In this document: piece by piece, positions 1 to 46,227 of the stretch
Numbering within the stretch: position 1 is the stretch's first letter
Layout: each line of letters opens with the position of its first letter
Origin: a virus
Direction: 5' to 3' (one strand)
Virus record (IMG/VR): IMGVR_UViG_3300046001_009504
Coordinates: 1-46,227 of that record
DNA length: 46,227 nucleotides
Position numbers and translations under genes: made by a program
The notes under the pieces: generated by a model
What the model was told of the DNA's origin: nothing
What the model saw: only the letters and a program-made list of their open reading frames with translations
Databases searched by the model: none

Positions 1-1991
1 AGAGTAACACTGGTCCAACAGGTCCTCAAGGTGCAATTGGAGCTCAAGGTGCAATAGGTGCTCAAGGTCTTATAGGCGCACAAGGTATCCAAGGTATACA
101 AGGTGTCTTTGGTGCTACTGGTGCACAAGGTATTCAAGGTATCCAAGGTATATTTGGTGGAACTGGTCCAACTGGTGCACAGGGTATTCAAGGTCGTCAA
201 GGAATAACAGGTACACAAGGTACTACAGGTACTCAAGGTACAACTGGAGCTCAAGGTATACAAGGTATACAAGGTGTAACAGGAACTCAGGGTGCTATAG
301 GAGCTCAGGGTCTTATAGGTGCTCAAGGTATACAAGGTATACAAGGTATATTTGGAGCAACTGGAGGTACAGGTTCTCAAGGCACAACAGGAGCTACTGG
401 AGCACAAGGTACTACAGGCGCAACTGGAGCACAAGGTACAACAGGTGCAACTGGAGCTCAAGGTATCCAGGGTATTCAGGGTGTGTTTGGTAATACAGGT
501 TCAACAGGTCCTCAAGGTGCGATTGGAGCTCAAGGTGCAATAGGTGCTCAAGGTCTTATAGGCGCACAAGGTATTCAAGGTCGCCAAGGTATACAAGGTT
601 TTATAGGTCCTTTTGGTCCTCAAGGCGCTACAGGCGCAACAGGAGGAACAGGTCCAACAGGTGCTCAAGGTATACAAGGTATTCAAGGTGTATTCGGTAA
701 CACTGGATCTACGGGTCCACAAGGTGCTACTGGAGCGACGGGAGGAACAGGTCCAACTGGAGCACAAGGTATACAGGGTGTATTCGGTAACACAGGTTCA
801 ACAGGTCCTCAAGGCGCAACTGGTGCAACAGGAGGAACAGGTCCAACTGGAGCTCAGGGTATTCAAGGCATCCAAGGTATATTTGGTAATACAGGTTCAA
901 CTGGTCCTCAAGGAACAACGGGTGCAACTGGAGGAACAGGTCCTCAAGGCGCAATAGGAGCTCAAGGTCTTATAGGTCCACAAGGTATCCAAGGTATTCA
1001 AGGTATATTTGGTGCTACTGGAGGTACAGGTTCTCAAGGTACTACAGGAGCAACAGGTGGTACAGGTCCAACTGGTCCACAAGGAACAACAGGTTCTACT
1101 GGTGGAACAGGTCCAACAGGTCCACAAGGTACTACTGGTTCAACTGGAGGAACAGGTCCAACAGGTCCTCAAGGTGCAATAGGAGCTCAAGGCGCAATAG
1201 GCGCTCAAGGTTTAATAGGAGCTCAAGGTATACAAGGTATTCAAGGTTTTATAGGTCCTTTTGGTCCTCAAGGCGCAACTGGTGCAACAGGAGGTACAGG
1301 CCCAACAGGTCCTCAAGGAACAACAGGTTCTACTGGTGGAACAGGTCCAACTGGTCCACAAGGTACTACTGGTTCAACAGGTGGTGCAGGTCCAACAGGT
1401 CCTCAAGGTACAACTGGTTCAAATGCTGGTATTACATCATATACTAACACAACAGATAATAATATATTAACTGCAGTAAGTTCTACAGCAATTCAAGGTG
1501 AAACTAACTTAACGTTTAATGGAACTGATTTAAATGTTACAGGTAATACTAATATATCTGGAGACTTAGCTATAACTGGAGGTGCTAGTGCTTTAGTAGT
1601 AGGAGGTAATACACCTGCAAACTATCCTATAGATGTAAGATGGGCAACAGCACCTCCAGCAAGTGTTTCAATATTTGCAGTAGGTGATATTATTGCTTTC
1701 TCAGATAGTAGAATGAAATTTAATGTTGAAAATATAGCTGATGCATTAAATAAGATTCGCCAGATCAACGGAGTAACATTTACAAGACCAGATTTAGGTT
1801 CAGACACAAACAGATTAGCAGGAGTTATAGCACAAGAAGTAGAACAAGTATTACCAGAAGTTGTAAAAATAGACCCAGAAACAGGTATGAAAGCAGTAGC
1901 ATATGGTAACTTGTCAGCTCTTTTAATTGAAGCTATAAAAGAATTAATGATTAAAGTTGAAAACTTAGAAGATAAACTAAAAAATAAGTAA
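1..1991 (+). CDS. Collagen-like tail fibre with C-terminal S74 chaperone (5' partial)
   Basis: The frame is open from base 3, so the gene starts before the window; 662 residues are visible. Bases 12-1424 encode 157 consecutive Gly-X-Y triplets with no interruption. The Y position is nearly always Thr or Gln and Pro occurs only at X. A short beta-rich segment follows, then a peptidase S74 intramolecular chaperone in the last ~110 residues, with the Ser-Asp of FSDSRMK (Ser codon at 1701), [15 protein letters not shown] and LLIEAIKEL. In this family the chaperone trimerises the fibre and cuts itself off before that Ser. Collagen-type triple helices are known in phage fibres. It most likely forms a trimeric distal fibre for host attachment. 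The next gene overlaps its stop codon (TAATG). Confidence 0.9.
12..1424 (+). repeat. Gly-X-Y coding repeat array with longer duplicated blocks
   Basis: This is a 9-base periodic repeat encoding 157 Gly-X-Y triplets. Blocks of 60-100 bases recur nearly unchanged: the block around 30-105 returns around 515-590 and around 1170-1240, and the block around 595-660 (encoding [17 protein letters not shown]) returns around 1245-1300. Such near-identical in-frame blocks would let the fibre change length by recombination. Open reading frames in other frames and on the minus strand here are by-products of the repeat. Confidence 0.9.
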
Positions 1992-3697
1992 TGGCTTTTA
2001 TAAAACCAGCAGGTGTACAAAACTATAATTTTTCTTTAGGAGATGTAGGTGCTTATTTAGGATTAAACCAAGGTCCTTTAAGTGGAACTGGTAAAGTTCG
2101 AATAAGTATGAAGGATGTTTATAATGTTATAGACACGGGCAATTTATCAGGAACTCCCCCATTACCATCAACAACTACTAATTTAAGAATACCATGGTTT
2201 TATGGAAGAGATGTTAATGGAGTTACAAATTATTCTTCATATTATAAATCAAATATATCAAATGGATCTGCAAATACATTTAATTATGGTATATATGGTA
2301 ATCAATGCCCATCAGATAGATTAAGTTATGGTGCTCCTAACGTAGGTACAACTAGAGACTTACATGGACATTTACTATCTGTAAATACAACTACAGGAGT
2401 ACGATACTACGCTAGTGCTTGCTGTTCTAATGCATGGCGGCCAGGAGTAACAATTTACGCAATTTCAGGATCCTCCTTACAAAGCAGTAATTGCATGTCA
2501 ATTTTAGCTAGTAATCATACTTACGATACAATTCCTGTAGGAGGAGCAATTGGAGCTGCTTGGTCACCAGTTTTAAATACTACATCTGGGTATGGAATGG
2601 TAGCAACAACAAATGATGGTGGTTATTATAACTTACAAGTACAAATGTATGCTTGGGCATATAATTATATTAGTCCTGCTAACAACCCTGGTTACGTAGC
2701 TCAAATTTCAAGTGGTTTTCCAGTTTTAGATAATGCTTTCGTAAACCCAGAAGACGCTTTATATGTTGGAAATCAAACAGCTGATTATGATGTTATTGCA
2801 ATTTTAGTTAACAGACAATGGCAAGGAAATATGGTTATATTCATTAAAAGAAATGGAGGTACTATTTCATCAATGGCCACTCAAACGTTAATGTCTCCTG
2901 GCCAATATCAAGATTATGTTGTACAAAGTGACAATATGCAAGCTGCATTAGCCTGGGACAACATAAATAATAAAATGTATTCATTTTACCTGTATTGGGG
3001 AGATCCAGGTCCATACAATTCAGCAATGGTTATTGCAAAATTTGATGTTAATTTAAATGGAACCGGAACTGTACTAACATCTAACATGACTACCTTTAAA
3101 ATATGGGATGCTTTCCAAAATCCTGGAATGAGAGCATTTGGGGGCACAATTATTTATAACGACGGTACAAATAATTATATGGCTATTGCCTGGAATCACC
3201 TTTCAGGAGGTAACTGGTATGTATACATGAGAATATACACTAATAACCCCGGTACTAACGCATTTAACTTATTGAATAGTACCACATATACATTATTTGG
3301 ACCCGGCACCTTATTTAACAATGGCGGTGAACGTATACATGTTGAAAGAATGGCAGACACACAAATAGTAAATGCTGCTGGAGTTGTTACTTCAAATATA
3401 ACTAATTTTACTGTTTCATATGTTAGCGATAATAGTAATACTGTAATTCGTTGGTATCAATTAAATCCAAGTACAAGTGCTATAACTTTAAGAGATACAA
3501 CAACACTAGCAAGTAACTATAGAGGACTATTGAGTCATAATTACAGTGCATTAACAGGACAATATTTTAATTCTACATTAGTAGTAAGCAGCCCAGCAGT
3601 TGGCGGAACCCCTAGAGACACTTATCCTTGGAATGGAAATAAAGAATATAACTATCAAGGCGTTTCTGATAATTCAACAATGATAAAAATAACTTAA
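1991..3697 (+). CDS. Putative tail fibre / adhesin protein
   Basis: A 568-residue protein whose ATG overlaps the stop of the collagen-like fibre gene. I recognise no named domain. It is rich in Asn, Thr, Ser, Tyr and Gly with few charged residues, as in beta-structured fibre or receptor-binding proteins. The N-terminal ~80 residues ([20 protein letters not shown] onward, ending near IPWFYGRD) look like a compact module, possibly the attachment domain. The rest shows repeated short beta-like stretches and could be a propeller- or jelly-roll-like tip. No signal peptide or membrane segment is seen. The structural role is inferred from position and composition. Confidence 0.6.
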   Translation: MAFIKPAGVQNYNFSLGDVGAYLGLNQGPLSGTGKVRISMKDVYNVIDTGNLSGTPPLPSTTTNLRIPWFYGRDVNGVTNYSSYYKSNISNGSANTFNYGIYGNQCPSDRLSYGAPNVGTTRDLHGHLLSVNTTTGVRYYASACCSNAWRPGVTIYAISGSSLQSSNCMSILASNHTYDTIPVGGAIGAAWSPVLNTTSGYGMVATTNDGGYYNLQVQMYAWAYNYISPANNPGYVAQISSGFPVLDNAFVNPEDALYVGNQTADYDVIAILVNRQWQGNMVIFIKRNGGTISSMATQTLMSPGQYQDYVVQSDNMQAALAWDNINNKMYSFYLYWGDPGPYNSAMVIAKFDVNLNGTGTVLTSNMTTFKIWDAFQNPGMRAFGGTIIYNDGTNNYMAIAWNHLSGGNWYVYMRIYTNNPGTNAFNLLNSTTYTLFGPGTLFNNGGERIHVERMADTQIVNAAGVVTSNITNFTVSYVSDNSNTVIRWYQLNPSTSAITLRDTTTLASNYRGLLSHNYSALTGQYFNSTLVVSSPAVGGTPRDTYPWNGNKEYNYQGVSDNSTMIKIT

Positions 3698-3698
3698 T

Positions 3699-4316
3699 AT
3701 GGTATACGATCACATAAATACAATATTTGTACAGGTTACAAAAACAGCATCAACCTCAATTCATAATTTATTAGCTACTGAAAGACAGCTTACATTACCT
3801 ATGACACATCTTAGATACAGTAAGTGTGTATTTGACGAAGCTATTAACGGCATTGATGTTTCACATTATTATAGTTTTTCTGTTGTTAGAAATCCATATG
3901 ACCGTTATATATCTTCATATTTTTTTATGAAGCAGATATACAACTGGAATAGAAGTTTTGATGAAAATCTAGATGAGTTATTAAATAAACCGCAAAACTG
4001 GTGGGACAATACATTTATACTTTTAAGACCCCAATGGTGGTTTGTATGTAATCACGATACTTACGCTGTTGAAGTTGATGAAATTTACAAATACGAAACT
4101 ATTAACACAGACTGGTCAACAATAGCAGATAAAATCAACTTAGCTAATCCAGAAGCAAATATATCAACAACTTTACCTACTTTAAACACTACTTCAAATA
4201 GAAACGAGTGGGAAAACTACTACACAGGTTCTCTAGGTCAGGAAAGAGCAGAAAAAGTAGAGCAGTTATATGATAAAGATTTTGAATTGTTTAACTACAC
4301 TAAATTAACATTCTAA
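3699..4316 (+). CDS. Sulfotransferase family protein
   Basis: A 205-residue protein with both PAPS-binding signatures of the sulfotransferase family: a 5'-phosphosulfate loop near residues 12-20 (VTKTASTSI) and a 3'-phosphate motif near residues 60-73 (SVVRNPYDRYISSY). Members transfer sulfate from PAPS to hydroxyls or amines of carbohydrates, proteins or small molecules. It begins one base after the fibre gene and is followed closely by an APS-kinase-like gene that could supply PAPS. The acceptor cannot be read from the sequence; fibre protein, virion glycan or host surface glycan are all possible. Confidence 0.8.
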   Translation: MVYDHINTIFVQVTKTASTSIHNLLATERQLTLPMTHLRYSKCVFDEAINGIDVSHYYSFSVVRNPYDRYISSYFFMKQIYNWNRSFDENLDELLNKPQNWWDNTFILLRPQWWFVCNHDTYAVEVDEIYKYETINTDWSTIADKINLANPEANISTTLPTLNTTSNRNEWENYYTGSLGQERAEKVEQLYDKDFELFNYTKLTF

Positions 4317-4540
4317 TGACAGCACAACAAATATATGACAAGTATGTAGTAAACTTTAATCCCCCCTCACCATGGACAATACCCTATACTGTATCTGTTG
4401 AGGACTATTATGTTGACCAAGTATACACTTTTTATGAAAAAAATGAAGCTATAGTTGTACCTGAATTACAGGCTATTATGGATCTTCCTAACTTTTATTG
4501 CTGGCCATTTGACGGTTTGAGTGTAATAGCAAGATTATGA
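4316..4540 (+). CDS. Small conserved-type phage protein of unknown function
   Basis: A 74-residue product I do not recognise. It is acidic and rich in Tyr, Pro and Trp, with no membrane segment or signal peptide. Its ATG overlaps the sulfotransferase stop (TAATG) and its own stop overlaps the start of the APS-kinase-like gene, so it is translationally coupled inside the putative sulfation operon. A helper role for either neighbour is possible but is only a guess from position. Confidence 0.55.
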   Translation: MTAQQIYDKYVVNFNPPSPWTIPYTVSVEDYYVDQVYTFYEKNEAIVVPELQAIMDLPNFYCWPFDGLSVIARL

Positions 4541-4941
4541 TATTGTGGTTTTATGGACAGCCTGGAGCAGGTAAGACAACGTTAGCTAACGCGCTAAACT
4601 TGCGTATTAATGGCATACAAGTTGATGGAGACGATGTGCGAAATGTATTTAACAATAAAGATTACTCAAAAGAGGGAAGAATAAAGAATTTAACATTAAT
4701 AAACAATATAGTTAGATTTTTAGACCATAAAAACTTTGATGTAATTGTGTCTGTAGTGTCACCTTATCAAGAAATTAGAGATCAAATGTTAGACTTAGAC
4801 ATAAAATATTTTTATGTTTACACAAGTGAAGTTAGAGGAAAAGAACAATTTTTTGTAGAAGATTTGGAAATTGGAAAAAATGATGTTATGTTAGACACAA
4901 CAAATAAAACTATAGATGAAGTACTCTCTCTTTATTGGTAG
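4537..4941 (+). CDS. Adenylylsulfate kinase-like protein (short CysC)
   Basis: A 134-residue P-loop kinase. The Walker A motif GQPGAGKTTLA lies at residues 7-17, followed by the APS-kinase-type DGDDVRNVF and an EGR..N segment near residues 33-55. CysC phosphorylates adenylylsulfate (APS) to PAPS. Normal CysC is about 200 residues; here the region that usually carries RDxKGLY and the lid is missing, and the protein passes directly to a C-terminal LDTTNKTIDEV that matches the family end. It may be a minimal APS kinase or a related kinase with another substrate. Its position between a sulfotransferase and a nucleotidyltransferase supports PAPS supply. The next gene overlaps its end by 26 bases in another frame. 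Confidence 0.75.
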   Translation: MILWFYGQPGAGKTTLANALNLRINGIQVDGDDVRNVFNNKDYSKEGRIKNLTLINNIVRFLDHKNFDVIVSVVSPYQEIRDQMLDLDIKYFYVYTSEVRGKEQFFVEDLEIGKNDVMLDTTNKTIDEVLSLYW

Positions 4942-5266
4942 ATGGCAACCTTGGCACGATGGTCATAGATGGTTGATCGATCAAAGATTAAACGAAGGTA
5001 AAAAGGTTTGGTTAGCAATCCGAGACGTGCCTACAGACGAAAATAACCCATATACTCCTAAACAAGTATTAGATAATTTAACCAATGAACTATTAGACTT
5101 AGTTCAAGAAGGCAAAATCATGATATCAATCATTCCAGACATTGAATCAGTTAACTATGGAAGAGGAGTAGGTTATGAAATTATAGAACATGTACCTCCA
5201 ACAGAAATTAAAGAAATCTCAGCAACTAAAATAAGAGAACAGTTACGAAACGATGGCAAATTATAA
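4916..5266 (+). CDS. HxGH cytidylyltransferase-like nucleotidyltransferase
   Basis: A 116-residue protein with the nucleotidyltransferase superfamily signature FIGRWQPWHDGHRWLID near residues 6-22 (HxGH present as HDGH) and a C-terminal ISATKIREQL matching the family's ISSTxIR. Relatives join a nucleotide to a phosphorylated or sulfated acid (NMN, phosphopantetheine, CTP-dependent reactions); ATP sulfurylase has the same fold. Because the gene overlaps an APS-kinase-like gene and lies near a sulfotransferase, it might form APS from ATP and sulfate. That is inference; an NMN-adenylyltransferase-like role is the main alternative. It overlaps the genes on both sides. Confidence 0.7.
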   Translation: MKYSLFIGRWQPWHDGHRWLIDQRLNEGKKVWLAIRDVPTDENNPYTPKQVLDNLTNELLDLVQEGKIMISIIPDIESVNYGRGVGYEIIEHVPPTEIKEISATKIREQLRNDGKL

Positions 5267-5456
5267 AAGACAAATAGCTAAAGCAATTACCTTCAGGGTG
5301 CTTGGTACAATAGATACGGTGCTAGTAAGTTGGTTTATTACCGGTAGCTTTGAAATAGGTGCTATTTTAGGAGGTATTGAAGTTGTTACAAAAATTATAC
5401 TGTATTTCCTTCACGAACGAGTATGGGATAAGTATATCAAATACGGGTTAGATTAA
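5253..5456 (+). CDS. DUF2061-like small membrane protein
   Basis: A 67-residue protein with two predicted membrane helices (around residues 18-31 and 36-52). The pattern RQIAKAITFRVLGTIDT followed by GGIEVVTKI and a terminal HERVWDKY matches my recollection of DUF2061 proteins, which I recall occurring with APS kinases in bacteria. Function is unknown; a membrane partner or sulfate-related role would suit the neighbours. It overlaps the previous gene by 14 bases and precedes the halogenase by 4 bases. Confidence 0.65.
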   Translation: MANYKRQIAKAITFRVLGTIDTVLVSWFITGSFEIGAILGGIEVVTKIILYFLHERVWDKYIKYGLD

Positions 5457-5460
5457 AACT

Positions 5461-6948
5461 ATGTCTAAACTCTCTAAAGTTGCAATTGTAGGAGGTGGAG
5501 CCGCAGGATGGTTAACCGCTCTCTACATAAATAAAATTCTACCCGAATCTCAAATTACTTTAATTGAAAGTGAAGCTATTGGTATTTTAGGAGCAGGTGA
5601 AGGATCAGTTCCTACACTGGTTGAATTTTTAAGATTTTTACAGATTGACGAACAAGAGTTTGTAAAAGAAACAAACGCAACACATAAACTAGGAATTTTA
5701 TTTGATAATTGGAACGGTGATAATAAAGACTACTTCCACTCATTCAGTGTTCTTCACCAGAAATTTAATTTTGCTTATGACGATGAAGGTGAATTAGTAA
5801 ATGAATTTTTTGGTTACCATTATCAAAACAACACACCTATTTTCTTAGGGGAAATAAGCGAACAGTTAGCACGTAATAATAAAGCACCTTTTATCGACGG
5901 TAAAATTGATGGTTCAAGTCAAATTGCAAACTACTCTTATCATTTTGATGCACATTTAGTTGCTAAATTTTTAAGGAACAAAGCAGAAGAAAGAGGAGTT
6001 AATAGAGTAGAAGGGGTTGTTAGTAACTTTATTCAAGATTCTGAAGGTAATGTTGTAAAAATTGTATTGCCTGACACTGAAGTAGAATGTGATTTTGTAT
6101 TTGATTGCAGTGGGTTTAGACGATTACTTATTGGTAATTTATTTAAATCTCCATGGAAATCATACACAGAACAACTTAAAATTAATACAGTTATTGCTTT
6201 TCAAATACCTCAATTTGATAATAAAATCGAACCGTACACTAAAGCTATTTGTATGAAAAACGGTTGGATGTGGCAAATTCCTTTACAAAACCGAATTGGG
6301 TGTGGTTATATTTTTGATAAAAATTACATCACAGCTGAAGAAGCTAAGTTAGAAGTAGAAGAACTTTTAGGACACAGCATAAACATAGTAAATAATATTA
6401 ACTTTGAAGCAGGTGCTTACCAAAAAGTCTGGATTAATAATTGTATAGCTATTGGATTAAGTTCAGCATTTACAGAACCTATTGAAGCAACCTCTATTTT
6501 TAACGCTATTAATCAATTGTGGGTTCTTAACGATACACAATTAAAAAATTATAATCAAGATTTCATTAAACAGTATAACGAATACACAAATAAAATGAAT
6601 GATGATGTTTTAGATTTTTTATACTTTCACTACTTAACAAAAAGAAGAGATACACCTTTTTGGAAGGAATATCAATCCACCACAACTACTCCCCCTAGTC
6701 TGCAAAGTAAGCTTACTCATTGGGAAAAATCAACATATCAAATAGATGATTTTAAAAATCACCCTTTTGGATTATTAAGCTGGTTAGAAGTAGGATTTGG
6801 ATTAAATTTATTTAATAAGGAACCTTTCATTTCACAGTTAAAGAAAACAAATGTTTTAAGAATGTATAAACACTTACAGTATCTTAAACTGTGGGGTGAA
6901 GAAATACTAAAGTACTCCGTTAACGAAAAACAATATTTAACAAAATAA
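5461..6948 (+). CDS. Flavin-dependent tryptophan-halogenase family protein
   Basis: A 495-residue protein of the Trp_halogenase family. It has an N-terminal FAD-binding GGGAAGW (residues ~11-17), a GAGEGSVPT loop, a candidate catalytic Lys in ATHKLGILFDNW (~residue 78), and a WxWxIP-type motif in GWMWQIP (~residues 268-274) that blocks monooxygenase activity in the family. Length is typical (~500). Such enzymes use FADH2, O2 and halide to make hypohalous acid and halogenate aromatic or phenolic carbons. A cyanophage homologue (VirX1) is known to iodinate substrates. A flavin reductase is needed and none is in this window, so the host probably supplies it. Substrate unknown. Confidence 0.88.
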   Translation: MSKLSKVAIVGGGAAGWLTALYINKILPESQITLIESEAIGILGAGEGSVPTLVEFLRFLQIDEQEFVKETNATHKLGILFDNWNGDNKDYFHSFSVLHQKFNFAYDDEGELVNEFFGYHYQNNTPIFLGEISEQLARNNKAPFIDGKIDGSSQIANYSYHFDAHLVAKFLRNKAEERGVNRVEGVVSNFIQDSEGNVVKIVLPDTEVECDFVFDCSGFRRLLIGNLFKSPWKSYTEQLKINTVIAFQIPQFDNKIEPYTKAICMKNGWMWQIPLQNRIGCGYIFDKNYITAEEAKLEVEELLGHSINIVNNINFEAGAYQKVWINNCIAIGLSSAFTEPIEATSIFNAINQLWVLNDTQLKNYNQDFIKQYNEYTNKMNDDVLDFLYFHYLTKRRDTPFWKEYQSTTTTPPSLQSKLTHWEKSTYQIDDFKNHPFGLLSWLEVGFGLNLFNKEPFISQLKKTNVLRMYKHLQYLKLWGEEILKYSVNEKQYLTK

Positions 6949-6949
6949 T

Positions 6950-6979
6950 TTGGATATTTAAAAAAAAGTTATTATAATA
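6950..6979 (+). promoter_or_regulatory. Predicted promoter, TTGG-N19-TATAAT class
   Basis: TTGGAT and TATAAT are separated by 17 bases with an A-tract between, ending 9 bases before the oxygenase ATG. The 30-base site matches the one at 39512-39541 at 26 positions by my hand alignment. It would start transcription within a few bases of the start codon, giving a very short or absent leader. Confidence 0.6.
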
Positions 6980-6987
6980 ATATTATT

Positions 6988-7569
6988 ATGTATTCTAGAC
7001 CTATATTTGAACCTCATTTAGAGGTAGACCAAACTAATTATTATTGGTTTGAAAATGGATTTTCTTCAGAAGAAGTTGACAAAATTCTTGATCTTTCAAA
7101 AAATTATGAATTTGAACAAGCTACTACTATATCTGGAGACCCAAAATCAATTAGAAATAGTACTATTAAATGGATGAATCCTAGTGAAGAAACTTCATGG
7201 GTTTATGATCGTTTAATGGGTTGCGTTAAAGAAGCTAACAACGTTTGGCAATTTAATCTTTACTCTATTTTAGATGATATCCAATACACAGAGTATAGAG
7301 GTGGAGGAGGTCATTATAATTGGCATATAGATATTGGCCCAGGAGCTATTTCACATCGTAAAGTATCCGTTGTAGTACAATTATCTGACTCTTCAGAATA
7401 TACTGGAGGTATATTAGAAGTAAGTACAGGATCTAATTCTTTAAAAGTTTCTAATAAAAAAGGAGCTGTAATTTTATTTCCTTCATTTTTACAACATCGA
7501 GTAACACCCGTAGCATCTGGACTAAGAAAAAGTTTAGTATTGTGGGCTGGAGGTGAACACTTTAAATAA
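6988..7569 (+). CDS. 2-oxoglutarate-Fe(II) dioxygenase (PKHD-type hydroxylase)
   Basis: A 193-residue protein with the double-stranded beta-helix signature of 2OG-Fe(II) oxygenases. The iron ligands are HID in YNWHIDIG (~residues 109-116) and the His in FLQHRVTPV (~residues 168-176), with the 2OG-binding Arg in GLRKSLVLW downstream. GGILEVSTG and FPSFLQHRV resemble PiuC/PKHD-type prolyl-hydroxylase-like proteins. It probably hydroxylates a protein side chain or small molecule. It has its own predicted promoter and sits between a halogenase and a GH130-like gene. In the collagen-like fibre, Pro occurs only at X positions, so classical Y-position prolyl hydroxylation is not supported. Confidence 0.85.
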   Translation: MYSRPIFEPHLEVDQTNYYWFENGFSSEEVDKILDLSKNYEFEQATTISGDPKSIRNSTIKWMNPSEETSWVYDRLMGCVKEANNVWQFNLYSILDDIQYTEYRGGGGHYNWHIDIGPGAISHRKVSVVVQLSDSSEYTGGILEVSTGSNSLKVSNKKGAVILFPSFLQHRVTPVASGLRKSLVLWAGGEHFK

Positions 7570-7570
7570 A

Positions 7571-8560
7571 ATGATAGGTAATTTAGTTAAATTAGTTTTA
7601 GACAAAGGAGGTTACGTATCTCATTTAAAAATTCCTTCTACTGTTAGTAAAGGAACAGGTTTATGTAATCCTTCTATTTTTGTAGACAATGATGGTACTA
7701 TTTTACTTAACTTAAGAAATGTAGGATATATTCTTTATCTTTGTGAAAATGAACAAAAATTTCAAGGACGTTGGGGACCTTTAGCTTATCTTCATCCAGA
7801 AAATGATCCTCATTTAAGAACAACCAATTTTTTATGTACTTTAGATCCTACAACTTTAGAAATTAATTCATATAAACAAGTAGACACATCAGAATTAGAT
7901 ATTATACCGGTGTGGGATTTTATTGGTTTAGAAGATGCTAGAGTAGTTCGTTGGGGAGGCAATTTATATATAACCGGAGTTAGAAGAGACACAAAAACTA
8001 ACGGAGAAGGTCGAATGGAACTTTCTGAAATAGATAGTTTAGAATCAGCTAATGAAATTTCTAGAGTTAGAATAGAACCTCCTAATAATCCTGATTCATA
8101 TTGTGAAAAAAACTGGATGCCTATAAATGATATGGATTACCATTATGTTAAATGGGCTAACCCCGCAGAAATTGTAAAAGTAGATCCCATTAATGGAACT
8201 AGTGAAACCGTATTTTTAGGAGAATTTAGAGAAATTAATAAAAATTACGATTTACGAGGAGGATCATCAGTAGTTAAATGGAAAGATTATTATTTGTGTG
8301 TTGTTCATGAAGTAGATTTTTGGCAAAATGAAAATAATAATAAAGATGGTATTTATAATCATCGAATTTTAGCATACGATGAAAATTGGAACATAGTAAA
8401 ATACTCAGATGTATTTAAGTTTATGACAGGTAGAATTGAGTTTGTTTGTGGGGCTGCGGTTATTGAAAATGATTTAATAATTACCTATGGATTTCATGAT
8501 AATGCTGCTTTTGCGTTAAAAATTCCAGAAAATGTTGTGGAGGAACTAATTAATGGATAA
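7571..8560 (+). CDS. GH130/GH43-like five-bladed beta-propeller protein
   Basis: A 329-residue product from ATG 7571; a GTG 18 bases upstream lies inside the preceding gene and is less likely. Repeated propeller-blade sequences are visible: GTGLCNPSIFVDNDGTILL, IGLEDARVVRWGGNLYITG, KNWMPINDMDYHYVKWANP, LRGGSSVVKWKDYYLCVVHE and IEFVCGAAVIENDLIITYG. The GxEDxR and YG.HD elements recall beta-mannoside phosphorylases (GH130), so it may cleave or bind a glycan. Catalytic identity is uncertain, and a non-enzymatic glycan-binding propeller is possible. It overlaps the next gene by 8 bases in the modification island. Confidence 0.65.
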   Translation: MIGNLVKLVLDKGGYVSHLKIPSTVSKGTGLCNPSIFVDNDGTILLNLRNVGYILYLCENEQKFQGRWGPLAYLHPENDPHLRTTNFLCTLDPTTLEINSYKQVDTSELDIIPVWDFIGLEDARVVRWGGNLYITGVRRDTKTNGEGRMELSEIDSLESANEISRVRIEPPNNPDSYCEKNWMPINDMDYHYVKWANPAEIVKVDPINGTSETVFLGEFREINKNYDLRGGSSVVKWKDYYLCVVHEVDFWQNENNNKDGIYNHRILAYDENWNIVKYSDVFKFMTGRIEFVCGAAVIENDLIITYGFHDNAAFALKIPENVVEELING

Positions 8561-9785
8561 AATTTTAAAAAACTTTATAGAAAAACCTTACGACCCTGAA
8601 TCTAATCTTTGGTTTGGAGAACAATATTATCAAGAAGAACATAAATCGGCTGCTTTAACATTATTTTTAAGAGCAGCAGAATATAGTCTTGATAAAAATA
8701 AAGATTTGACCTATGAATCTTTAATTAAAGTAGCGTTATGTTTAAAAGGATTAGAAGGTAGGCCACATTCTGTAAGAGGAGCAATTTTAAATGCTATTAC
8801 TTTTGATAGAGAGCGACCGGAAGCCTATTATCATTTAAGTTATGATCATCAAGTAAAAAATGAATGGCAGGAATCTTATTTAGCTGCGGTTCAAGGTTTA
8901 GATAAACTAAAAAATCTTAAATCTACATTAACTGATATAGATTTTCCTGGTGAATATGCTTTAATTTTTCAAAAAGCTGTAGCAGGATGGTGGATAGGGT
9001 ATTGGGATGAATCTAGAACTTTATTTAGACATATTTTAGATAATTTTTCAATGCGTGATGAATTTGTTACGGCTTGTTATAGTAACTTAGCTAAAATTAA
9101 CGGAACTTTATGTCCTATATTGAATTACACAAAAGAAAATCATTCAAAATTAAGATATAAATTTAAAAATTCAGAAAAAATTGAAAAAAATTATTCTCAA
9201 ACATATCAAGACTTATTTATTTTATCTATACTTGATGGAAAGGAAAAAGGTACTTATGTTGAAATAGGAGCAGCAGATCCATTTCATAATAGTAACACAG
9301 CTCTTTTAGAGAAAAATTTTGGGTGGACAGGAGTATCTTTAGAAATTAATGAAGAAGAAGTAAATAGTTTTAATTCTAAACGGAATAATAAATGTATTTT
9401 ACAAGACGCATTGAAAACTAACTATGAAAAATTATTTATAGAAAATAACTTAGACACAGTTATAGACTACCTACAGTTAGACATAGAACCTGCTGAAAAT
9501 ACGTTCAATACTTTATTATTAATTCCTTTTGAAAAATATGAATTTAGAATAATTACTTTTGAGCATGATTATTATTTAAATCATTCTGTAGATTATAGAA
9601 GACTTTCAAGAAAATTCTTAGAATCTTTAGGTTATGTAAGAGTAGTAGGAAATATTTCTCCAGATAAAAATAGTCCATTTGAAGATTGGTGGGTAAACCC
9701 AGATTTAGTAGATCCTAAAATTTTAAAAACAATGACTGATCTTTCAGACGAAACTAAAAGAGCAGATCAATATATGCTTTTATGA
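8553..9785 (+). CDS. TPR-like plus FkbM-family methyltransferase
   Basis: A 410-residue two-part protein. Residues ~1-190 are helical with TPR-like elements (alternating small and aromatic residues such as YYHLSYDHQVKNEWQESYLA). Residues ~210-390 form a class I SAM methyltransferase of FkbM type: SQTYQDLFILS lead-in, motif I GTYVEIGAADP, acidic ribose-binding residue in VSLEINEEEV, and YLQLDIEPAE. FkbM-type enzymes O-methylate sugars or polyketides, so it may methylate glycans made by the downstream glycosyltransferases. It overlaps both neighbours by a few bases. Confidence 0.75.
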   Translation: MDKILKNFIEKPYDPESNLWFGEQYYQEEHKSAALTLFLRAAEYSLDKNKDLTYESLIKVALCLKGLEGRPHSVRGAILNAITFDRERPEAYYHLSYDHQVKNEWQESYLAAVQGLDKLKNLKSTLTDIDFPGEYALIFQKAVAGWWIGYWDESRTLFRHILDNFSMRDEFVTACYSNLAKINGTLCPILNYTKENHSKLRYKFKNSEKIEKNYSQTYQDLFILSILDGKEKGTYVEIGAADPFHNSNTALLEKNFGWTGVSLEINEEEVNSFNSKRNNKCILQDALKTNYEKLFIENNLDTVIDYLQLDIEPAENTFNTLLLIPFEKYEFRIITFEHDYYLNHSVDYRRLSRKFLESLGYVRVVGNISPDKNSPFEDWWVNPDLVDPKILKTMTDLSDETKRADQYMLL

Positions 9786-10627
9786 TCAATCAAGATTGGA
9801 AAATAACGCCATATGCTACTATGGAATTTACAACAAATCTTCCTAAAAAAGGATGTGTTGTTGATTGTATATTTTGTCCTCAAAGAACATTAGTTAAAAA
9901 TTATAATGGAACTAAACACTTATCTTTAGAGGATTTTAAAAAAATACTAGATAAAATTCCTATCGATGTTAGAATTACATTTGCTGGATTTACAGAACCT
10001 TGGACTAATAGACACTGTACTGATATGCTGCTACATGCTTATGAAAAAGGCTATAAAGTAGCAGCATTTACAACAGCTGTAGGAATGACAGTAGAAGATG
10101 TAGAAAAGATTAAAGACATTAAATTTGACAATGGACCAAATGCTGGATTTGTATTACATTTGCCTGATCAAGAGAGAATGGCAAAACATCCTATTACTCC
10201 TCGTTACATAGAAGTAATTGAAACTTTTGGAAAATACAGAGATACTTTTAACCCGTTTTATTTAATGTCTATGGGAACCGTTCACGAATCAGTTAAACAT
10301 GTATTTGATCGTGTTCCTAACCCAGAAATGTGGTCAAGAGCTGGTAACTTAATTGGTGAAGCTATTATGAAACCTGAATTATTAAATGTAAAAGAATTAT
10401 TCAGGTCAGTATATCATGGTGAGTTACCAAAAACTTGTGGATGTCTAGAAAATTTATATCATAATGTAGTGCTTCCTAATGGAGATGTATCTCTATGCTG
10501 TATGGATTATTCTTTAAGTTATATTTTAGGTAATATGTTTACACAAAGTTACGAAGAGATAGTCCCTAAGTTAAATACTTGTTATGATATGTGTCGTTAT
10601 TGTGAAAATGGAGTAAACCCTAATTAA
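9782..10627 (+). CDS. Radical SAM protein with SPASM-like C-terminus
   Basis: A 281-residue protein. The [4Fe-4S]/SAM motif CVVDCIFC (CX3CX2C) is near residues 25-32, and FAGFTEPW matches the GGE-like SAM-contact region. The C-terminal third has a Cys-rich SPASM-like pattern: CGCLENLYHNVVLPNGDVSLCC, then a YILGNM element and CYDMCRYC. SPASM enzymes often modify peptides or proteins, or sugars, by radical chemistry. The start overlaps the FkbM gene stop by four bases. The substrate is unknown; in this island a radical modification of a virion protein or sugar is plausible. Confidence 0.85.
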   Translation: MINQDWKITPYATMEFTTNLPKKGCVVDCIFCPQRTLVKNYNGTKHLSLEDFKKILDKIPIDVRITFAGFTEPWTNRHCTDMLLHAYEKGYKVAAFTTAVGMTVEDVEKIKDIKFDNGPNAGFVLHLPDQERMAKHPITPRYIEVIETFGKYRDTFNPFYLMSMGTVHESVKHVFDRVPNPEMWSRAGNLIGEAIMKPELLNVKELFRSVYHGELPKTCGCLENLYHNVVLPNGDVSLCCMDYSLSYILGNMFTQSYEEIVPKLNTCYDMCRYCENGVNPN

Positions 10628-10646
10628 AATATATTAAAATTAAATT

Positions 10647-11231
10647 ATGACTAATAAAGAAATTATTGATGAAGCATATCATTTAGGAATGCTACAAAAT
10701 CCATATGAAATTGAAAATGCTCTTGAATTTGTAAAAAAATTAAAAGTAAAAAATTTTATGGAAATTGGCACAGATCAAGGAGGAACATTTGTATGTTGGA
10801 GTAGAGTATCAGATCCAGATGGTCTTAGAGTAAGTGTAGATTGGGCTCATGGACCCTGGGGTGTAAATAATTTTGACATTCAAGCTAGAAATAACAAACT
10901 TTTTAGTTTAGGATCAAATGTTCATATTTTAGATGGAGATTCTCATGCTGAATCCATGTATAATTCTGTTAAATCTATTATAGGAGATAAAAAATTAGAT
11001 TTTTTATTTATTGATGGTGATCACTCACACTTAGGAGTAAAATTAGATTACCATATGTATAAAGAGTTTGTAAAACCAGGAGGATGGATTGGGTTTCACG
11101 ACATTAAAGGTACAGAAACCCACCATCGTCAAGGATGTTATGTTGATTATTTCTGGAATGAATTACAAGGAGAAAAAACATGGTTCTTGGCAGACTCAGA
11201 TTGGGGTGGAATTGGTCTTATTCAAAAATAA
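10647..11231 (+). CDS. Class I SAM methyltransferase (CmcI/Methyltransf_24-like)
   Basis: A 194-residue Rossmann methyltransferase. Motif I is FMEIGTDQGGTFVCW near residues 37-51, an acidic strand end follows in RVSVDWA, and motif IV/post-IV is LDFLFIDGDHSHLGVKLDY then VKPGGWIGFHDI. This pattern is shared by cephalosporin-hydroxylase-like (CmcI) and Methyltransf_24 proteins common in surface polysaccharide clusters. It likely methylates a sugar or small molecule. It sits 19 bases after the radical SAM gene, and a 29-base gap precedes the next gene. Confidence 0.75.
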   Translation: MTNKEIIDEAYHLGMLQNPYEIENALEFVKKLKVKNFMEIGTDQGGTFVCWSRVSDPDGLRVSVDWAHGPWGVNNFDIQARNNKLFSLGSNVHILDGDSHAESMYNSVKSIIGDKKLDFLFIDGDHSHLGVKLDYHMYKEFVKPGGWIGFHDIKGTETHHRQGCYVDYFWNELQGEKTWFLADSDWGGIGLIQK

Positions 11232-11260
11232 AAATAATTAGAAACACCAGTAATAAAATT

Positions 11261-12259
11261 ATGAAAGAATTAATATTAATCTGTGCATATTGTCCAGATG
11301 ATAGAAGAGAAAATATTTTAAATGACTGTATTAATTCATTACAAAAATGTAGAAATGAATATGATATTTTAATATCTAGTCATACTGAAATTCCTAAATA
11401 TATCTCACAAAAAGTTGATTATACTTTTTATGATAAAAATAATGATTTAATAACCGATTTAAAATACTTAAATCAACCCTGGTTTTCTCCAACAAACAGC
11501 ATGACAATATTATCAACTTATGTTAGTAAATTTAGTCCTTATCTTGCCGTTTATAGATTGTTAATTTTTGGATTAGGATTTGCTAAGATGTTTAAATATA
11601 AAAAAATTCACTATATTGAGTATGATACTATAATAAATGATTTATCTGAAATTTATGATAATTCTAAATTACTAGATAATTATGACAATGTTGTAATACA
11701 AAAAGAAGAAAAAAGTCGTGAATCTAATATATCTTGGCCCATTCATAATTTTATGTCTTTTAAAGTTGATAAAATTGATGAAATGCTTACTACATATGAT
11801 AAAGAAAAACTTTTAGAAATTTTGTTAAAAAGTACTTCAAAATGCAATGAAAAAATTACTAATGATATAATTAAACTAAATAATAATACAGTTTATATTA
11901 AAGATTATAATATTGTTAAAAATAAAATTCAATTTTCATTATCAGATGATATACTAGAAAAAGGTCATAACTGTTGGGCTATTCCTTTTTATAATACTAA
12001 AGAAGATAAAATTTATGCACTTGTTTGGAATAATGTAGATAAAAACCCAATAAATGTAAATTTTATTATAAATAATAAAAAAATATTATCATTTGAAAAT
12101 ATTAAAAAATTTAATTGGAGTATGGATATAATTGGTGATATTCAAGAAATTAATTCAATTTTAATTTTAGTTAATAATGAAGTAAAAATAAATATTGAAT
12201 TTGATGAAAATAATAGAGAATTATTTAAACAAACAAATTACTCTCAATATAAAATATGA
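11261..12259 (+). CDS. Putative GT-A-like glycosyltransferase
   Basis: A 332-residue protein starting at ATG 11261 (MKELILICAYCPDD); an open extension upstream overlaps the methyltransferase and looks non-coding. The first ~200 residues resemble a nucleotide-sugar transferase fold: N-terminal strand, QKCRNEYDILISSHTEIP, and an acidic IHYIEYDTI that may replace the DxD motif. The last ~110 residues are beta-rich and resemble the C-terminal part of the next protein, suggesting a shared accessory domain. No family is firmly recognised. The gene is notably A/T-rich and overlaps the next start (ATGA). Confidence 0.55.
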   Translation: MKELILICAYCPDDRRENILNDCINSLQKCRNEYDILISSHTEIPKYISQKVDYTFYDKNNDLITDLKYLNQPWFSPTNSMTILSTYVSKFSPYLAVYRLLIFGLGFAKMFKYKKIHYIEYDTIINDLSEIYDNSKLLDNYDNVVIQKEEKSRESNISWPIHNFMSFKVDKIDEMLTTYDKEKLLEILLKSTSKCNEKITNDIIKLNNNTVYIKDYNIVKNKIQFSLSDDILEKGHNCWAIPFYNTKEDKIYALVWNNVDKNPINVNFIINNKKILSFENIKKFNWSMDIIGDIQEINSILILVNNEVKINIEFDENNRELFKQTNYSQYKI

Positions 12260-13176
12260 AAAAAATAGCTTTAATAAGCACTTTTTGTAATACTCCAGAA
12301 AAAGTTCATATTCTTGTAGAAAATGTTAAAATTTTAAAATCTTTAGGAGTAGATGTAATGGTTAATAGTTTTATTTCTCTTGAACCAGAAATAATAAATT
12401 ATTTTGATTTTTATTTTCAAACTAAAGAAAACCCCCTTTTACGGTGGCCAGAAAGAGCTAATACATTTTGGTGGAAACAAGTTAATCTTTATAATAAAGA
12501 AATTATGCTTCATAGAGATGTAGATGATTATGGATGGGCAGCAATATATCAAATAAAAAAACTTTCTGAAATAGCATTAACTTTTAATTATGATATTTTT
12601 TATCATATTACTTATGATATAATTATATCAAACGAGTTAACTCAAGATATATTAAATAATAAAACAAATACTACTTACCATACTATAAATCCTAATGATC
12701 CTCTTGATCAATGGAATGTGTCGCCTCTTTTTATAAGCTTTGATAAAGAAAATTTAATAAAATTTTTAAGTAAAATAGATAAAGATCTATATATACAAAG
12801 ATATGGTTTTGCTGAAGATTTTATTGAGCTCTTACTAGAAGATATACCCATGATAAAATCAGAATTTCCTGTTGAAGATTCAATTACATATATAAATGGA
12901 TGTAATAATGACTTATTTAATTATTCTCAAAGTGAAAATTATAAAATATTTTTTAGTAATAATTGGACAAATAGATTTTCTTTTGTTGTTTATGATATAA
13001 AAGAAGGTGATTTAAAAGTTGTATTTAATGATAAAGAAATTTATAATATAGAAAATTTAGTTCCTCAAGGATTTGAAACAGATGTTAATTCTTTTAAAGT
13101 TATATTTAATAATGAAATTATAGAATACAACGATATTATTAATGATATACCTAGAAATGTTATAAGTTATGAATAA
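12256..13176 (+). CDS. Putative glycosyltransferase-like protein
   Basis: A 306-residue protein. It begins MKKIALISTFCNTPEKVHIL, a typical first strand and helix of GT-A or GT2-like transferases. Asp-rich segments (HRDVDDYGW, FYHITYDIIIS) could hold the metal/nucleotide site. The middle WNVSPLFISFDKENLIKFL and the beta-rich C-terminus resemble the preceding protein in layout. I cannot assign a sugar or linkage. It overlaps the previous gene by 4 bases and the next by 8, so the three transferases are probably co-translated. Confidence 0.55.
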   Translation: MKKIALISTFCNTPEKVHILVENVKILKSLGVDVMVNSFISLEPEIINYFDFYFQTKENPLLRWPERANTFWWKQVNLYNKEIMLHRDVDDYGWAAIYQIKKLSEIALTFNYDIFYHITYDIIISNELTQDILNNKTNTTYHTINPNDPLDQWNVSPLFISFDKENLIKFLSKIDKDLYIQRYGFAEDFIELLLEDIPMIKSEFPVEDSITYINGCNNDLFNYSQSENYKIFFSNNWTNRFSFVVYDIKEGDLKVVFNDKEIYNIENLVPQGFETDVNSFKVIFNNEIIEYNDIINDIPRNVISYE

Positions 13177-15457
13177 ACTAAAAATCCAAACCCATTGTTC
13201 TTATGTAGGAACTACTGGTTATAATAATCACACTAGAGATTTTTTTAGAGAATTATCTAAACATATACAGTTAAAAGTTCGAAATTTTACTGTTGGAAAA
13301 TCATGGAATGGCTACAATGAAACCTGTCATGATGGAGAAAAATATTTAGATAATCTAGATAAATCTCTTTTATATAAACAAATTCTTTGGAACAATAATA
13401 GAGAAATGGAAGATTTTAAAATATATTCTTCTCTAAATAAAGAATTTAATTACGATATTGACTTAATTTTAAACGAAACCAATCACCATTTATTCTATCA
13501 GAAATATAATAGACCAAAAATAGCATATAATGTTTGGGAATCAACTCTTCAACCAGAAGAATTTTTTAATAAATTAAAAGAATATGATGAATTATGGGTC
13601 CCTTCAAAATGGCAAAGAGATTGTTCTATTGCTCAAGGATATGACCCTAATAAAGTTAAAGTTGTTCCTGAAGGTGTTGATATTCATACATTTTATCCTG
13701 AAGAAACAACTCATGACTTAACATCAGATGGTAGGTTTAAATTTTTCTTGGCAGGAAGATGGGACTATAGAAAATCAACCAAAGAAATTATTGAAACATT
13801 TCTTAAAACTTTTGATAAAGATGAACCTGTTGATTTAATTATATCAATAGATAATATGTGGGGTAAAGATATGGATGGGTTTGAAACTACAGAAGAAAGG
13901 TTAGCTCATTATAATTTATTAGACCCACGTGTTAAAATTATTCACTTTCCATCAAGAGAGGATTATATTAAAATATTAAAATCATGTAATGTATTTGTAT
14001 CTTGTGCTCGTTCTGAAGGTTGGAATTTACCCTTAATTGAAGCAATGGCTTGTGGAATACCATCTATTTATTCTAATTGTTCTGGTCAATTAGAATTTGC
14101 TGAAGGCAAAGGAATACCAGTAAATATTTTAGAAGAAAAACCAGCAGATACTAATTCATATGCTCGATATAAAATGAGTGATCTTCCTGGTAATTATTAT
14201 GAACCTGATTTTAATCATTTATCTCAACAAATAAGATTTACTTATGAATTTTATGACCAAGTTAAAGAAAAATCATTACAAGAATCTAAAGAAATTAGAA
14301 GAGATTTTAGTTGGGAAAAAATAGGTGAAATTGGTTTAAAAACAATATTAGAATTTAATCAAAAGTATCCTTATATTCCTCAAAAAAATGAAATAAAAGT
14401 TAGTTATATTGATGGTCCTAAAGTTGAAATTATAGGCGATAACGATGAAGAATATGATGTTGAATTTTTAGACGAAAATGATAATGTTGTTCATAAAAGT
14501 ACTATTACAAATAATATGTGGACATTATGTAGTCGAAAATACTATACTAAATGGAAAATTAAAGTTAATGGAACTATTGTAGATGAATTTAATCTTACTG
14601 ATAAACGTGTATTAATTGGACTAGAATCAAAGAGTATTGGTGATACTATTGCTTGGACTCCATATGCTGTAGAATTTGCAAAAAAACATAATTGTAAAGT
14701 AATTTTAAGTACATTTCATAACGAATGGTTTAAAGGTTTAGATACTTATAAAGACATTGAGTTCATAGAACCAGGACAATCAACAGAATGTCACGTAATA
14801 TATAAAATAGGATGGATAAGAGGAGAGAGTGGAAAGTGGGATAATTTTGAATATTATCCTAATTATATTCAATCCCAACCTTTACAAAAAACTGCATCTG
14901 ATATTTTAGGTTTAGAATTTAAAGAGTTAAATTATGGTATAAATTTTATTCCAAAACCAAAAGCAACAAAAACAGATTATATAGTTATAGCTCCTGAATC
15001 AACAACAGGTTGTAAAGAATGGCCATATGATAGTTGGGTAGCATTATCTAAAATGTTACGTGAATTAGGTTACACTGTAGTTACCCTTACAATTAAACCC
15101 TATAATATAAAAGGTAATTTAAATATTCATGGAAAAACATTAAATGAATCTATGGACATTTTACATAACTCAAAACTTTTAGTAGGATTAAGTTCAGGTT
15201 TATCTTGGATAAATTGGGCTTTAGGAAAACAAACCGTAATGATAAGTGGTTTTTCTCAAAAAGATCATGAATTTTTAAGTAATAATGTAAGAATTCAAAA
15301 TGAATATGCTTGTAATTCTTGTTGGGGTAATCCAAACTTTACATTTGATGCGGGTGATTGGGATTGGTGTCCTATTTGGAAAGGAACAGATAAGCAACAC
15401 ATTTGTGAAAAATCTATATCTCCTTTAACGGTATTTAATTCTCTACCAAACATTTAA
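13169..15457 (+). CDS. GT4 plus TibC/BAHT-like O-heptosyltransferase fusion
   Basis: A 762-residue two-enzyme fusion. Residues ~1-390 are a GT4 glycosyltransferase: WVPSKWQRD, VPEGVDIHTFYP, LAGRWDYRKS and the EX7E region SEGWNLPLIEAMACG. Residues ~400-760 match TibC/Aah-type heptosyltransferases (BAHT family, GT9-like): a beta-rich lead (DGPKVEII to WTLCSRKYYTKWKI), SKSIGDTIAWTPYAVEFAKK, IAPESTTGCKEWPYDSW, and a C-terminal metal-finger pattern CNSC...CP...C (CX2CX15CX11C) within NEYACNSCWGNPNF and DAGDWDWCPIW. TibC transfers ADP-heptose to Ser/Thr of beta-helical autotransporters. Fused to a GT4 in a phage next to fibre and tail genes, it may O-glycosylate virion proteins. The donor sugar is unknown. 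Confidence 0.8.
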   Translation: MNKLKIQTHCSYVGTTGYNNHTRDFFRELSKHIQLKVRNFTVGKSWNGYNETCHDGEKYLDNLDKSLLYKQILWNNNREMEDFKIYSSLNKEFNYDIDLILNETNHHLFYQKYNRPKIAYNVWESTLQPEEFFNKLKEYDELWVPSKWQRDCSIAQGYDPNKVKVVPEGVDIHTFYPEETTHDLTSDGRFKFFLAGRWDYRKSTKEIIETFLKTFDKDEPVDLIISIDNMWGKDMDGFETTEERLAHYNLLDPRVKIIHFPSREDYIKILKSCNVFVSCARSEGWNLPLIEAMACGIPSIYSNCSGQLEFAEGKGIPVNILEEKPADTNSYARYKMSDLPGNYYEPDFNHLSQQIRFTYEFYDQVKEKSLQESKEIRRDFSWEKIGEIGLKTILEFNQKYPYIPQKNEIKVSYIDGPKVEIIGDNDEEYDVEFLDENDNVVHKSTITNNMWTLCSRKYYTKWKIKVNGTIVDEFNLTDKRVLIGLESKSIGDTIAWTPYAVEFAKKHNCKVILSTFHNEWFKGLDTYKDIEFIEPGQSTECHVIYKIGWIRGESGKWDNFEYYPNYIQSQPLQKTASDILGLEFKELNYGINFIPKPKATKTDYIVIAPESTTGCKEWPYDSWVALSKMLRELGYTVVTLTIKPYNIKGNLNIHGKTLNESMDILHNSKLLVGLSSGLSWINWALGKQTVMISGFSQKDHEFLSNNVRIQNEYACNSCWGNPNFTFDAGDWDWCPIWKGTDKQHICEKSISPLTVFNSLPNI

Positions 15458-15486
15458 ATTTAATAGCATTTTATAGATTCTTTTTC

Positions 15487-15494
15487 ATATTTAT
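15487..15494 (+). promoter_or_regulatory. ATATTTAT motif, candidate late promoter element
   Basis: An ATATTTAT box 21 bases before the tail sheath ATG, in the 58-base gap that separates the glycosyltransferase island from the tail module. It is one of nine such boxes in intergenic gaps. Confidence 0.4.
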
Positions 15495-15515
15495 TACTAG
15501 AAACAATCTAATAAA

Positions 15516-17711
15516 ATGGCAGAAGTACTATTATCTCCGGGTGTATCATTGAGAGAAAACGACACCTCTCAAATAACTTCAGGCCCTATTACAGCAGGAT
15601 TAGCTTTAATAGGCCCTACTGTTAAAGGTCGTGTTAATATTCCAACTCTTGTAACAACTTACAGCGATTTCCAAAGTAAATTTGGAGATTTATTTGAAAG
15701 CGCATCAGCTAACTATGAATTTTTAACTTCTATAGCTGCTTACAATTACTTCCAACAAGGTGGTGAAAGTATTTTAGTAACCCGAGTTACCTCTGGTTCA
15801 TATACTTCAGCTACTTCTAGTATAGGTAACCAAGTTCCAGCAACAAATGGAGCTTACGCTAGTTGCAGCTTTACATTAAATACTTATCAAGATTTAACTG
15901 TTGTTCCTTCAAATGAAGTAACTCCAAACTTCCAAACTAACTTTATATTTGGAAATTCTTGGTATAAATTTATAGCTGTAAACACTTCAGGAAGTGGTAC
16001 TATTCCTCAAGATGATGCTGATGGATTAGTTTATTTCTATGCTTGGAATAGCGGATCAGATAGTAGAGCTACATTAAACCAAAATCTTCAAACTAAAATG
16101 AATACTGTTTTAGGTTCGAGCGGTGCTGGTTTATTTACAGTTAACTATAATTCTGGTAATAACACTATTGCATTAACTGCTTCTCTTCAAGGAGTTGCTT
16201 ATAACGGATCTTATATTACATTAGATGATCCTGTTCCTTACTATGATGCTAATTATGCTCTTATTGGATATGTAACAAGTGGTACTGGATTATTAGGAAC
16301 TACAGCAAATGGTGCTAATGGAAACCCAGGATATGCATTTACTTTAGAAACTATTTCTGAAGGAGTTATTATGAATAATAACCAAGGACTTCAGTCAAAT
16401 GGTTCATTAATAAGTGGTAGTGCAGATAACGTAAGATGGCAAGTTGTTAGCCCTGATACAGCTAGTGGTACGTTTACATTGTTAATTCGTCAAGGTGATG
16501 ATACAACAACAAATCCTAACGTATTAGAAAGCTTTACTAATGTAAGTTTAGATCCTAATCAAGCTAACTACATTGAAGCAGTAGTAGGTAATTACAGCCA
16601 AACCGTAGCTTATGATAGCTCAACAGGTCAATACTATATTCAAGGTAGTGGATCATATGCTAATGCTTCTCGCTATGTACGAGTAAAAGAAGTATTAACA
16701 CCAACTTATAATTATTTCAACAACAACGGTATTGCAAAAACTCAATACTACAATTCAATTCCAACAACTGGATCAGGTAGTTTTGGTGGTGCTTTTGGAA
16801 ACGATTTAGATTACACAACTAACTTATATCAAAACATTAGCACAGTTACTCAAGGATTAGTAGCATCTGACTATACTATAGTTGATGATATTTTAGCTAA
16901 CCCAGATGAATACAACTTCCAATTAATTTCAGCTCCTGGTATTACACAACAATACCAATCAACCGTAGTATCTCAATATATTACTATGGCTGAAGAAAGA
17001 GGTGATTGTTTCTATATTACTGATTTAGTAGGATATGGAGCTACAATTAATACTCCTGGTATTTTAGCTAACCAATTAAATACAAACTATGCTGCTGCTT
17101 ACTGGCCTTGGGTTCAAGTATTAAGTGCTGCTACAGGTAAGTTAGTATGGGTTCCAGCTTCAACAGTAATGCCTGGTGTTTATGCATTTAACGACCGAGT
17201 AAGTGCTGAATGGTTCGCTCCTGCTGGTTTAAACAGAGGTGGTGTTGCTGGTGCTTTACAAGCTGAAAGAAAATTAGGCACAAACGATCGCGATACTTTA
17301 TATCAAAACAAAGTTAACCCAATTGCTAGTTTCCCTGGTGTTGGTTTAGTAGCTTATGGTCAGAAAACATTACAGACCAAAGCTTCAGCTCTTGATCGTA
17401 TTAACGTTCGTCGTTTGTTGATTAACTTAAAGAGATATGTTAGAGTAGTTGCTGAAAGCTTATTATTCGAACAAAATACTTTAACTACAAGAAATAACTT
17501 CGTTTCACAAGTTAACCCATACATGGAATCAGTGCAACAAAGACAAGGTCTTTATGCATATAAGGTAGTAATGGATGATAGTAACAATACTCCTGACGTA
17601 ATTGACAGAAACCAATTGGTAGGAGCTATTTACATTCAACCTGCTAAAACAGTTGAATTTATCTACATTACCTTTAACATTACCCCAACTGGTGTGACTT
17701 TTGGAGCTTAA
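15516..17711 (+). CDS. Tail sheath protein
   Basis: A 731-residue contractile sheath protein (T4 gp18 equivalent). The N-terminus EVLLSPGVSLRENDTSQIT and ITAGLALIGPTVKGRVNIP are hallmarks of the family, as is the C-terminal domain with RRLLINLKRYVRVVAESLLF, MESVQQRQGLYAYKVVMDD and VEFIYITFNITPTG, which forms the conserved hexameric ring core. Length is close to T4 gp18 (~660). A variable, Gly/Ser/Asn-rich middle (~residues 90-480) is probably the surface-exposed part and could be a target for the upstream glycosyltransferases. An ATATTTAT box precedes it, and the tube gene follows after 31 bases. Confidence 0.93.
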   Translation: MAEVLLSPGVSLRENDTSQITSGPITAGLALIGPTVKGRVNIPTLVTTYSDFQSKFGDLFESASANYEFLTSIAAYNYFQQGGESILVTRVTSGSYTSATSSIGNQVPATNGAYASCSFTLNTYQDLTVVPSNEVTPNFQTNFIFGNSWYKFIAVNTSGSGTIPQDDADGLVYFYAWNSGSDSRATLNQNLQTKMNTVLGSSGAGLFTVNYNSGNNTIALTASLQGVAYNGSYITLDDPVPYYDANYALIGYVTSGTGLLGTTANGANGNPGYAFTLETISEGVIMNNNQGLQSNGSLISGSADNVRWQVVSPDTASGTFTLLIRQGDDTTTNPNVLESFTNVSLDPNQANYIEAVVGNYSQTVAYDSSTGQYYIQGSGSYANASRYVRVKEVLTPTYNYFNNNGIAKTQYYNSIPTTGSGSFGGAFGNDLDYTTNLYQNISTVTQGLVASDYTIVDDILANPDEYNFQLISAPGITQQYQSTVVSQYITMAEERGDCFYITDLVGYGATINTPGILANQLNTNYAAAYWPWVQVLSAATGKLVWVPASTVMPGVYAFNDRVSAEWFAPAGLNRGGVAGALQAERKLGTNDRDTLYQNKVNPIASFPGVGLVAYGQKTLQTKASALDRINVRRLLINLKRYVRVVAESLLFEQNTLTTRNNFVSQVNPYMESVQQRQGLYAYKVVMDDSNNTPDVIDRNQLVGAIYIQPAKTVEFIYITFNITPTGVTFGA

Positions 17712-17712
17712 C

Positions 17713-17720
17713 ATATTTAT
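17713..17720 (+). promoter_or_regulatory. ATATTTAT motif, candidate late promoter element
   Basis: The box lies 22 bases before the tail tube ATG, just after the sheath stop. Separate transcription of the abundant tube subunit would be useful. Confidence 0.4.
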
Positions 17721-17742
17721 AACAAGATAAAAACATAAGACA

Positions 17743-18231
17743 ATGCCAGTATTAAACCCTAACGAAATAATGTTTACAGCTTTTGAACCAAAAGTTCAAA
17801 ACCGCTTTTTAATGACTATTCAAGGTGTTCCTTCATACTTAGTTCATAAAGTAAAATTCCCTGATATTAACTTAAAAGAAATTAAAGTTGATCATATTAA
17901 CGTATATCGTAAAGTTAAGGGAAAAGCTGAGTGGCAAGACATGACACTGAATCTTTACGATCCTGTAACACCTTCAGGTGAACAGGTAGTAATGGAATGG
18001 ATTCGTTTATCACACGAATCAGTAACAGGCCGTGATGGTTACTCAGATTTCTACAAGAAAGACATCACATTAAGTGAATTAGGTCCTGTAGGTGATGTTG
18101 TAGGTGAATGGATCATTAAAGGTGCATTTATTAAACAAGCCAATTTTGGTGATGGTGATTGGAGTCAAGGTGAATCGTTAAAAGACATTCAATTAACTCT
18201 CGCTATGGATTATTGCATCCTGAACTACTAA
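17743..18231 (+). CDS. Tail tube protein (gp19-like)
   Basis: A 162-residue protein directly after the sheath gene, the usual order for contractile tails. KVQNRFLMTIQGVPSYLVHKV, then the strand KVKGKAEWQDMTLNLYDPV and C-terminal KDIQLTLAMDYCILNY match the gp19/Hcp-like tube fold, where each monomer forms a beta-barrel in stacked hexameric rings. Length is close to T4 gp19 (163 residues). A strong terminator follows its stop and a candidate late promoter precedes it, consistent with high expression. Confidence 0.9.
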   Translation: MPVLNPNEIMFTAFEPKVQNRFLMTIQGVPSYLVHKVKFPDINLKEIKVDHINVYRKVKGKAEWQDMTLNLYDPVTPSGEQVVMEWIRLSHESVTGRDGYSDFYKKDITLSELGPVGDVVGEWIIKGAFIKQANFGDGDWSQGESLKDIQLTLAMDYCILNY

Positions 18232-18257
18232 AAAATATATACTTAAAAGGTACAAAG

Positions 18258-18285
18258 GAAGTCTGGTTTTTGCCAGACTTTTTTT
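18258..18285 (+). terminator. Rho-independent terminator after the tail tube gene
   Basis: The stem AAGTCTGG pairs with CCAGACTT around a TTTTTG loop, followed by a T-run. It ends the sheath-tube transcript. Its loop resembles those at 31088 and 40544. Confidence 0.9.
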
Positions 18286-18293
18286 GTTTGTAT

Positions 18294-18301
18294 ATATTTA
18301 T
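18294..18301 (+). promoter_or_regulatory. ATATTTAT motif, candidate late promoter element
   Basis: The box lies immediately after the tail tube terminator and 15 bases before the gp26-like ATG. A terminator followed by this box makes it a good candidate for restarting transcription. Confidence 0.45.
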
Positions 18302-18316
18302 TGTAAATAAGTTATT

Positions 18317-19075
18317 ATGAGCGAATTTAAATTTCCAACAGAAGTTATTGATTTACCTAGTAAAGGTTTAATCTATCCAGAGTCTAGTCCATTAAGTTCA
18401 GGAACTATTGAACTAAAGTACATGTCTGCTAAAGAAGAAGACATTTTAACAAATGTTAACTTTATTGAAAAAGGGATTATAGTTGATAAATTACTACAAA
18501 GTTTAATTGTAAGTAAAATTAATTATAGTGAACTAATCACTGGTGACAAAAATGCTATTTTAGTAGCAGCACGTATTTTAGGTTTTGGTGCTGAATATCC
18601 TATTGAAGTATTAGATAAATACGGAAAGAAAATTCCTGTTACTATTAACTTAAGTGAATTAAAAAATAAACCTTTTAATGAATCTTTATTTGTAAAAGAA
18701 AAAAATGAATTTATTTATGTTTTACCACAAAGTAAAGTAACTGTTGTTTTTAAACTTTTAACACATGGAGATGAACAAAAAATTGAAGAAGAAATTAAAG
18801 GATTAAAGAAAACACGTCCTCAAGAAAGTTTTGACGTAACTACCCGTTTAAAACACCAAATTCTCGCAGTAAACGGCGATAGTAACACAGAAAAAATTAG
18901 GATGTTCGTAGATAACATGTTGTTATCTGATTCACGAGCTTTGCGCAAGTATATCAATGAAATTTCTCCTGACTTAGACATGGTGTTTAGTTATGAAGAT
19001 TCTAAAGGAGACATTGTGGAGGGTGTCTCTATGCCTATGAATATCAACTTTCTTTACCCTGACGCCGAACTATAG
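18317..19075 (+). CDS. gp26-like baseplate hub / tail assembly protein
   Basis: A 252-residue protein starting EFKFPTEVIDLPSKGLIYP. The LPSKGLxYP opening, the SAKEEDILTN segment and C-terminal MPMNINFLYPDAEL are typical of T4 gp26-like (T4_baseplate) proteins. In T4, gp26 is a baseplate hub subunit; in many related phages this gene and a short downstream frame sit just before the tape measure, like tail assembly chaperones. It is preceded by a terminator and an ATATTTAT box. Confidence 0.7.
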   Translation: MSEFKFPTEVIDLPSKGLIYPESSPLSSGTIELKYMSAKEEDILTNVNFIEKGIIVDKLLQSLIVSKINYSELITGDKNAILVAARILGFGAEYPIEVLDKYGKKIPVTINLSELKNKPFNESLFVKEKNEFIYVLPQSKVTVVFKLLTHGDEQKIEEEIKGLKKTRPQESFDVTTRLKHQILAVNGDSNTEKIRMFVDNMLLSDSRALRKYINEISPDLDMVFSYEDSKGDIVEGVSMPMNINFLYPDAEL

Positions 19076-19085
19076 ATCAGGTTTT

Positions 19086-19319
19086 ATGAGTGAAATCCAT
19101 GATTTAACTTATCATGGAGGTGGTGGATTTATCTACAGTGAAGTTTGGCAAATGCCTATAATGACTAGAAGATTCCATATTCGTAAAATTAATGAATTTT
19201 TAGAAAAAAAGACAGAAGCTGAAGAAAAAGCAATGAGAGGAGACACGATGATAGATGCTAAATCTTATGCTAAAAGTATACAAGTACCTGATTTTGTTAG
19301 TACAGTAAAAAAATCATAA
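19086..19319 (+). CDS. Small tail assembly protein downstream of gp26-like gene
   Basis: A 77-residue protein. The opening EIHDLTYHGGGGFIYSEVW, then MPIMTRRFHIRKINEFLEKK, resembles short proteins encoded between gp26-like and tape measure genes in T4-like phages, usually annotated as tail assembly or baseplate proteins. Its frame is +1 relative to the gp26-like gene and is open back to 19041, so production as a frameshift extension of that protein is conceivable, though an ATG at 19086 is present. The acidic/basic helical C-terminus could be a coiled coil. Confidence 0.65.
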   Translation: MSEIHDLTYHGGGGFIYSEVWQMPIMTRRFHIRKINEFLEKKTEAEEKAMRGDTMIDAKSYAKSIQVPDFVSTVKKS

Positions 19320-19324
19320 TTTAA

Positions 19325-19332
19325 ATATTTAT
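19325..19332 (+). promoter_or_regulatory. ATATTTAT motif before tape measure gene
   Basis: The box lies only 4 bases before the tape measure ATG. As a -10 element it would place the transcript start inside the gene, so either the motif acts otherwise or this copy is not functional. Confidence 0.3.
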
Positions 19333-19336
19333 TAAT

Positions 19337-21637
19337 ATGGCTGATCCAAATGATTCTTTATTTTCTAAAATAAGTGTTGATGATGAATTAATACAAAATA
19401 CTAGAAATGCTTCTCAAGAATTTAACAATTTAAAAAATAATATTAGTAGTACTGATTTTTCTAAAGTCAATTCAGGTGTTAAAGATTATAACAGTGCTAC
19501 TAGAGATTTAAATGAAGCTTTAAAAGAAACAGTTGATTATTTAAAAGACTTAAAAAGTCAGGGAGATTTGTGGGCTAAAAAAACTTTAGAAATGGCACAA
19601 GCCGAAGCTGCTTTAGCTAAGGGAAAAGACAAGCTTCAAGATATAACAGCTCAAGTATCATCAAATCAAGCTAAATTAAATAAACAATTAGAAGAAGGAG
19701 TTGAAGCTAGAAGAAAAGTAGGAGAATACTTAACTAAAGCTGAAAGAGCTCAGTTTAACTTTAATGAAGCATTAAAATCAGGAGTAGCCACTCAACAGGA
19801 CTTAGACGATTTACAAGGCAAAGCTATAAAAGCTACTGAAACATTACAAGATTTTCAAGAAAAATCAGCTATTTTAGCTAAAATAATTAATGGTGAGTGG
19901 GAAGATGGGGCTAATAATTTAGATAAACAAATAGCAAGAACAGCAGCTATTCAAGCTCTTCAAAATGAACAACAACAAGATATTGTAAATAATAGAGAAA
20001 GAGAATTAAAAACTTTAAATGCTATGACTACACCTTTAGATAAACTAAGAGGTACAGTCAATTTAATTTATAATAAACTGAAAGAAACTGATCTTGGTAA
20101 ATGGGCTGGAGGAGTTATAGATAAAATAGGATTAGGATTTGCTGCCTTATTTACTAGAATGTTAGAATTTGACAAAATGCTAACAAATACAGCAAAACAA
20201 TTAGGTATTTCTGTAGAAGGAGCTAGAAATTTAGCACAAGTATTTGAAGGAGCTTCAATGAGAGCAAGTTCTATTAATTCTAATGCTAATATGCTTGTAT
20301 CTAACATAAAAAATCAATTTGAAGCCCAAAACCAAATTAATGAAGCTTTTGGAACTGCTGTTATGTTAACAGACAAAGAAAGAATTGATTTAGTAGTTAT
20401 TACAAAACAATTAGGTCTCCAAGCAGAAGAAGCAGCTAAAATTTATAAGTTACATATTTTAAGTGGTAAAAGTGTTGATGATATTCTTCATACTGTTTCC
20501 GATCAAGTAATTCGAGCTAGAAGTTTGTATGGTGTTAATTTAAACCTAAAACAAACAATGCAAGAAGTTGCTAAGGTAAATGACCAAATAGCAATTCAAT
20601 ACAAAAATAACCCAGAAGCAATTGCTAAAGCTGTAGTTCAAGTTAAAGCACTTGGTTTATCAATGGATCAAGCAGCAAGTGCATCAGAAAAAATGTTAGA
20701 TTTTGCAGGAAGTTTACAAAATGAATTAGAAGCAGAATTATTAACAGGTAAAGCTATTAATTTAGAACAAGCAAGATACTATGCTTTAATGGGTGATACT
20801 GCTAATGCTGCTAAAGAATTAATGAATAACGTTGGAGGAATCGAAGAATATCAAAATCTTAACGTACTTCAACAAAAATCATTAGCCCAAGCTGTAGGAA
20901 TGACTAGAGAAGAATTGTCTAAAACAGTAAGAGAACAAGAACTTTTAAAAGGAACTCAATATCAAACTGTTGAAGCAATGAAAGAAGCAGCTGCTTTAGC
21001 TGCTAGAGAAGGAAAAAGTCAAGAATTTCTTAATAGTTTAAGACAAGCAGGAACTAGTGAAGAACTAATAAGACAAGCAACTCAAATTAGTAACCAAGAA
21101 AAATTCCAAATGGCTATTGAAAAACTTCAAGAAACTTTAGCTAATATAATGACTGGTCCCTTCGGTAAATTAATAGATGGATTTGGAAAATTAGTAAGCA
21201 GTGCCACAGCATTAAAAGGTATATTGTATACAATGGCTTTTGTTTCTGGAGTTAAATTAGCAATGGGAATTAAAGACTTAACAACTAGCTTCCCCGGGTT
21301 AATAAGAGGAGCTAGATTATTTGCTATACAAATGAAAAGAGGGGCAATTGGATCTGCTTTGACTACGGCTTTATCTGGAAATTTATTAGCAATATTTGGA
21401 GGATTAGCAGCCGCTGGAGTAGCAGTAGCAGCCATTAATAGTGCTATCCCAGGAGGAGACGAAGGTAATGCTAATATTAATACAGGGGCAATTGGGGAAA
21501 ACGTAGCGGCTCGTTCAGCTCCAACTAGAGAATCACAAAATATTACAATAGAAAATAAATTTACATTAAACAACAGAGATTTAGGTTATATGGCTACTTC
21601 AACTAACGTAGGTACACAAAGAAGATTTGATTCTTAA
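19337..21637 (+). CDS. Tail tape measure protein
   Basis: A 766-residue protein dominated by long alpha-helical, Ala/Glu/Lys/Gln-rich coiled coil (residues ~20-240 and ~280-600), with hydrophobic segments near ~210-270, ~620-650 and ~680-700 (LLAIFGGLAAAGVAVAAI). This is the usual tape measure plan: extended helices in the tube lumen that set tail length, with hydrophobic parts for membrane passage. Position after the gp26-like pair and before baseplate genes fits. The low-complexity C-terminus (NINTGAIGENVAARSAPTRE) may be processed. Assignment rests on composition and context. Confidence 0.8.
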   Translation: MADPNDSLFSKISVDDELIQNTRNASQEFNNLKNNISSTDFSKVNSGVKDYNSATRDLNEALKETVDYLKDLKSQGDLWAKKTLEMAQAEAALAKGKDKLQDITAQVSSNQAKLNKQLEEGVEARRKVGEYLTKAERAQFNFNEALKSGVATQQDLDDLQGKAIKATETLQDFQEKSAILAKIINGEWEDGANNLDKQIARTAAIQALQNEQQQDIVNNRERELKTLNAMTTPLDKLRGTVNLIYNKLKETDLGKWAGGVIDKIGLGFAALFTRMLEFDKMLTNTAKQLGISVEGARNLAQVFEGASMRASSINSNANMLVSNIKNQFEAQNQINEAFGTAVMLTDKERIDLVVITKQLGLQAEEAAKIYKLHILSGKSVDDILHTVSDQVIRARSLYGVNLNLKQTMQEVAKVNDQIAIQYKNNPEAIAKAVVQVKALGLSMDQAASASEKMLDFAGSLQNELEAELLTGKAINLEQARYYALMGDTANAAKELMNNVGGIEEYQNLNVLQQKSLAQAVGMTREELSKTVREQELLKGTQYQTVEAMKEAAALAAREGKSQEFLNSLRQAGTSEELIRQATQISNQEKFQMAIEKLQETLANIMTGPFGKLIDGFGKLVSSATALKGILYTMAFVSGVKLAMGIKDLTTSFPGLIRGARLFAIQMKRGAIGSALTTALSGNLLAIFGGLAAAGVAVAAINSAIPGGDEGNANINTGAIGENVAARSAPTRESQNITIENKFTLNNRDLGYMATSTNVGTQRRFDS

Positions 21638-21644
21638 TATTTAT
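21637..21644 (+). promoter_or_regulatory. ATATTTAT motif, candidate late promoter element
   Basis: The box lies 14 bases before the ATG of the 111-residue structural-type gene, directly after the tape measure stop. Confidence 0.4.
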
Positions 21645-21658
21645 ACCAAAATAAAACT

Positions 21659-21994
21659 ATGGCAATCGCATTAAAAGACAGATTATTAGATCCAATTACA
21701 ACTAGTGTTTATGGATTAAAAGGTAACAAAGGACCCGAGTTTGAAAATGAGGGTCAAATGATGACATCAAGAATACAAGCATTTGTAGGAGTACCTCCAA
21801 CAAATACTTTATTAGCTTCACAAGACTTACTTACTGGTCGTTTATCTACTCAAATTCCATTTTATCCTTACTTCAAACCTGCTTCTAATCCTCCGGTAAG
21901 TTTTCAACCTGGATATGAAGGACGTATACCTCCATATGGTCCATATTCAAGAAACTACGCTGGAGGTAAAGGTCCTATTGAAGGAAGATATTAA
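21659..21994 (+). CDS. Small structural-type protein of unknown function
   Basis: A 111-residue protein rich in Pro, Gly, Tyr and Ser, especially in the C-terminal half (YPYFKPASNPPVSFQPGYEG). It has no membrane segment. The N-terminal AIALKDRLLDPITTSVYGLKG may be a helical binding element. It overlaps the next gene (TAATG) and lies between tape measure and baseplate genes, so a small baseplate or tail-tip role is likely. No family recognised. Confidence 0.55.
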   Translation: MAIALKDRLLDPITTSVYGLKGNKGPEFENEGQMMTSRIQAFVGVPPTNTLLASQDLLTGRLSTQIPFYPYFKPASNPPVSFQPGYEGRIPPYGPYSRNYAGGKGPIEGRY

Positions 21995-23874
21995 TGGCTA
22001 GTTTAAAGGAGATATTTGAAAGGGCCCAACAAACGGGTCAAGTTGAGTACACCTATTTTGGTGGTGGTACTAATGTGTCTCCTTTTAATCAAACCTCAAT
22101 TCCTGTTTATCCAGGCACAAATAAAAAATTAAATTCAAAGTCTCCTTACATAAGATTAGGATATGAAGGTGGATTTCCTGACGATCTTAAGTTTAGAGAA
22201 GGTGATCCTACGGGTGTTTTTAATACTGGTTTAGCAATTGTTAGAGACACAGCTAGAATAGGAGCATTTTTTACGGATGTTCCTAATGGACCATTATGGT
22301 TAATTAAACAATCAGGACTACAATTATCAAACCCAGATACATCGTATCAATCTGTTACTACAGATGGATCTTCTACTTTACTGAGTAAATTAACTCAAAT
22401 AGAAGGACCTAGATTTTATAATCCTATAGGTCTTAATACTTTAGCATCTGTAAGTGGAAATGCATTAGGCTTACATTTTACTCGCCATGGTTTAAGCCCC
22501 ACAAATGATACTGGATATATTAGTTTAAATACTGTTAATACTCAAAATGGTGCAGAATTTAAAAGTAGACTAACAGAATACAAAAGTAAACTATTAAATA
22601 ATAATCCTAGCCAAGAAACTCTTTTAAATAATTACGTTGGAGGACCTAATTCATTTTATGGAATAGGAAGAACAAGAACTTTTTCTTATGTAAACCAACA
22701 AGCTAAAAATTATTTATCTGCCAATAATGGAGATTTTGTTCCGTTTACTCTTAGTGACATAGATCTTTATTCAAATAAAGTAAGAAAAGGAGAAAATATA
22801 GTTACAACAACAACTCCTATTTCTTTAATAAATCCATTTAATTCTCCTCTTACTAATTTAATAACTATAGAAACTAATGGTAATGGGAATGGATTTATAC
22901 AAGATTTTAGACAAGTAAATGATAATAAAAATGCTGAAAACTATCCTGAATTAAATATTCATGATAGAGTAGGAGTAACAACAGGACAAGTAGCTGTAGG
23001 AACACCAAATACTGTAGATTCAATAAATGTTATTAGTATTACTCCAAGATCTGTATTTTATGGATACAGCAATTCAGCTACAAATAAAACAAATTCAGTT
23101 CCTTCAAATTTACTTTACAGTGGGTTATATGATAGTGCTGAAGTTCAATCAAAAACCAATGGTAGTTTTGGTAGAGACATAATTAAATTTAGAATAGAAT
23201 TATTAAATAACGATCAACCTGTATTTGGGGGAACTACTATAAATACAGATGTATTAGCATTTAGAGCATATTTAGATACTTTAACTGACGACATGTCACC
23301 AACATGGAAACCATTTAATTATATGGGTAGAGGTGAAGATTTTTATGTTTATGAAAAATTTAGTAGAAAAATTAACTTTAGTTTTGTTATATTCGCACAT
23401 TCTAAATATGAAATGCCTGCAATTTACACTAAGTTAAATTATTTAATGTCTGCTATGGCTCCTGATTATAACCGATATAATCAAATGAGAGGTACTTACG
23501 CTTATTTGACAATTGGAGATTACATATACCAACAACCTGGTGTGTTTACTCAAATGCAAATTAGTGGTTTGTTAGATGCACCTTGGGAAATTACACTAGC
23601 CGAACCAGAAGCAAGACCTAATATTAATGATTATACCGACAAATACCAACATGAAGTTCCTAAATATATGAAGGTAACTATGGCTTTTAATCCAATTCAC
23701 AATTTCTTACCAAAGAAAAACCACAGAAACACAGCACATACTGCTACGTTTGTTACTCCTAACTGGAAAGTAGGACATAATAATTATTATTTACCACAAG
23801 ATTTAGTAACTACACCTGATGGAACACAAAAATCAACATTGATTAATATTCCGGAACAAGATATTAAAAACTAA
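21994..23874 (+). CDS. Baseplate / tail-tube initiator-like structural protein
   Basis: A 626-residue protein. The C-terminal ~200 residues contain IIKFRIELLNN, VLAFRAYLDTLTDDMSPTW, INFSFVIFAHSKYEMPAIY, KLNYLMSAMAPDY and PWEITLAEPEARPNI. This is a pattern of tube-like barrel strands followed by a loop contacting the next ring, as in gp48/gp54- or LysM-associated baseplate proteins. The N-terminal half is Asn/Thr/Gly-rich and unrecognised. It sits just before a LysM/gp53-like gene. I am confident it is a tail or baseplate protein but not which T4 counterpart it matches. Confidence 0.6.
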   Translation: MASLKEIFERAQQTGQVEYTYFGGGTNVSPFNQTSIPVYPGTNKKLNSKSPYIRLGYEGGFPDDLKFREGDPTGVFNTGLAIVRDTARIGAFFTDVPNGPLWLIKQSGLQLSNPDTSYQSVTTDGSSTLLSKLTQIEGPRFYNPIGLNTLASVSGNALGLHFTRHGLSPTNDTGYISLNTVNTQNGAEFKSRLTEYKSKLLNNNPSQETLLNNYVGGPNSFYGIGRTRTFSYVNQQAKNYLSANNGDFVPFTLSDIDLYSNKVRKGENIVTTTTPISLINPFNSPLTNLITIETNGNGNGFIQDFRQVNDNKNAENYPELNIHDRVGVTTGQVAVGTPNTVDSINVISITPRSVFYGYSNSATNKTNSVPSNLLYSGLYDSAEVQSKTNGSFGRDIIKFRIELLNNDQPVFGGTTINTDVLAFRAYLDTLTDDMSPTWKPFNYMGRGEDFYVYEKFSRKINFSFVIFAHSKYEMPAIYTKLNYLMSAMAPDYNRYNQMRGTYAYLTIGDYIYQQPGVFTQMQISGLLDAPWEITLAEPEARPNINDYTDKYQHEVPKYMKVTMAFNPIHNFLPKKNHRNTAHTATFVTPNWKVGHNNYYLPQDLVTTPDGTQKSTLINIPEQDIKN

Positions 23875-23879
23875 TAGTT

Positions 23880-24212
23880 ATGAATAGATATCCTAATATA
23901 TTAATAAGAAAACAACAAAATGGTTTAAGATATTTTGGGTCAAGTAAGTATCCACCTATTAGTCCTTCAATAAATGATTATTATATTATAACTATGCAAG
24001 GAGATAGGCTAGATAATTTATCAGCTCAGTTTTATGGAGATCCTACACTTTATTGGATACTTCAAGTAGCTAATGCTGACACAATCAATAGAGACTCATT
24101 GTATCCCCCTATTGGAGTACAATTAAGAATACCCCAAGATTTATCTACAATCTTAAATGATTTTGATAATTTAAATCAACTTGACGAAGATAATATAATA
24201 ACAACACAATAA
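23880..24212 (+). CDS. LysM-domain baseplate protein (gp53-like)
   Basis: A 110-residue protein with a single LysM-like fold at residues ~38-85: YYIITMQGDRLDNLSAQFYG, DPTLYWILQVAN and a final LRIP. T4 gp53 and tail protein X of other phages have the same LysM module and join wedge or hub parts of the baseplate. The YGDPTLYWILxxAN segment is a typical phage version. The C-terminal tail is acidic and Asn-rich. It follows the large baseplate gene after 5 bases. Confidence 0.75.
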   Translation: MNRYPNILIRKQQNGLRYFGSSKYPPISPSINDYYIITMQGDRLDNLSAQFYGDPTLYWILQVANADTINRDSLYPPIGVQLRIPQDLSTILNDFDNLNQLDEDNIITTQ

Positions 24213-24237
24213 AATAGTTTTGATAAGGCAATAAAAA

Positions 24238-27200
24238 ATGGGTATATTTAAAGAAACATTGGCCGATAGTATTCAAACTCAACTTAGAGCTAGAACGTTA
24301 GTTGTAAGAGGAGTTAATGACGATAATCCAAATAATATTAGTAGAGATAATAGAAGTGGTTTACTTCCATGGTACCTTAGTAAAAATGCTTGGGTAAAAA
24401 TGTCATCTTTCACAGATTACAATGACGGGCCAGTTTTTTTTGATGGAAGTGGAAGTGTACTTGTAGATACATCAAAAGGAAATTATAAAGGTAATGAACT
24501 TAGTAAAAAATACGTGTTATTTGGTGGTTCTCTTTATTTCAAGTCAGGTTCTACACTAATTCAAGAAACACTAAGATATGGAGTAGCAACTCCAAGCGCA
24601 GTTTATGGTGGGGACATAGATAAAGCTGGAAGAAGTGGAGTAAATCATCCATATTTCAGACAAATGGGTATTAGACCTATGCCTGGCATCACAGGAGTAG
24701 AATTAAGAACATTAGGAGCTTACGGATCTATATTTGAAACAACAGTAAAATTTAACTGTTGGGACACTCACCAACTTAATGAACTAGAACTTTTATATAT
24801 GAGACCAGGATACTCAGTTCTTTTAGAATGGGGTTGGTCTCAATATTTAGATTACAATGATAATTTAGTAAATTCTAAAGCAACATTACCTGAAGATAAA
24901 CTTATTCCTCAGTCTTATATTGGTGGAACAATAGATCCATTTGAATCTAATTTAACTCAAGATATAGTTTATCAAAAATTACAAATACTACGTGAAAAAT
25001 ACCGCCATAACTATGATGGAATGTTAGGTTATGTAAAAAACTTTAAATGGAAATTAAGAAGAGATGGAGGTTATGATTGTGAAACAGTATTAATCTCAAT
25101 GGGAGAAGTAATCAATACTGTAAAAATGAGTACAAATTCTAATACTTTAAGAAATGATACTAGTTTAGATCTTAATTCGGTAAATAATTCTTATGTATAT
25201 GATGATTATGAGAATATACTGTTAAGTTTAAAAGCAAATGAAGAAGGTATAGTAAACTATACATCGGGAACAACTAATTTTCAAACATTAGATGAATCTC
25301 AATACTCAGGCAGTTGGAATTACGATATAAATTATGTTAATTTCACTAGTATTCAAGAAAAATTAACTAATTCAGGATATCCAGATCAAGCTAAACGACT
25401 TGCCGACCAACCTTATTTTAAATATGTAATTTCGGATCCTAATGGTGATGGATATGTAGGATCTAAATACGAATACATTACTTTAGATATATGGTTAGCA
25501 ATTGTAGGATCTTATTGTAACCTAAGACAAAAATCAAAATCAGGAAAAACAACAGATATTGTTAGATTATTAGTACCTGAAAATACTGATTATTGTTTAG
25601 CAGGACCAGATTCTATTTCTATTGATGCTGGAGTTTGTTTAGTGAAAAACCAAGGAGCTTTTTTACAAGAATTTGGAGCCTTAAATATTCCTAATTTTAA
25701 AACTAAACAAAATGGAATAAATCCTCCAATTTTTGGTCGTGATCCCGAAGATAGAAAAGGAGAAAAGGTATATTATAATGATAATAATTTACAATTTTTT
25801 AATAAAACTGCTAAAAACGGCCAATTAAAGAACATATTGTTAAATATAGACTTGTTATTAGGAATATATCGAGAAATAAAGTCTAGTGATTATGATAATG
25901 GAGTTGTTATGGTAGACTACATAAAAAGTGTAATGCATAAAGTGTCAACAGCTTTAGGAGGATTAAATAACTTTATAGTATCTACAGCGGGCCCTAATCA
26001 AAATACAGCTAAACTAGTAGATACTTATTATTTAAATAAACAACCTAAAGACACATTTTATGAATTTGATTTATTAGGCTTAGGTAGTATTTGTAAAAAC
26101 GTAGACATAGAAAGTCAAATTTTTGAAAACCAAAGTACAATTGTAGGTATAGCAGCTCAATCAAAAGCTAATTTAGGAGACGTTTATAATTCAAGTCAAG
26201 TTTACTTAAATGCTGGATTAACAGACAGATTATCAACAGAAAAGGGTCAAGGAGAAGAAATTAATGGTAAAAAAGGTAATTATTTTAAAAACAATAAAAA
26301 TAGTAGTTTTTACAGAAAAGTTCTTCAACTTATGGTTTATGCTAGAGATTATATAGTAGGTACAGGAGGTAATTTTACTTCAATAGGACCTACTCAATCT
26401 ACTTCTCTTACTAATTTACTTACAGGTGATGTTCCTACTTCTAAATTTTTAATTAACCAAAATGATAGAAGTTTATCTACTCCTTCAACTCTTCTAAAAC
26501 AGTCTTTATTAAGATTTGATGGTGATTTAGGTTTTAAGGCTTTAATTCCTTTTAAATTAAGAATTACATTAGAAGGAATTGGAGGAATAGTTGTAGGACA
26601 AATCTTTAGAATAAAACAAAACGTAATTCCTAAAAACTACTATGATAAAAATTTAGGATTTGTTATAACACAAATAAATCATTCTTTAAAAGACAATCAA
26701 TGGGAAACTACATTAGAAACTCAAATTTGTATTTTAGAAGATAAAAAGTTTGAAAATTTTATTACACAAGATAGAGGTGGTTTTGAAGATTTTGTTGAAA
26801 AGTTAAAAGCTATTGCTATATTGTATCCTATTTTAATAGATTTTATTAAATTTCAAACTGTAAAATCCTTAATAGGTTATTTGTACGCAACTACTAACAA
26901 CGGTACATTTACAAAAAACATTGATGATTATTTACTTAATTATAAGAAGGATGATGTAACTAAATATTGGGAAAATAATATTCAAGGCTTTTTAGAGCCA
27001 TCAACACCCCCATCAAATTCATTTCCTATTGGAGAATTTGAAAATTTTGTAAAATCGTGGGTAAATAATTGGTTATCAATATATGGAAATGAAGAAACAT
27101 CTGTTGGTAGTGGTGTTCTTAGAAAAGATGTAGAATTTACAACTGGAAAAACTGTAGAAGCAACATTGAATTGGATAGCTAGTAATGGGTTTCCAGCAGG

Positions 27201-27849
27201 TATTGCCTCTGAAGAAGTATTTGAAGGATTTAATCAAGATTTTCTTTATAAAACTAATGAAATTCTAACTTCAAATTATGGTCTATTCTATCCCAACGGT
27301 AAAGGATCTTTTTTTGGCCCACCAGTAACATCAGTAATAAATAAGAATGGAGATTTTTACACATTAAATAACCAAGTTTTAACTGATAATATTAAAAATT
27401 TTTTAAATACAGCTTCAGATAGAGTAGGTGATTTTCCCTTTCAACTTGTAAAAGAAGCATATAATGCTAGTTTTGGATTAGGAGAAGGACAATTTTCATT
27501 ATCTCAATTTTTCTTTATTGATAGTTATGTAATGTATGGCCAACCAACTTCTTTAGGTCATCCATTATATGATAACCAAAAAGCCTCAGCCCCTGCTAAT
27601 AATTACAATCATATTTGGTGGTTAGAAAAAAACATGCAACCTACTAATCCTAATATTATTATAACTTCAGCAATCCACCAAACATTTGGACGTAAAATTA
27701 ACTGGACTTCTACATACCTATACATAGATCCACAGACAAATCAACAAAGTAGAAAAACAATAGATACAGAAAGATATGGTAATAACGTTACCCCAGCAGA
27801 AGAAAACGAACTTATAAATAACGGTGGTAATTATAATATATTCACATAA
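24238..27849 (+). CDS. Large baseplate hub-like structural protein
   Basis: A 1203-residue protein, the largest in the window. Residues ~140-210 hold MRPMPGITGVELRTLGAYGS-type sequence, ETTVKFNCWDTHQLNELELL and RPGYSVLLEWGWSQYL, a pattern I associate with hub or spike-base proteins. DGMLGYVKNFKWKLRRDGGYDC and a late LRITLEGIGGIVVGQIFRI with FVITQINHSLKDNQWETTLE resemble hub-domain strands of gp27/VgrG-like proteins. The last ~350 residues are different and may be an added domain. Likely the central hub or spike-carrying baseplate protein. Its large size compared with T4 gp27 (~390) is notable. Confidence 0.6.
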   Translation: MGIFKETLADSIQTQLRARTLVVRGVNDDNPNNISRDNRSGLLPWYLSKNAWVKMSSFTDYNDGPVFFDGSGSVLVDTSKGNYKGNELSKKYVLFGGSLYFKSGSTLIQETLRYGVATPSAVYGGDIDKAGRSGVNHPYFRQMGIRPMPGITGVELRTLGAYGSIFETTVKFNCWDTHQLNELELLYMRPGYSVLLEWGWSQYLDYNDNLVNSKATLPEDKLIPQSYIGGTIDPFESNLTQDIVYQKLQILREKYRHNYDGMLGYVKNFKWKLRRDGGYDCETVLISMGEVINTVKMSTNSNTLRNDTSLDLNSVNNSYVYDDYENILLSLKANEEGIVNYTSGTTNFQTLDESQYSGSWNYDINYVNFTSIQEKLTNSGYPDQAKRLADQPYFKYVISDPNGDGYVGSKYEYITLDIWLAIVGSYCNLRQKSKSGKTTDIVRLLVPENTDYCLAGPDSISIDAGVCLVKNQGAFLQEFGALNIPNFKTKQNGINPPIFGRDPEDRKGEKVYYNDNNLQFFNKTAKNGQLKNILLNIDLLLGIYREIKSSDYDNGVVMVDYIKSVMHKVSTALGGLNNFIVSTAGPNQNTAKLVDTYYLNKQPKDTFYEFDLLGLGSICKNVDIESQIFENQSTIVGIAAQSKANLGDVYNSSQVYLNAGLTDRLSTEKGQGEEINGKKGNYFKNNKNSSFYRKVLQLMVYARDYIVGTGGNFTSIGPTQSTSLTNLLTGDVPTSKFLINQNDRSLSTPSTLLKQSLLRFDGDLGFKALIPFKLRITLEGIGGIVVGQIFRIKQNVIPKNYYDKNLGFVITQINHSLKDNQWETTLETQICILEDKKFENFITQDRGGFEDFVEKLKAIAILYPILIDFIKFQTVKSLIGYLYATTNNGTFTKNIDDYLLNYKKDDVTKYWENNIQGFLEPSTPPSNSFPIGEFENFVKSWVNNWLSIYGNEETSVGSGVLRKDVEFTTGKTVEATLNWIASNGFPAGIASEEVFEGFNQDFLYKTNEILTSNYGLFYPNGKGSFFGPPVTSVINKNGDFYTLNNQVLTDNIKNFLNTASDRVGDFPFQLVKEAYNASFGLGEGQFSLSQFFFIDSYVMYGQPTSLGHPLYDNQKASAPANNYNHIWWLEKNMQPTNPNIIITSAIHQTFGRKINWTSTYLYIDPQTNQQSRKTIDTERYGNNVTPAEENELINNGGNYNIFT

Positions 27850-27862
27850 TATAAAAACATAA

Positions 27863-28480
27863 ATGTATATTCCATTAAATAAAATAGATCCTAGAGTTTA
27901 TTATACTAATGGGGGAGAATACTACTATACTTCCAATTTAACAAATTATGTAGGTTATTATAGGAAAGATGTTAATGGACGAGCGTATGCTGGTAAAGAA
28001 TTAACAGTTAATTCACCTCAACTAATATCTTCTTTTAATGTTATTGAAAGTCCTTCTCCTAATATTAATTTAGGATCTGGTCTTTCTACTGCTTATCTTT
28101 CAATATCTAGAAAAACAAAAACTCAATTAGTAGAATCATTTAATCCCATACCTAATAGTTTACCTCCTACACAACAAGAATATGATCAAACTTTTTTTGT
28201 AAGATATTTTTTAGAATACTTGTTAAGTAGTAAACCTGTTATTGTAGAAGTAAATAAAGGAACTTATTTTACTTATGTTAATAGTAATCTTAGTAAATAT
28301 TTCAATAACGTAGAATTACTATGGAAAATTAGTGGTCCGTTGTATGATGTAAAAGAAAATGATATATTAATGAAAGGTGGAGTTATTGATTCTAATTTAA
28401 GATCTATAAACCAAGCTCAAAAAACCATGCCTGGCATTAGAGATTATTTAACAGATTTAACTCTTTATTATAAAAAATAA
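27863..28480 (+). CDS. Baseplate/tail-associated protein of unknown function
   Basis: A 205-residue protein with no recognised domain. It is Tyr/Asn/Ser-rich, opening IPLNKIDPRVYYTNGGEYYY, and contains QEYDQTFFVRYFLEYLLSS followed by a Trp-Lys-Ile-Ser-Gly-Pro turn and an LTLYYKK end. It starts 14 bases after the hub-like gene and ends at an ATATTTAT box. Position argues for a tail or baseplate component. Confidence 0.5.
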   Translation: MYIPLNKIDPRVYYTNGGEYYYTSNLTNYVGYYRKDVNGRAYAGKELTVNSPQLISSFNVIESPSPNINLGSGLSTAYLSISRKTKTQLVESFNPIPNSLPPTQQEYDQTFFVRYFLEYLLSSKPVIVEVNKGTYFTYVNSNLSKYFNNVELLWKISGPLYDVKENDILMKGGVIDSNLRSINQAQKTMPGIRDYLTDLTLYYKK

Positions 28481-28487
28481 TATTTAT
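28480..28487 (+). promoter_or_regulatory. ATATTTAT motif, candidate late promoter element
   Basis: The first base is the last base of the previous stop codon; the box ends 12 bases before the ATG of the 860-residue structural gene. Confidence 0.4.
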
Positions 28488-28499
28488 TGTATATAATCT

Positions 28500-31082
28500 A
28501 TGAAATACCTATTAAACGAACACTTAAATGTATTAAGAATAGCAAATATTCAAAACGAAGAAAGAGAATTTGAAGAATTTCTTCAGTCTTTATATGAAAT
28601 AAACTTAATCAATAATTACTCAAAAGACCAACTTTTAAATGAGGGTTTTGTAGATAAAGTAAAAGATACTTTTAAAAAAGCAACAGATCAATCTAAAAAA
28701 TATTTACAATATAGTTTTAATCAATTTAAAAAGAATGGTGAAAAACCTAGTGAATTTGTAAAAAACATTGGAGACGTTTTTTCAGGGAGTGGAGTAAAAA
28801 AACCATCTGATTTAAAAACAATTTTACAATTAGCAAAAATTTATTCTTTATCTAACAATAAAATCAATGAAGCTGATGAAAAAGCAGTAGAAATTTCATC
28901 TGTAAGTGATTTAGAAAAATTAGAAAATGGTGCAAAATTTATTTGGAAGGGTAAATATGATAAAAGTATAGGTGCTTCTAACTTTAAAAATTTACCTAAT
29001 GGATTAATACCTGGTGAAGAATATATTCAAGCCTATGATGATGTTAACAATGCATGGATAGTATCAAATACAAAAAACATAGCACGAATTGAAAAATCAT
29101 CAGACTATGCTGGTGGGGGAGTTATTCAAAAAATAGGAGACTTTTTTAGAAAATTCAAATGGTTAACAGCCGCGATGGTAGCTCCAGTATTAGCTTCAGC
29201 TACTGTAGGAGCAAATGCTGAACCAATTGGTCAATTAGTTAAAGCAATTACAGGAGATAACGTAAATATAGATAATACACCAGATAATGTAACTGGAAGT
29301 AATCCTGATTATATGGGTGATGTTGATCAAGATAAAATAACATCAGCTGGAGGTGGAGATGATGTTCCTGACAGTATTAAAAAACCAATCAAGTTAGGTG
29401 GAGATGGTCAAATCGACAATCAAGACTTTAAGGTATTTAAAGACAAAATAAAAAGTTTAATTCCTAATGAAAATGTTGATGATATATCAACAGCAGCCAC
29501 ATTTGAAGTAGGAGAATATAAATTAACTCCTGAACAGCAGAAATGGGTTGTAGAAAAAGGTACAAATAATGTATTAAATCAAATACAAAAAGTAATAGCA
29601 GAAAAAGGAGTTACTGACACTATTACTGTAGATGGAGACATAATTGGTCACATTTCAAGTAATGCTGGAGACCAAGACAACGTAGCAAACGATGGTTCAG
29701 ATTTAGTTAAAGCAAGAGCTGCTACTGGAGATGATATTGATAAAGAAATCCAAAAAATTATAATCGAAAAAGTTAAAGGAGTATTTGGAGATAAAGTTAA
29801 AGTTGTATTTAAAGTTCAAACTCAAGCAGACAGTAATGTAGATGATCAAACCCAACATAGAGCTACTAACTATACAGCTGACCAAAGTGTTGTAGTTAAA
29901 TATAAAGTGGATACTGATGGTGGTAAAACATATACTATTAAGAACTGGCAACCTATTGTAGCCGTTACTGGTAAAGGAGTTAATGATATGGGTCAAAGAG
30001 TAGACATTCCTGGAGAGAAAAAAGCCCCTAAACCAACTGACGACTCTCCTAAAAATAAAGACGACAAAGAAACTGAAAGAAGAACAGATGATGTAAAACC
30101 CATCCTTGTAGGAGATGCTGATCCTGATGAAGCTAAAAAATTATTTAAAAATAAAAATTTAAACAGAAACCAAGAAATATTTAGTGTGTTAAAAATGGCT
30201 AATCCTAACATTAAAGGAGATCCAAATGACACAACTTATAAGTCTTGGGATCCTAATACTAAAAAAGTTGTTATTAGTTTACGTAAAAGTCCTGATACTC
30301 TTTTAAAGAAGTTTCAACAAGTAACGGGAATTAACTTAAGTCAAAGACAAAAATCAACAGGATTATTTAAAAGATCAGGAGTAGCTGAAAATATTTCATT
30401 AGGAAACATGTTAAATGAAGCTGCTATTGACCAAACTTTAGCAAGTATTGGTGTTACTGATGATGCTATTAGAAAAAATAAAGTAGAAGTAATGGCTATG
30501 TTAATGGACATGTATAATCTTCGCTATGATGATGTAGACAAGTCCAAATTAACTCCAGAAGAACAAAAACAGTTAAAAGATATTACTGTATCTGAAGAAT
30601 TAGAAAAACAAATTCAAAAACAACGTCCTGATGTGTCAGTTTTAGAAAAAGACATTGAGTCAAATTCATCACTAAAAACAGCTTTAAGTAGAATTAATAC
30701 TTACGATGAATTTGAAGCTTTAGTTTTAGGAATGGCTGCTTTAGTTAATCCAAACTTTGCTAAACAAAAACAAGATATTAGAACAGCATTAAGTTCTTTA
30801 GCTAGTAAAGTTAGAGCTATGAAAGAAGAAAGTGATACTCCTTCAGACACAGAAGGAGTTTACAAGGTTATTGAAACTTTAAAATTATTAAAAAATCATT
30901 TAAATAATATAAACAATAGAGAAGAATTTGAACAATTAATTTTTGCTTTATTAAAATACATTGATCCAAAAGGTACTATTACTAAAGATACAAGTAAACT
31001 AGCAAATGCTATAATAGCTGCTTCTAACAGAAGTTCATTAAAAGATGCTAGGCCTGTAGATTTAGATCAATTAGGAAGATAA
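28500..31082 (+). CDS. Large virion-type protein with hydrophobic segment and possible OmpA-like domain
   Basis: An 860-residue, Lys/Asp/Glu-rich protein. The N-terminus (~1-130) is helical. A hydrophobic segment WLTAAMVAPVLASATVGANA lies near residue 222. Residues ~360-470 contain ITVDGDIIGHISSNAGDQDN, then DLVKARAATGDDIDKEI and KVVFKVQTQADSN, whose strand-turn-helix order resembles an OmpA-type peptidoglycan-binding fold. Residues ~510-545 are Lys/Asp/Pro-rich linker, and the rest is helical. It may contact the cell envelope during entry, or be an internal virion protein. It is the last gene before a strong terminator, closing the tail module. Confidence 0.5.
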   Translation: MKYLLNEHLNVLRIANIQNEEREFEEFLQSLYEINLINNYSKDQLLNEGFVDKVKDTFKKATDQSKKYLQYSFNQFKKNGEKPSEFVKNIGDVFSGSGVKKPSDLKTILQLAKIYSLSNNKINEADEKAVEISSVSDLEKLENGAKFIWKGKYDKSIGASNFKNLPNGLIPGEEYIQAYDDVNNAWIVSNTKNIARIEKSSDYAGGGVIQKIGDFFRKFKWLTAAMVAPVLASATVGANAEPIGQLVKAITGDNVNIDNTPDNVTGSNPDYMGDVDQDKITSAGGGDDVPDSIKKPIKLGGDGQIDNQDFKVFKDKIKSLIPNENVDDISTAATFEVGEYKLTPEQQKWVVEKGTNNVLNQIQKVIAEKGVTDTITVDGDIIGHISSNAGDQDNVANDGSDLVKARAATGDDIDKEIQKIIIEKVKGVFGDKVKVVFKVQTQADSNVDDQTQHRATNYTADQSVVVKYKVDTDGGKTYTIKNWQPIVAVTGKGVNDMGQRVDIPGEKKAPKPTDDSPKNKDDKETERRTDDVKPILVGDADPDEAKKLFKNKNLNRNQEIFSVLKMANPNIKGDPNDTTYKSWDPNTKKVVISLRKSPDTLLKKFQQVTGINLSQRQKSTGLFKRSGVAENISLGNMLNEAAIDQTLASIGVTDDAIRKNKVEVMAMLMDMYNLRYDDVDKSKLTPEEQKQLKDITVSEELEKQIQKQRPDVSVLEKDIESNSSLKTALSRINTYDEFEALVLGMAALVNPNFAKQKQDIRTALSSLASKVRAMKEESDTPSDTEGVYKVIETLKLLKNHLNNINNREEFEQLIFALLKYIDPKGTITKDTSKLANAIIAASNRSSLKDARPVDLDQLGR

Positions 31083-31087
31083 TAGAG

Positions 31088-31115
31088 AGGCTTGGTTTTT
31101 ACCAAGCCTTTTTTT
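31088..31115 (+). terminator. Rho-independent terminator closing the structural module
   Basis: AGGCTTGG pairs with CCAAGCCT around TTTTTA, followed by seven T. It separates tail genes from replication genes and sets the polymerase start downstream of it. Confidence 0.93.
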
Positions 31116-31133
31116 ATAGTATTAATAAAGGTT

Positions 31134-32420
31134 ATGCATGCGATCATTGAAACAAAACTACAATTAGAAAGACTACAAGAATACTGTGAAGATTCTTGTT
31201 TTGTTCAAATTATTCCAGGCAATGATTGTTTTCATCCTAAATTTAACAATATAGTAGCGGTTTATTATCATTGTTTAAACAGTAAAGGCTACATTTTTCC
31301 AATTAATCACAGTGAAACATTTAATTTAGATTGGCAAGATGTGTTAGATTTCTTAAATAAACACAAACTTATTTATGTTTTAGACAAAAAGTTCCATGAT
31401 TATTTTTTACCGTCTACTTTAGAAACAACCGACATTCAGTTTAATATTTTAAATAAAACTAATAAAGTTTTTAAAGCTGATGAATATGGTACACCTGCTC
31501 ATACTCACTTTTACAGAGAACATTACTTTAGAAACAATATTAACAGTATAATTCCCGTTACTAAACACTTAGAAAAATGGGATCATGTTTTTACTAAAAT
31601 AAAACAACACATGAATTACAGACCAAATACTTGGTTTGACAAAGAATATACCAGTGTTTTTAAAAGAATTGAACAAGAAGGAATTAAAATTAGTCCAACT
31701 AAATTCAATCACTTTTTTGAACCTACATTTGAAGACTACAGTATTAACAAAAATAAAATACATACTTCGTACAATCTTTACAACATTACTACAAGACCGA
31801 GCAACGCATTTAACAACATTAATTTTGCCGCACTTCCCAAAGAAAACGGCGCAAGAAATGTATTTATTCCCAACAACGATTACTTAATAGAATATGACTT
31901 CTCTGCTTACCATCCTTCTCTTATTGGTTCCCTTTTTAATTTTAAATTCAGTAGTGATCCCTATGCTGATATATCAGAAATACTTGGAGTATCAAAAGAA
32001 GAAGCGAAGGAAATTACGTTCAAAAATCTTTATGGAGGGATCAAAGAAGAACACAGAAATAAGGTGTACTTTGGACAAGTCAATGGACTAATTAAAAAAA
32101 TGTGGTTGGTTTACAATCAAGAAGACAGAGTAAAATTAGCAACTGGTCGAATTTTACATAAGTCTGATGAATTAAGTCCAACAAAAATATTTAATTATTA
32201 CATTCAAAGTTTAGAAACCAAAAGTAATGTAGAATTGGTTGGAAAAGTATTAGACTTTTTAGAAACTAAGAAGAGTAAAATAATTCTTTACACATATGAT
32301 TCTATACTTATAGACTTTAGTAAAGAAGACGGAATTGAAACAGTAACTAAAATAAAAGAATTGTTAGAAAGTACAGGCTATACGACAAAAATGAAGAAAG
32401 GACTAGACTATGGTTTATGA
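31134..32420 (+). CDS. Small divergent family-A DNA polymerase
   Basis: A 428-residue product from ATG 31134, preceded by AAAGG; an upstream in-frame ATG at 31092 lies in the terminator and is rejected. Polymerase motif A is YDFSAYHPSLIGSL (~residues 256-269), motif B is AKEITFKNLYGG with the family-A K-x3-F-x3-YG spacing (~290-301), and motif C is YTYDSILIDF (~385-394). Both catalytic Asp are present, but the Glu after motif A is His and HDE is YDS. Residues 1-100 weakly resemble a degenerate 3'-5' exonuclease without clear catalytic acids. It is short for a replicative polymerase and may act in replication with the SSB, recombinase and helicase downstream. Confidence 0.75.
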   Translation: MHAIIETKLQLERLQEYCEDSCFVQIIPGNDCFHPKFNNIVAVYYHCLNSKGYIFPINHSETFNLDWQDVLDFLNKHKLIYVLDKKFHDYFLPSTLETTDIQFNILNKTNKVFKADEYGTPAHTHFYREHYFRNNINSIIPVTKHLEKWDHVFTKIKQHMNYRPNTWFDKEYTSVFKRIEQEGIKISPTKFNHFFEPTFEDYSINKNKIHTSYNLYNITTRPSNAFNNINFAALPKENGARNVFIPNNDYLIEYDFSAYHPSLIGSLFNFKFSSDPYADISEILGVSKEEAKEITFKNLYGGIKEEHRNKVYFGQVNGLIKKMWLVYNQEDRVKLATGRILHKSDELSPTKIFNYYIQSLETKSNVELVGKVLDFLETKKSKIILYTYDSILIDFSKEDGIETVTKIKELLESTGYTTKMKKGLDYGL

Positions 32421-32847
32421 TATTTCTCCAATATTTATCAATAGTATTCCCTTTGACATGAAGAATAAGTTACTGTGCTCATTTACAGCCCAAAATCGTT
32501 TATTAGATACTATTGCTGGTATAACTTCACGTTATGCTATATTGTACGATAAAATGTTTGTATTGGAAAGTCCTCAAACAACTGAATATATAATTACCTA
32601 TAACATAGATACAGAAAATTCAGTTAATGAAATACCTGAAAATACTATTTTATTACACAGAAAAAAAGAATCAAACACTTTATATACTATTAATGCTTTA
32701 AATACTTTAATTAAAGAACTAAATAATGGTATGCTAGACAACCAATTTAAAGTAAATTGGAATGATTATCAAAATAGTATATTGTTAACTCAAGGTCCTG
32801 ACCTTCGCATTTTAAATACAAAAATTTACAAGATTATTAATATATAA
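32410..32847 (+). CDS. Conserved-type phage protein of unknown function
   Basis: A 145-residue protein overlapping the polymerase 3' end by 11 bases and lying just before the SSB gene. Patterns include LLDTIAGITSRYAILYDKMF, ILLHRKKESNTLYTINALN and FKVNWNDYQNSILLTQG. Sequences of this type look familiar from T4-like phages near replication genes, but I know no function. It has no membrane segment. A polymerase accessory or regulatory protein is possible from position only. Confidence 0.55.
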   Translation: MVYDISPIFINSIPFDMKNKLLCSFTAQNRLLDTIAGITSRYAILYDKMFVLESPQTTEYIITYNIDTENSVNEIPENTILLHRKKESNTLYTINALNTLIKELNNGMLDNQFKVNWNDYQNSILLTQGPDLRILNTKIYKIINI

Positions 32848-32877
32848 TTGGCTTTTAGCCTTTTATTTGTTATATTA
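32848..32877 (+). promoter_or_regulatory. Predicted promoter, TTGG-N19-TATATT
   Basis: TTGGCT and TATATT with exactly the same 17-base spacing as the other members of this class, ending 23 bases before the SSB ATG. A short GGCTTTTAGCC hairpin followed by TTTTATTT overlaps it and might weakly terminate the upstream transcript. Confidence 0.55.
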
Positions 32878-32899
32878 GTAGAGAAATAATAAAATTGTT

Positions 32900-33748
32900 A
32901 TGGATATTAATCAAATCAAAAATCGCTTGAATTCCCTTCAAAACAAGAAAGGGGGCTCTCAAAACAAAGAAGAAAGAGCAAAAAACTTTTGGAAACCTGC
33001 TGTAGGTAAACAAATTATTCGTGTCGTTCCTAGTAAGTTTGACAAATCAAATCCTTTTAAAGAAGTTTATTTTCACTATGGTGTAGCTAATCGTTCAATG
33101 ATTGCTTTGACTAACTTTGGTGAAAAAGATCCTATCGTAGAATTTGCAAGTCAACTTCGCAAGTCATCAGAAAAAGAAAATTGGCAGTTGGCTAAAAAAA
33201 TCGAACCTAAAATGCGAGTATTTGCTCCAGTCATTGTTAGGGGTGAAGAAGAAAAAGGTGTTCGTTTATGGGAATTTGGTAAAGAAACTTACCTTGAATT
33301 GTTGAGCATGGTTGCTGACGAAGACATCGGAGATTTTTCTGACATCTATGAAGGTCGTGATTTGACTATTGAAACTGTAGGACCTGAAGTAACTGGTACT
33401 AAGTACAATAAGTCTACAGTACGTCCTCGTACTAAAATTACTCCTTTGAGTGACAACAGTGCACAAGCTAAAATGTGGATGAGTGAACAACCTGAAATTT
33501 TGGCTCTGTACAAAAAGTATGAGTATGATGAAATGAAAGGTATTTTGTTGACTTGGTTGAATCCCGAAGCTGACGTAGAAGAATCAGAAACAGAAGAAGT
33601 TGAACAACCAGTAACTCCAGTAGTTACAAGTTATTCAACTCCTGTTAAGAAAAAGTCTTCGTTTAATGAAGATGAGTTTGATGCTTTGTTTACTGACGCT
33701 AAAGCTCCATCTAAATTTGATGATGAAGACAACGATTTACCTTTCTAA
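32900..33748 (+). CDS. Single-stranded DNA-binding protein (gp32-like)
   Basis: A 282-residue protein. The N-terminal basic LAST-like region (IKNRLNSLQNKKGG), an OB-type core with FWKPAVGKQIIRVVPSKFD, VYFHYG, KMRVFAPVIVRGEEEKGVRLW and GRDLTIETVG, and an acidic C-terminus ending DDEDNDLPF match T4 gp32 organisation: cooperative binding, ssDNA core, and a partner-recruiting tail. It has no Cys at all, so the zinc finger of T4 gp32 is absent. A good promoter lies upstream. It coats ssDNA in replication and recombination with the neighbouring UvsX and helicase. Confidence 0.85.
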   Translation: MDINQIKNRLNSLQNKKGGSQNKEERAKNFWKPAVGKQIIRVVPSKFDKSNPFKEVYFHYGVANRSMIALTNFGEKDPIVEFASQLRKSSEKENWQLAKKIEPKMRVFAPVIVRGEEEKGVRLWEFGKETYLELLSMVADEDIGDFSDIYEGRDLTIETVGPEVTGTKYNKSTVRPRTKITPLSDNSAQAKMWMSEQPEILALYKKYEYDEMKGILLTWLNPEADVEESETEEVEQPVTPVVTSYSTPVKKKSSFNEDEFDALFTDAKAPSKFDDEDNDLPF

Positions 33749-33758
33749 TCTGTAAAAA

Positions 33759-34841
33759 ATGGCTAAGAAAAAACTAACAGAAGCTATTTCTGGTGCTGTC
33801 AAAGGAAACTTTAACCTTGAATCGTTTAAAAAATCAAAAAACTTGAGTAACAATCAAGTAACATTTAAAGATCAACGTTGGATTCCACTTTCAGCAGCAT
33901 TCCAAGACGTTCTTTCATTACCCGGTATTCCTATGGGCCACATAACTTTGTTACGTGGTCATAGTGATACTGGTAAAACAACAGCTTTAATTGAAGCAGC
34001 TGTATCAGCCCAAAAAATGGGTGTATTACCTGTGTTTATTATTACTGAAATGAAATGGAACTGGGATCATGCTCGTCAAATGGGCTTTCAAATGGAAGAA
34101 GTAGTAGACGAAGAAACTGGAGAAATAGTAGATTACACAGGTAATTTTATTTACGTAGACAGAAGTTCACTTAATACTATTGAAGATGTAGCTAGTTTTA
34201 TTGCTGATTTGTTAGATGAACAGGCTAAAGGAAGATTACCACACGATTTGTTATTTTTATGGGACTCAGTTGGTTCAATACCTTGTTTAATGAGTATTGA
34301 AAAAAATTCAAATAATCCTCAGTGGAATGCTGGTGCAATGAGTCAACAGTTTGGTAACTTTATTAACCAAAAAATCATTTTGTCAAGAAAATCTAATACA
34401 CCATACACAAATACAATGGTAGTAGTAAATAAAATATGGGTATCACCAGCAGAAACTCCAATGTCTCAACCTCGTATGAGAAATAAAGGTGGTGATACAA
34501 TGTTTTTTGACTCAAGTTTGATTGTAACATTTGGAAACGTTACAAACAGTGGAACAAGCAAGTTGAAAGCTACTAAAAATGGTAAAGACGTTGAGTTTGC
34601 TAAACGTACTCGTATTATGTGTGATAAAAATCACGTTACTGGTGTAACTACTAAAGGAACAACTGTAATAACAGTACATGGTTTTATTGACGATGATCCA
34701 AAGGCAATAGATCAATACAAAAAAGAACACAAAGACGAGTGGCTAACAATATTAGGAGCAGGTGACTTTGAAATTAAAGAAGATCTATCTGAGTGGGATG
34801 AAAGTAGAAATGGTATTTTAGCCGTAAACGATGGAGAATAA
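33759..34841 (+). CDS. uvsX: UvsX/RecA-like recombinase
   Basis: A 360-residue RecA-fold ATPase. Walker A is RGHSDTGKTTAL (~residues 67-78), and Walker B is DLLFLWDSVGSIP (~164-176). The L1/L2-like region follows (MSQQFGNF, then RNKGGDTMFFDSSL), and the acidic C-terminus is typical of UvsX. It performs strand exchange and recombination-dependent replication on SSB-coated ssDNA. It starts 10 bases after the SSB stop and overlaps the exonuclease start by 11 bases, giving a recombination operon. Confidence 0.88.
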   Translation: MAKKKLTEAISGAVKGNFNLESFKKSKNLSNNQVTFKDQRWIPLSAAFQDVLSLPGIPMGHITLLRGHSDTGKTTALIEAAVSAQKMGVLPVFIITEMKWNWDHARQMGFQMEEVVDEETGEIVDYTGNFIYVDRSSLNTIEDVASFIADLLDEQAKGRLPHDLLFLWDSVGSIPCLMSIEKNSNNPQWNAGAMSQQFGNFINQKIILSRKSNTPYTNTMVVVNKIWVSPAETPMSQPRMRNKGGDTMFFDSSLIVTFGNVTNSGTSKLKATKNGKDVEFAKRTRIMCDKNHVTGVTTKGTTVITVHGFIDDDPKAIDQYKKEHKDEWLTILGAGDFEIKEDLSEWDESRNGILAVNDGE

Positions 34842-35871
34842 TATTGATCCAGATTTTCAAGCGATAATAAATAAACTTAGTAAAGCAAGACAGGACAATA
34901 GTCCTGTTTTGCAACCTAAGGTACTTATTATTGATGCAATGAACACATTTTTACGTTCATTTGCTATTATTAACCACATAAATCCTAAAGGCAACCACAT
35001 TGGAGGTCTTACTGGTTTCTTAAAATCAGTAGGTTATGCTATAAAACACACTAATCCTACAAGAGTTATTATTGCTTTTGAAGGTGAAGGTTCAACTCTC
35101 AACAAGAAAAACTTGTATCCTGATTATAAAGGAACTCGTAAACTAAAACGAATCACTAACTTTGATGGATTTTCAAGCCAAGAAGATGAGTCAGAATCAA
35201 TAGAAAACCAGTTGTTAAGACTCGTAGAATATTTACAATGTCTTCCTTTAGATATGTGTGCTGTTGACAGAGCAGAAGCAGACGATACAATGGCTTATCT
35301 TGCCACGAAATTTGCACCTACTCACGATGTAGTAATTATGTCTTCAGATCAAGACTTTTTACAGTTAGTAAGTCCAAAAATTACAGTTTATTCACCTACT
35401 AAAAAGAAGTTTTATGATCCTAATAAAATAAAAGAAGAATATGGTGTTCCACCTCAAAACTATCTTCAAGTAAAAATCTTATTAGGTGACTCAAGTGATA
35501 ATATTCCTGGTGTTCCTAAGTTAGGCCCTAAAAAACTCATTAAAAACTTTCCAGAATTACAAGAATCTACTGTAGTTAGTCTAAAAGACATTTTAGAAAA
35601 AAGTAATAACACTAAAGGAACTATGTATGAAAGTGTTAGTATGTTTCAACATCAATTAAAAATTAATGAAAAATTAATGGATCTACATAATCCTAATTTG
35701 TCTAGTATGATGATTTTAGAATTGGAGGATTTAATTTCTCAACCTAAAAGTACTATGGACAAAAGTAAGTTTCTTACTATGTACCAACAAGATCTATTAG
35801 GTAATAGTATTCCAAATGTAGAAAATTGGTTAGTAAATGTTTTTACTCACCTTATGGTTTCTAAAAAATAA
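34831..35871 (+). CDS. FEN1/RNase H-like 5'-3' exonuclease
   Basis: A 346-residue PIN/FEN-superfamily nuclease. Metal-ligand motifs run in order: LIIDAMNTFLRSF (~residues 26-38), VIIAFEGEGS with YPDYKGTRK, DRAEADDTMAYLA (~149-161), VIMSSDQDFLQLV (~170-182), and a helix-hairpin-helix ILLGDSSDNIPGVPKLGPKK (~213-232). T4 RNase H is the known counterpart; it removes RNA primers and 5' flaps from lagging strands. Length matches (~305-350). It overlaps the recombinase gene. Confidence 0.88.
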   Translation: MENNIDPDFQAIINKLSKARQDNSPVLQPKVLIIDAMNTFLRSFAIINHINPKGNHIGGLTGFLKSVGYAIKHTNPTRVIIAFEGEGSTLNKKNLYPDYKGTRKLKRITNFDGFSSQEDESESIENQLLRLVEYLQCLPLDMCAVDRAEADDTMAYLATKFAPTHDVVIMSSDQDFLQLVSPKITVYSPTKKKFYDPNKIKEEYGVPPQNYLQVKILLGDSSDNIPGVPKLGPKKLIKNFPELQESTVVSLKDILEKSNNTKGTMYESVSMFQHQLKINEKLMDLHNPNLSSMMILELEDLISQPKSTMDKSKFLTMYQQDLLGNSIPNVENWLVNVFTHLMVSKK

Positions 35872-35883
35872 GTTATTATATTA
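35854..35883 (+). promoter_or_regulatory. Weak candidate promoter before the helicase gene
   Basis: ATGG and TATATT at the same spacing as the other TTGG-N19-TATAAT sites, with the same GTTATTATA core. The -35-like part is poorer and most of the site lies in the exonuclease gene. It ends 10 bases before the helicase ATG. Confidence 0.35.
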
Positions 35884-35893
35884 TAAAAAAGTT

Positions 35894-37270
35894 ATGGTTT
35901 CATTCAATAAGTTATCGCAGTACGGATTACCTTTTCAACTCAAGGTAATCAACCAACTCTTGACAAACAAAGAGTTCTTACTAAATATTAGAGATACAAT
36001 TCAAGAAGAGTATTTTGATAATTCTTCTTTACAATGGATTGTAACAAGAACATTAAAATATTTTGATCATTACCATACAAGTCCTACTTTAGAAGCTTTA
36101 CAAATTGAAGTAAAAAAGTTAGACAATGACTTGTTAAAAACTAATGTTATTGAACAATTACGTGAGTCTTACAGAATAGAAAACAGTGATGTAGAGTATG
36201 TAAGAGAAGAATTTAGTAATTTTTGTAAAAACCAACAACTTAAAAAAGCACTGCTTACTAGTGTAGATCTACTCAATTCAGGAATGTATGATGACATTAG
36301 ATCTTTGATTGACAGTGCTTTAAAAGCAGGAATGGACAAAAACATCGGTCACGAGTATAGTAAAGATGTAGAGTCCAGATACAGACCAGATGCTAGACAA
36401 ATTGTTCCCACACCTTGGGAAGACATCAATAAACTTCTTATGGGAGGTTTAGGAGGTGGAGATTTAGGTCTAGTATTTGGTAATCCTGGTGGTGGTAAGA
36501 GTTGGATGATGGTAGCTGTAGCAGGACATGCTGTAAAATTAGGTTTTAATGTTGTGTATTATACATTAGAATTAGGCGAAGTTTATGTAGGGAAACGATT
36601 TGATGCGTTTTTTGTTAATGAACCTGTAAACCAAATTCACTTACACAGAAAAAAGACTGAAACTGAAATTAATAGATTAGAAGGTAAATTAGTAGTAAAA
36701 GAGTTTAGTATGGGAAAAGCAACAATTCAAACTTTAGAATCCCACATTCAAAAACTTAATGACATGGACTTAAAACCAGACTTGATTATTATTGATTATA
36801 TTGATTTATTGAGATCTCCAAAAAGAAGTACTGACAGAAAAGATGAAATTGATGATGTTTATGTAGCTACAAAAGGACTAGCAAGAGACTTAAATATTCC
36901 TATTTGGAGTGTAAGTCAGGTAAACAGAGCTGGAGCTCAAGATGACATTATTCAAGGTGACAAAGCAGCAGGTAGTTATGACAAAATCATGATTTCAGAT
37001 TTTTGTTTGTCTTTATCAAGAAAAAAAGAAGATAAAGTAAATGGAACTGGAAGACTTCACGTAATGAAAAATCGTTATGGAATGGATGGTCTTACTTACA
37101 ATGCTAAAGTAGACACAACCACGGGACACATTGATTTAGATGACAACAATGAAGGAGTAGATATTGCACCAACCAAAACTTTTAATCAGTCTACCAAACC
37201 AAATGACTGGGATAATTCAGACATTCAAAAACTTAGAAATAAACTTTCAGACTTCTCAGATTCAATTTAA
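35894..37270 (+). CDS. Replicative DnaB-type helicase (gp41-like)
   Basis: A 458-residue product from ATG 35894; an ATG 57 bases upstream lies inside the exonuclease gene and is not used here. An N-terminal helical domain (~1-165) precedes a RecA-like core: Walker A FGNPGGGKSWMMVAV (~residues 195-209), YYTLELGEVYVGKRFDA, Walker B DLIIIDYIDLL (~296-306), and SVSQVNRAGAQ with an Arg-finger-like stretch. This is the DnaB/gp41 layout. It unwinds DNA at the fork as a hexamer. No primase gene is visible in the window. Confidence 0.88.
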   Translation: MVSFNKLSQYGLPFQLKVINQLLTNKEFLLNIRDTIQEEYFDNSSLQWIVTRTLKYFDHYHTSPTLEALQIEVKKLDNDLLKTNVIEQLRESYRIENSDVEYVREEFSNFCKNQQLKKALLTSVDLLNSGMYDDIRSLIDSALKAGMDKNIGHEYSKDVESRYRPDARQIVPTPWEDINKLLMGGLGGGDLGLVFGNPGGGKSWMMVAVAGHAVKLGFNVVYYTLELGEVYVGKRFDAFFVNEPVNQIHLHRKKTETEINRLEGKLVVKEFSMGKATIQTLESHIQKLNDMDLKPDLIIIDYIDLLRSPKRSTDRKDEIDDVYVATKGLARDLNIPIWSVSQVNRAGAQDDIIQGDKAAGSYDKIMISDFCLSLSRKKEDKVNGTGRLHVMKNRYGMDGLTYNAKVDTTTGHIDLDDNNEGVDIAPTKTFNQSTKPNDWDNSDIQKLRNKLSDFSDSI

Positions 37271-37277
37271 TTTAAAG

Positions 37278-37285
37278 ATATTTAT
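37278..37285 (+). promoter_or_regulatory. ATATTTAT motif before the ribonucleotide reductase gene
   Basis: The box lies 18 bases before the ATG. Its presence before a nucleotide-metabolism gene means the motif is not strictly limited to structural genes. Confidence 0.35.
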
Positions 37286-37303
37286 TGACCCAAAAATAAG
37301 ATT

Positions 37304-39154
37304 ATGAACACATCACAAAGTATATTATCGGACATTACAACATACATGAAGTATGCTCGTCACATTCCCGAAAAGTCTCGTCGTGAGGCTTGGGAAGAAA
37401 TAGTAGACCGAAACAAAGCAATGCATTTGCAAAAATTTCCTCAATTGAAAGATGAAATTGAAGAAGTCTACAAAATGGTTTACGCAAAAAAGGTTCTTCC
37501 TTCAATGAGAAGTTTACAATTTGCTGGAAAGCCTGCTGAAATTAACAATGCAAGAATGTTTAACTGTAGCTTCTTGCCTGTTGATGATTTTAGGAGTTTT
37601 AGTGAAGCAATGTTTTTGCTTCTTAGTGGATGTGGAGTTGGATTTTCGGTACAAAGTCACCATGTTGACAAGTTGCCCGAAATCAAAATTCCAACACGCG
37701 AAAAACGCTATTTAATTAACGACTCTATTGAAGGATGGGCAGATGCTGTCCACATGTTAATGAAAGCTTACTTAAAAGGTGGTGCTCGTCCTCGTTTTGA
37801 TTTTAGAGACATTCGTCCTAAAGGAGAACAATTGGTTACCGCCGGAGGTAAAGCACCAGGACCAGAACCTTTAAAAGAAGTATTGTTTCAAGTACAATTG
37901 ATTCTTGAGCGTAAACAATCAGGTGAAAAACTTACACCTTTAGAGTGTCACGACATTCTTTGTCACTTAGCTGATGCAGTATTATCAGGTGGTATTCGTA
38001 GAGCAGCATTGATTTCATTGTTTGATTTCGATGATGAAGAAATGTTAACATGTAAATTTGGAAGTTGGTGGGAAAACAGTCCACAACGTGGTAGAGCTAA
38101 TAACTCCGCTGTAGTTATGCGTCATAAAATCACAGAAGATGAATTTATGAAATTGTGGGAAAAAGTAGAAGCAAGTAACGCTGGTGAGCCAGGATTTTTA
38201 TTTTCAAATGATAAAGATTACGGAACTAACCCATGTGCTGAAATTGCTTTGAGACCTTATCAATTCTGTAACTTGTGTGAAATTAACGCTACAGATGTAG
38301 TTGACCAAGACGACTTTAATGCTCGTAGTAAGGCAGCTGCATTTATTGGTACACTACAAGCTAGTTACACTGATTTCCATTATTTACGTGACATTTGGAA
38401 GAAAACAACAGAACGTGACGCTTTATTGGGAGTAGGAATTACAGGCATTGCTAGTGGAAAGTTAGATAAAATTAACTTGAAACAAGGAGCAAAAGCTGCT
38501 AAAGATGAAAATGAAAGAGTAGCTAAATTGCTTGGTATTAATAAAGCAGCTCGTGTTACTACAGTAAAACCTAGTGGAACTAGTAGTTTAGTGTTGGGTT
38601 GTTCAAGTGGTATTCACGCTTGGCACGATAATCATTATATTCGTCGCATTAGAGTGGGTAAAAATGAAGCAATTTACACTTACTTAAGTATTTACCACCC
38701 CGAATTAGTAGAAGATGATATCTTCAAACCTACTCAACAAGCCGTTATTTCAGTACCTCAGGCTTCTCCATCAAGCGCTATTACAAGAGCTGAATCTACA
38801 TTTGATTTGTTAGAAAGAACAAAACGATTCAATTTAGAGTGGGTAAGAGCTGGACACAGAAAAGGAGAAAACCACAACAACGTATCTTGTACAATCAACG
38901 TAAAACAAGGTGAGTGGGCTCAAGTAGGACAATGGGTGTGGGATAATAGAGACACATATAATGCTATGTCGTTCTTACCTGAAGATCTTGGTACTTACAA
39001 ACAAGCTCCTTTTGAATCAATTACCGAAGAACAATTTGAAAAATTATCAGTAAATCTTCACACAATTGATTTAAGAAATGTTGTTGAAATGGCCGATAAT
39101 ACAAATTTAGTTGATCAAGCAGCTTGTGCAGGTAACAACTGTGAAATAGTTTAA
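37304..39154 (+). CDS. nrdJ: Class II (B12-dependent) ribonucleotide reductase
   Basis: A 616-residue protein resembling the monomeric adenosylcobalamin-dependent reductase. Visible are PSMRSLQFAG, MFNCSFLPVDD (first redox Cys), GCGVGFSVQ, SGGIRRAALISLFD, the active-site NPCAEIALRP (NxCxE), and a C-terminal cysteine pair in CAGNNCEIV that would relay electrons. No class I small subunit or class III activase lies nearby. It makes deoxyribonucleotides without a radical-generating partner but needs host cobalamin. It is somewhat shorter than the Lactobacillus enzyme (~740). Confidence 0.88.
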   Translation: MNTSQSILSDITTYMKYARHIPEKSRREAWEEIVDRNKAMHLQKFPQLKDEIEEVYKMVYAKKVLPSMRSLQFAGKPAEINNARMFNCSFLPVDDFRSFSEAMFLLLSGCGVGFSVQSHHVDKLPEIKIPTREKRYLINDSIEGWADAVHMLMKAYLKGGARPRFDFRDIRPKGEQLVTAGGKAPGPEPLKEVLFQVQLILERKQSGEKLTPLECHDILCHLADAVLSGGIRRAALISLFDFDDEEMLTCKFGSWWENSPQRGRANNSAVVMRHKITEDEFMKLWEKVEASNAGEPGFLFSNDKDYGTNPCAEIALRPYQFCNLCEINATDVVDQDDFNARSKAAAFIGTLQASYTDFHYLRDIWKKTTERDALLGVGITGIASGKLDKINLKQGAKAAKDENERVAKLLGINKAARVTTVKPSGTSSLVLGCSSGIHAWHDNHYIRRIRVGKNEAIYTYLSIYHPELVEDDIFKPTQQAVISVPQASPSSAITRAESTFDLLERTKRFNLEWVRAGHRKGENHNNVSCTINVKQGEWAQVGQWVWDNRDTYNAMSFLPEDLGTYKQAPFESITEEQFEKLSVNLHTIDLRNVVEMADNTNLVDQAACAGNNCEIV

Positions 39155-39181
39155 AATTAAACCTTGCAGCCCATGTAGAAG

Positions 39182-39206
39182 GGGAGTCAGTTATTTGACT
39201 CCCTTT
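39182..39206 (+). terminator. Rho-independent terminator after the reductase gene
   Basis: GGGAGTCA pairs with TGACTCCC around a short loop, followed by TTTC. It lies 28 bases after the reductase stop and ends the replication-gene transcript. Confidence 0.85.
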
Positions 39207-39207
39207 C

Positions 39208-39215
39208 ATATTTAT
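39208..39215 (+). promoter_or_regulatory. ATATTTAT motif, candidate late promoter element
   Basis: The box lies right after the terminator and 17 bases before the ATG of a 92-residue gene, the same terminator-then-box order as at 18258-18301. Confidence 0.45.
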
Positions 39216-39232
39216 ACTAAATAATAATTAAA

Positions 39233-39511
39233 ATGCAATCACAACTAGATATTTCAAAACACCCCTACGGTTTAGGTGGTGGAGCAATTTTAAGTGGATC
39301 CGTAACAGTATCCGTTGACGGTTTTTGGTATTATCCAATAACAGCTTCTGTAGCAAATGTTAAATTTGGTAATTTAAGTGGATCTACAGGTAACGTTAGT
39401 TATACAGCAGGAGTAGGAGTTTATGGAAATATTACTCAAGTAACTCAATCATCTGGTATAGCTATAGTATATTCAGGTTCAGCAGACGCTCCTTCTTACG
39501 TATTTAGTTAA
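39233..39511 (+). CDS. Small beta-rich, possibly structural protein
   Basis: A 92-residue protein rich in Ser, Gly, Val and Thr with almost no charged residues, opening QSQLDISKHPYGLGGGAIL. Alternating hydrophobic and small residues suggest an all-beta fold, as in small capsid decoration or fibre proteins. It is framed by a terminator plus ATATTTAT box upstream and a TTGG-type promoter downstream, so it is probably a single-gene late transcript. No family recognised. Confidence 0.5.
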   Translation: MQSQLDISKHPYGLGGGAILSGSVTVSVDGFWYYPITASVANVKFGNLSGSTGNVSYTAGVGVYGNITQVTQSSGIAIVYSGSADAPSYVFS

Positions 39512-39541
39512 TTGGATACTTAAATAAATTTTATTATAATA
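39512..39541 (+). promoter_or_regulatory. Predicted promoter, TTGG-N19-TATAAT class
   Basis: TTGGAT and TATAAT 17 bases apart, ending 5 bases before the dpdA-like ATG. It matches the site at 6950 at 26 of 30 positions. Predicted transcription would start at about the ATG itself. Confidence 0.6.
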
Positions 39542-39546
39542 TAGTT

Positions 39547-40326
39547 ATGATTAAAGTTTCTCACGAAGTACCTCTAGCTATGCTAGAAAAAAGTTTTGAG
39601 TTTAATGATTACGATTATTTTTTACCTACATTCGCTACAAACGAACAGTATTTAAATCATTTTATTGAGGCAAGAAAAAAGGGTAGATTTATTATTATGG
39701 ATAATGGTCTTTTTGAAAATGATCTAAAAGACGAATCAACATTGTTGTATTATTATGAAACGATTCAACCCGATATTTTTATTACACCTGATAGCTGGAA
39801 TGATAGTGATACTACGCTTGATAATTACAAAAATTGGAAAACAAAAGTTGACCCAAATAAAATTATGGTTGTACTCCAAGCTAAAGACATGTTTGAAGCG
39901 GAAGAATTATACGAAGCGTTAGCAAAAGACGGAGTAAAATACATAGGTTTCAACCATTTAGGTCAGTTTTATGATGATTTTTCAACTCATGCACATTTTG
40001 AAACTAGAAAAACATTAGGTCGATTAGAATTTATTAGTTTCTTAAAAGAAACAGGTAAATTAGATAAAGATATTCATCATCATTTGTTGGGTTGTAACCA
40101 AGCAGAAGAATTTAAATATTATCCTAGTGTAATTTTTCCTGAAATAAAAACTTGTGACACCTCAAATCCAGTAACATGTGCATTTGAAGGAATTGATTAT
40201 GAAAAACACAGAAACATTCTTACTAAACCAAATGTAAAGGTAGAGGATGTATTTGCTAGTACAGACAGAGGAAAACTGTGGTTAGCAGAAAAAAACATTA
40301 ACACATTTAAACAATTTTTATCTTAG
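39547..40326 (+). CDS. DpdA-like tRNA-guanine transglycosylase superfamily protein
   Basis: A 259-residue TIM-barrel-type protein. FIIMDNGLFEND (~residues 38-49), IFITPDSWNDSD (~76-87), VKYIGFNHLGQFY, HHHLLGCNQAEEFKYY and IKTCDTSNPVT resemble the order of TGT-fold motifs, with Asp residues in the PDSW and CDTSNP segments as candidate catalytic acids. Phage DpdA enzymes swap guanine in DNA for a 7-deazaguanine base such as preQ0. The queC-queD-queE-folE genes begin about 1.1 kb downstream and supply such a base. It has its own strong promoter. The alternative is another TGT-like enzyme acting on RNA. Confidence 0.65.
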   Translation: MIKVSHEVPLAMLEKSFEFNDYDYFLPTFATNEQYLNHFIEARKKGRFIIMDNGLFENDLKDESTLLYYYETIQPDIFITPDSWNDSDTTLDNYKNWKTKVDPNKIMVVLQAKDMFEAEELYEALAKDGVKYIGFNHLGQFYDDFSTHAHFETRKTLGRLEFISFLKETGKLDKDIHHHLLGCNQAEEFKYYPSVIFPEIKTCDTSNPVTCAFEGIDYEKHRNILTKPNVKVEDVFASTDRGKLWLAEKNINTFKQFLS

Positions 40327-40329
40327 AAT

Positions 40330-40524
40330 ATGATTCTTACAGCATATGATTTGAAGGCTAAACAAAAGGATGTTCCCTTCACAGAAGTTACAATTGAAAA
40401 AACAAAACGTGGTGGTTACATTGCTAAAGGTGTAAATGCAAGCGGAAACAAAATGTCATCTATTTTGTCTGAAGCTAAAGCATTAGCAGCTATTGAAGCA
40501 GGTACCGCTACTAAAGGTTTCTAA
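40330..40524 (+). CDS. Small phage protein of unknown function
   Basis: A 64-residue protein starting 3 bases after the DpdA-like gene. Features: KKD-type basic/acidic mix, a TKRGGYIAKGVNASGNKMSS core and an Ala-rich helix SEAKALAAIEAGTA. The RGGYxAKGxxxxGNKM pattern looks conserved across T4-like phages, but I know no function. It could assist the DpdA-like enzyme, judging only by its position. A terminator follows it. Confidence 0.55.
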   Translation: MILTAYDLKAKQKDVPFTEVTIEKTKRGGYIAKGVNASGNKMSSILSEAKALAAIEAGTATKGF

Positions 40525-40543
40525 ATTAACTTTGGTTCGACTT

Positions 40544-40575
40544 AAAAGGGGTTGGTTTTTACTAGCCCCTTTTTT
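40544..40575 (+). terminator. Rho-independent terminator after the dpdA-like pair
   Basis: GGGGTTGG pairs with CTAGCCCC (with two G-U pairs) around TTTTTA, followed by a T-run; flanking A/T can extend the stem. The loop matches those at 18258 and 31088. Confidence 0.85.
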
Positions 40576-40580
40576 ACATT

Positions 40581-40778
40581 ATGTATATGGAAGAAATGTT
40601 AAGCCTATATGATTATTTAGGAAAAGCAGCTGGTAAAGAACTTGGAGCAGCAGTAAACAACTTTGCTAAAGAAAATAAAATACCAGTTGCAATAAAAGAA
40701 GTTAGTAACCCTAAGTATAAGGGAAAAATTATGATGTATCCCAAATCATTTTTAGAAATATATTTTGAAGACAAATAA
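40581..40778 (+). CDS. Small protein of unknown function
   Basis: A 65-residue protein; a second in-frame ATG lies at 40587. It has the pattern LYDYLGKAAGKELGAAVNNFAKENKIPVAIKE, then YKGKIMMYPKSFLEIYFEDK. It is soluble, mixed alpha/beta and unrecognised. It is the first gene after the terminator and precedes the next gene by 3 bases. Confidence 0.5.
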   Translation: MYMEEMLSLYDYLGKAAGKELGAAVNNFAKENKIPVAIKEVSNPKYKGKIMMYPKSFLEIYFEDK

Positions 40779-40781
40779 GTT

Positions 40782-41033
40782 ATGGAAGACAAAATAGTTT
40801 TTGATAAAGACATGTGGAATACACTAATATCAATGTTACTATCTCCAGATATAGACAGTAGAAATTTAGCAATGGGAATGTTAGAAGGTGTTGATTATCT
40901 TAATCAAGATCAAATGTCTAGTTTTGAAAATCTTATGCATGATTTTTTAGGACTAACAAAAGACAATGCACCTGGTAAAGGCAAATTAGTTTATTTATAT
41001 TTTAGTCTTTTAAGTAAAGCAAATCGAATTTAA
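40782..41033 (+). CDS. Small acidic protein of unknown function
   Basis: An 83-residue, mostly helical protein with DKDMWNTLISMLLSPDIDSR and NLAMGMLEGVDY segments and a C-terminus LVYLYFSLLSKANRI. It looks like a small helical-repeat protein, with no membrane segment. It stands one base before the next gene in a tight operon leading to queC. Function unknown. Confidence 0.5.
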   Translation: MEDKIVFDKDMWNTLISMLLSPDIDSRNLAMGMLEGVDYLNQDQMSSFENLMHDFLGLTKDNAPGKGKLVYLYFSLLSKANRI

Positions 41034-41034
41034 A

Positions 41035-41475
41035 ATGACAACATCATTAACAACACCAAATCCACCAATAGGACAAATTACTAATCCAATAGGACAAATT
41101 ACTACAACAGGCACAAGTACAAACACTGCTTGGATAAATGGCAGTCCATTAACACAAATAAATCCCTGGCAATCAATACCAGGTGGTACCTCAAGTTTCA
41201 TTCAACCTGAACCAGCAAAAATAAAATTTACAGATACTCCACTAACTCATGACTACAGTGAATCAGAAGGAAAAACATTCCAGCATGAAGTAGCAGTAAT
41301 CAAAGTTACAAGAAACGACGAAGGATCAATCATTAAAAGTAAAATGGTAAAAGTATTTTGGGTTGAAACCAAAACACAAGGAAGCATTGATTATGCAGCC
41401 AGTAAAGACCCAGATGTAAGTGAATTGGAACCAGAAGATATTATTATTAAAACATTAAGAACAATAAGATTATAA
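41035..41475 (+). CDS. Protein of unknown function upstream of queC
   Basis: A 146-residue protein. The first ~60 residues are low-complexity Thr/Pro/Ile/Gln with a repeated PIGQIT element. The second half (FQHEVAVIKVTRNDEGSII to MVKVFWVETKTQGSIDYAAS) is a compact strand-rich domain. Its stop overlaps the queC start (TAATG), so the two are translationally coupled. No known family. Confidence 0.5.
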   Translation: MTTSLTTPNPPIGQITNPIGQITTTGTSTNTAWINGSPLTQINPWQSIPGGTSSFIQPEPAKIKFTDTPLTHDYSESEGKTFQHEVAVIKVTRNDEGSIIKSKMVKVFWVETKTQGSIDYAASKDPDVSELEPEDIIIKTLRTIRL

Positions 41476-42350
41476 TGAATAAACAAGCAGTTTTATCACT
41501 AAGTGGAGGAATGGACAGCTCCACATTGTTACTCCATCTACTTGCCGAGAGCTATGAAGTAACAGCACTGTCTTTTGACTATGGACAAAAACATAGAGTT
41601 GAACTTGAACGTGCTCAAGCGTTAGTCAACTACATTAATTCTCATTCTCGCTATGAAGATGAGTATTATTATCCAAAAGTTAAGTATCAAGTAATTAAAC
41701 TTGATGGTTTGAGTCAACTAATCAGTTCAGCACTTGTAACTGGAGGAGCAGAAGTTCCTGAAGGTCACTATGCTGAAGAAAACATGAAAGCAACAGTAGT
41801 ACCTAACAGAAACAAAATTTTTAGTTCAATTATTCAATCAGTAGCATTAAGTATTGCAAATGAAAAAAACACAGAAGTTGAAATCGCGATGGGCATTCAC
41901 GCAGGGGATCATGCAATTTATCCGGATTGCCGTAAGGAGTTTCGAGATATTGATTACGATGCTTTTTGTGCTGGTAACTGGGATGCTAATCGTGTCAAGT
42001 ATTATACTCCTTATATTAATGATGATAAGGCTGGTATTTTAAAAGATGGTTTGAGATGTTGTGAATTTTTACACTTGAATTTTGATAAAGTGTACTCAAG
42101 AACAAACACATCTTACAAACCAATTCAACATACTGTTTACTGGGAAGATAAAAGTGGTGAAACTTTATCATCTACAGAATGGTTCAGTGATTACAAATCA
42201 GCATCATCTGTAGAACGTGTTGAAGCTTTTATGAAGTTAGGTCGTAAAGATCCTGTTAACTATGCAGATGAATTTGGTCCTGTAGGTTGGGATTATGTTG
42301 TAGAATATGTAAAACAAATTTTAGACGAACATGAAACATCCAGATCCTAA
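41475..42350 (+). CDS. queC: QueC-like 7-cyano-7-deazaguanine synthase lacking zinc cysteines
   Basis: A 291-residue PP-loop ATPase. Family motifs: LSGGMDSSTLLLHLL (residues ~9-23), ALSFDYGQKHRVELERAQAL, TVVPNRNKIFSSIIQSVALSIA and MGIHAGDHAIYPDCRKEF. QueC converts CDG through the amide ADG to preQ0 using ATP and ammonia. The C-terminal zinc site (SCY then CxxCxxC before RxxAF) aligns with TSYKP and DYKSASSVERVEAF, so all four Cys appear replaced by Ser or Asp. The protein is also ~60 residues longer than usual. It may stop at ADG, use a different fold stabiliser, or make another product. First of the deazaguanine gene run. Confidence 0.82.
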   Translation: MNKQAVLSLSGGMDSSTLLLHLLAESYEVTALSFDYGQKHRVELERAQALVNYINSHSRYEDEYYYPKVKYQVIKLDGLSQLISSALVTGGAEVPEGHYAEENMKATVVPNRNKIFSSIIQSVALSIANEKNTEVEIAMGIHAGDHAIYPDCRKEFRDIDYDAFCAGNWDANRVKYYTPYINDDKAGILKDGLRCCEFLHLNFDKVYSRTNTSYKPIQHTVYWEDKSGETLSSTEWFSDYKSASSVERVEAFMKLGRKDPVNYADEFGPVGWDYVVEYVKQILDEHETSRS

Positions 42351-42486
42351 AAAACACCAGCAGATTAGTTTTATTAAATCTGCTATTCGAATTCTTGGTT
42401 ATGTATTTTTATTTTGGGACATCGAAGTAGCAGCTCTTACATTAGTAGCCAGTGAAGCAATTGGTATTTGGGAAGAATTAGTATGA
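42331..42486 (+). CDS. Small membrane protein between queC and the phosphoribosyltransferase gene
   Basis: A 51-residue ORF (MKHPDPKKHQQISFIKSAIR opening) in the only stretch between queC and the next ATG. It overlaps queC by 20 bases and the next gene by 4 (ATGA), fitting the operon's coupled style. After a polar N-terminus it has a hydrophobic segment, IRILGYVFLFWDIEVAALTL, and an acidic end IWEELV. Small proteins with this plan are common in phages. Function unknown. Confidence 0.65.
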   Translation: MKHPDPKKHQQISFIKSAIRILGYVFLFWDIEVAALTLVASEAIGIWEELV

Positions 42487-42989
42487 AAACTTTACTCACC
42501 CCTTATCAAATAAGAGCTGGTGTTCTATCAATAACTGAAAAATTAATGACAAGGCACAACCCCACTACTCCTATCGTAATGATAGGAGTAATGCGAGGTG
42601 GGTTTATGTTTTATAATGATTTAGTTCGTGAAATGCAAAATTATAATGTTATTTGTGATTTTGTAAATTGTAAAAGTTACGATGGTGTAGAAAATACTGG
42701 TTTTAAAATGTTGTTAGACAGCAGAGTAGACGTAACAGACAAACACGTTTACTTAGTAGATGACATTTTAGACAGTGGAATCACTTATGAGTACTTGAAA
42801 GTTCACTATGAATATAAAAATGCTCGCAGTGTTGAAGGTATTTTTGCGTTGAAAAAATACAACGAAAAATACAAACAAGAAATGTGTATCCTATCTCTTC
42901 CACCAAAAGACGAAAGATGGTTATTTGGTTATGGAATGGACGATGAAGACGGAGGAAACAGACATCAAAAAGGAATTTATTGGAAATAA
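42483..42989 (+). CDS. Phosphoribosyltransferase (HPRT-like)
   Basis: A 168-residue product from ATG 42483; a TTG 15 bases upstream is also in frame but lies in the preceding gene. The PRPP-binding loop YLVDDILDSGITYEYL is near residues 92-107, and TPIVMIGVMRGGFMFYNDLV near the N-terminus matches the PPi loop of type I phosphoribosyltransferases. HPRT-like enzymes join PRPP to hypoxanthine or guanine. Inside a 7-deazaguanine operon it could salvage purine, or attach ribose phosphate to a deazapurine base; the latter is speculation. Confidence 0.8.
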   Translation: MKTLLTPYQIRAGVLSITEKLMTRHNPTTPIVMIGVMRGGFMFYNDLVREMQNYNVICDFVNCKSYDGVENTGFKMLLDSRVDVTDKHVYLVDDILDSGITYEYLKVHYEYKNARSVEGIFALKKYNEKYKQEMCILSLPPKDERWLFGYGMDDEDGGNRHQKGIYWK

Positions 42990-43009
42990 TTAAAAAATTT
43001 ATTATTATA
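42980..43009 (+). promoter_or_regulatory. Predicted promoter, TTGG-N19-TATTAT
   Basis: TTGGAA and TATTAT with the class-specific 17-base spacing, overlapping the end of the phosphoribosyltransferase gene. It ends 5 bases before ATG 43015, so the transcript would start about at that ATG. Confidence 0.5.
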
Positions 43010-43014
43010 TGTAT

Positions 43015-43527
43015 ATGAAAACATTTAAATCAACTAAATTATTTGATGGATACTCAGCTTGTTTCCGTCAATGGAAAGCAGAAGGAACTCATTGTAGGTT
43101 CTTGCATGGATACGCAGTTAGTTTTAGAGTATGGTTTGAAGGTGATCTAGATCATAGAAACTGGGTTTGGGATTTTGGTGGAATGAAACGAGCAACTCAT
43201 ACTATTGATGGAATGATGCCTAAAGATTATTTTGCTTACTTGTTAGATCACACAACAATTGTGGCTCAAGATGATCCATACTTACCTACATTTAAACAAA
43301 TGGATGAAGATGGAGTAATTCAATTGCGTGTTGTTCCTAGTGTTGGTTGTGAACGATTTGCTGAGTTCTTATACTATAAAATCAACAGATTCTTAAGAGA
43401 AGAAACAAATGGTCGAGTAAAAGCAAGTAAAGTAGAAGTTTACGAACACGAACGCAACTCAGCTAGCTACGAAGAAAAAGATTATCAATCAATGTCTTAC
43501 CAATCAAACTCAAAATACGAATTCTAA
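43015..43527 (+). CDS. queD: QueD-like 6-carboxytetrahydropterin synthase, variant metal site
   Basis: A 170-residue product from ATG 43015; ATG 43009 is also in frame, but the promoter spacing favours the second. It matches the PTPS/QueD family: the catalytic Cys in THCRFLHGYAVSF (~residues 26-38), DLDHRNWVWDFGGMKRA, LDHTTIVAQDDPYLPT (catalytic His) and VEVYEHERNSASY (Glu). QueD turns dihydroneopterin triphosphate into CPH4. The usual HGH is HGY, and the first zinc His (AAHR in E. coli) is Phe (SACFRQ), so two of three zinc ligands differ. Its stop overlaps the queE start. Confidence 0.85.
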   Translation: MKTFKSTKLFDGYSACFRQWKAEGTHCRFLHGYAVSFRVWFEGDLDHRNWVWDFGGMKRATHTIDGMMPKDYFAYLLDHTTIVAQDDPYLPTFKQMDEDGVIQLRVVPSVGCERFAEFLYYKINRFLREETNGRVKASKVEVYEHERNSASYEEKDYQSMSYQSNSKYEF

Positions 43528-44318
43528 TGACAAAAGAAGATAAAAAACCCGGACGCATTCTTGACTATAATAAAAAATTACCTGTACTTGAGGTTTATAC
43601 CTGTGTGCAATCCGAAGGTTCAAGACAAGGTCGTCCAACAGTAGCAATTAGAACAACAGGTTGTACTCACAGATGTTGGTTTGGTGCAGGTGGGTGGTGT
43701 GATAGTTGGTACACAAGTATTCACCCTGAAAAAGGCATTTATACATTTAATGACATTATTAAAATTTATGATGAAAATCCTGAAATTACAGAAATGATGT
43801 TGACTGGTGGTTCACCTACTATGCAACCTGATCTTTGTAATGAATTAACTCACTTTGCTCATGAACGTGGTATATGCATAACCATTGAAACAGAAGGTAG
43901 CCACTTTGTTGAAACCGATTACCCGTTTGGATTGGTATCTTTATCTCCAAAGTTTGCTAATTCTATTCCTGCTCTTAATGTTGAAACACCAATGGGTAAG
44001 CTCGTAGATCAGAAAATGATTGACCAACACAACAAACTTCGTTTGAATAAAGAAGCAATTCGTAAAACTTTAGATTACCACACAGACTATCATTACAAAC
44101 CAGTTTATGATGGTACTGAAGAAAATATTCAAGAAATTGAGGCATTTAGGATTGAAATGAATATTCCTAAAAACAAAACATGGTTAATGCCTGCAGGTGA
44201 TACTAGAGAAGAATTGATTAAGCAATATCCAATTTCATTAGAAAAAGCATTTGAGATGGGTTACAATTGGACTGGTAGAGATCATATTATAAGTTACGAT
44301 ACTAAAAGAGCTGTTTAA
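43527..44318 (+). CDS. queE: QueE-like radical SAM 7-carboxy-7-deazaguanine synthase
   Basis: A 263-residue radical SAM protein. SEGSRQGRPTVAIRTTGC leads to the cluster motif GCTHRCWFGAGGWCDSW, giving CX3CX7C instead of the common CX3CX2C, so there is an insertion before the third Cys. MLTGGSPTMQP is the GGE-like SAM motif, and ITIETEGSHF and SLSPKF are typical of QueE. QueE converts CPH4 to CDG. Between queD and a thioesterase gene, with TAATG overlaps on both sides. QueE function is strongly supported by the context. Confidence 0.87.
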   Translation: MTKEDKKPGRILDYNKKLPVLEVYTCVQSEGSRQGRPTVAIRTTGCTHRCWFGAGGWCDSWYTSIHPEKGIYTFNDIIKIYDENPEITEMMLTGGSPTMQPDLCNELTHFAHERGICITIETEGSHFVETDYPFGLVSLSPKFANSIPALNVETPMGKLVDQKMIDQHNKLRLNKEAIRKTLDYHTDYHYKPVYDGTEENIQEIEAFRIEMNIPKNKTWLMPAGDTREELIKQYPISLEKAFEMGYNWTGRDHIISYDTKRAV

Positions 44319-44719
44319 TGGACTTACTAGCAACCCACCCAGTTAAAAAATCAGATTTAGGCTTTCACGGTAATCTATTCGGCGGCAAATTGCTTAGCTG
44401 GATAGATGCTGCTGTTGCTGCCTATGCAATGGAAAAATGTAGAAGTCAAAACATGATTACTATTGCTATGGATAAATGTGTATTTTTAAAACCAGCTAAA
44501 GAAAAACAACTTGTTAAAATATATGGTGAGATGGTAAGAGTAGGAAATACATCAGCTACTTTTAATATTGAGGCAAGAGGATATAATGTATTTAGAGGTG
44601 ATGAAGTTATTTTATTAGCTACAAATATGACTTTTGTTAGAGTAGATGAAGAAGGTGTTCCAATTCCCATTTCAGAACAAGTAAAAAGAATGTTTAAAAT
44701 ACCTGAATCAAAATTATGA
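44318..44719 (+). CDS. Acyl-CoA thioesterase, hotdog fold (YciA/BFIT-like)
   Basis: A 133-residue hotdog protein. LGFHGNLFGGKLLSWIDAAV (residues ~14-33) is the acyl-CoA hydrolase signature with the catalytic Asp, followed by the strand MDKCVFLKPAKEKQLVKI and LLATNMTFVRVDEEG. The family hydrolyses acyl-CoA thioesters. It is coupled by overlaps to queE and to the next gene, an odd place for a lipid enzyme. It might act on host lipid or CoA pools or have been adapted to another ester or thioester in the pathway. Confidence 0.82.
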   Translation: MDLLATHPVKKSDLGFHGNLFGGKLLSWIDAAVAAYAMEKCRSQNMITIAMDKCVFLKPAKEKQLVKIYGEMVRVGNTSATFNIEARGYNVFRGDEVILLATNMTFVRVDEEGVPIPISEQVKRMFKIPESKL

Positions 44720-44904
44720 TAGAAGAAATTTTAGTGTTAATAGGAATTATTTTACTTGGTTCAATAGCTTATCTTCATTATATTATGAATAAGGTTCAAG
44801 ATGAAATAAAATCACTTTGGCTACAAATAGCAGTTGTTGCAGCTGCAACAGCAAGACAATTTACAAAATTAGAAGAAGAAAAAAATAAAGACAATGATAA
44901 ATAA
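44716..44904 (+). CDS. Small single-pass membrane protein
   Basis: A 62-residue protein with an N-terminal membrane helix (EEILVLIGIILLGSIAYLHY) and a helical, charged C-terminus (LEEEKNKDNDK) likely in the cytoplasm. It overlaps the thioesterase stop (ATGA) and the folE start by 11 bases. Function unknown. Its position between a thioesterase and folE in a coupled operon suggests steady co-expression. Confidence 0.6.
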   Translation: MIEEILVLIGIILLGSIAYLHYIMNKVQDEIKSLWLQIAVVAAATARQFTKLEEEKNKDNDK

Positions 44905-45586
44905 AGAAGGTTTACGATTAAATTTAGAAGTTGTAAAACAAGGTTATGCCAATGGAGTTGCTCCAGGTTATCCATTTACTGAAAAAGAAAAATGGTCAAT
45001 GGTAGATGAAGCAGCAGAAGCGTATGGTAAGTTTCTTGACGCTTTGAAATGTGATTGGCGTGATGATCCGAATTCACAAGACACACCTCGCCGTGTAGCT
45101 AAAGCTTACGTGTTTGATTTGTGGAAAGGACGTTACGATAGCATGACAGATATTACAGCTTTCCCCAGTGATGGTTATGATGGAATTGTTATTGAACGCA
45201 ACATTCCTCTTACTTCAATGTGTTCACACCACCATCAAACAATTGGAGGTGTAGTTCATATTGGTTATGTAGTAGGTGAAGGTGGAAGTGTTATTGGTTT
45301 AAGTAAATTGAACCGTATTGTAGAACATTTCGGACGTAGAGGTGCTATTCAAGAACAACTCACTGCAGCAATTCACCAAGCAGTAGATAAAATTTGTGAA
45401 GGTAATCGTGGTGTTATTGTAACAATTGTTGCGAGCCATAACTGTGTATCTTGTAGAGGTGTAAAACACCAAGGCGCTTCAATGGTTACTACTAAAGCAA
45501 GTGGAGTATTTATGGACAATGCTAATCAAGCACGTAAAGAGTTCTTCGATTCAATTAAAATCAATAACGGAGGACACCAAATCTAA
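44894..45586 (+). CDS. folE: GTP cyclohydrolase I
   Basis: A 230-residue protein of the FolE type I family. DDPNSQDTPRRVAKAYVFDLW (N-terminal helix) is followed by the zinc-ligand region MCSHHHQTIGGVVHIGYV, then VIGLSKLNRIVEHFGRRGAI and QEQLTAAIHQAV, and finally ASHNCVSCRGVKHQGASMVT with the second zinc Cys. It converts GTP to dihydroneopterin triphosphate, the first step of the 7-deazaguanine route and the substrate of QueD. It completes the pathway set FolE-QueD-QueE-QueC in this window. Confidence 0.93.
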   Translation: MINKEGLRLNLEVVKQGYANGVAPGYPFTEKEKWSMVDEAAEAYGKFLDALKCDWRDDPNSQDTPRRVAKAYVFDLWKGRYDSMTDITAFPSDGYDGIVIERNIPLTSMCSHHHQTIGGVVHIGYVVGEGGSVIGLSKLNRIVEHFGRRGAIQEQLTAAIHQAVDKICEGNRGVIVTIVASHNCVSCRGVKHQGASMVTTKASGVFMDNANQARKEFFDSIKINNGGHQI

Positions 45587-45590
45587 GAAT

Positions 45591-46085
45591 ATGTTGCTTA
45601 CAGGAAAACAAATAGAACCCCACCTAAAACTGACAACTGATTACCACAAAATTAATCAGGTAGGTGTAGATTTGTCAGTCGCTAAAGTTGAGCGAATCTT
45701 TGGAGGAGTTGTAGTTTACAAAGACAAAACTGTTGTAGACCCTATGAACTTCGAAGAAGTAAAAACAACTAAAATTGATGGTAAGGACTTTTATCGCCTC
45801 CCCAAAGGCGTTTATGCCCTTACTTTTAACGAGGGAGTAAAAATTCCAGAAACTGCTACTGGATTTATTACATCTCGTTCCTCGATTTATCGAGGTGGAG
45901 CCAAAATCAATAGCCCCATCTGGGACCCAGGATTCGAAACCGATGTAATGGGAACTACCATGTTCGTAGAATCAGACATGATTCTTATCGAACAAAATGC
46001 TCGAGTTGGTCAATTTTACATGATCAAAAACCCCATCCCAGATGAGCTGTACAACGGTCAGTTCCAAGGAGTGACAAATTATTGA
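45591..46085 (+). CDS. dcd: dCTP deaminase / dUTPase-family protein
   Basis: A 164-residue product from ATG 45591, four bases after the folE stop; an open upstream extension overlaps folE and is not used. The family signature is INQVGVDLSVAKVERIFGG near residues 21-39, YALTFNEGVKIPE, the SRSSIYRGGAKIN loop and PIWDPGFETDVMG with the Glu used for catalysis in Dcd. The enzyme supplies dUTP or dUMP for thymidylate synthesis, useful for an AT-rich genome. A dUTPase activity cannot be excluded. Confidence 0.85.
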   Translation: MLLTGKQIEPHLKLTTDYHKINQVGVDLSVAKVERIFGGVVVYKDKTVVDPMNFEEVKTTKIDGKDFYRLPKGVYALTFNEGVKIPETATGFITSRSSIYRGGAKINSPIWDPGFETDVMGTTMFVESDMILIEQNARVGQFYMIKNPIPDELYNGQFQGVTNY

Positions 46086-46092
46086 TATTTAT
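46085..46092 (+). promoter_or_regulatory. ATATTTAT motif at the right edge
   Basis: The box overlaps the dcd stop and ends 6 bases before the ATG of the last, partial gene. The short spacing makes promoter function uncertain. Confidence 0.3.
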
Positions 46093-46098
46093 CGCTAA

Positions 46099-46227
46099 AT
46101 GGAACGGTACAAACCAGATCAAAAGTTAGAAGGTTTAGGTGATTTTATTGCTATGATTACTTTTTACACTAAACTAGACCTTCTAACGAACTGGTTTTTT
46201 ACTAAAATTTTAAAACGTGATTGTCTT
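46099..46227 (+). CDS. Small phage protein, 3' end outside the window
   Basis: Forty-three residues from ATG 46099 to the window edge without a stop. KLEGLGDFIAMITFYTKLDL and the late KRDC resemble small phage proteins with a GLGD...T...DC pattern and a Cys-rich basic end. The C-terminus is not visible, so this is tentative. Function unknown. Confidence 0.55.
   Translation, partial: MERYKPDQKLEGLGDFIAMITFYTKLDLLTNWFFTKILKRDCL

Follow-up and report, generated by a model that had tools for sequence, protein, structure and literature searches.

The window, that is, the whole stretch of 46,227 nt analysed here (IMG/VR virus record IMGVR_UViG_3300046001_009504), is a fragment of a T4-like myovirus whose host is probably a member of Bacteroidota. 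It carries an island of 14 ORFs, all on the plus strand, flanked on the left by a collagen-like fibre operon and on the right by the tail sheath gene (Table 1). Family and ORF searches bore out the location, extent, strand and enzyme classes given by a first-pass annotation made from the sequence alone, with corrections: thirteen genes had been counted, and 'repeated 4–8 base overlaps' holds only in part, since neighbouring genes overlap by 1–26 bases at some junctions and are separated by as many as 39 bases at others. The GTG start of GH130L at 7553 should probably be replaced by the downstream ATG, which leaves a 1-base gap after the 2OG gene. The frame of the collagen-like fibre is open to the window start, and its translation contains at least about 160 Gly-X-Y triplets.

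Table 1. Genes and signals of the island and its flanks (positions in the window)
Feature	Position	Strand	Evidence
Collagen-like fibre, C-terminal S74 chaperone domain	3..1991	+	PF01391 6.5e-37, PF13884 3e-12
Second fibre-like protein, no family	1991..3697	+	45% homologue, same place, L002/L003
ST, carbohydrate-type sulfotransferase	3699..4316	+	PF03567 (Sulfotransfer_2) 1.1e-16; phrog_3347
orf74, no family	4316..4540	+	70% homologue in L002/L003
APSK, short APS-kinase-like kinase	4537..4941	+	PF01583 5.6e-14; PDB 7yq0 2e-10
NT, 116-aa HIGH-type nucleotidyltransferase, candidate noncanonical ATP sulfurylase	4916..5266	+	PF01467 (CTP_transf_like) 2e-4
DUF2061 small membrane protein	5253..5456	+	PF09834 2e-22
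Hal, flavin-dependent halogenase, intact motifs	5461..6948	+	PF04820 (Trp_halogenase) 7e-115, 384.9 bits; RebH 9e-73; VirX1 1e-57
2OG, PKHD-type Fe(II)/2-oxoglutarate hydroxylase	6988..7569	+	PF13640 (2OG-FeII_Oxy_3) 1e-14; PDB 3dkq 5e-7
GH130L, GH130/GT108-like five-bladed propeller	7571..8560	+	AlphaFold2 pLDDT 77; Foldseek 7fip 2.7e-9
TPR plus FkbM-like methyltransferase	8553..9785	+	Fused to GH130L in other phages
Radical SAM/SPASM protein	9782..10627	+	SPASM/Radical_SAM families
Methyltransf_24 methyltransferase	10647..11231	+	PF13578 6e-15
GTx, probable glycosyltransferase	11261..12259	+	Homologue of GTy
GTy, probable GT-A glycosyltransferase	12256..13176	+	AlphaFold2 pLDDT 63; Foldseek glycogenin 4e-5
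GT4-TibC, GT4 domain fused to TibC/Aah-type protein O-heptosyltransferase domain (about 14381-15457)	13169..15457	+	TIGR04414, TibC 4rap 7e-35
Conserved right boundary with promoter-like ATATTTATT at 15487	15461..15515	+	
Tail sheath, right flank	15516..17711	+	phrog_23 2e-74
Intrinsic terminator 3′ of tube gene	18252..18287	+	

Layout and variability of the island

Phages with 92–96% identical sheaths hold different subsets of the island genes, so the island is a variable cassette; such a comparison of related phages had been proposed as a check. Close relatives differ in gene content as far as a conserved segment of ∼55 bases that precedes the sheath gene, in agreement with the earlier description of the island as 'inserted'. 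The ordered blocks ST-orf74-APSK-NT-Hal-2OG and GH130L-FkbM recur in relatives L002 and L003 at 68–83% identity (68–81% for the former block); the grouping is thus not due to chance. After the tube gene, L002 has a stem of different bases at the place of the window's terminator.

One could regard the island as a hot spot of unrelated auxiliary genes, with halogenase, 2OG enzyme and sulfation genes serving separate roles in host metabolism and forming no single pathway. The site is indeed hypervariable, as is the cyanomyovirus g15–g18 region (Millard et al. 2009, as reported in PMC2984593); halogenase and 2OG genes are found elsewhere without the other island genes; and GC3 of the ST-to-DUF2061 block is 24–27% versus 9–16% for the genes from 2OG to GT4-TibC, thus this block may have arrived separately. 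Still, given the ST-to-2OG order kept in L002/L003, the order 2OG-GH130L-FkbM kept in several relatives and the fusion of GH130L with the FkbM-like protein in other phages, we consider this explanation unlikely. The g15–g18 region, as described there (PMC2984593), is a variable insert of 4–14 genes in the structural module that ends at the sheath gene, like the island; however, the other flank of the island consists of fibre genes (3–3697) rather than g15 (sheath stabiliser), and the cyanomyovirus inserts relate to carbon and photosynthetic metabolism, while the island genes relate to modification.

A computationally identified motif, ATATTTATW, has eight plus-strand sites in the window, all eight intergenic and none within the island. 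In relative L305 one site lies 5′ of the collagen/S74 fibre gene and the next one 10.7 kb later, 5′ of the sheath gene. Since this promoter-like motif precedes fibre and sheath genes and never occurs in the island, we propose that the island is read in the fibre transcription unit; transcription starting at a promoter 5′ of the collagen-like fibre genes would continue through the cassette. The T4-type late promoter TATAAATA showed no excess over shuffled sequences and was set aside in favour of ATATTTATW; sigma-70-like sites were in no clear excess.

The proposed sulfation module

In the ST sequence both PAPS-binding motifs are readable (KTASTS and RNPYDRYISSY); a sequence search of PDB gave no match. 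APSK, whose lid region is short, is above the Pfam cutoff (52.9/21.1) and below the NCBIfam cutoffs (65.8/127). Relatives of the DUF2061 protein in Bacteroidota adjoin CysH/CysD or CysQ. The cassette has an APS-kinase-like protein, a DUF2061 partner and a sulfotransferase in common with the canonical route of sulfate activation (Sat or CysDN, and CysC); however, Sat and CysDN are absent and the NadM-like NT stands in their place.

NT matched only CTP_transf_like and, below cutoff, NadM models, and no known ATP sulfurylase family (Sat PF01747, CysDN). Assignment as an NMN adenylyltransferase (NadM) was rejected: the score of 27.4 bits is far below the cutoff of 127. Relatives of NT are paired with APS kinase in phages, are located beside aprBA in SAR11 and rarely co-occur in a genome with the canonical enzymes. 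The APSK-NT pair is also found beside DNA methyltransferases in other phages. In a Stenotrophomonas phage a NADAR gene adjoins the NT relative; a link to NAD is possible there.

From these associations we suggest, with confidence slightly above even, that NT represents a new minimal family of ATP sulfurylases, that phages carry it with the APS-kinase-like partner and make PAPS without host Sat/CysDN, sulfating virion glycans, and that SAR11 uses a member of this family, working with AprBA, as its missing ATP sulfurylase. The claim is one of function: NT may work like an ATP sulfurylase, and membership of Sat is not implied. NT would convert sulfate and ATP to APS, APSK would turn APS into PAPS and the sulfotransferase would then sulfate the product. 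'Ca. Pelagibacter ubique' possesses AprBA and lacks sat and cysDN (PMC5069961), and ATP sulfurylase is missing from most SAR11 (PMC10356861); NT is a named candidate for this recorded gap. If the suggestion is true, it changes the way in which sulfite oxidation is read in the most abundant bacteria of the sea. A limited text search of the literature found neither a noncanonical ATP sulfurylase nor a SAR11 solution, which is not a proof of absence.

Halogenase and other tailoring genes

Alignment of Hal to RebH revealed GxGxxG, WxWxIP and the catalytic Lys and Glu. By sequence Hal belongs to the flavin-dependent tryptophan-type halogenases, where free tryptophan as substrate is a matter of the family name only. 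The product of the FkbM-like gene (8553) remained below the PF05050 cutoff of 22.7, both in the window (14.5 bits, E 0.04) and in its homologue in relative L037 (20.8 bits, 4.5e-4), and a PDB search with this domain gave no sequence match.

Natural-product clusters contain genes for halogenases, radical SAM proteins, methyltransferases and sulfotransferases, and one may ask if the product of the island is a diffusible small molecule carrying halogen or sulfate. We hold this to be very improbable, as no backbone-building enzyme (NRPS, PKS or terpene synthase) was found among the island genes by ORF and family searches, and the neighbours are virion genes.

The enzyme combination had been said to look undescribed in phage. 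This was too strong, because phage halogenases and the cyanophage pre-sheath hypervariable region are known; no description was found, however, of a combination this complete, PAPS-type module and TibC domain included. Cyanophages and pelagiphages commonly carry flavin halogenases, and VirX1, the viral halogenase of cyanophage Syn10, is already characterised. VirX1 and PrnA of Pelagibacter phage HTVC008M belong to the same family as Hal, and the PrnA gene, like that of Hal, has a 2OG gene as neighbour and lies 5′ of the sheath gene. Unlike both, Hal is joined to a sulfation module, and no annotated phage relative exceeds 44% identity to it.

Glycosyltransferases and the collagen-like fibre

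The last gene of the island, adjoining the sheath gene, combines GT4 and GT9 families in one protein. Its C-terminal domain scored 200.7 bits with TIGR04414, barely above the curated equivalog cutoff of 200, which was also passed by four relatives (204.6–217.5 bits) and by Microcystis phage Mel-JY01 (317.4 bits). Compared with TibC/Aah BAHT (TIGR04414; PDB 4RAP; PMC4358343), the domain keeps Asp-110 (the catalytic base), Thr-226, Lys-230 and Trp-305, as well as the iron finger Cys-x2-Cys-x15-Cys-x11-Cys, aligned with exact spacing to TibC Cys-339/342/358/370; this spacing is exact in 79 of 86 viral ORFs. In contrast to TibC/Aah, the window protein is fused to GT4, has Ser in place of the sugar-binding Arg-286, has no autotransporter and is phage-encoded beside fibre and sheath genes. 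Given the substitution of Arg-286, donor and acceptor may differ from those of TibC, an enzyme that modifies Ser and not Thr (PMC4358343). The protein is placed by its sequence in the protein-modifying TibC family; heptose transfer to protein Ser and assembly into a dodecamer, both features of TibC/Aah, are putative. Among 79 viral loci with a TibC-type domain, 58 have the sheath gene, always 1–5 genes downstream, and only 31 have a collagen-like ORF.

GTx had neither a family match nor a PDB match by sequence; it is a distant homologue (23%) of GTy, for which a low-confidence model indicates a probable resemblance to GT-A enzymes. The 'GH130-like propeller' of the first-pass annotation was without a sequence family match, and it was the predicted structure that recovered it: top PDB matches of the model were GH130/GT108 mannoside enzymes, pointing to a five-bladed propeller fold of this type with putative mannoside activity.

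Occurrence of GH130L is associated with collagen-like genes. A collagen-like ORF is present in 48 of 78 GH130L loci versus 3 of 78 NT loci and 2 of 80 sheath loci, and in 21 loci it is immediately upstream of GH130L. The signal persists after clustering at 75% (13 of 21 clusters), and the reverse test found GH130L in 17 of 73 collagen loci versus 3 of 78. The GH130L count of the reverse test was made with a clean profile, as iterated profiles had drifted (rSAM labels on GH130L proteins).

In a counted run of 104 Gly-X-Y triplets of the fibre, Thr is the commonest residue at Y (49 of 104) and Pro is never found there. Since, in addition, the 2OG enzyme is PKHD/YbiX-like, prolyl 4-hydroxylation of the collagen is not proposed. 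With its Gly-X-Y repeats and many Thr residues at Y, the fibre resembles BclA of Bacillus, a glycosylated bacterial collagen-like protein (PMC8968730); glycosyltransferase and methyltransferase genes adjoin the fibre operon, and glycosylation of the fibre itself is putative.

We favour, with confidence moderately above even, the interpretation that the island is an exchangeable part of the fibre operon, a cassette for glycosylating virion proteins; the fibre as target we infer from gene neighbourhood. The GT4-TibC protein would add the first sugar to a Ser or Thr residue of a virion protein, for which the Gly-X-Thr/Gln fibre is the likeliest candidate, and GTx, GTy and the GH130-like mannosyl enzyme would extend the glycan. 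Sugars or aromatic parts may then be altered by the two methyltransferases, the 2OG hydroxylase, the radical SAM protein and the halogenase. Substrates and order of steps are conjectural throughout, as is the benefit, for which we suppose that swapping of cassettes alters virion surface chemistry.

The same genes could instead remodel polysaccharides or glycoproteins of the host surface in infection, for example, blocking superinfection or freeing virions from receptors. Surface-polysaccharide clusters typically hold GT4/GT9, GT-A, FkbM-like, sulfotransferase and radical SAM genes, all of which have counterparts here, and in some SAR11 and Marinimicrobia loci relatives of NT are close to genes reading as surface-sugar genes. 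However, one glycosyltransferase is of a protein-modifying family, GH130L tracks collagen fibre genes, and a family search of the island found no flippase, polymerase or undecaprenyl-P sugar transferase; we judge such remodelling to be quite unlikely. Both possibilities had been raised before. For remodelling against superinfection no specific evidence was obtained. Of the two, 'an unusual glycan or decorated residue on the virion' fits better: a modification cassette tied to virion genes is supported by the TibC-type domain and the promoter-like motif. That account did not include the APS kinase-NT-DUF2061 module as a putative unit of sulfate activation, nor the link to collagen or the domain of protein-glycosyltransferase type.

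If the cassette works as proposed, phage 'modification islands' gain a concrete target, protein glycosylation of collagen-like fibres via a TibC-type domain, and cassette exchange is suggested as a route by which phages could diversify virion surface chemistry. At least 272 stretches of viral contig encode relatives of the TibC-type domain.

Gene content of the cassette

The first-pass annotation had placed an island of modification genes at 3699-15457, between the fibre and the tail sheath gene, and this proved right with small corrections: the interval contains 14 ORFs, all on the plus strand, and the gene list proposed for it is mostly backed by Pfam and PHROGs. In the 8553 product, a TPR protein, a methyltransferase domain resembles FkbM but scores under the Pfam cutoff. 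No sequence family was found for the 7553 product (GH130L, a propeller protein); the best structural matches of its AlphaFold2 model (six related sequences, pLDDT 77) are beta-1,2-mannobiose phosphorylase, a gut mannoside synthase and Leishmania mannosyltransferases. In other phages these two are fused into a single protein of 739 aa. Distant homology links the 11261 and 12256 products; a low-confidence predicted model of the latter (GTy) is GT-A-like. Third-position GC is 24-27% from the sulfotransferase gene to the DUF2061 gene (3699-5456) versus 9-16% from the 2OG gene to the two-domain glycosyltransferase gene GT4-TibC (6988-15457), which suggests that the two halves of the cassette may be of different origin.

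The window is a viral fragment, an IMG/VR record of 46,227 bases. Among annotated relatives of its sheath, the one from Flavobacterium phage immuto is closest (45.5%) and that of Microcystis phage Mel-JY01 comes next. Shine-Dalgarno sequences are present at few start codons, a scarcity that would fit a putative Bacteroidota host.

Features of the cassette and of the promoter-like motif
Feature	Position	Strand	Description
orf74	4316-4540	+	74 aa, without any family; conserved at 70% between sulfotransferase and kinase genes in L002/L003
ATATTTATW	15487, 17713, 18294, 19325, 21637, 28480, 37278, 39208	+	every site in a gap shortly ahead of a gene start

Link to the fibre and probable protein glycosylation

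Independent lines of sequence evidence support a putative role of the cassette in virion modification. The block upstream of it is collagen-like and Thr-rich at the Y position, and its frame is open at the start of the window. When GH130L served as the seed of a scan, a collagen-like ORF (at least 12 triplets) was present in 48/78 viral loci, compared with 3/78 loci of the cassette nucleotidyltransferase (NT, 116 aa) and 2/80 sheath loci; it was the gene immediately upstream in 21 GH130L loci, and the association was kept in 13 of the 21 clusters formed at 75% identity. The reverse scan, seeded with collagen, found GH130L in 17/73 loci, downstream every time, versus 3/78. These loci are non-independent and of unequal length, so p-values exaggerate; the direction and effect size of the association are clear.

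The motif ATATTTATW occurs nine times in the window, eight times on the plus strand. All eight plus-strand sites are intergenic, while only ~2% of the window is non-coding; they precede the sheath, tube, hub, tape measure and four further genes, and none lies within the island. The motif is likely the phage's own (late) promoter. In locus L305 one site precedes a collagen/S74 fibre gene and the next, 10.7 kb downstream, precedes the sheath, with the genes from 2OG to GT4-TibC between them; L003 is less clean, having sites within its version of the island that adjoin extra fibre-like genes. This distribution suggests that the cassette may be part of the fibre transcription unit and that a separate unit begins at the sheath. 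Downstream of the tube gene lies a strong terminator, with a counterpart in L002 built from different stem bases.

In the product of 13169-15457, NCBIfam assigns the C-terminal half to TIGR04414 (TibC/Aah O-heptosyltransferases) with 200.7 bits, just above the cutoff of 200; four relatives score 204.6-217.5 and a 1226-aa protein of Mel-JY01 317.4. The latter (L450:4750-8430, from an isolate), annotated as methyltransferase FkbM, holds both GT4 and TibC-type domains. TibC is the top PDB match of the domain (7e-35). In the alignment with it, the TibC residues Asp-110, Thr-226, Lys-230 and Trp-305 are conserved, as are the four cysteines of its iron finger; Arg-286 is replaced by Ser, as is Pro-300, the latter being Ser at the matching position of AAH too. 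Among 79 viral loci with a TibC-type domain, the GT4 domain is also present in 74 ORFs, and the sheath lies one to five genes downstream in 58/58 loci that hold one. Since TibC and AAH glycosylate Ser on proteins (PMC4358343), GT4-TibC is, by analogy, more likely to act in protein glycosylation than in polysaccharide synthesis.

Variability upstream of the sheath

The first-pass annotation had proposed comparing related phages for variability of the island between fibre and sheath. The island is indeed variable: upstream gene content differs among relatives with 92-96% identical sheaths. L040 retains the last six cassette genes at 98-99%. L037 has 2OG-GH130L-FkbM, a second FkbM methyltransferase, a Methyltransf_24 gene, GTy and GT4-TibC; no sulfotransferase, APS-kinase-like, NT or halogenase gene adjoins its sheath, and NT is absent from the whole 176-kb record. 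In L036, L039 and L042 GH130L-FkbM is followed by the sheath without a GT4-TibC gene (L036 also has the radical SAM gene), and L043 has different genes. The alignment of relatives is conserved over ~55 bases ahead of the sheath start and diverges immediately upstream. At 60% sheath identity, L002/L003 retain sulfotransferase-orf74-kinase-NT-halogenase-2OG and GH130L-FkbM.

The site resembles the hypervariable stretch ahead of the sheath in cyanomyoviruses, with 4-14 genes inserted between g15 and g18 (PMC2984593); HTVC008M also carries 2OG and PrnA genes upstream of its sheath. The claim that the enzyme combination is undescribed in phage is only partly right: the halogenase, 2OG and hypervariable site are already known, and what is new is their combination with the other genes. 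NT is new as well, and so is the placement of a TibC-type enzyme next to fibre and sheath genes of a phage.

Sulfation genes and the nucleotidyltransferase

The sulfotransferase of the island requires PAPS. Besides it, the island encodes an APS-kinase-like protein, NT and DUF2061, which in Bacteroidota adjoins CysH-CysD or CysQ in most loci read. In viral contigs the kinase gene lies upstream of NT in 75/78 loci, and sulfotransferase families are among the commonest neighbours, as are DNA methyltransferases.

NT falls outside every known ATP sulfurylase family and matches NadM poorly. Among cellular genomes it occurs in Marinimicrobia, a few Bacteroidota (in Flavobacteriales 1/80 genomes, the query's own) and SAR11. 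Most SAR11 lack ATP sulfurylase (PMC10356861), and P. ubique lacks sat and cysDNCHIJ (PMC5069961). In 27/68 SAR11 loci a membrane gene and then aprB-aprA come after NT; in Pelagibacterales loci such as L189:7959-11587 and L128 an NT homologue lies immediately upstream of aprM-aprB-aprA. In 117 Pelagibacterales genomes NT versus AprB gave 77/7/7/26 (Fisher 1e-13, uncorrected for kinship), the two lying within 4 kb in 36 of the 77 co-occurring genomes. Canonical Sat was found in 6/117 (five also with NT), strong CysD/CysH matches in 9/117 (0/9 with NT or AprB). Of 61 genomes from one Marinimicrobia order, 5 have NT, 34 have Sat and 0 have both (p ~0.014, by hand).

On the simplest interpretation, the candidate activity of NT is the formation or cleavage of APS. 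Phosphorolysis of APS with release of ADP would likewise agree with the SAR11 context, but not with that of the phages, in which APS has to be made.

In many other phages (L202-L257 and further loci) the kinase-NT pair has another conserved setting, ahead of an N6/N4 DNA methyltransferase without a nearby sulfotransferase. In Stenotrophomonas phage Bhz60 (L114:5584-6324) kinase and NT form one fusion protein, encoded next to NADAR, which may have a role other than sulfate activation. Elsewhere in the window, genes at 41475-45586 resemble by eye QueC, QueD, QueE and FolE, a putative 7-deazaguanine pathway with phage DNA or tRNA as possible targets of modification.
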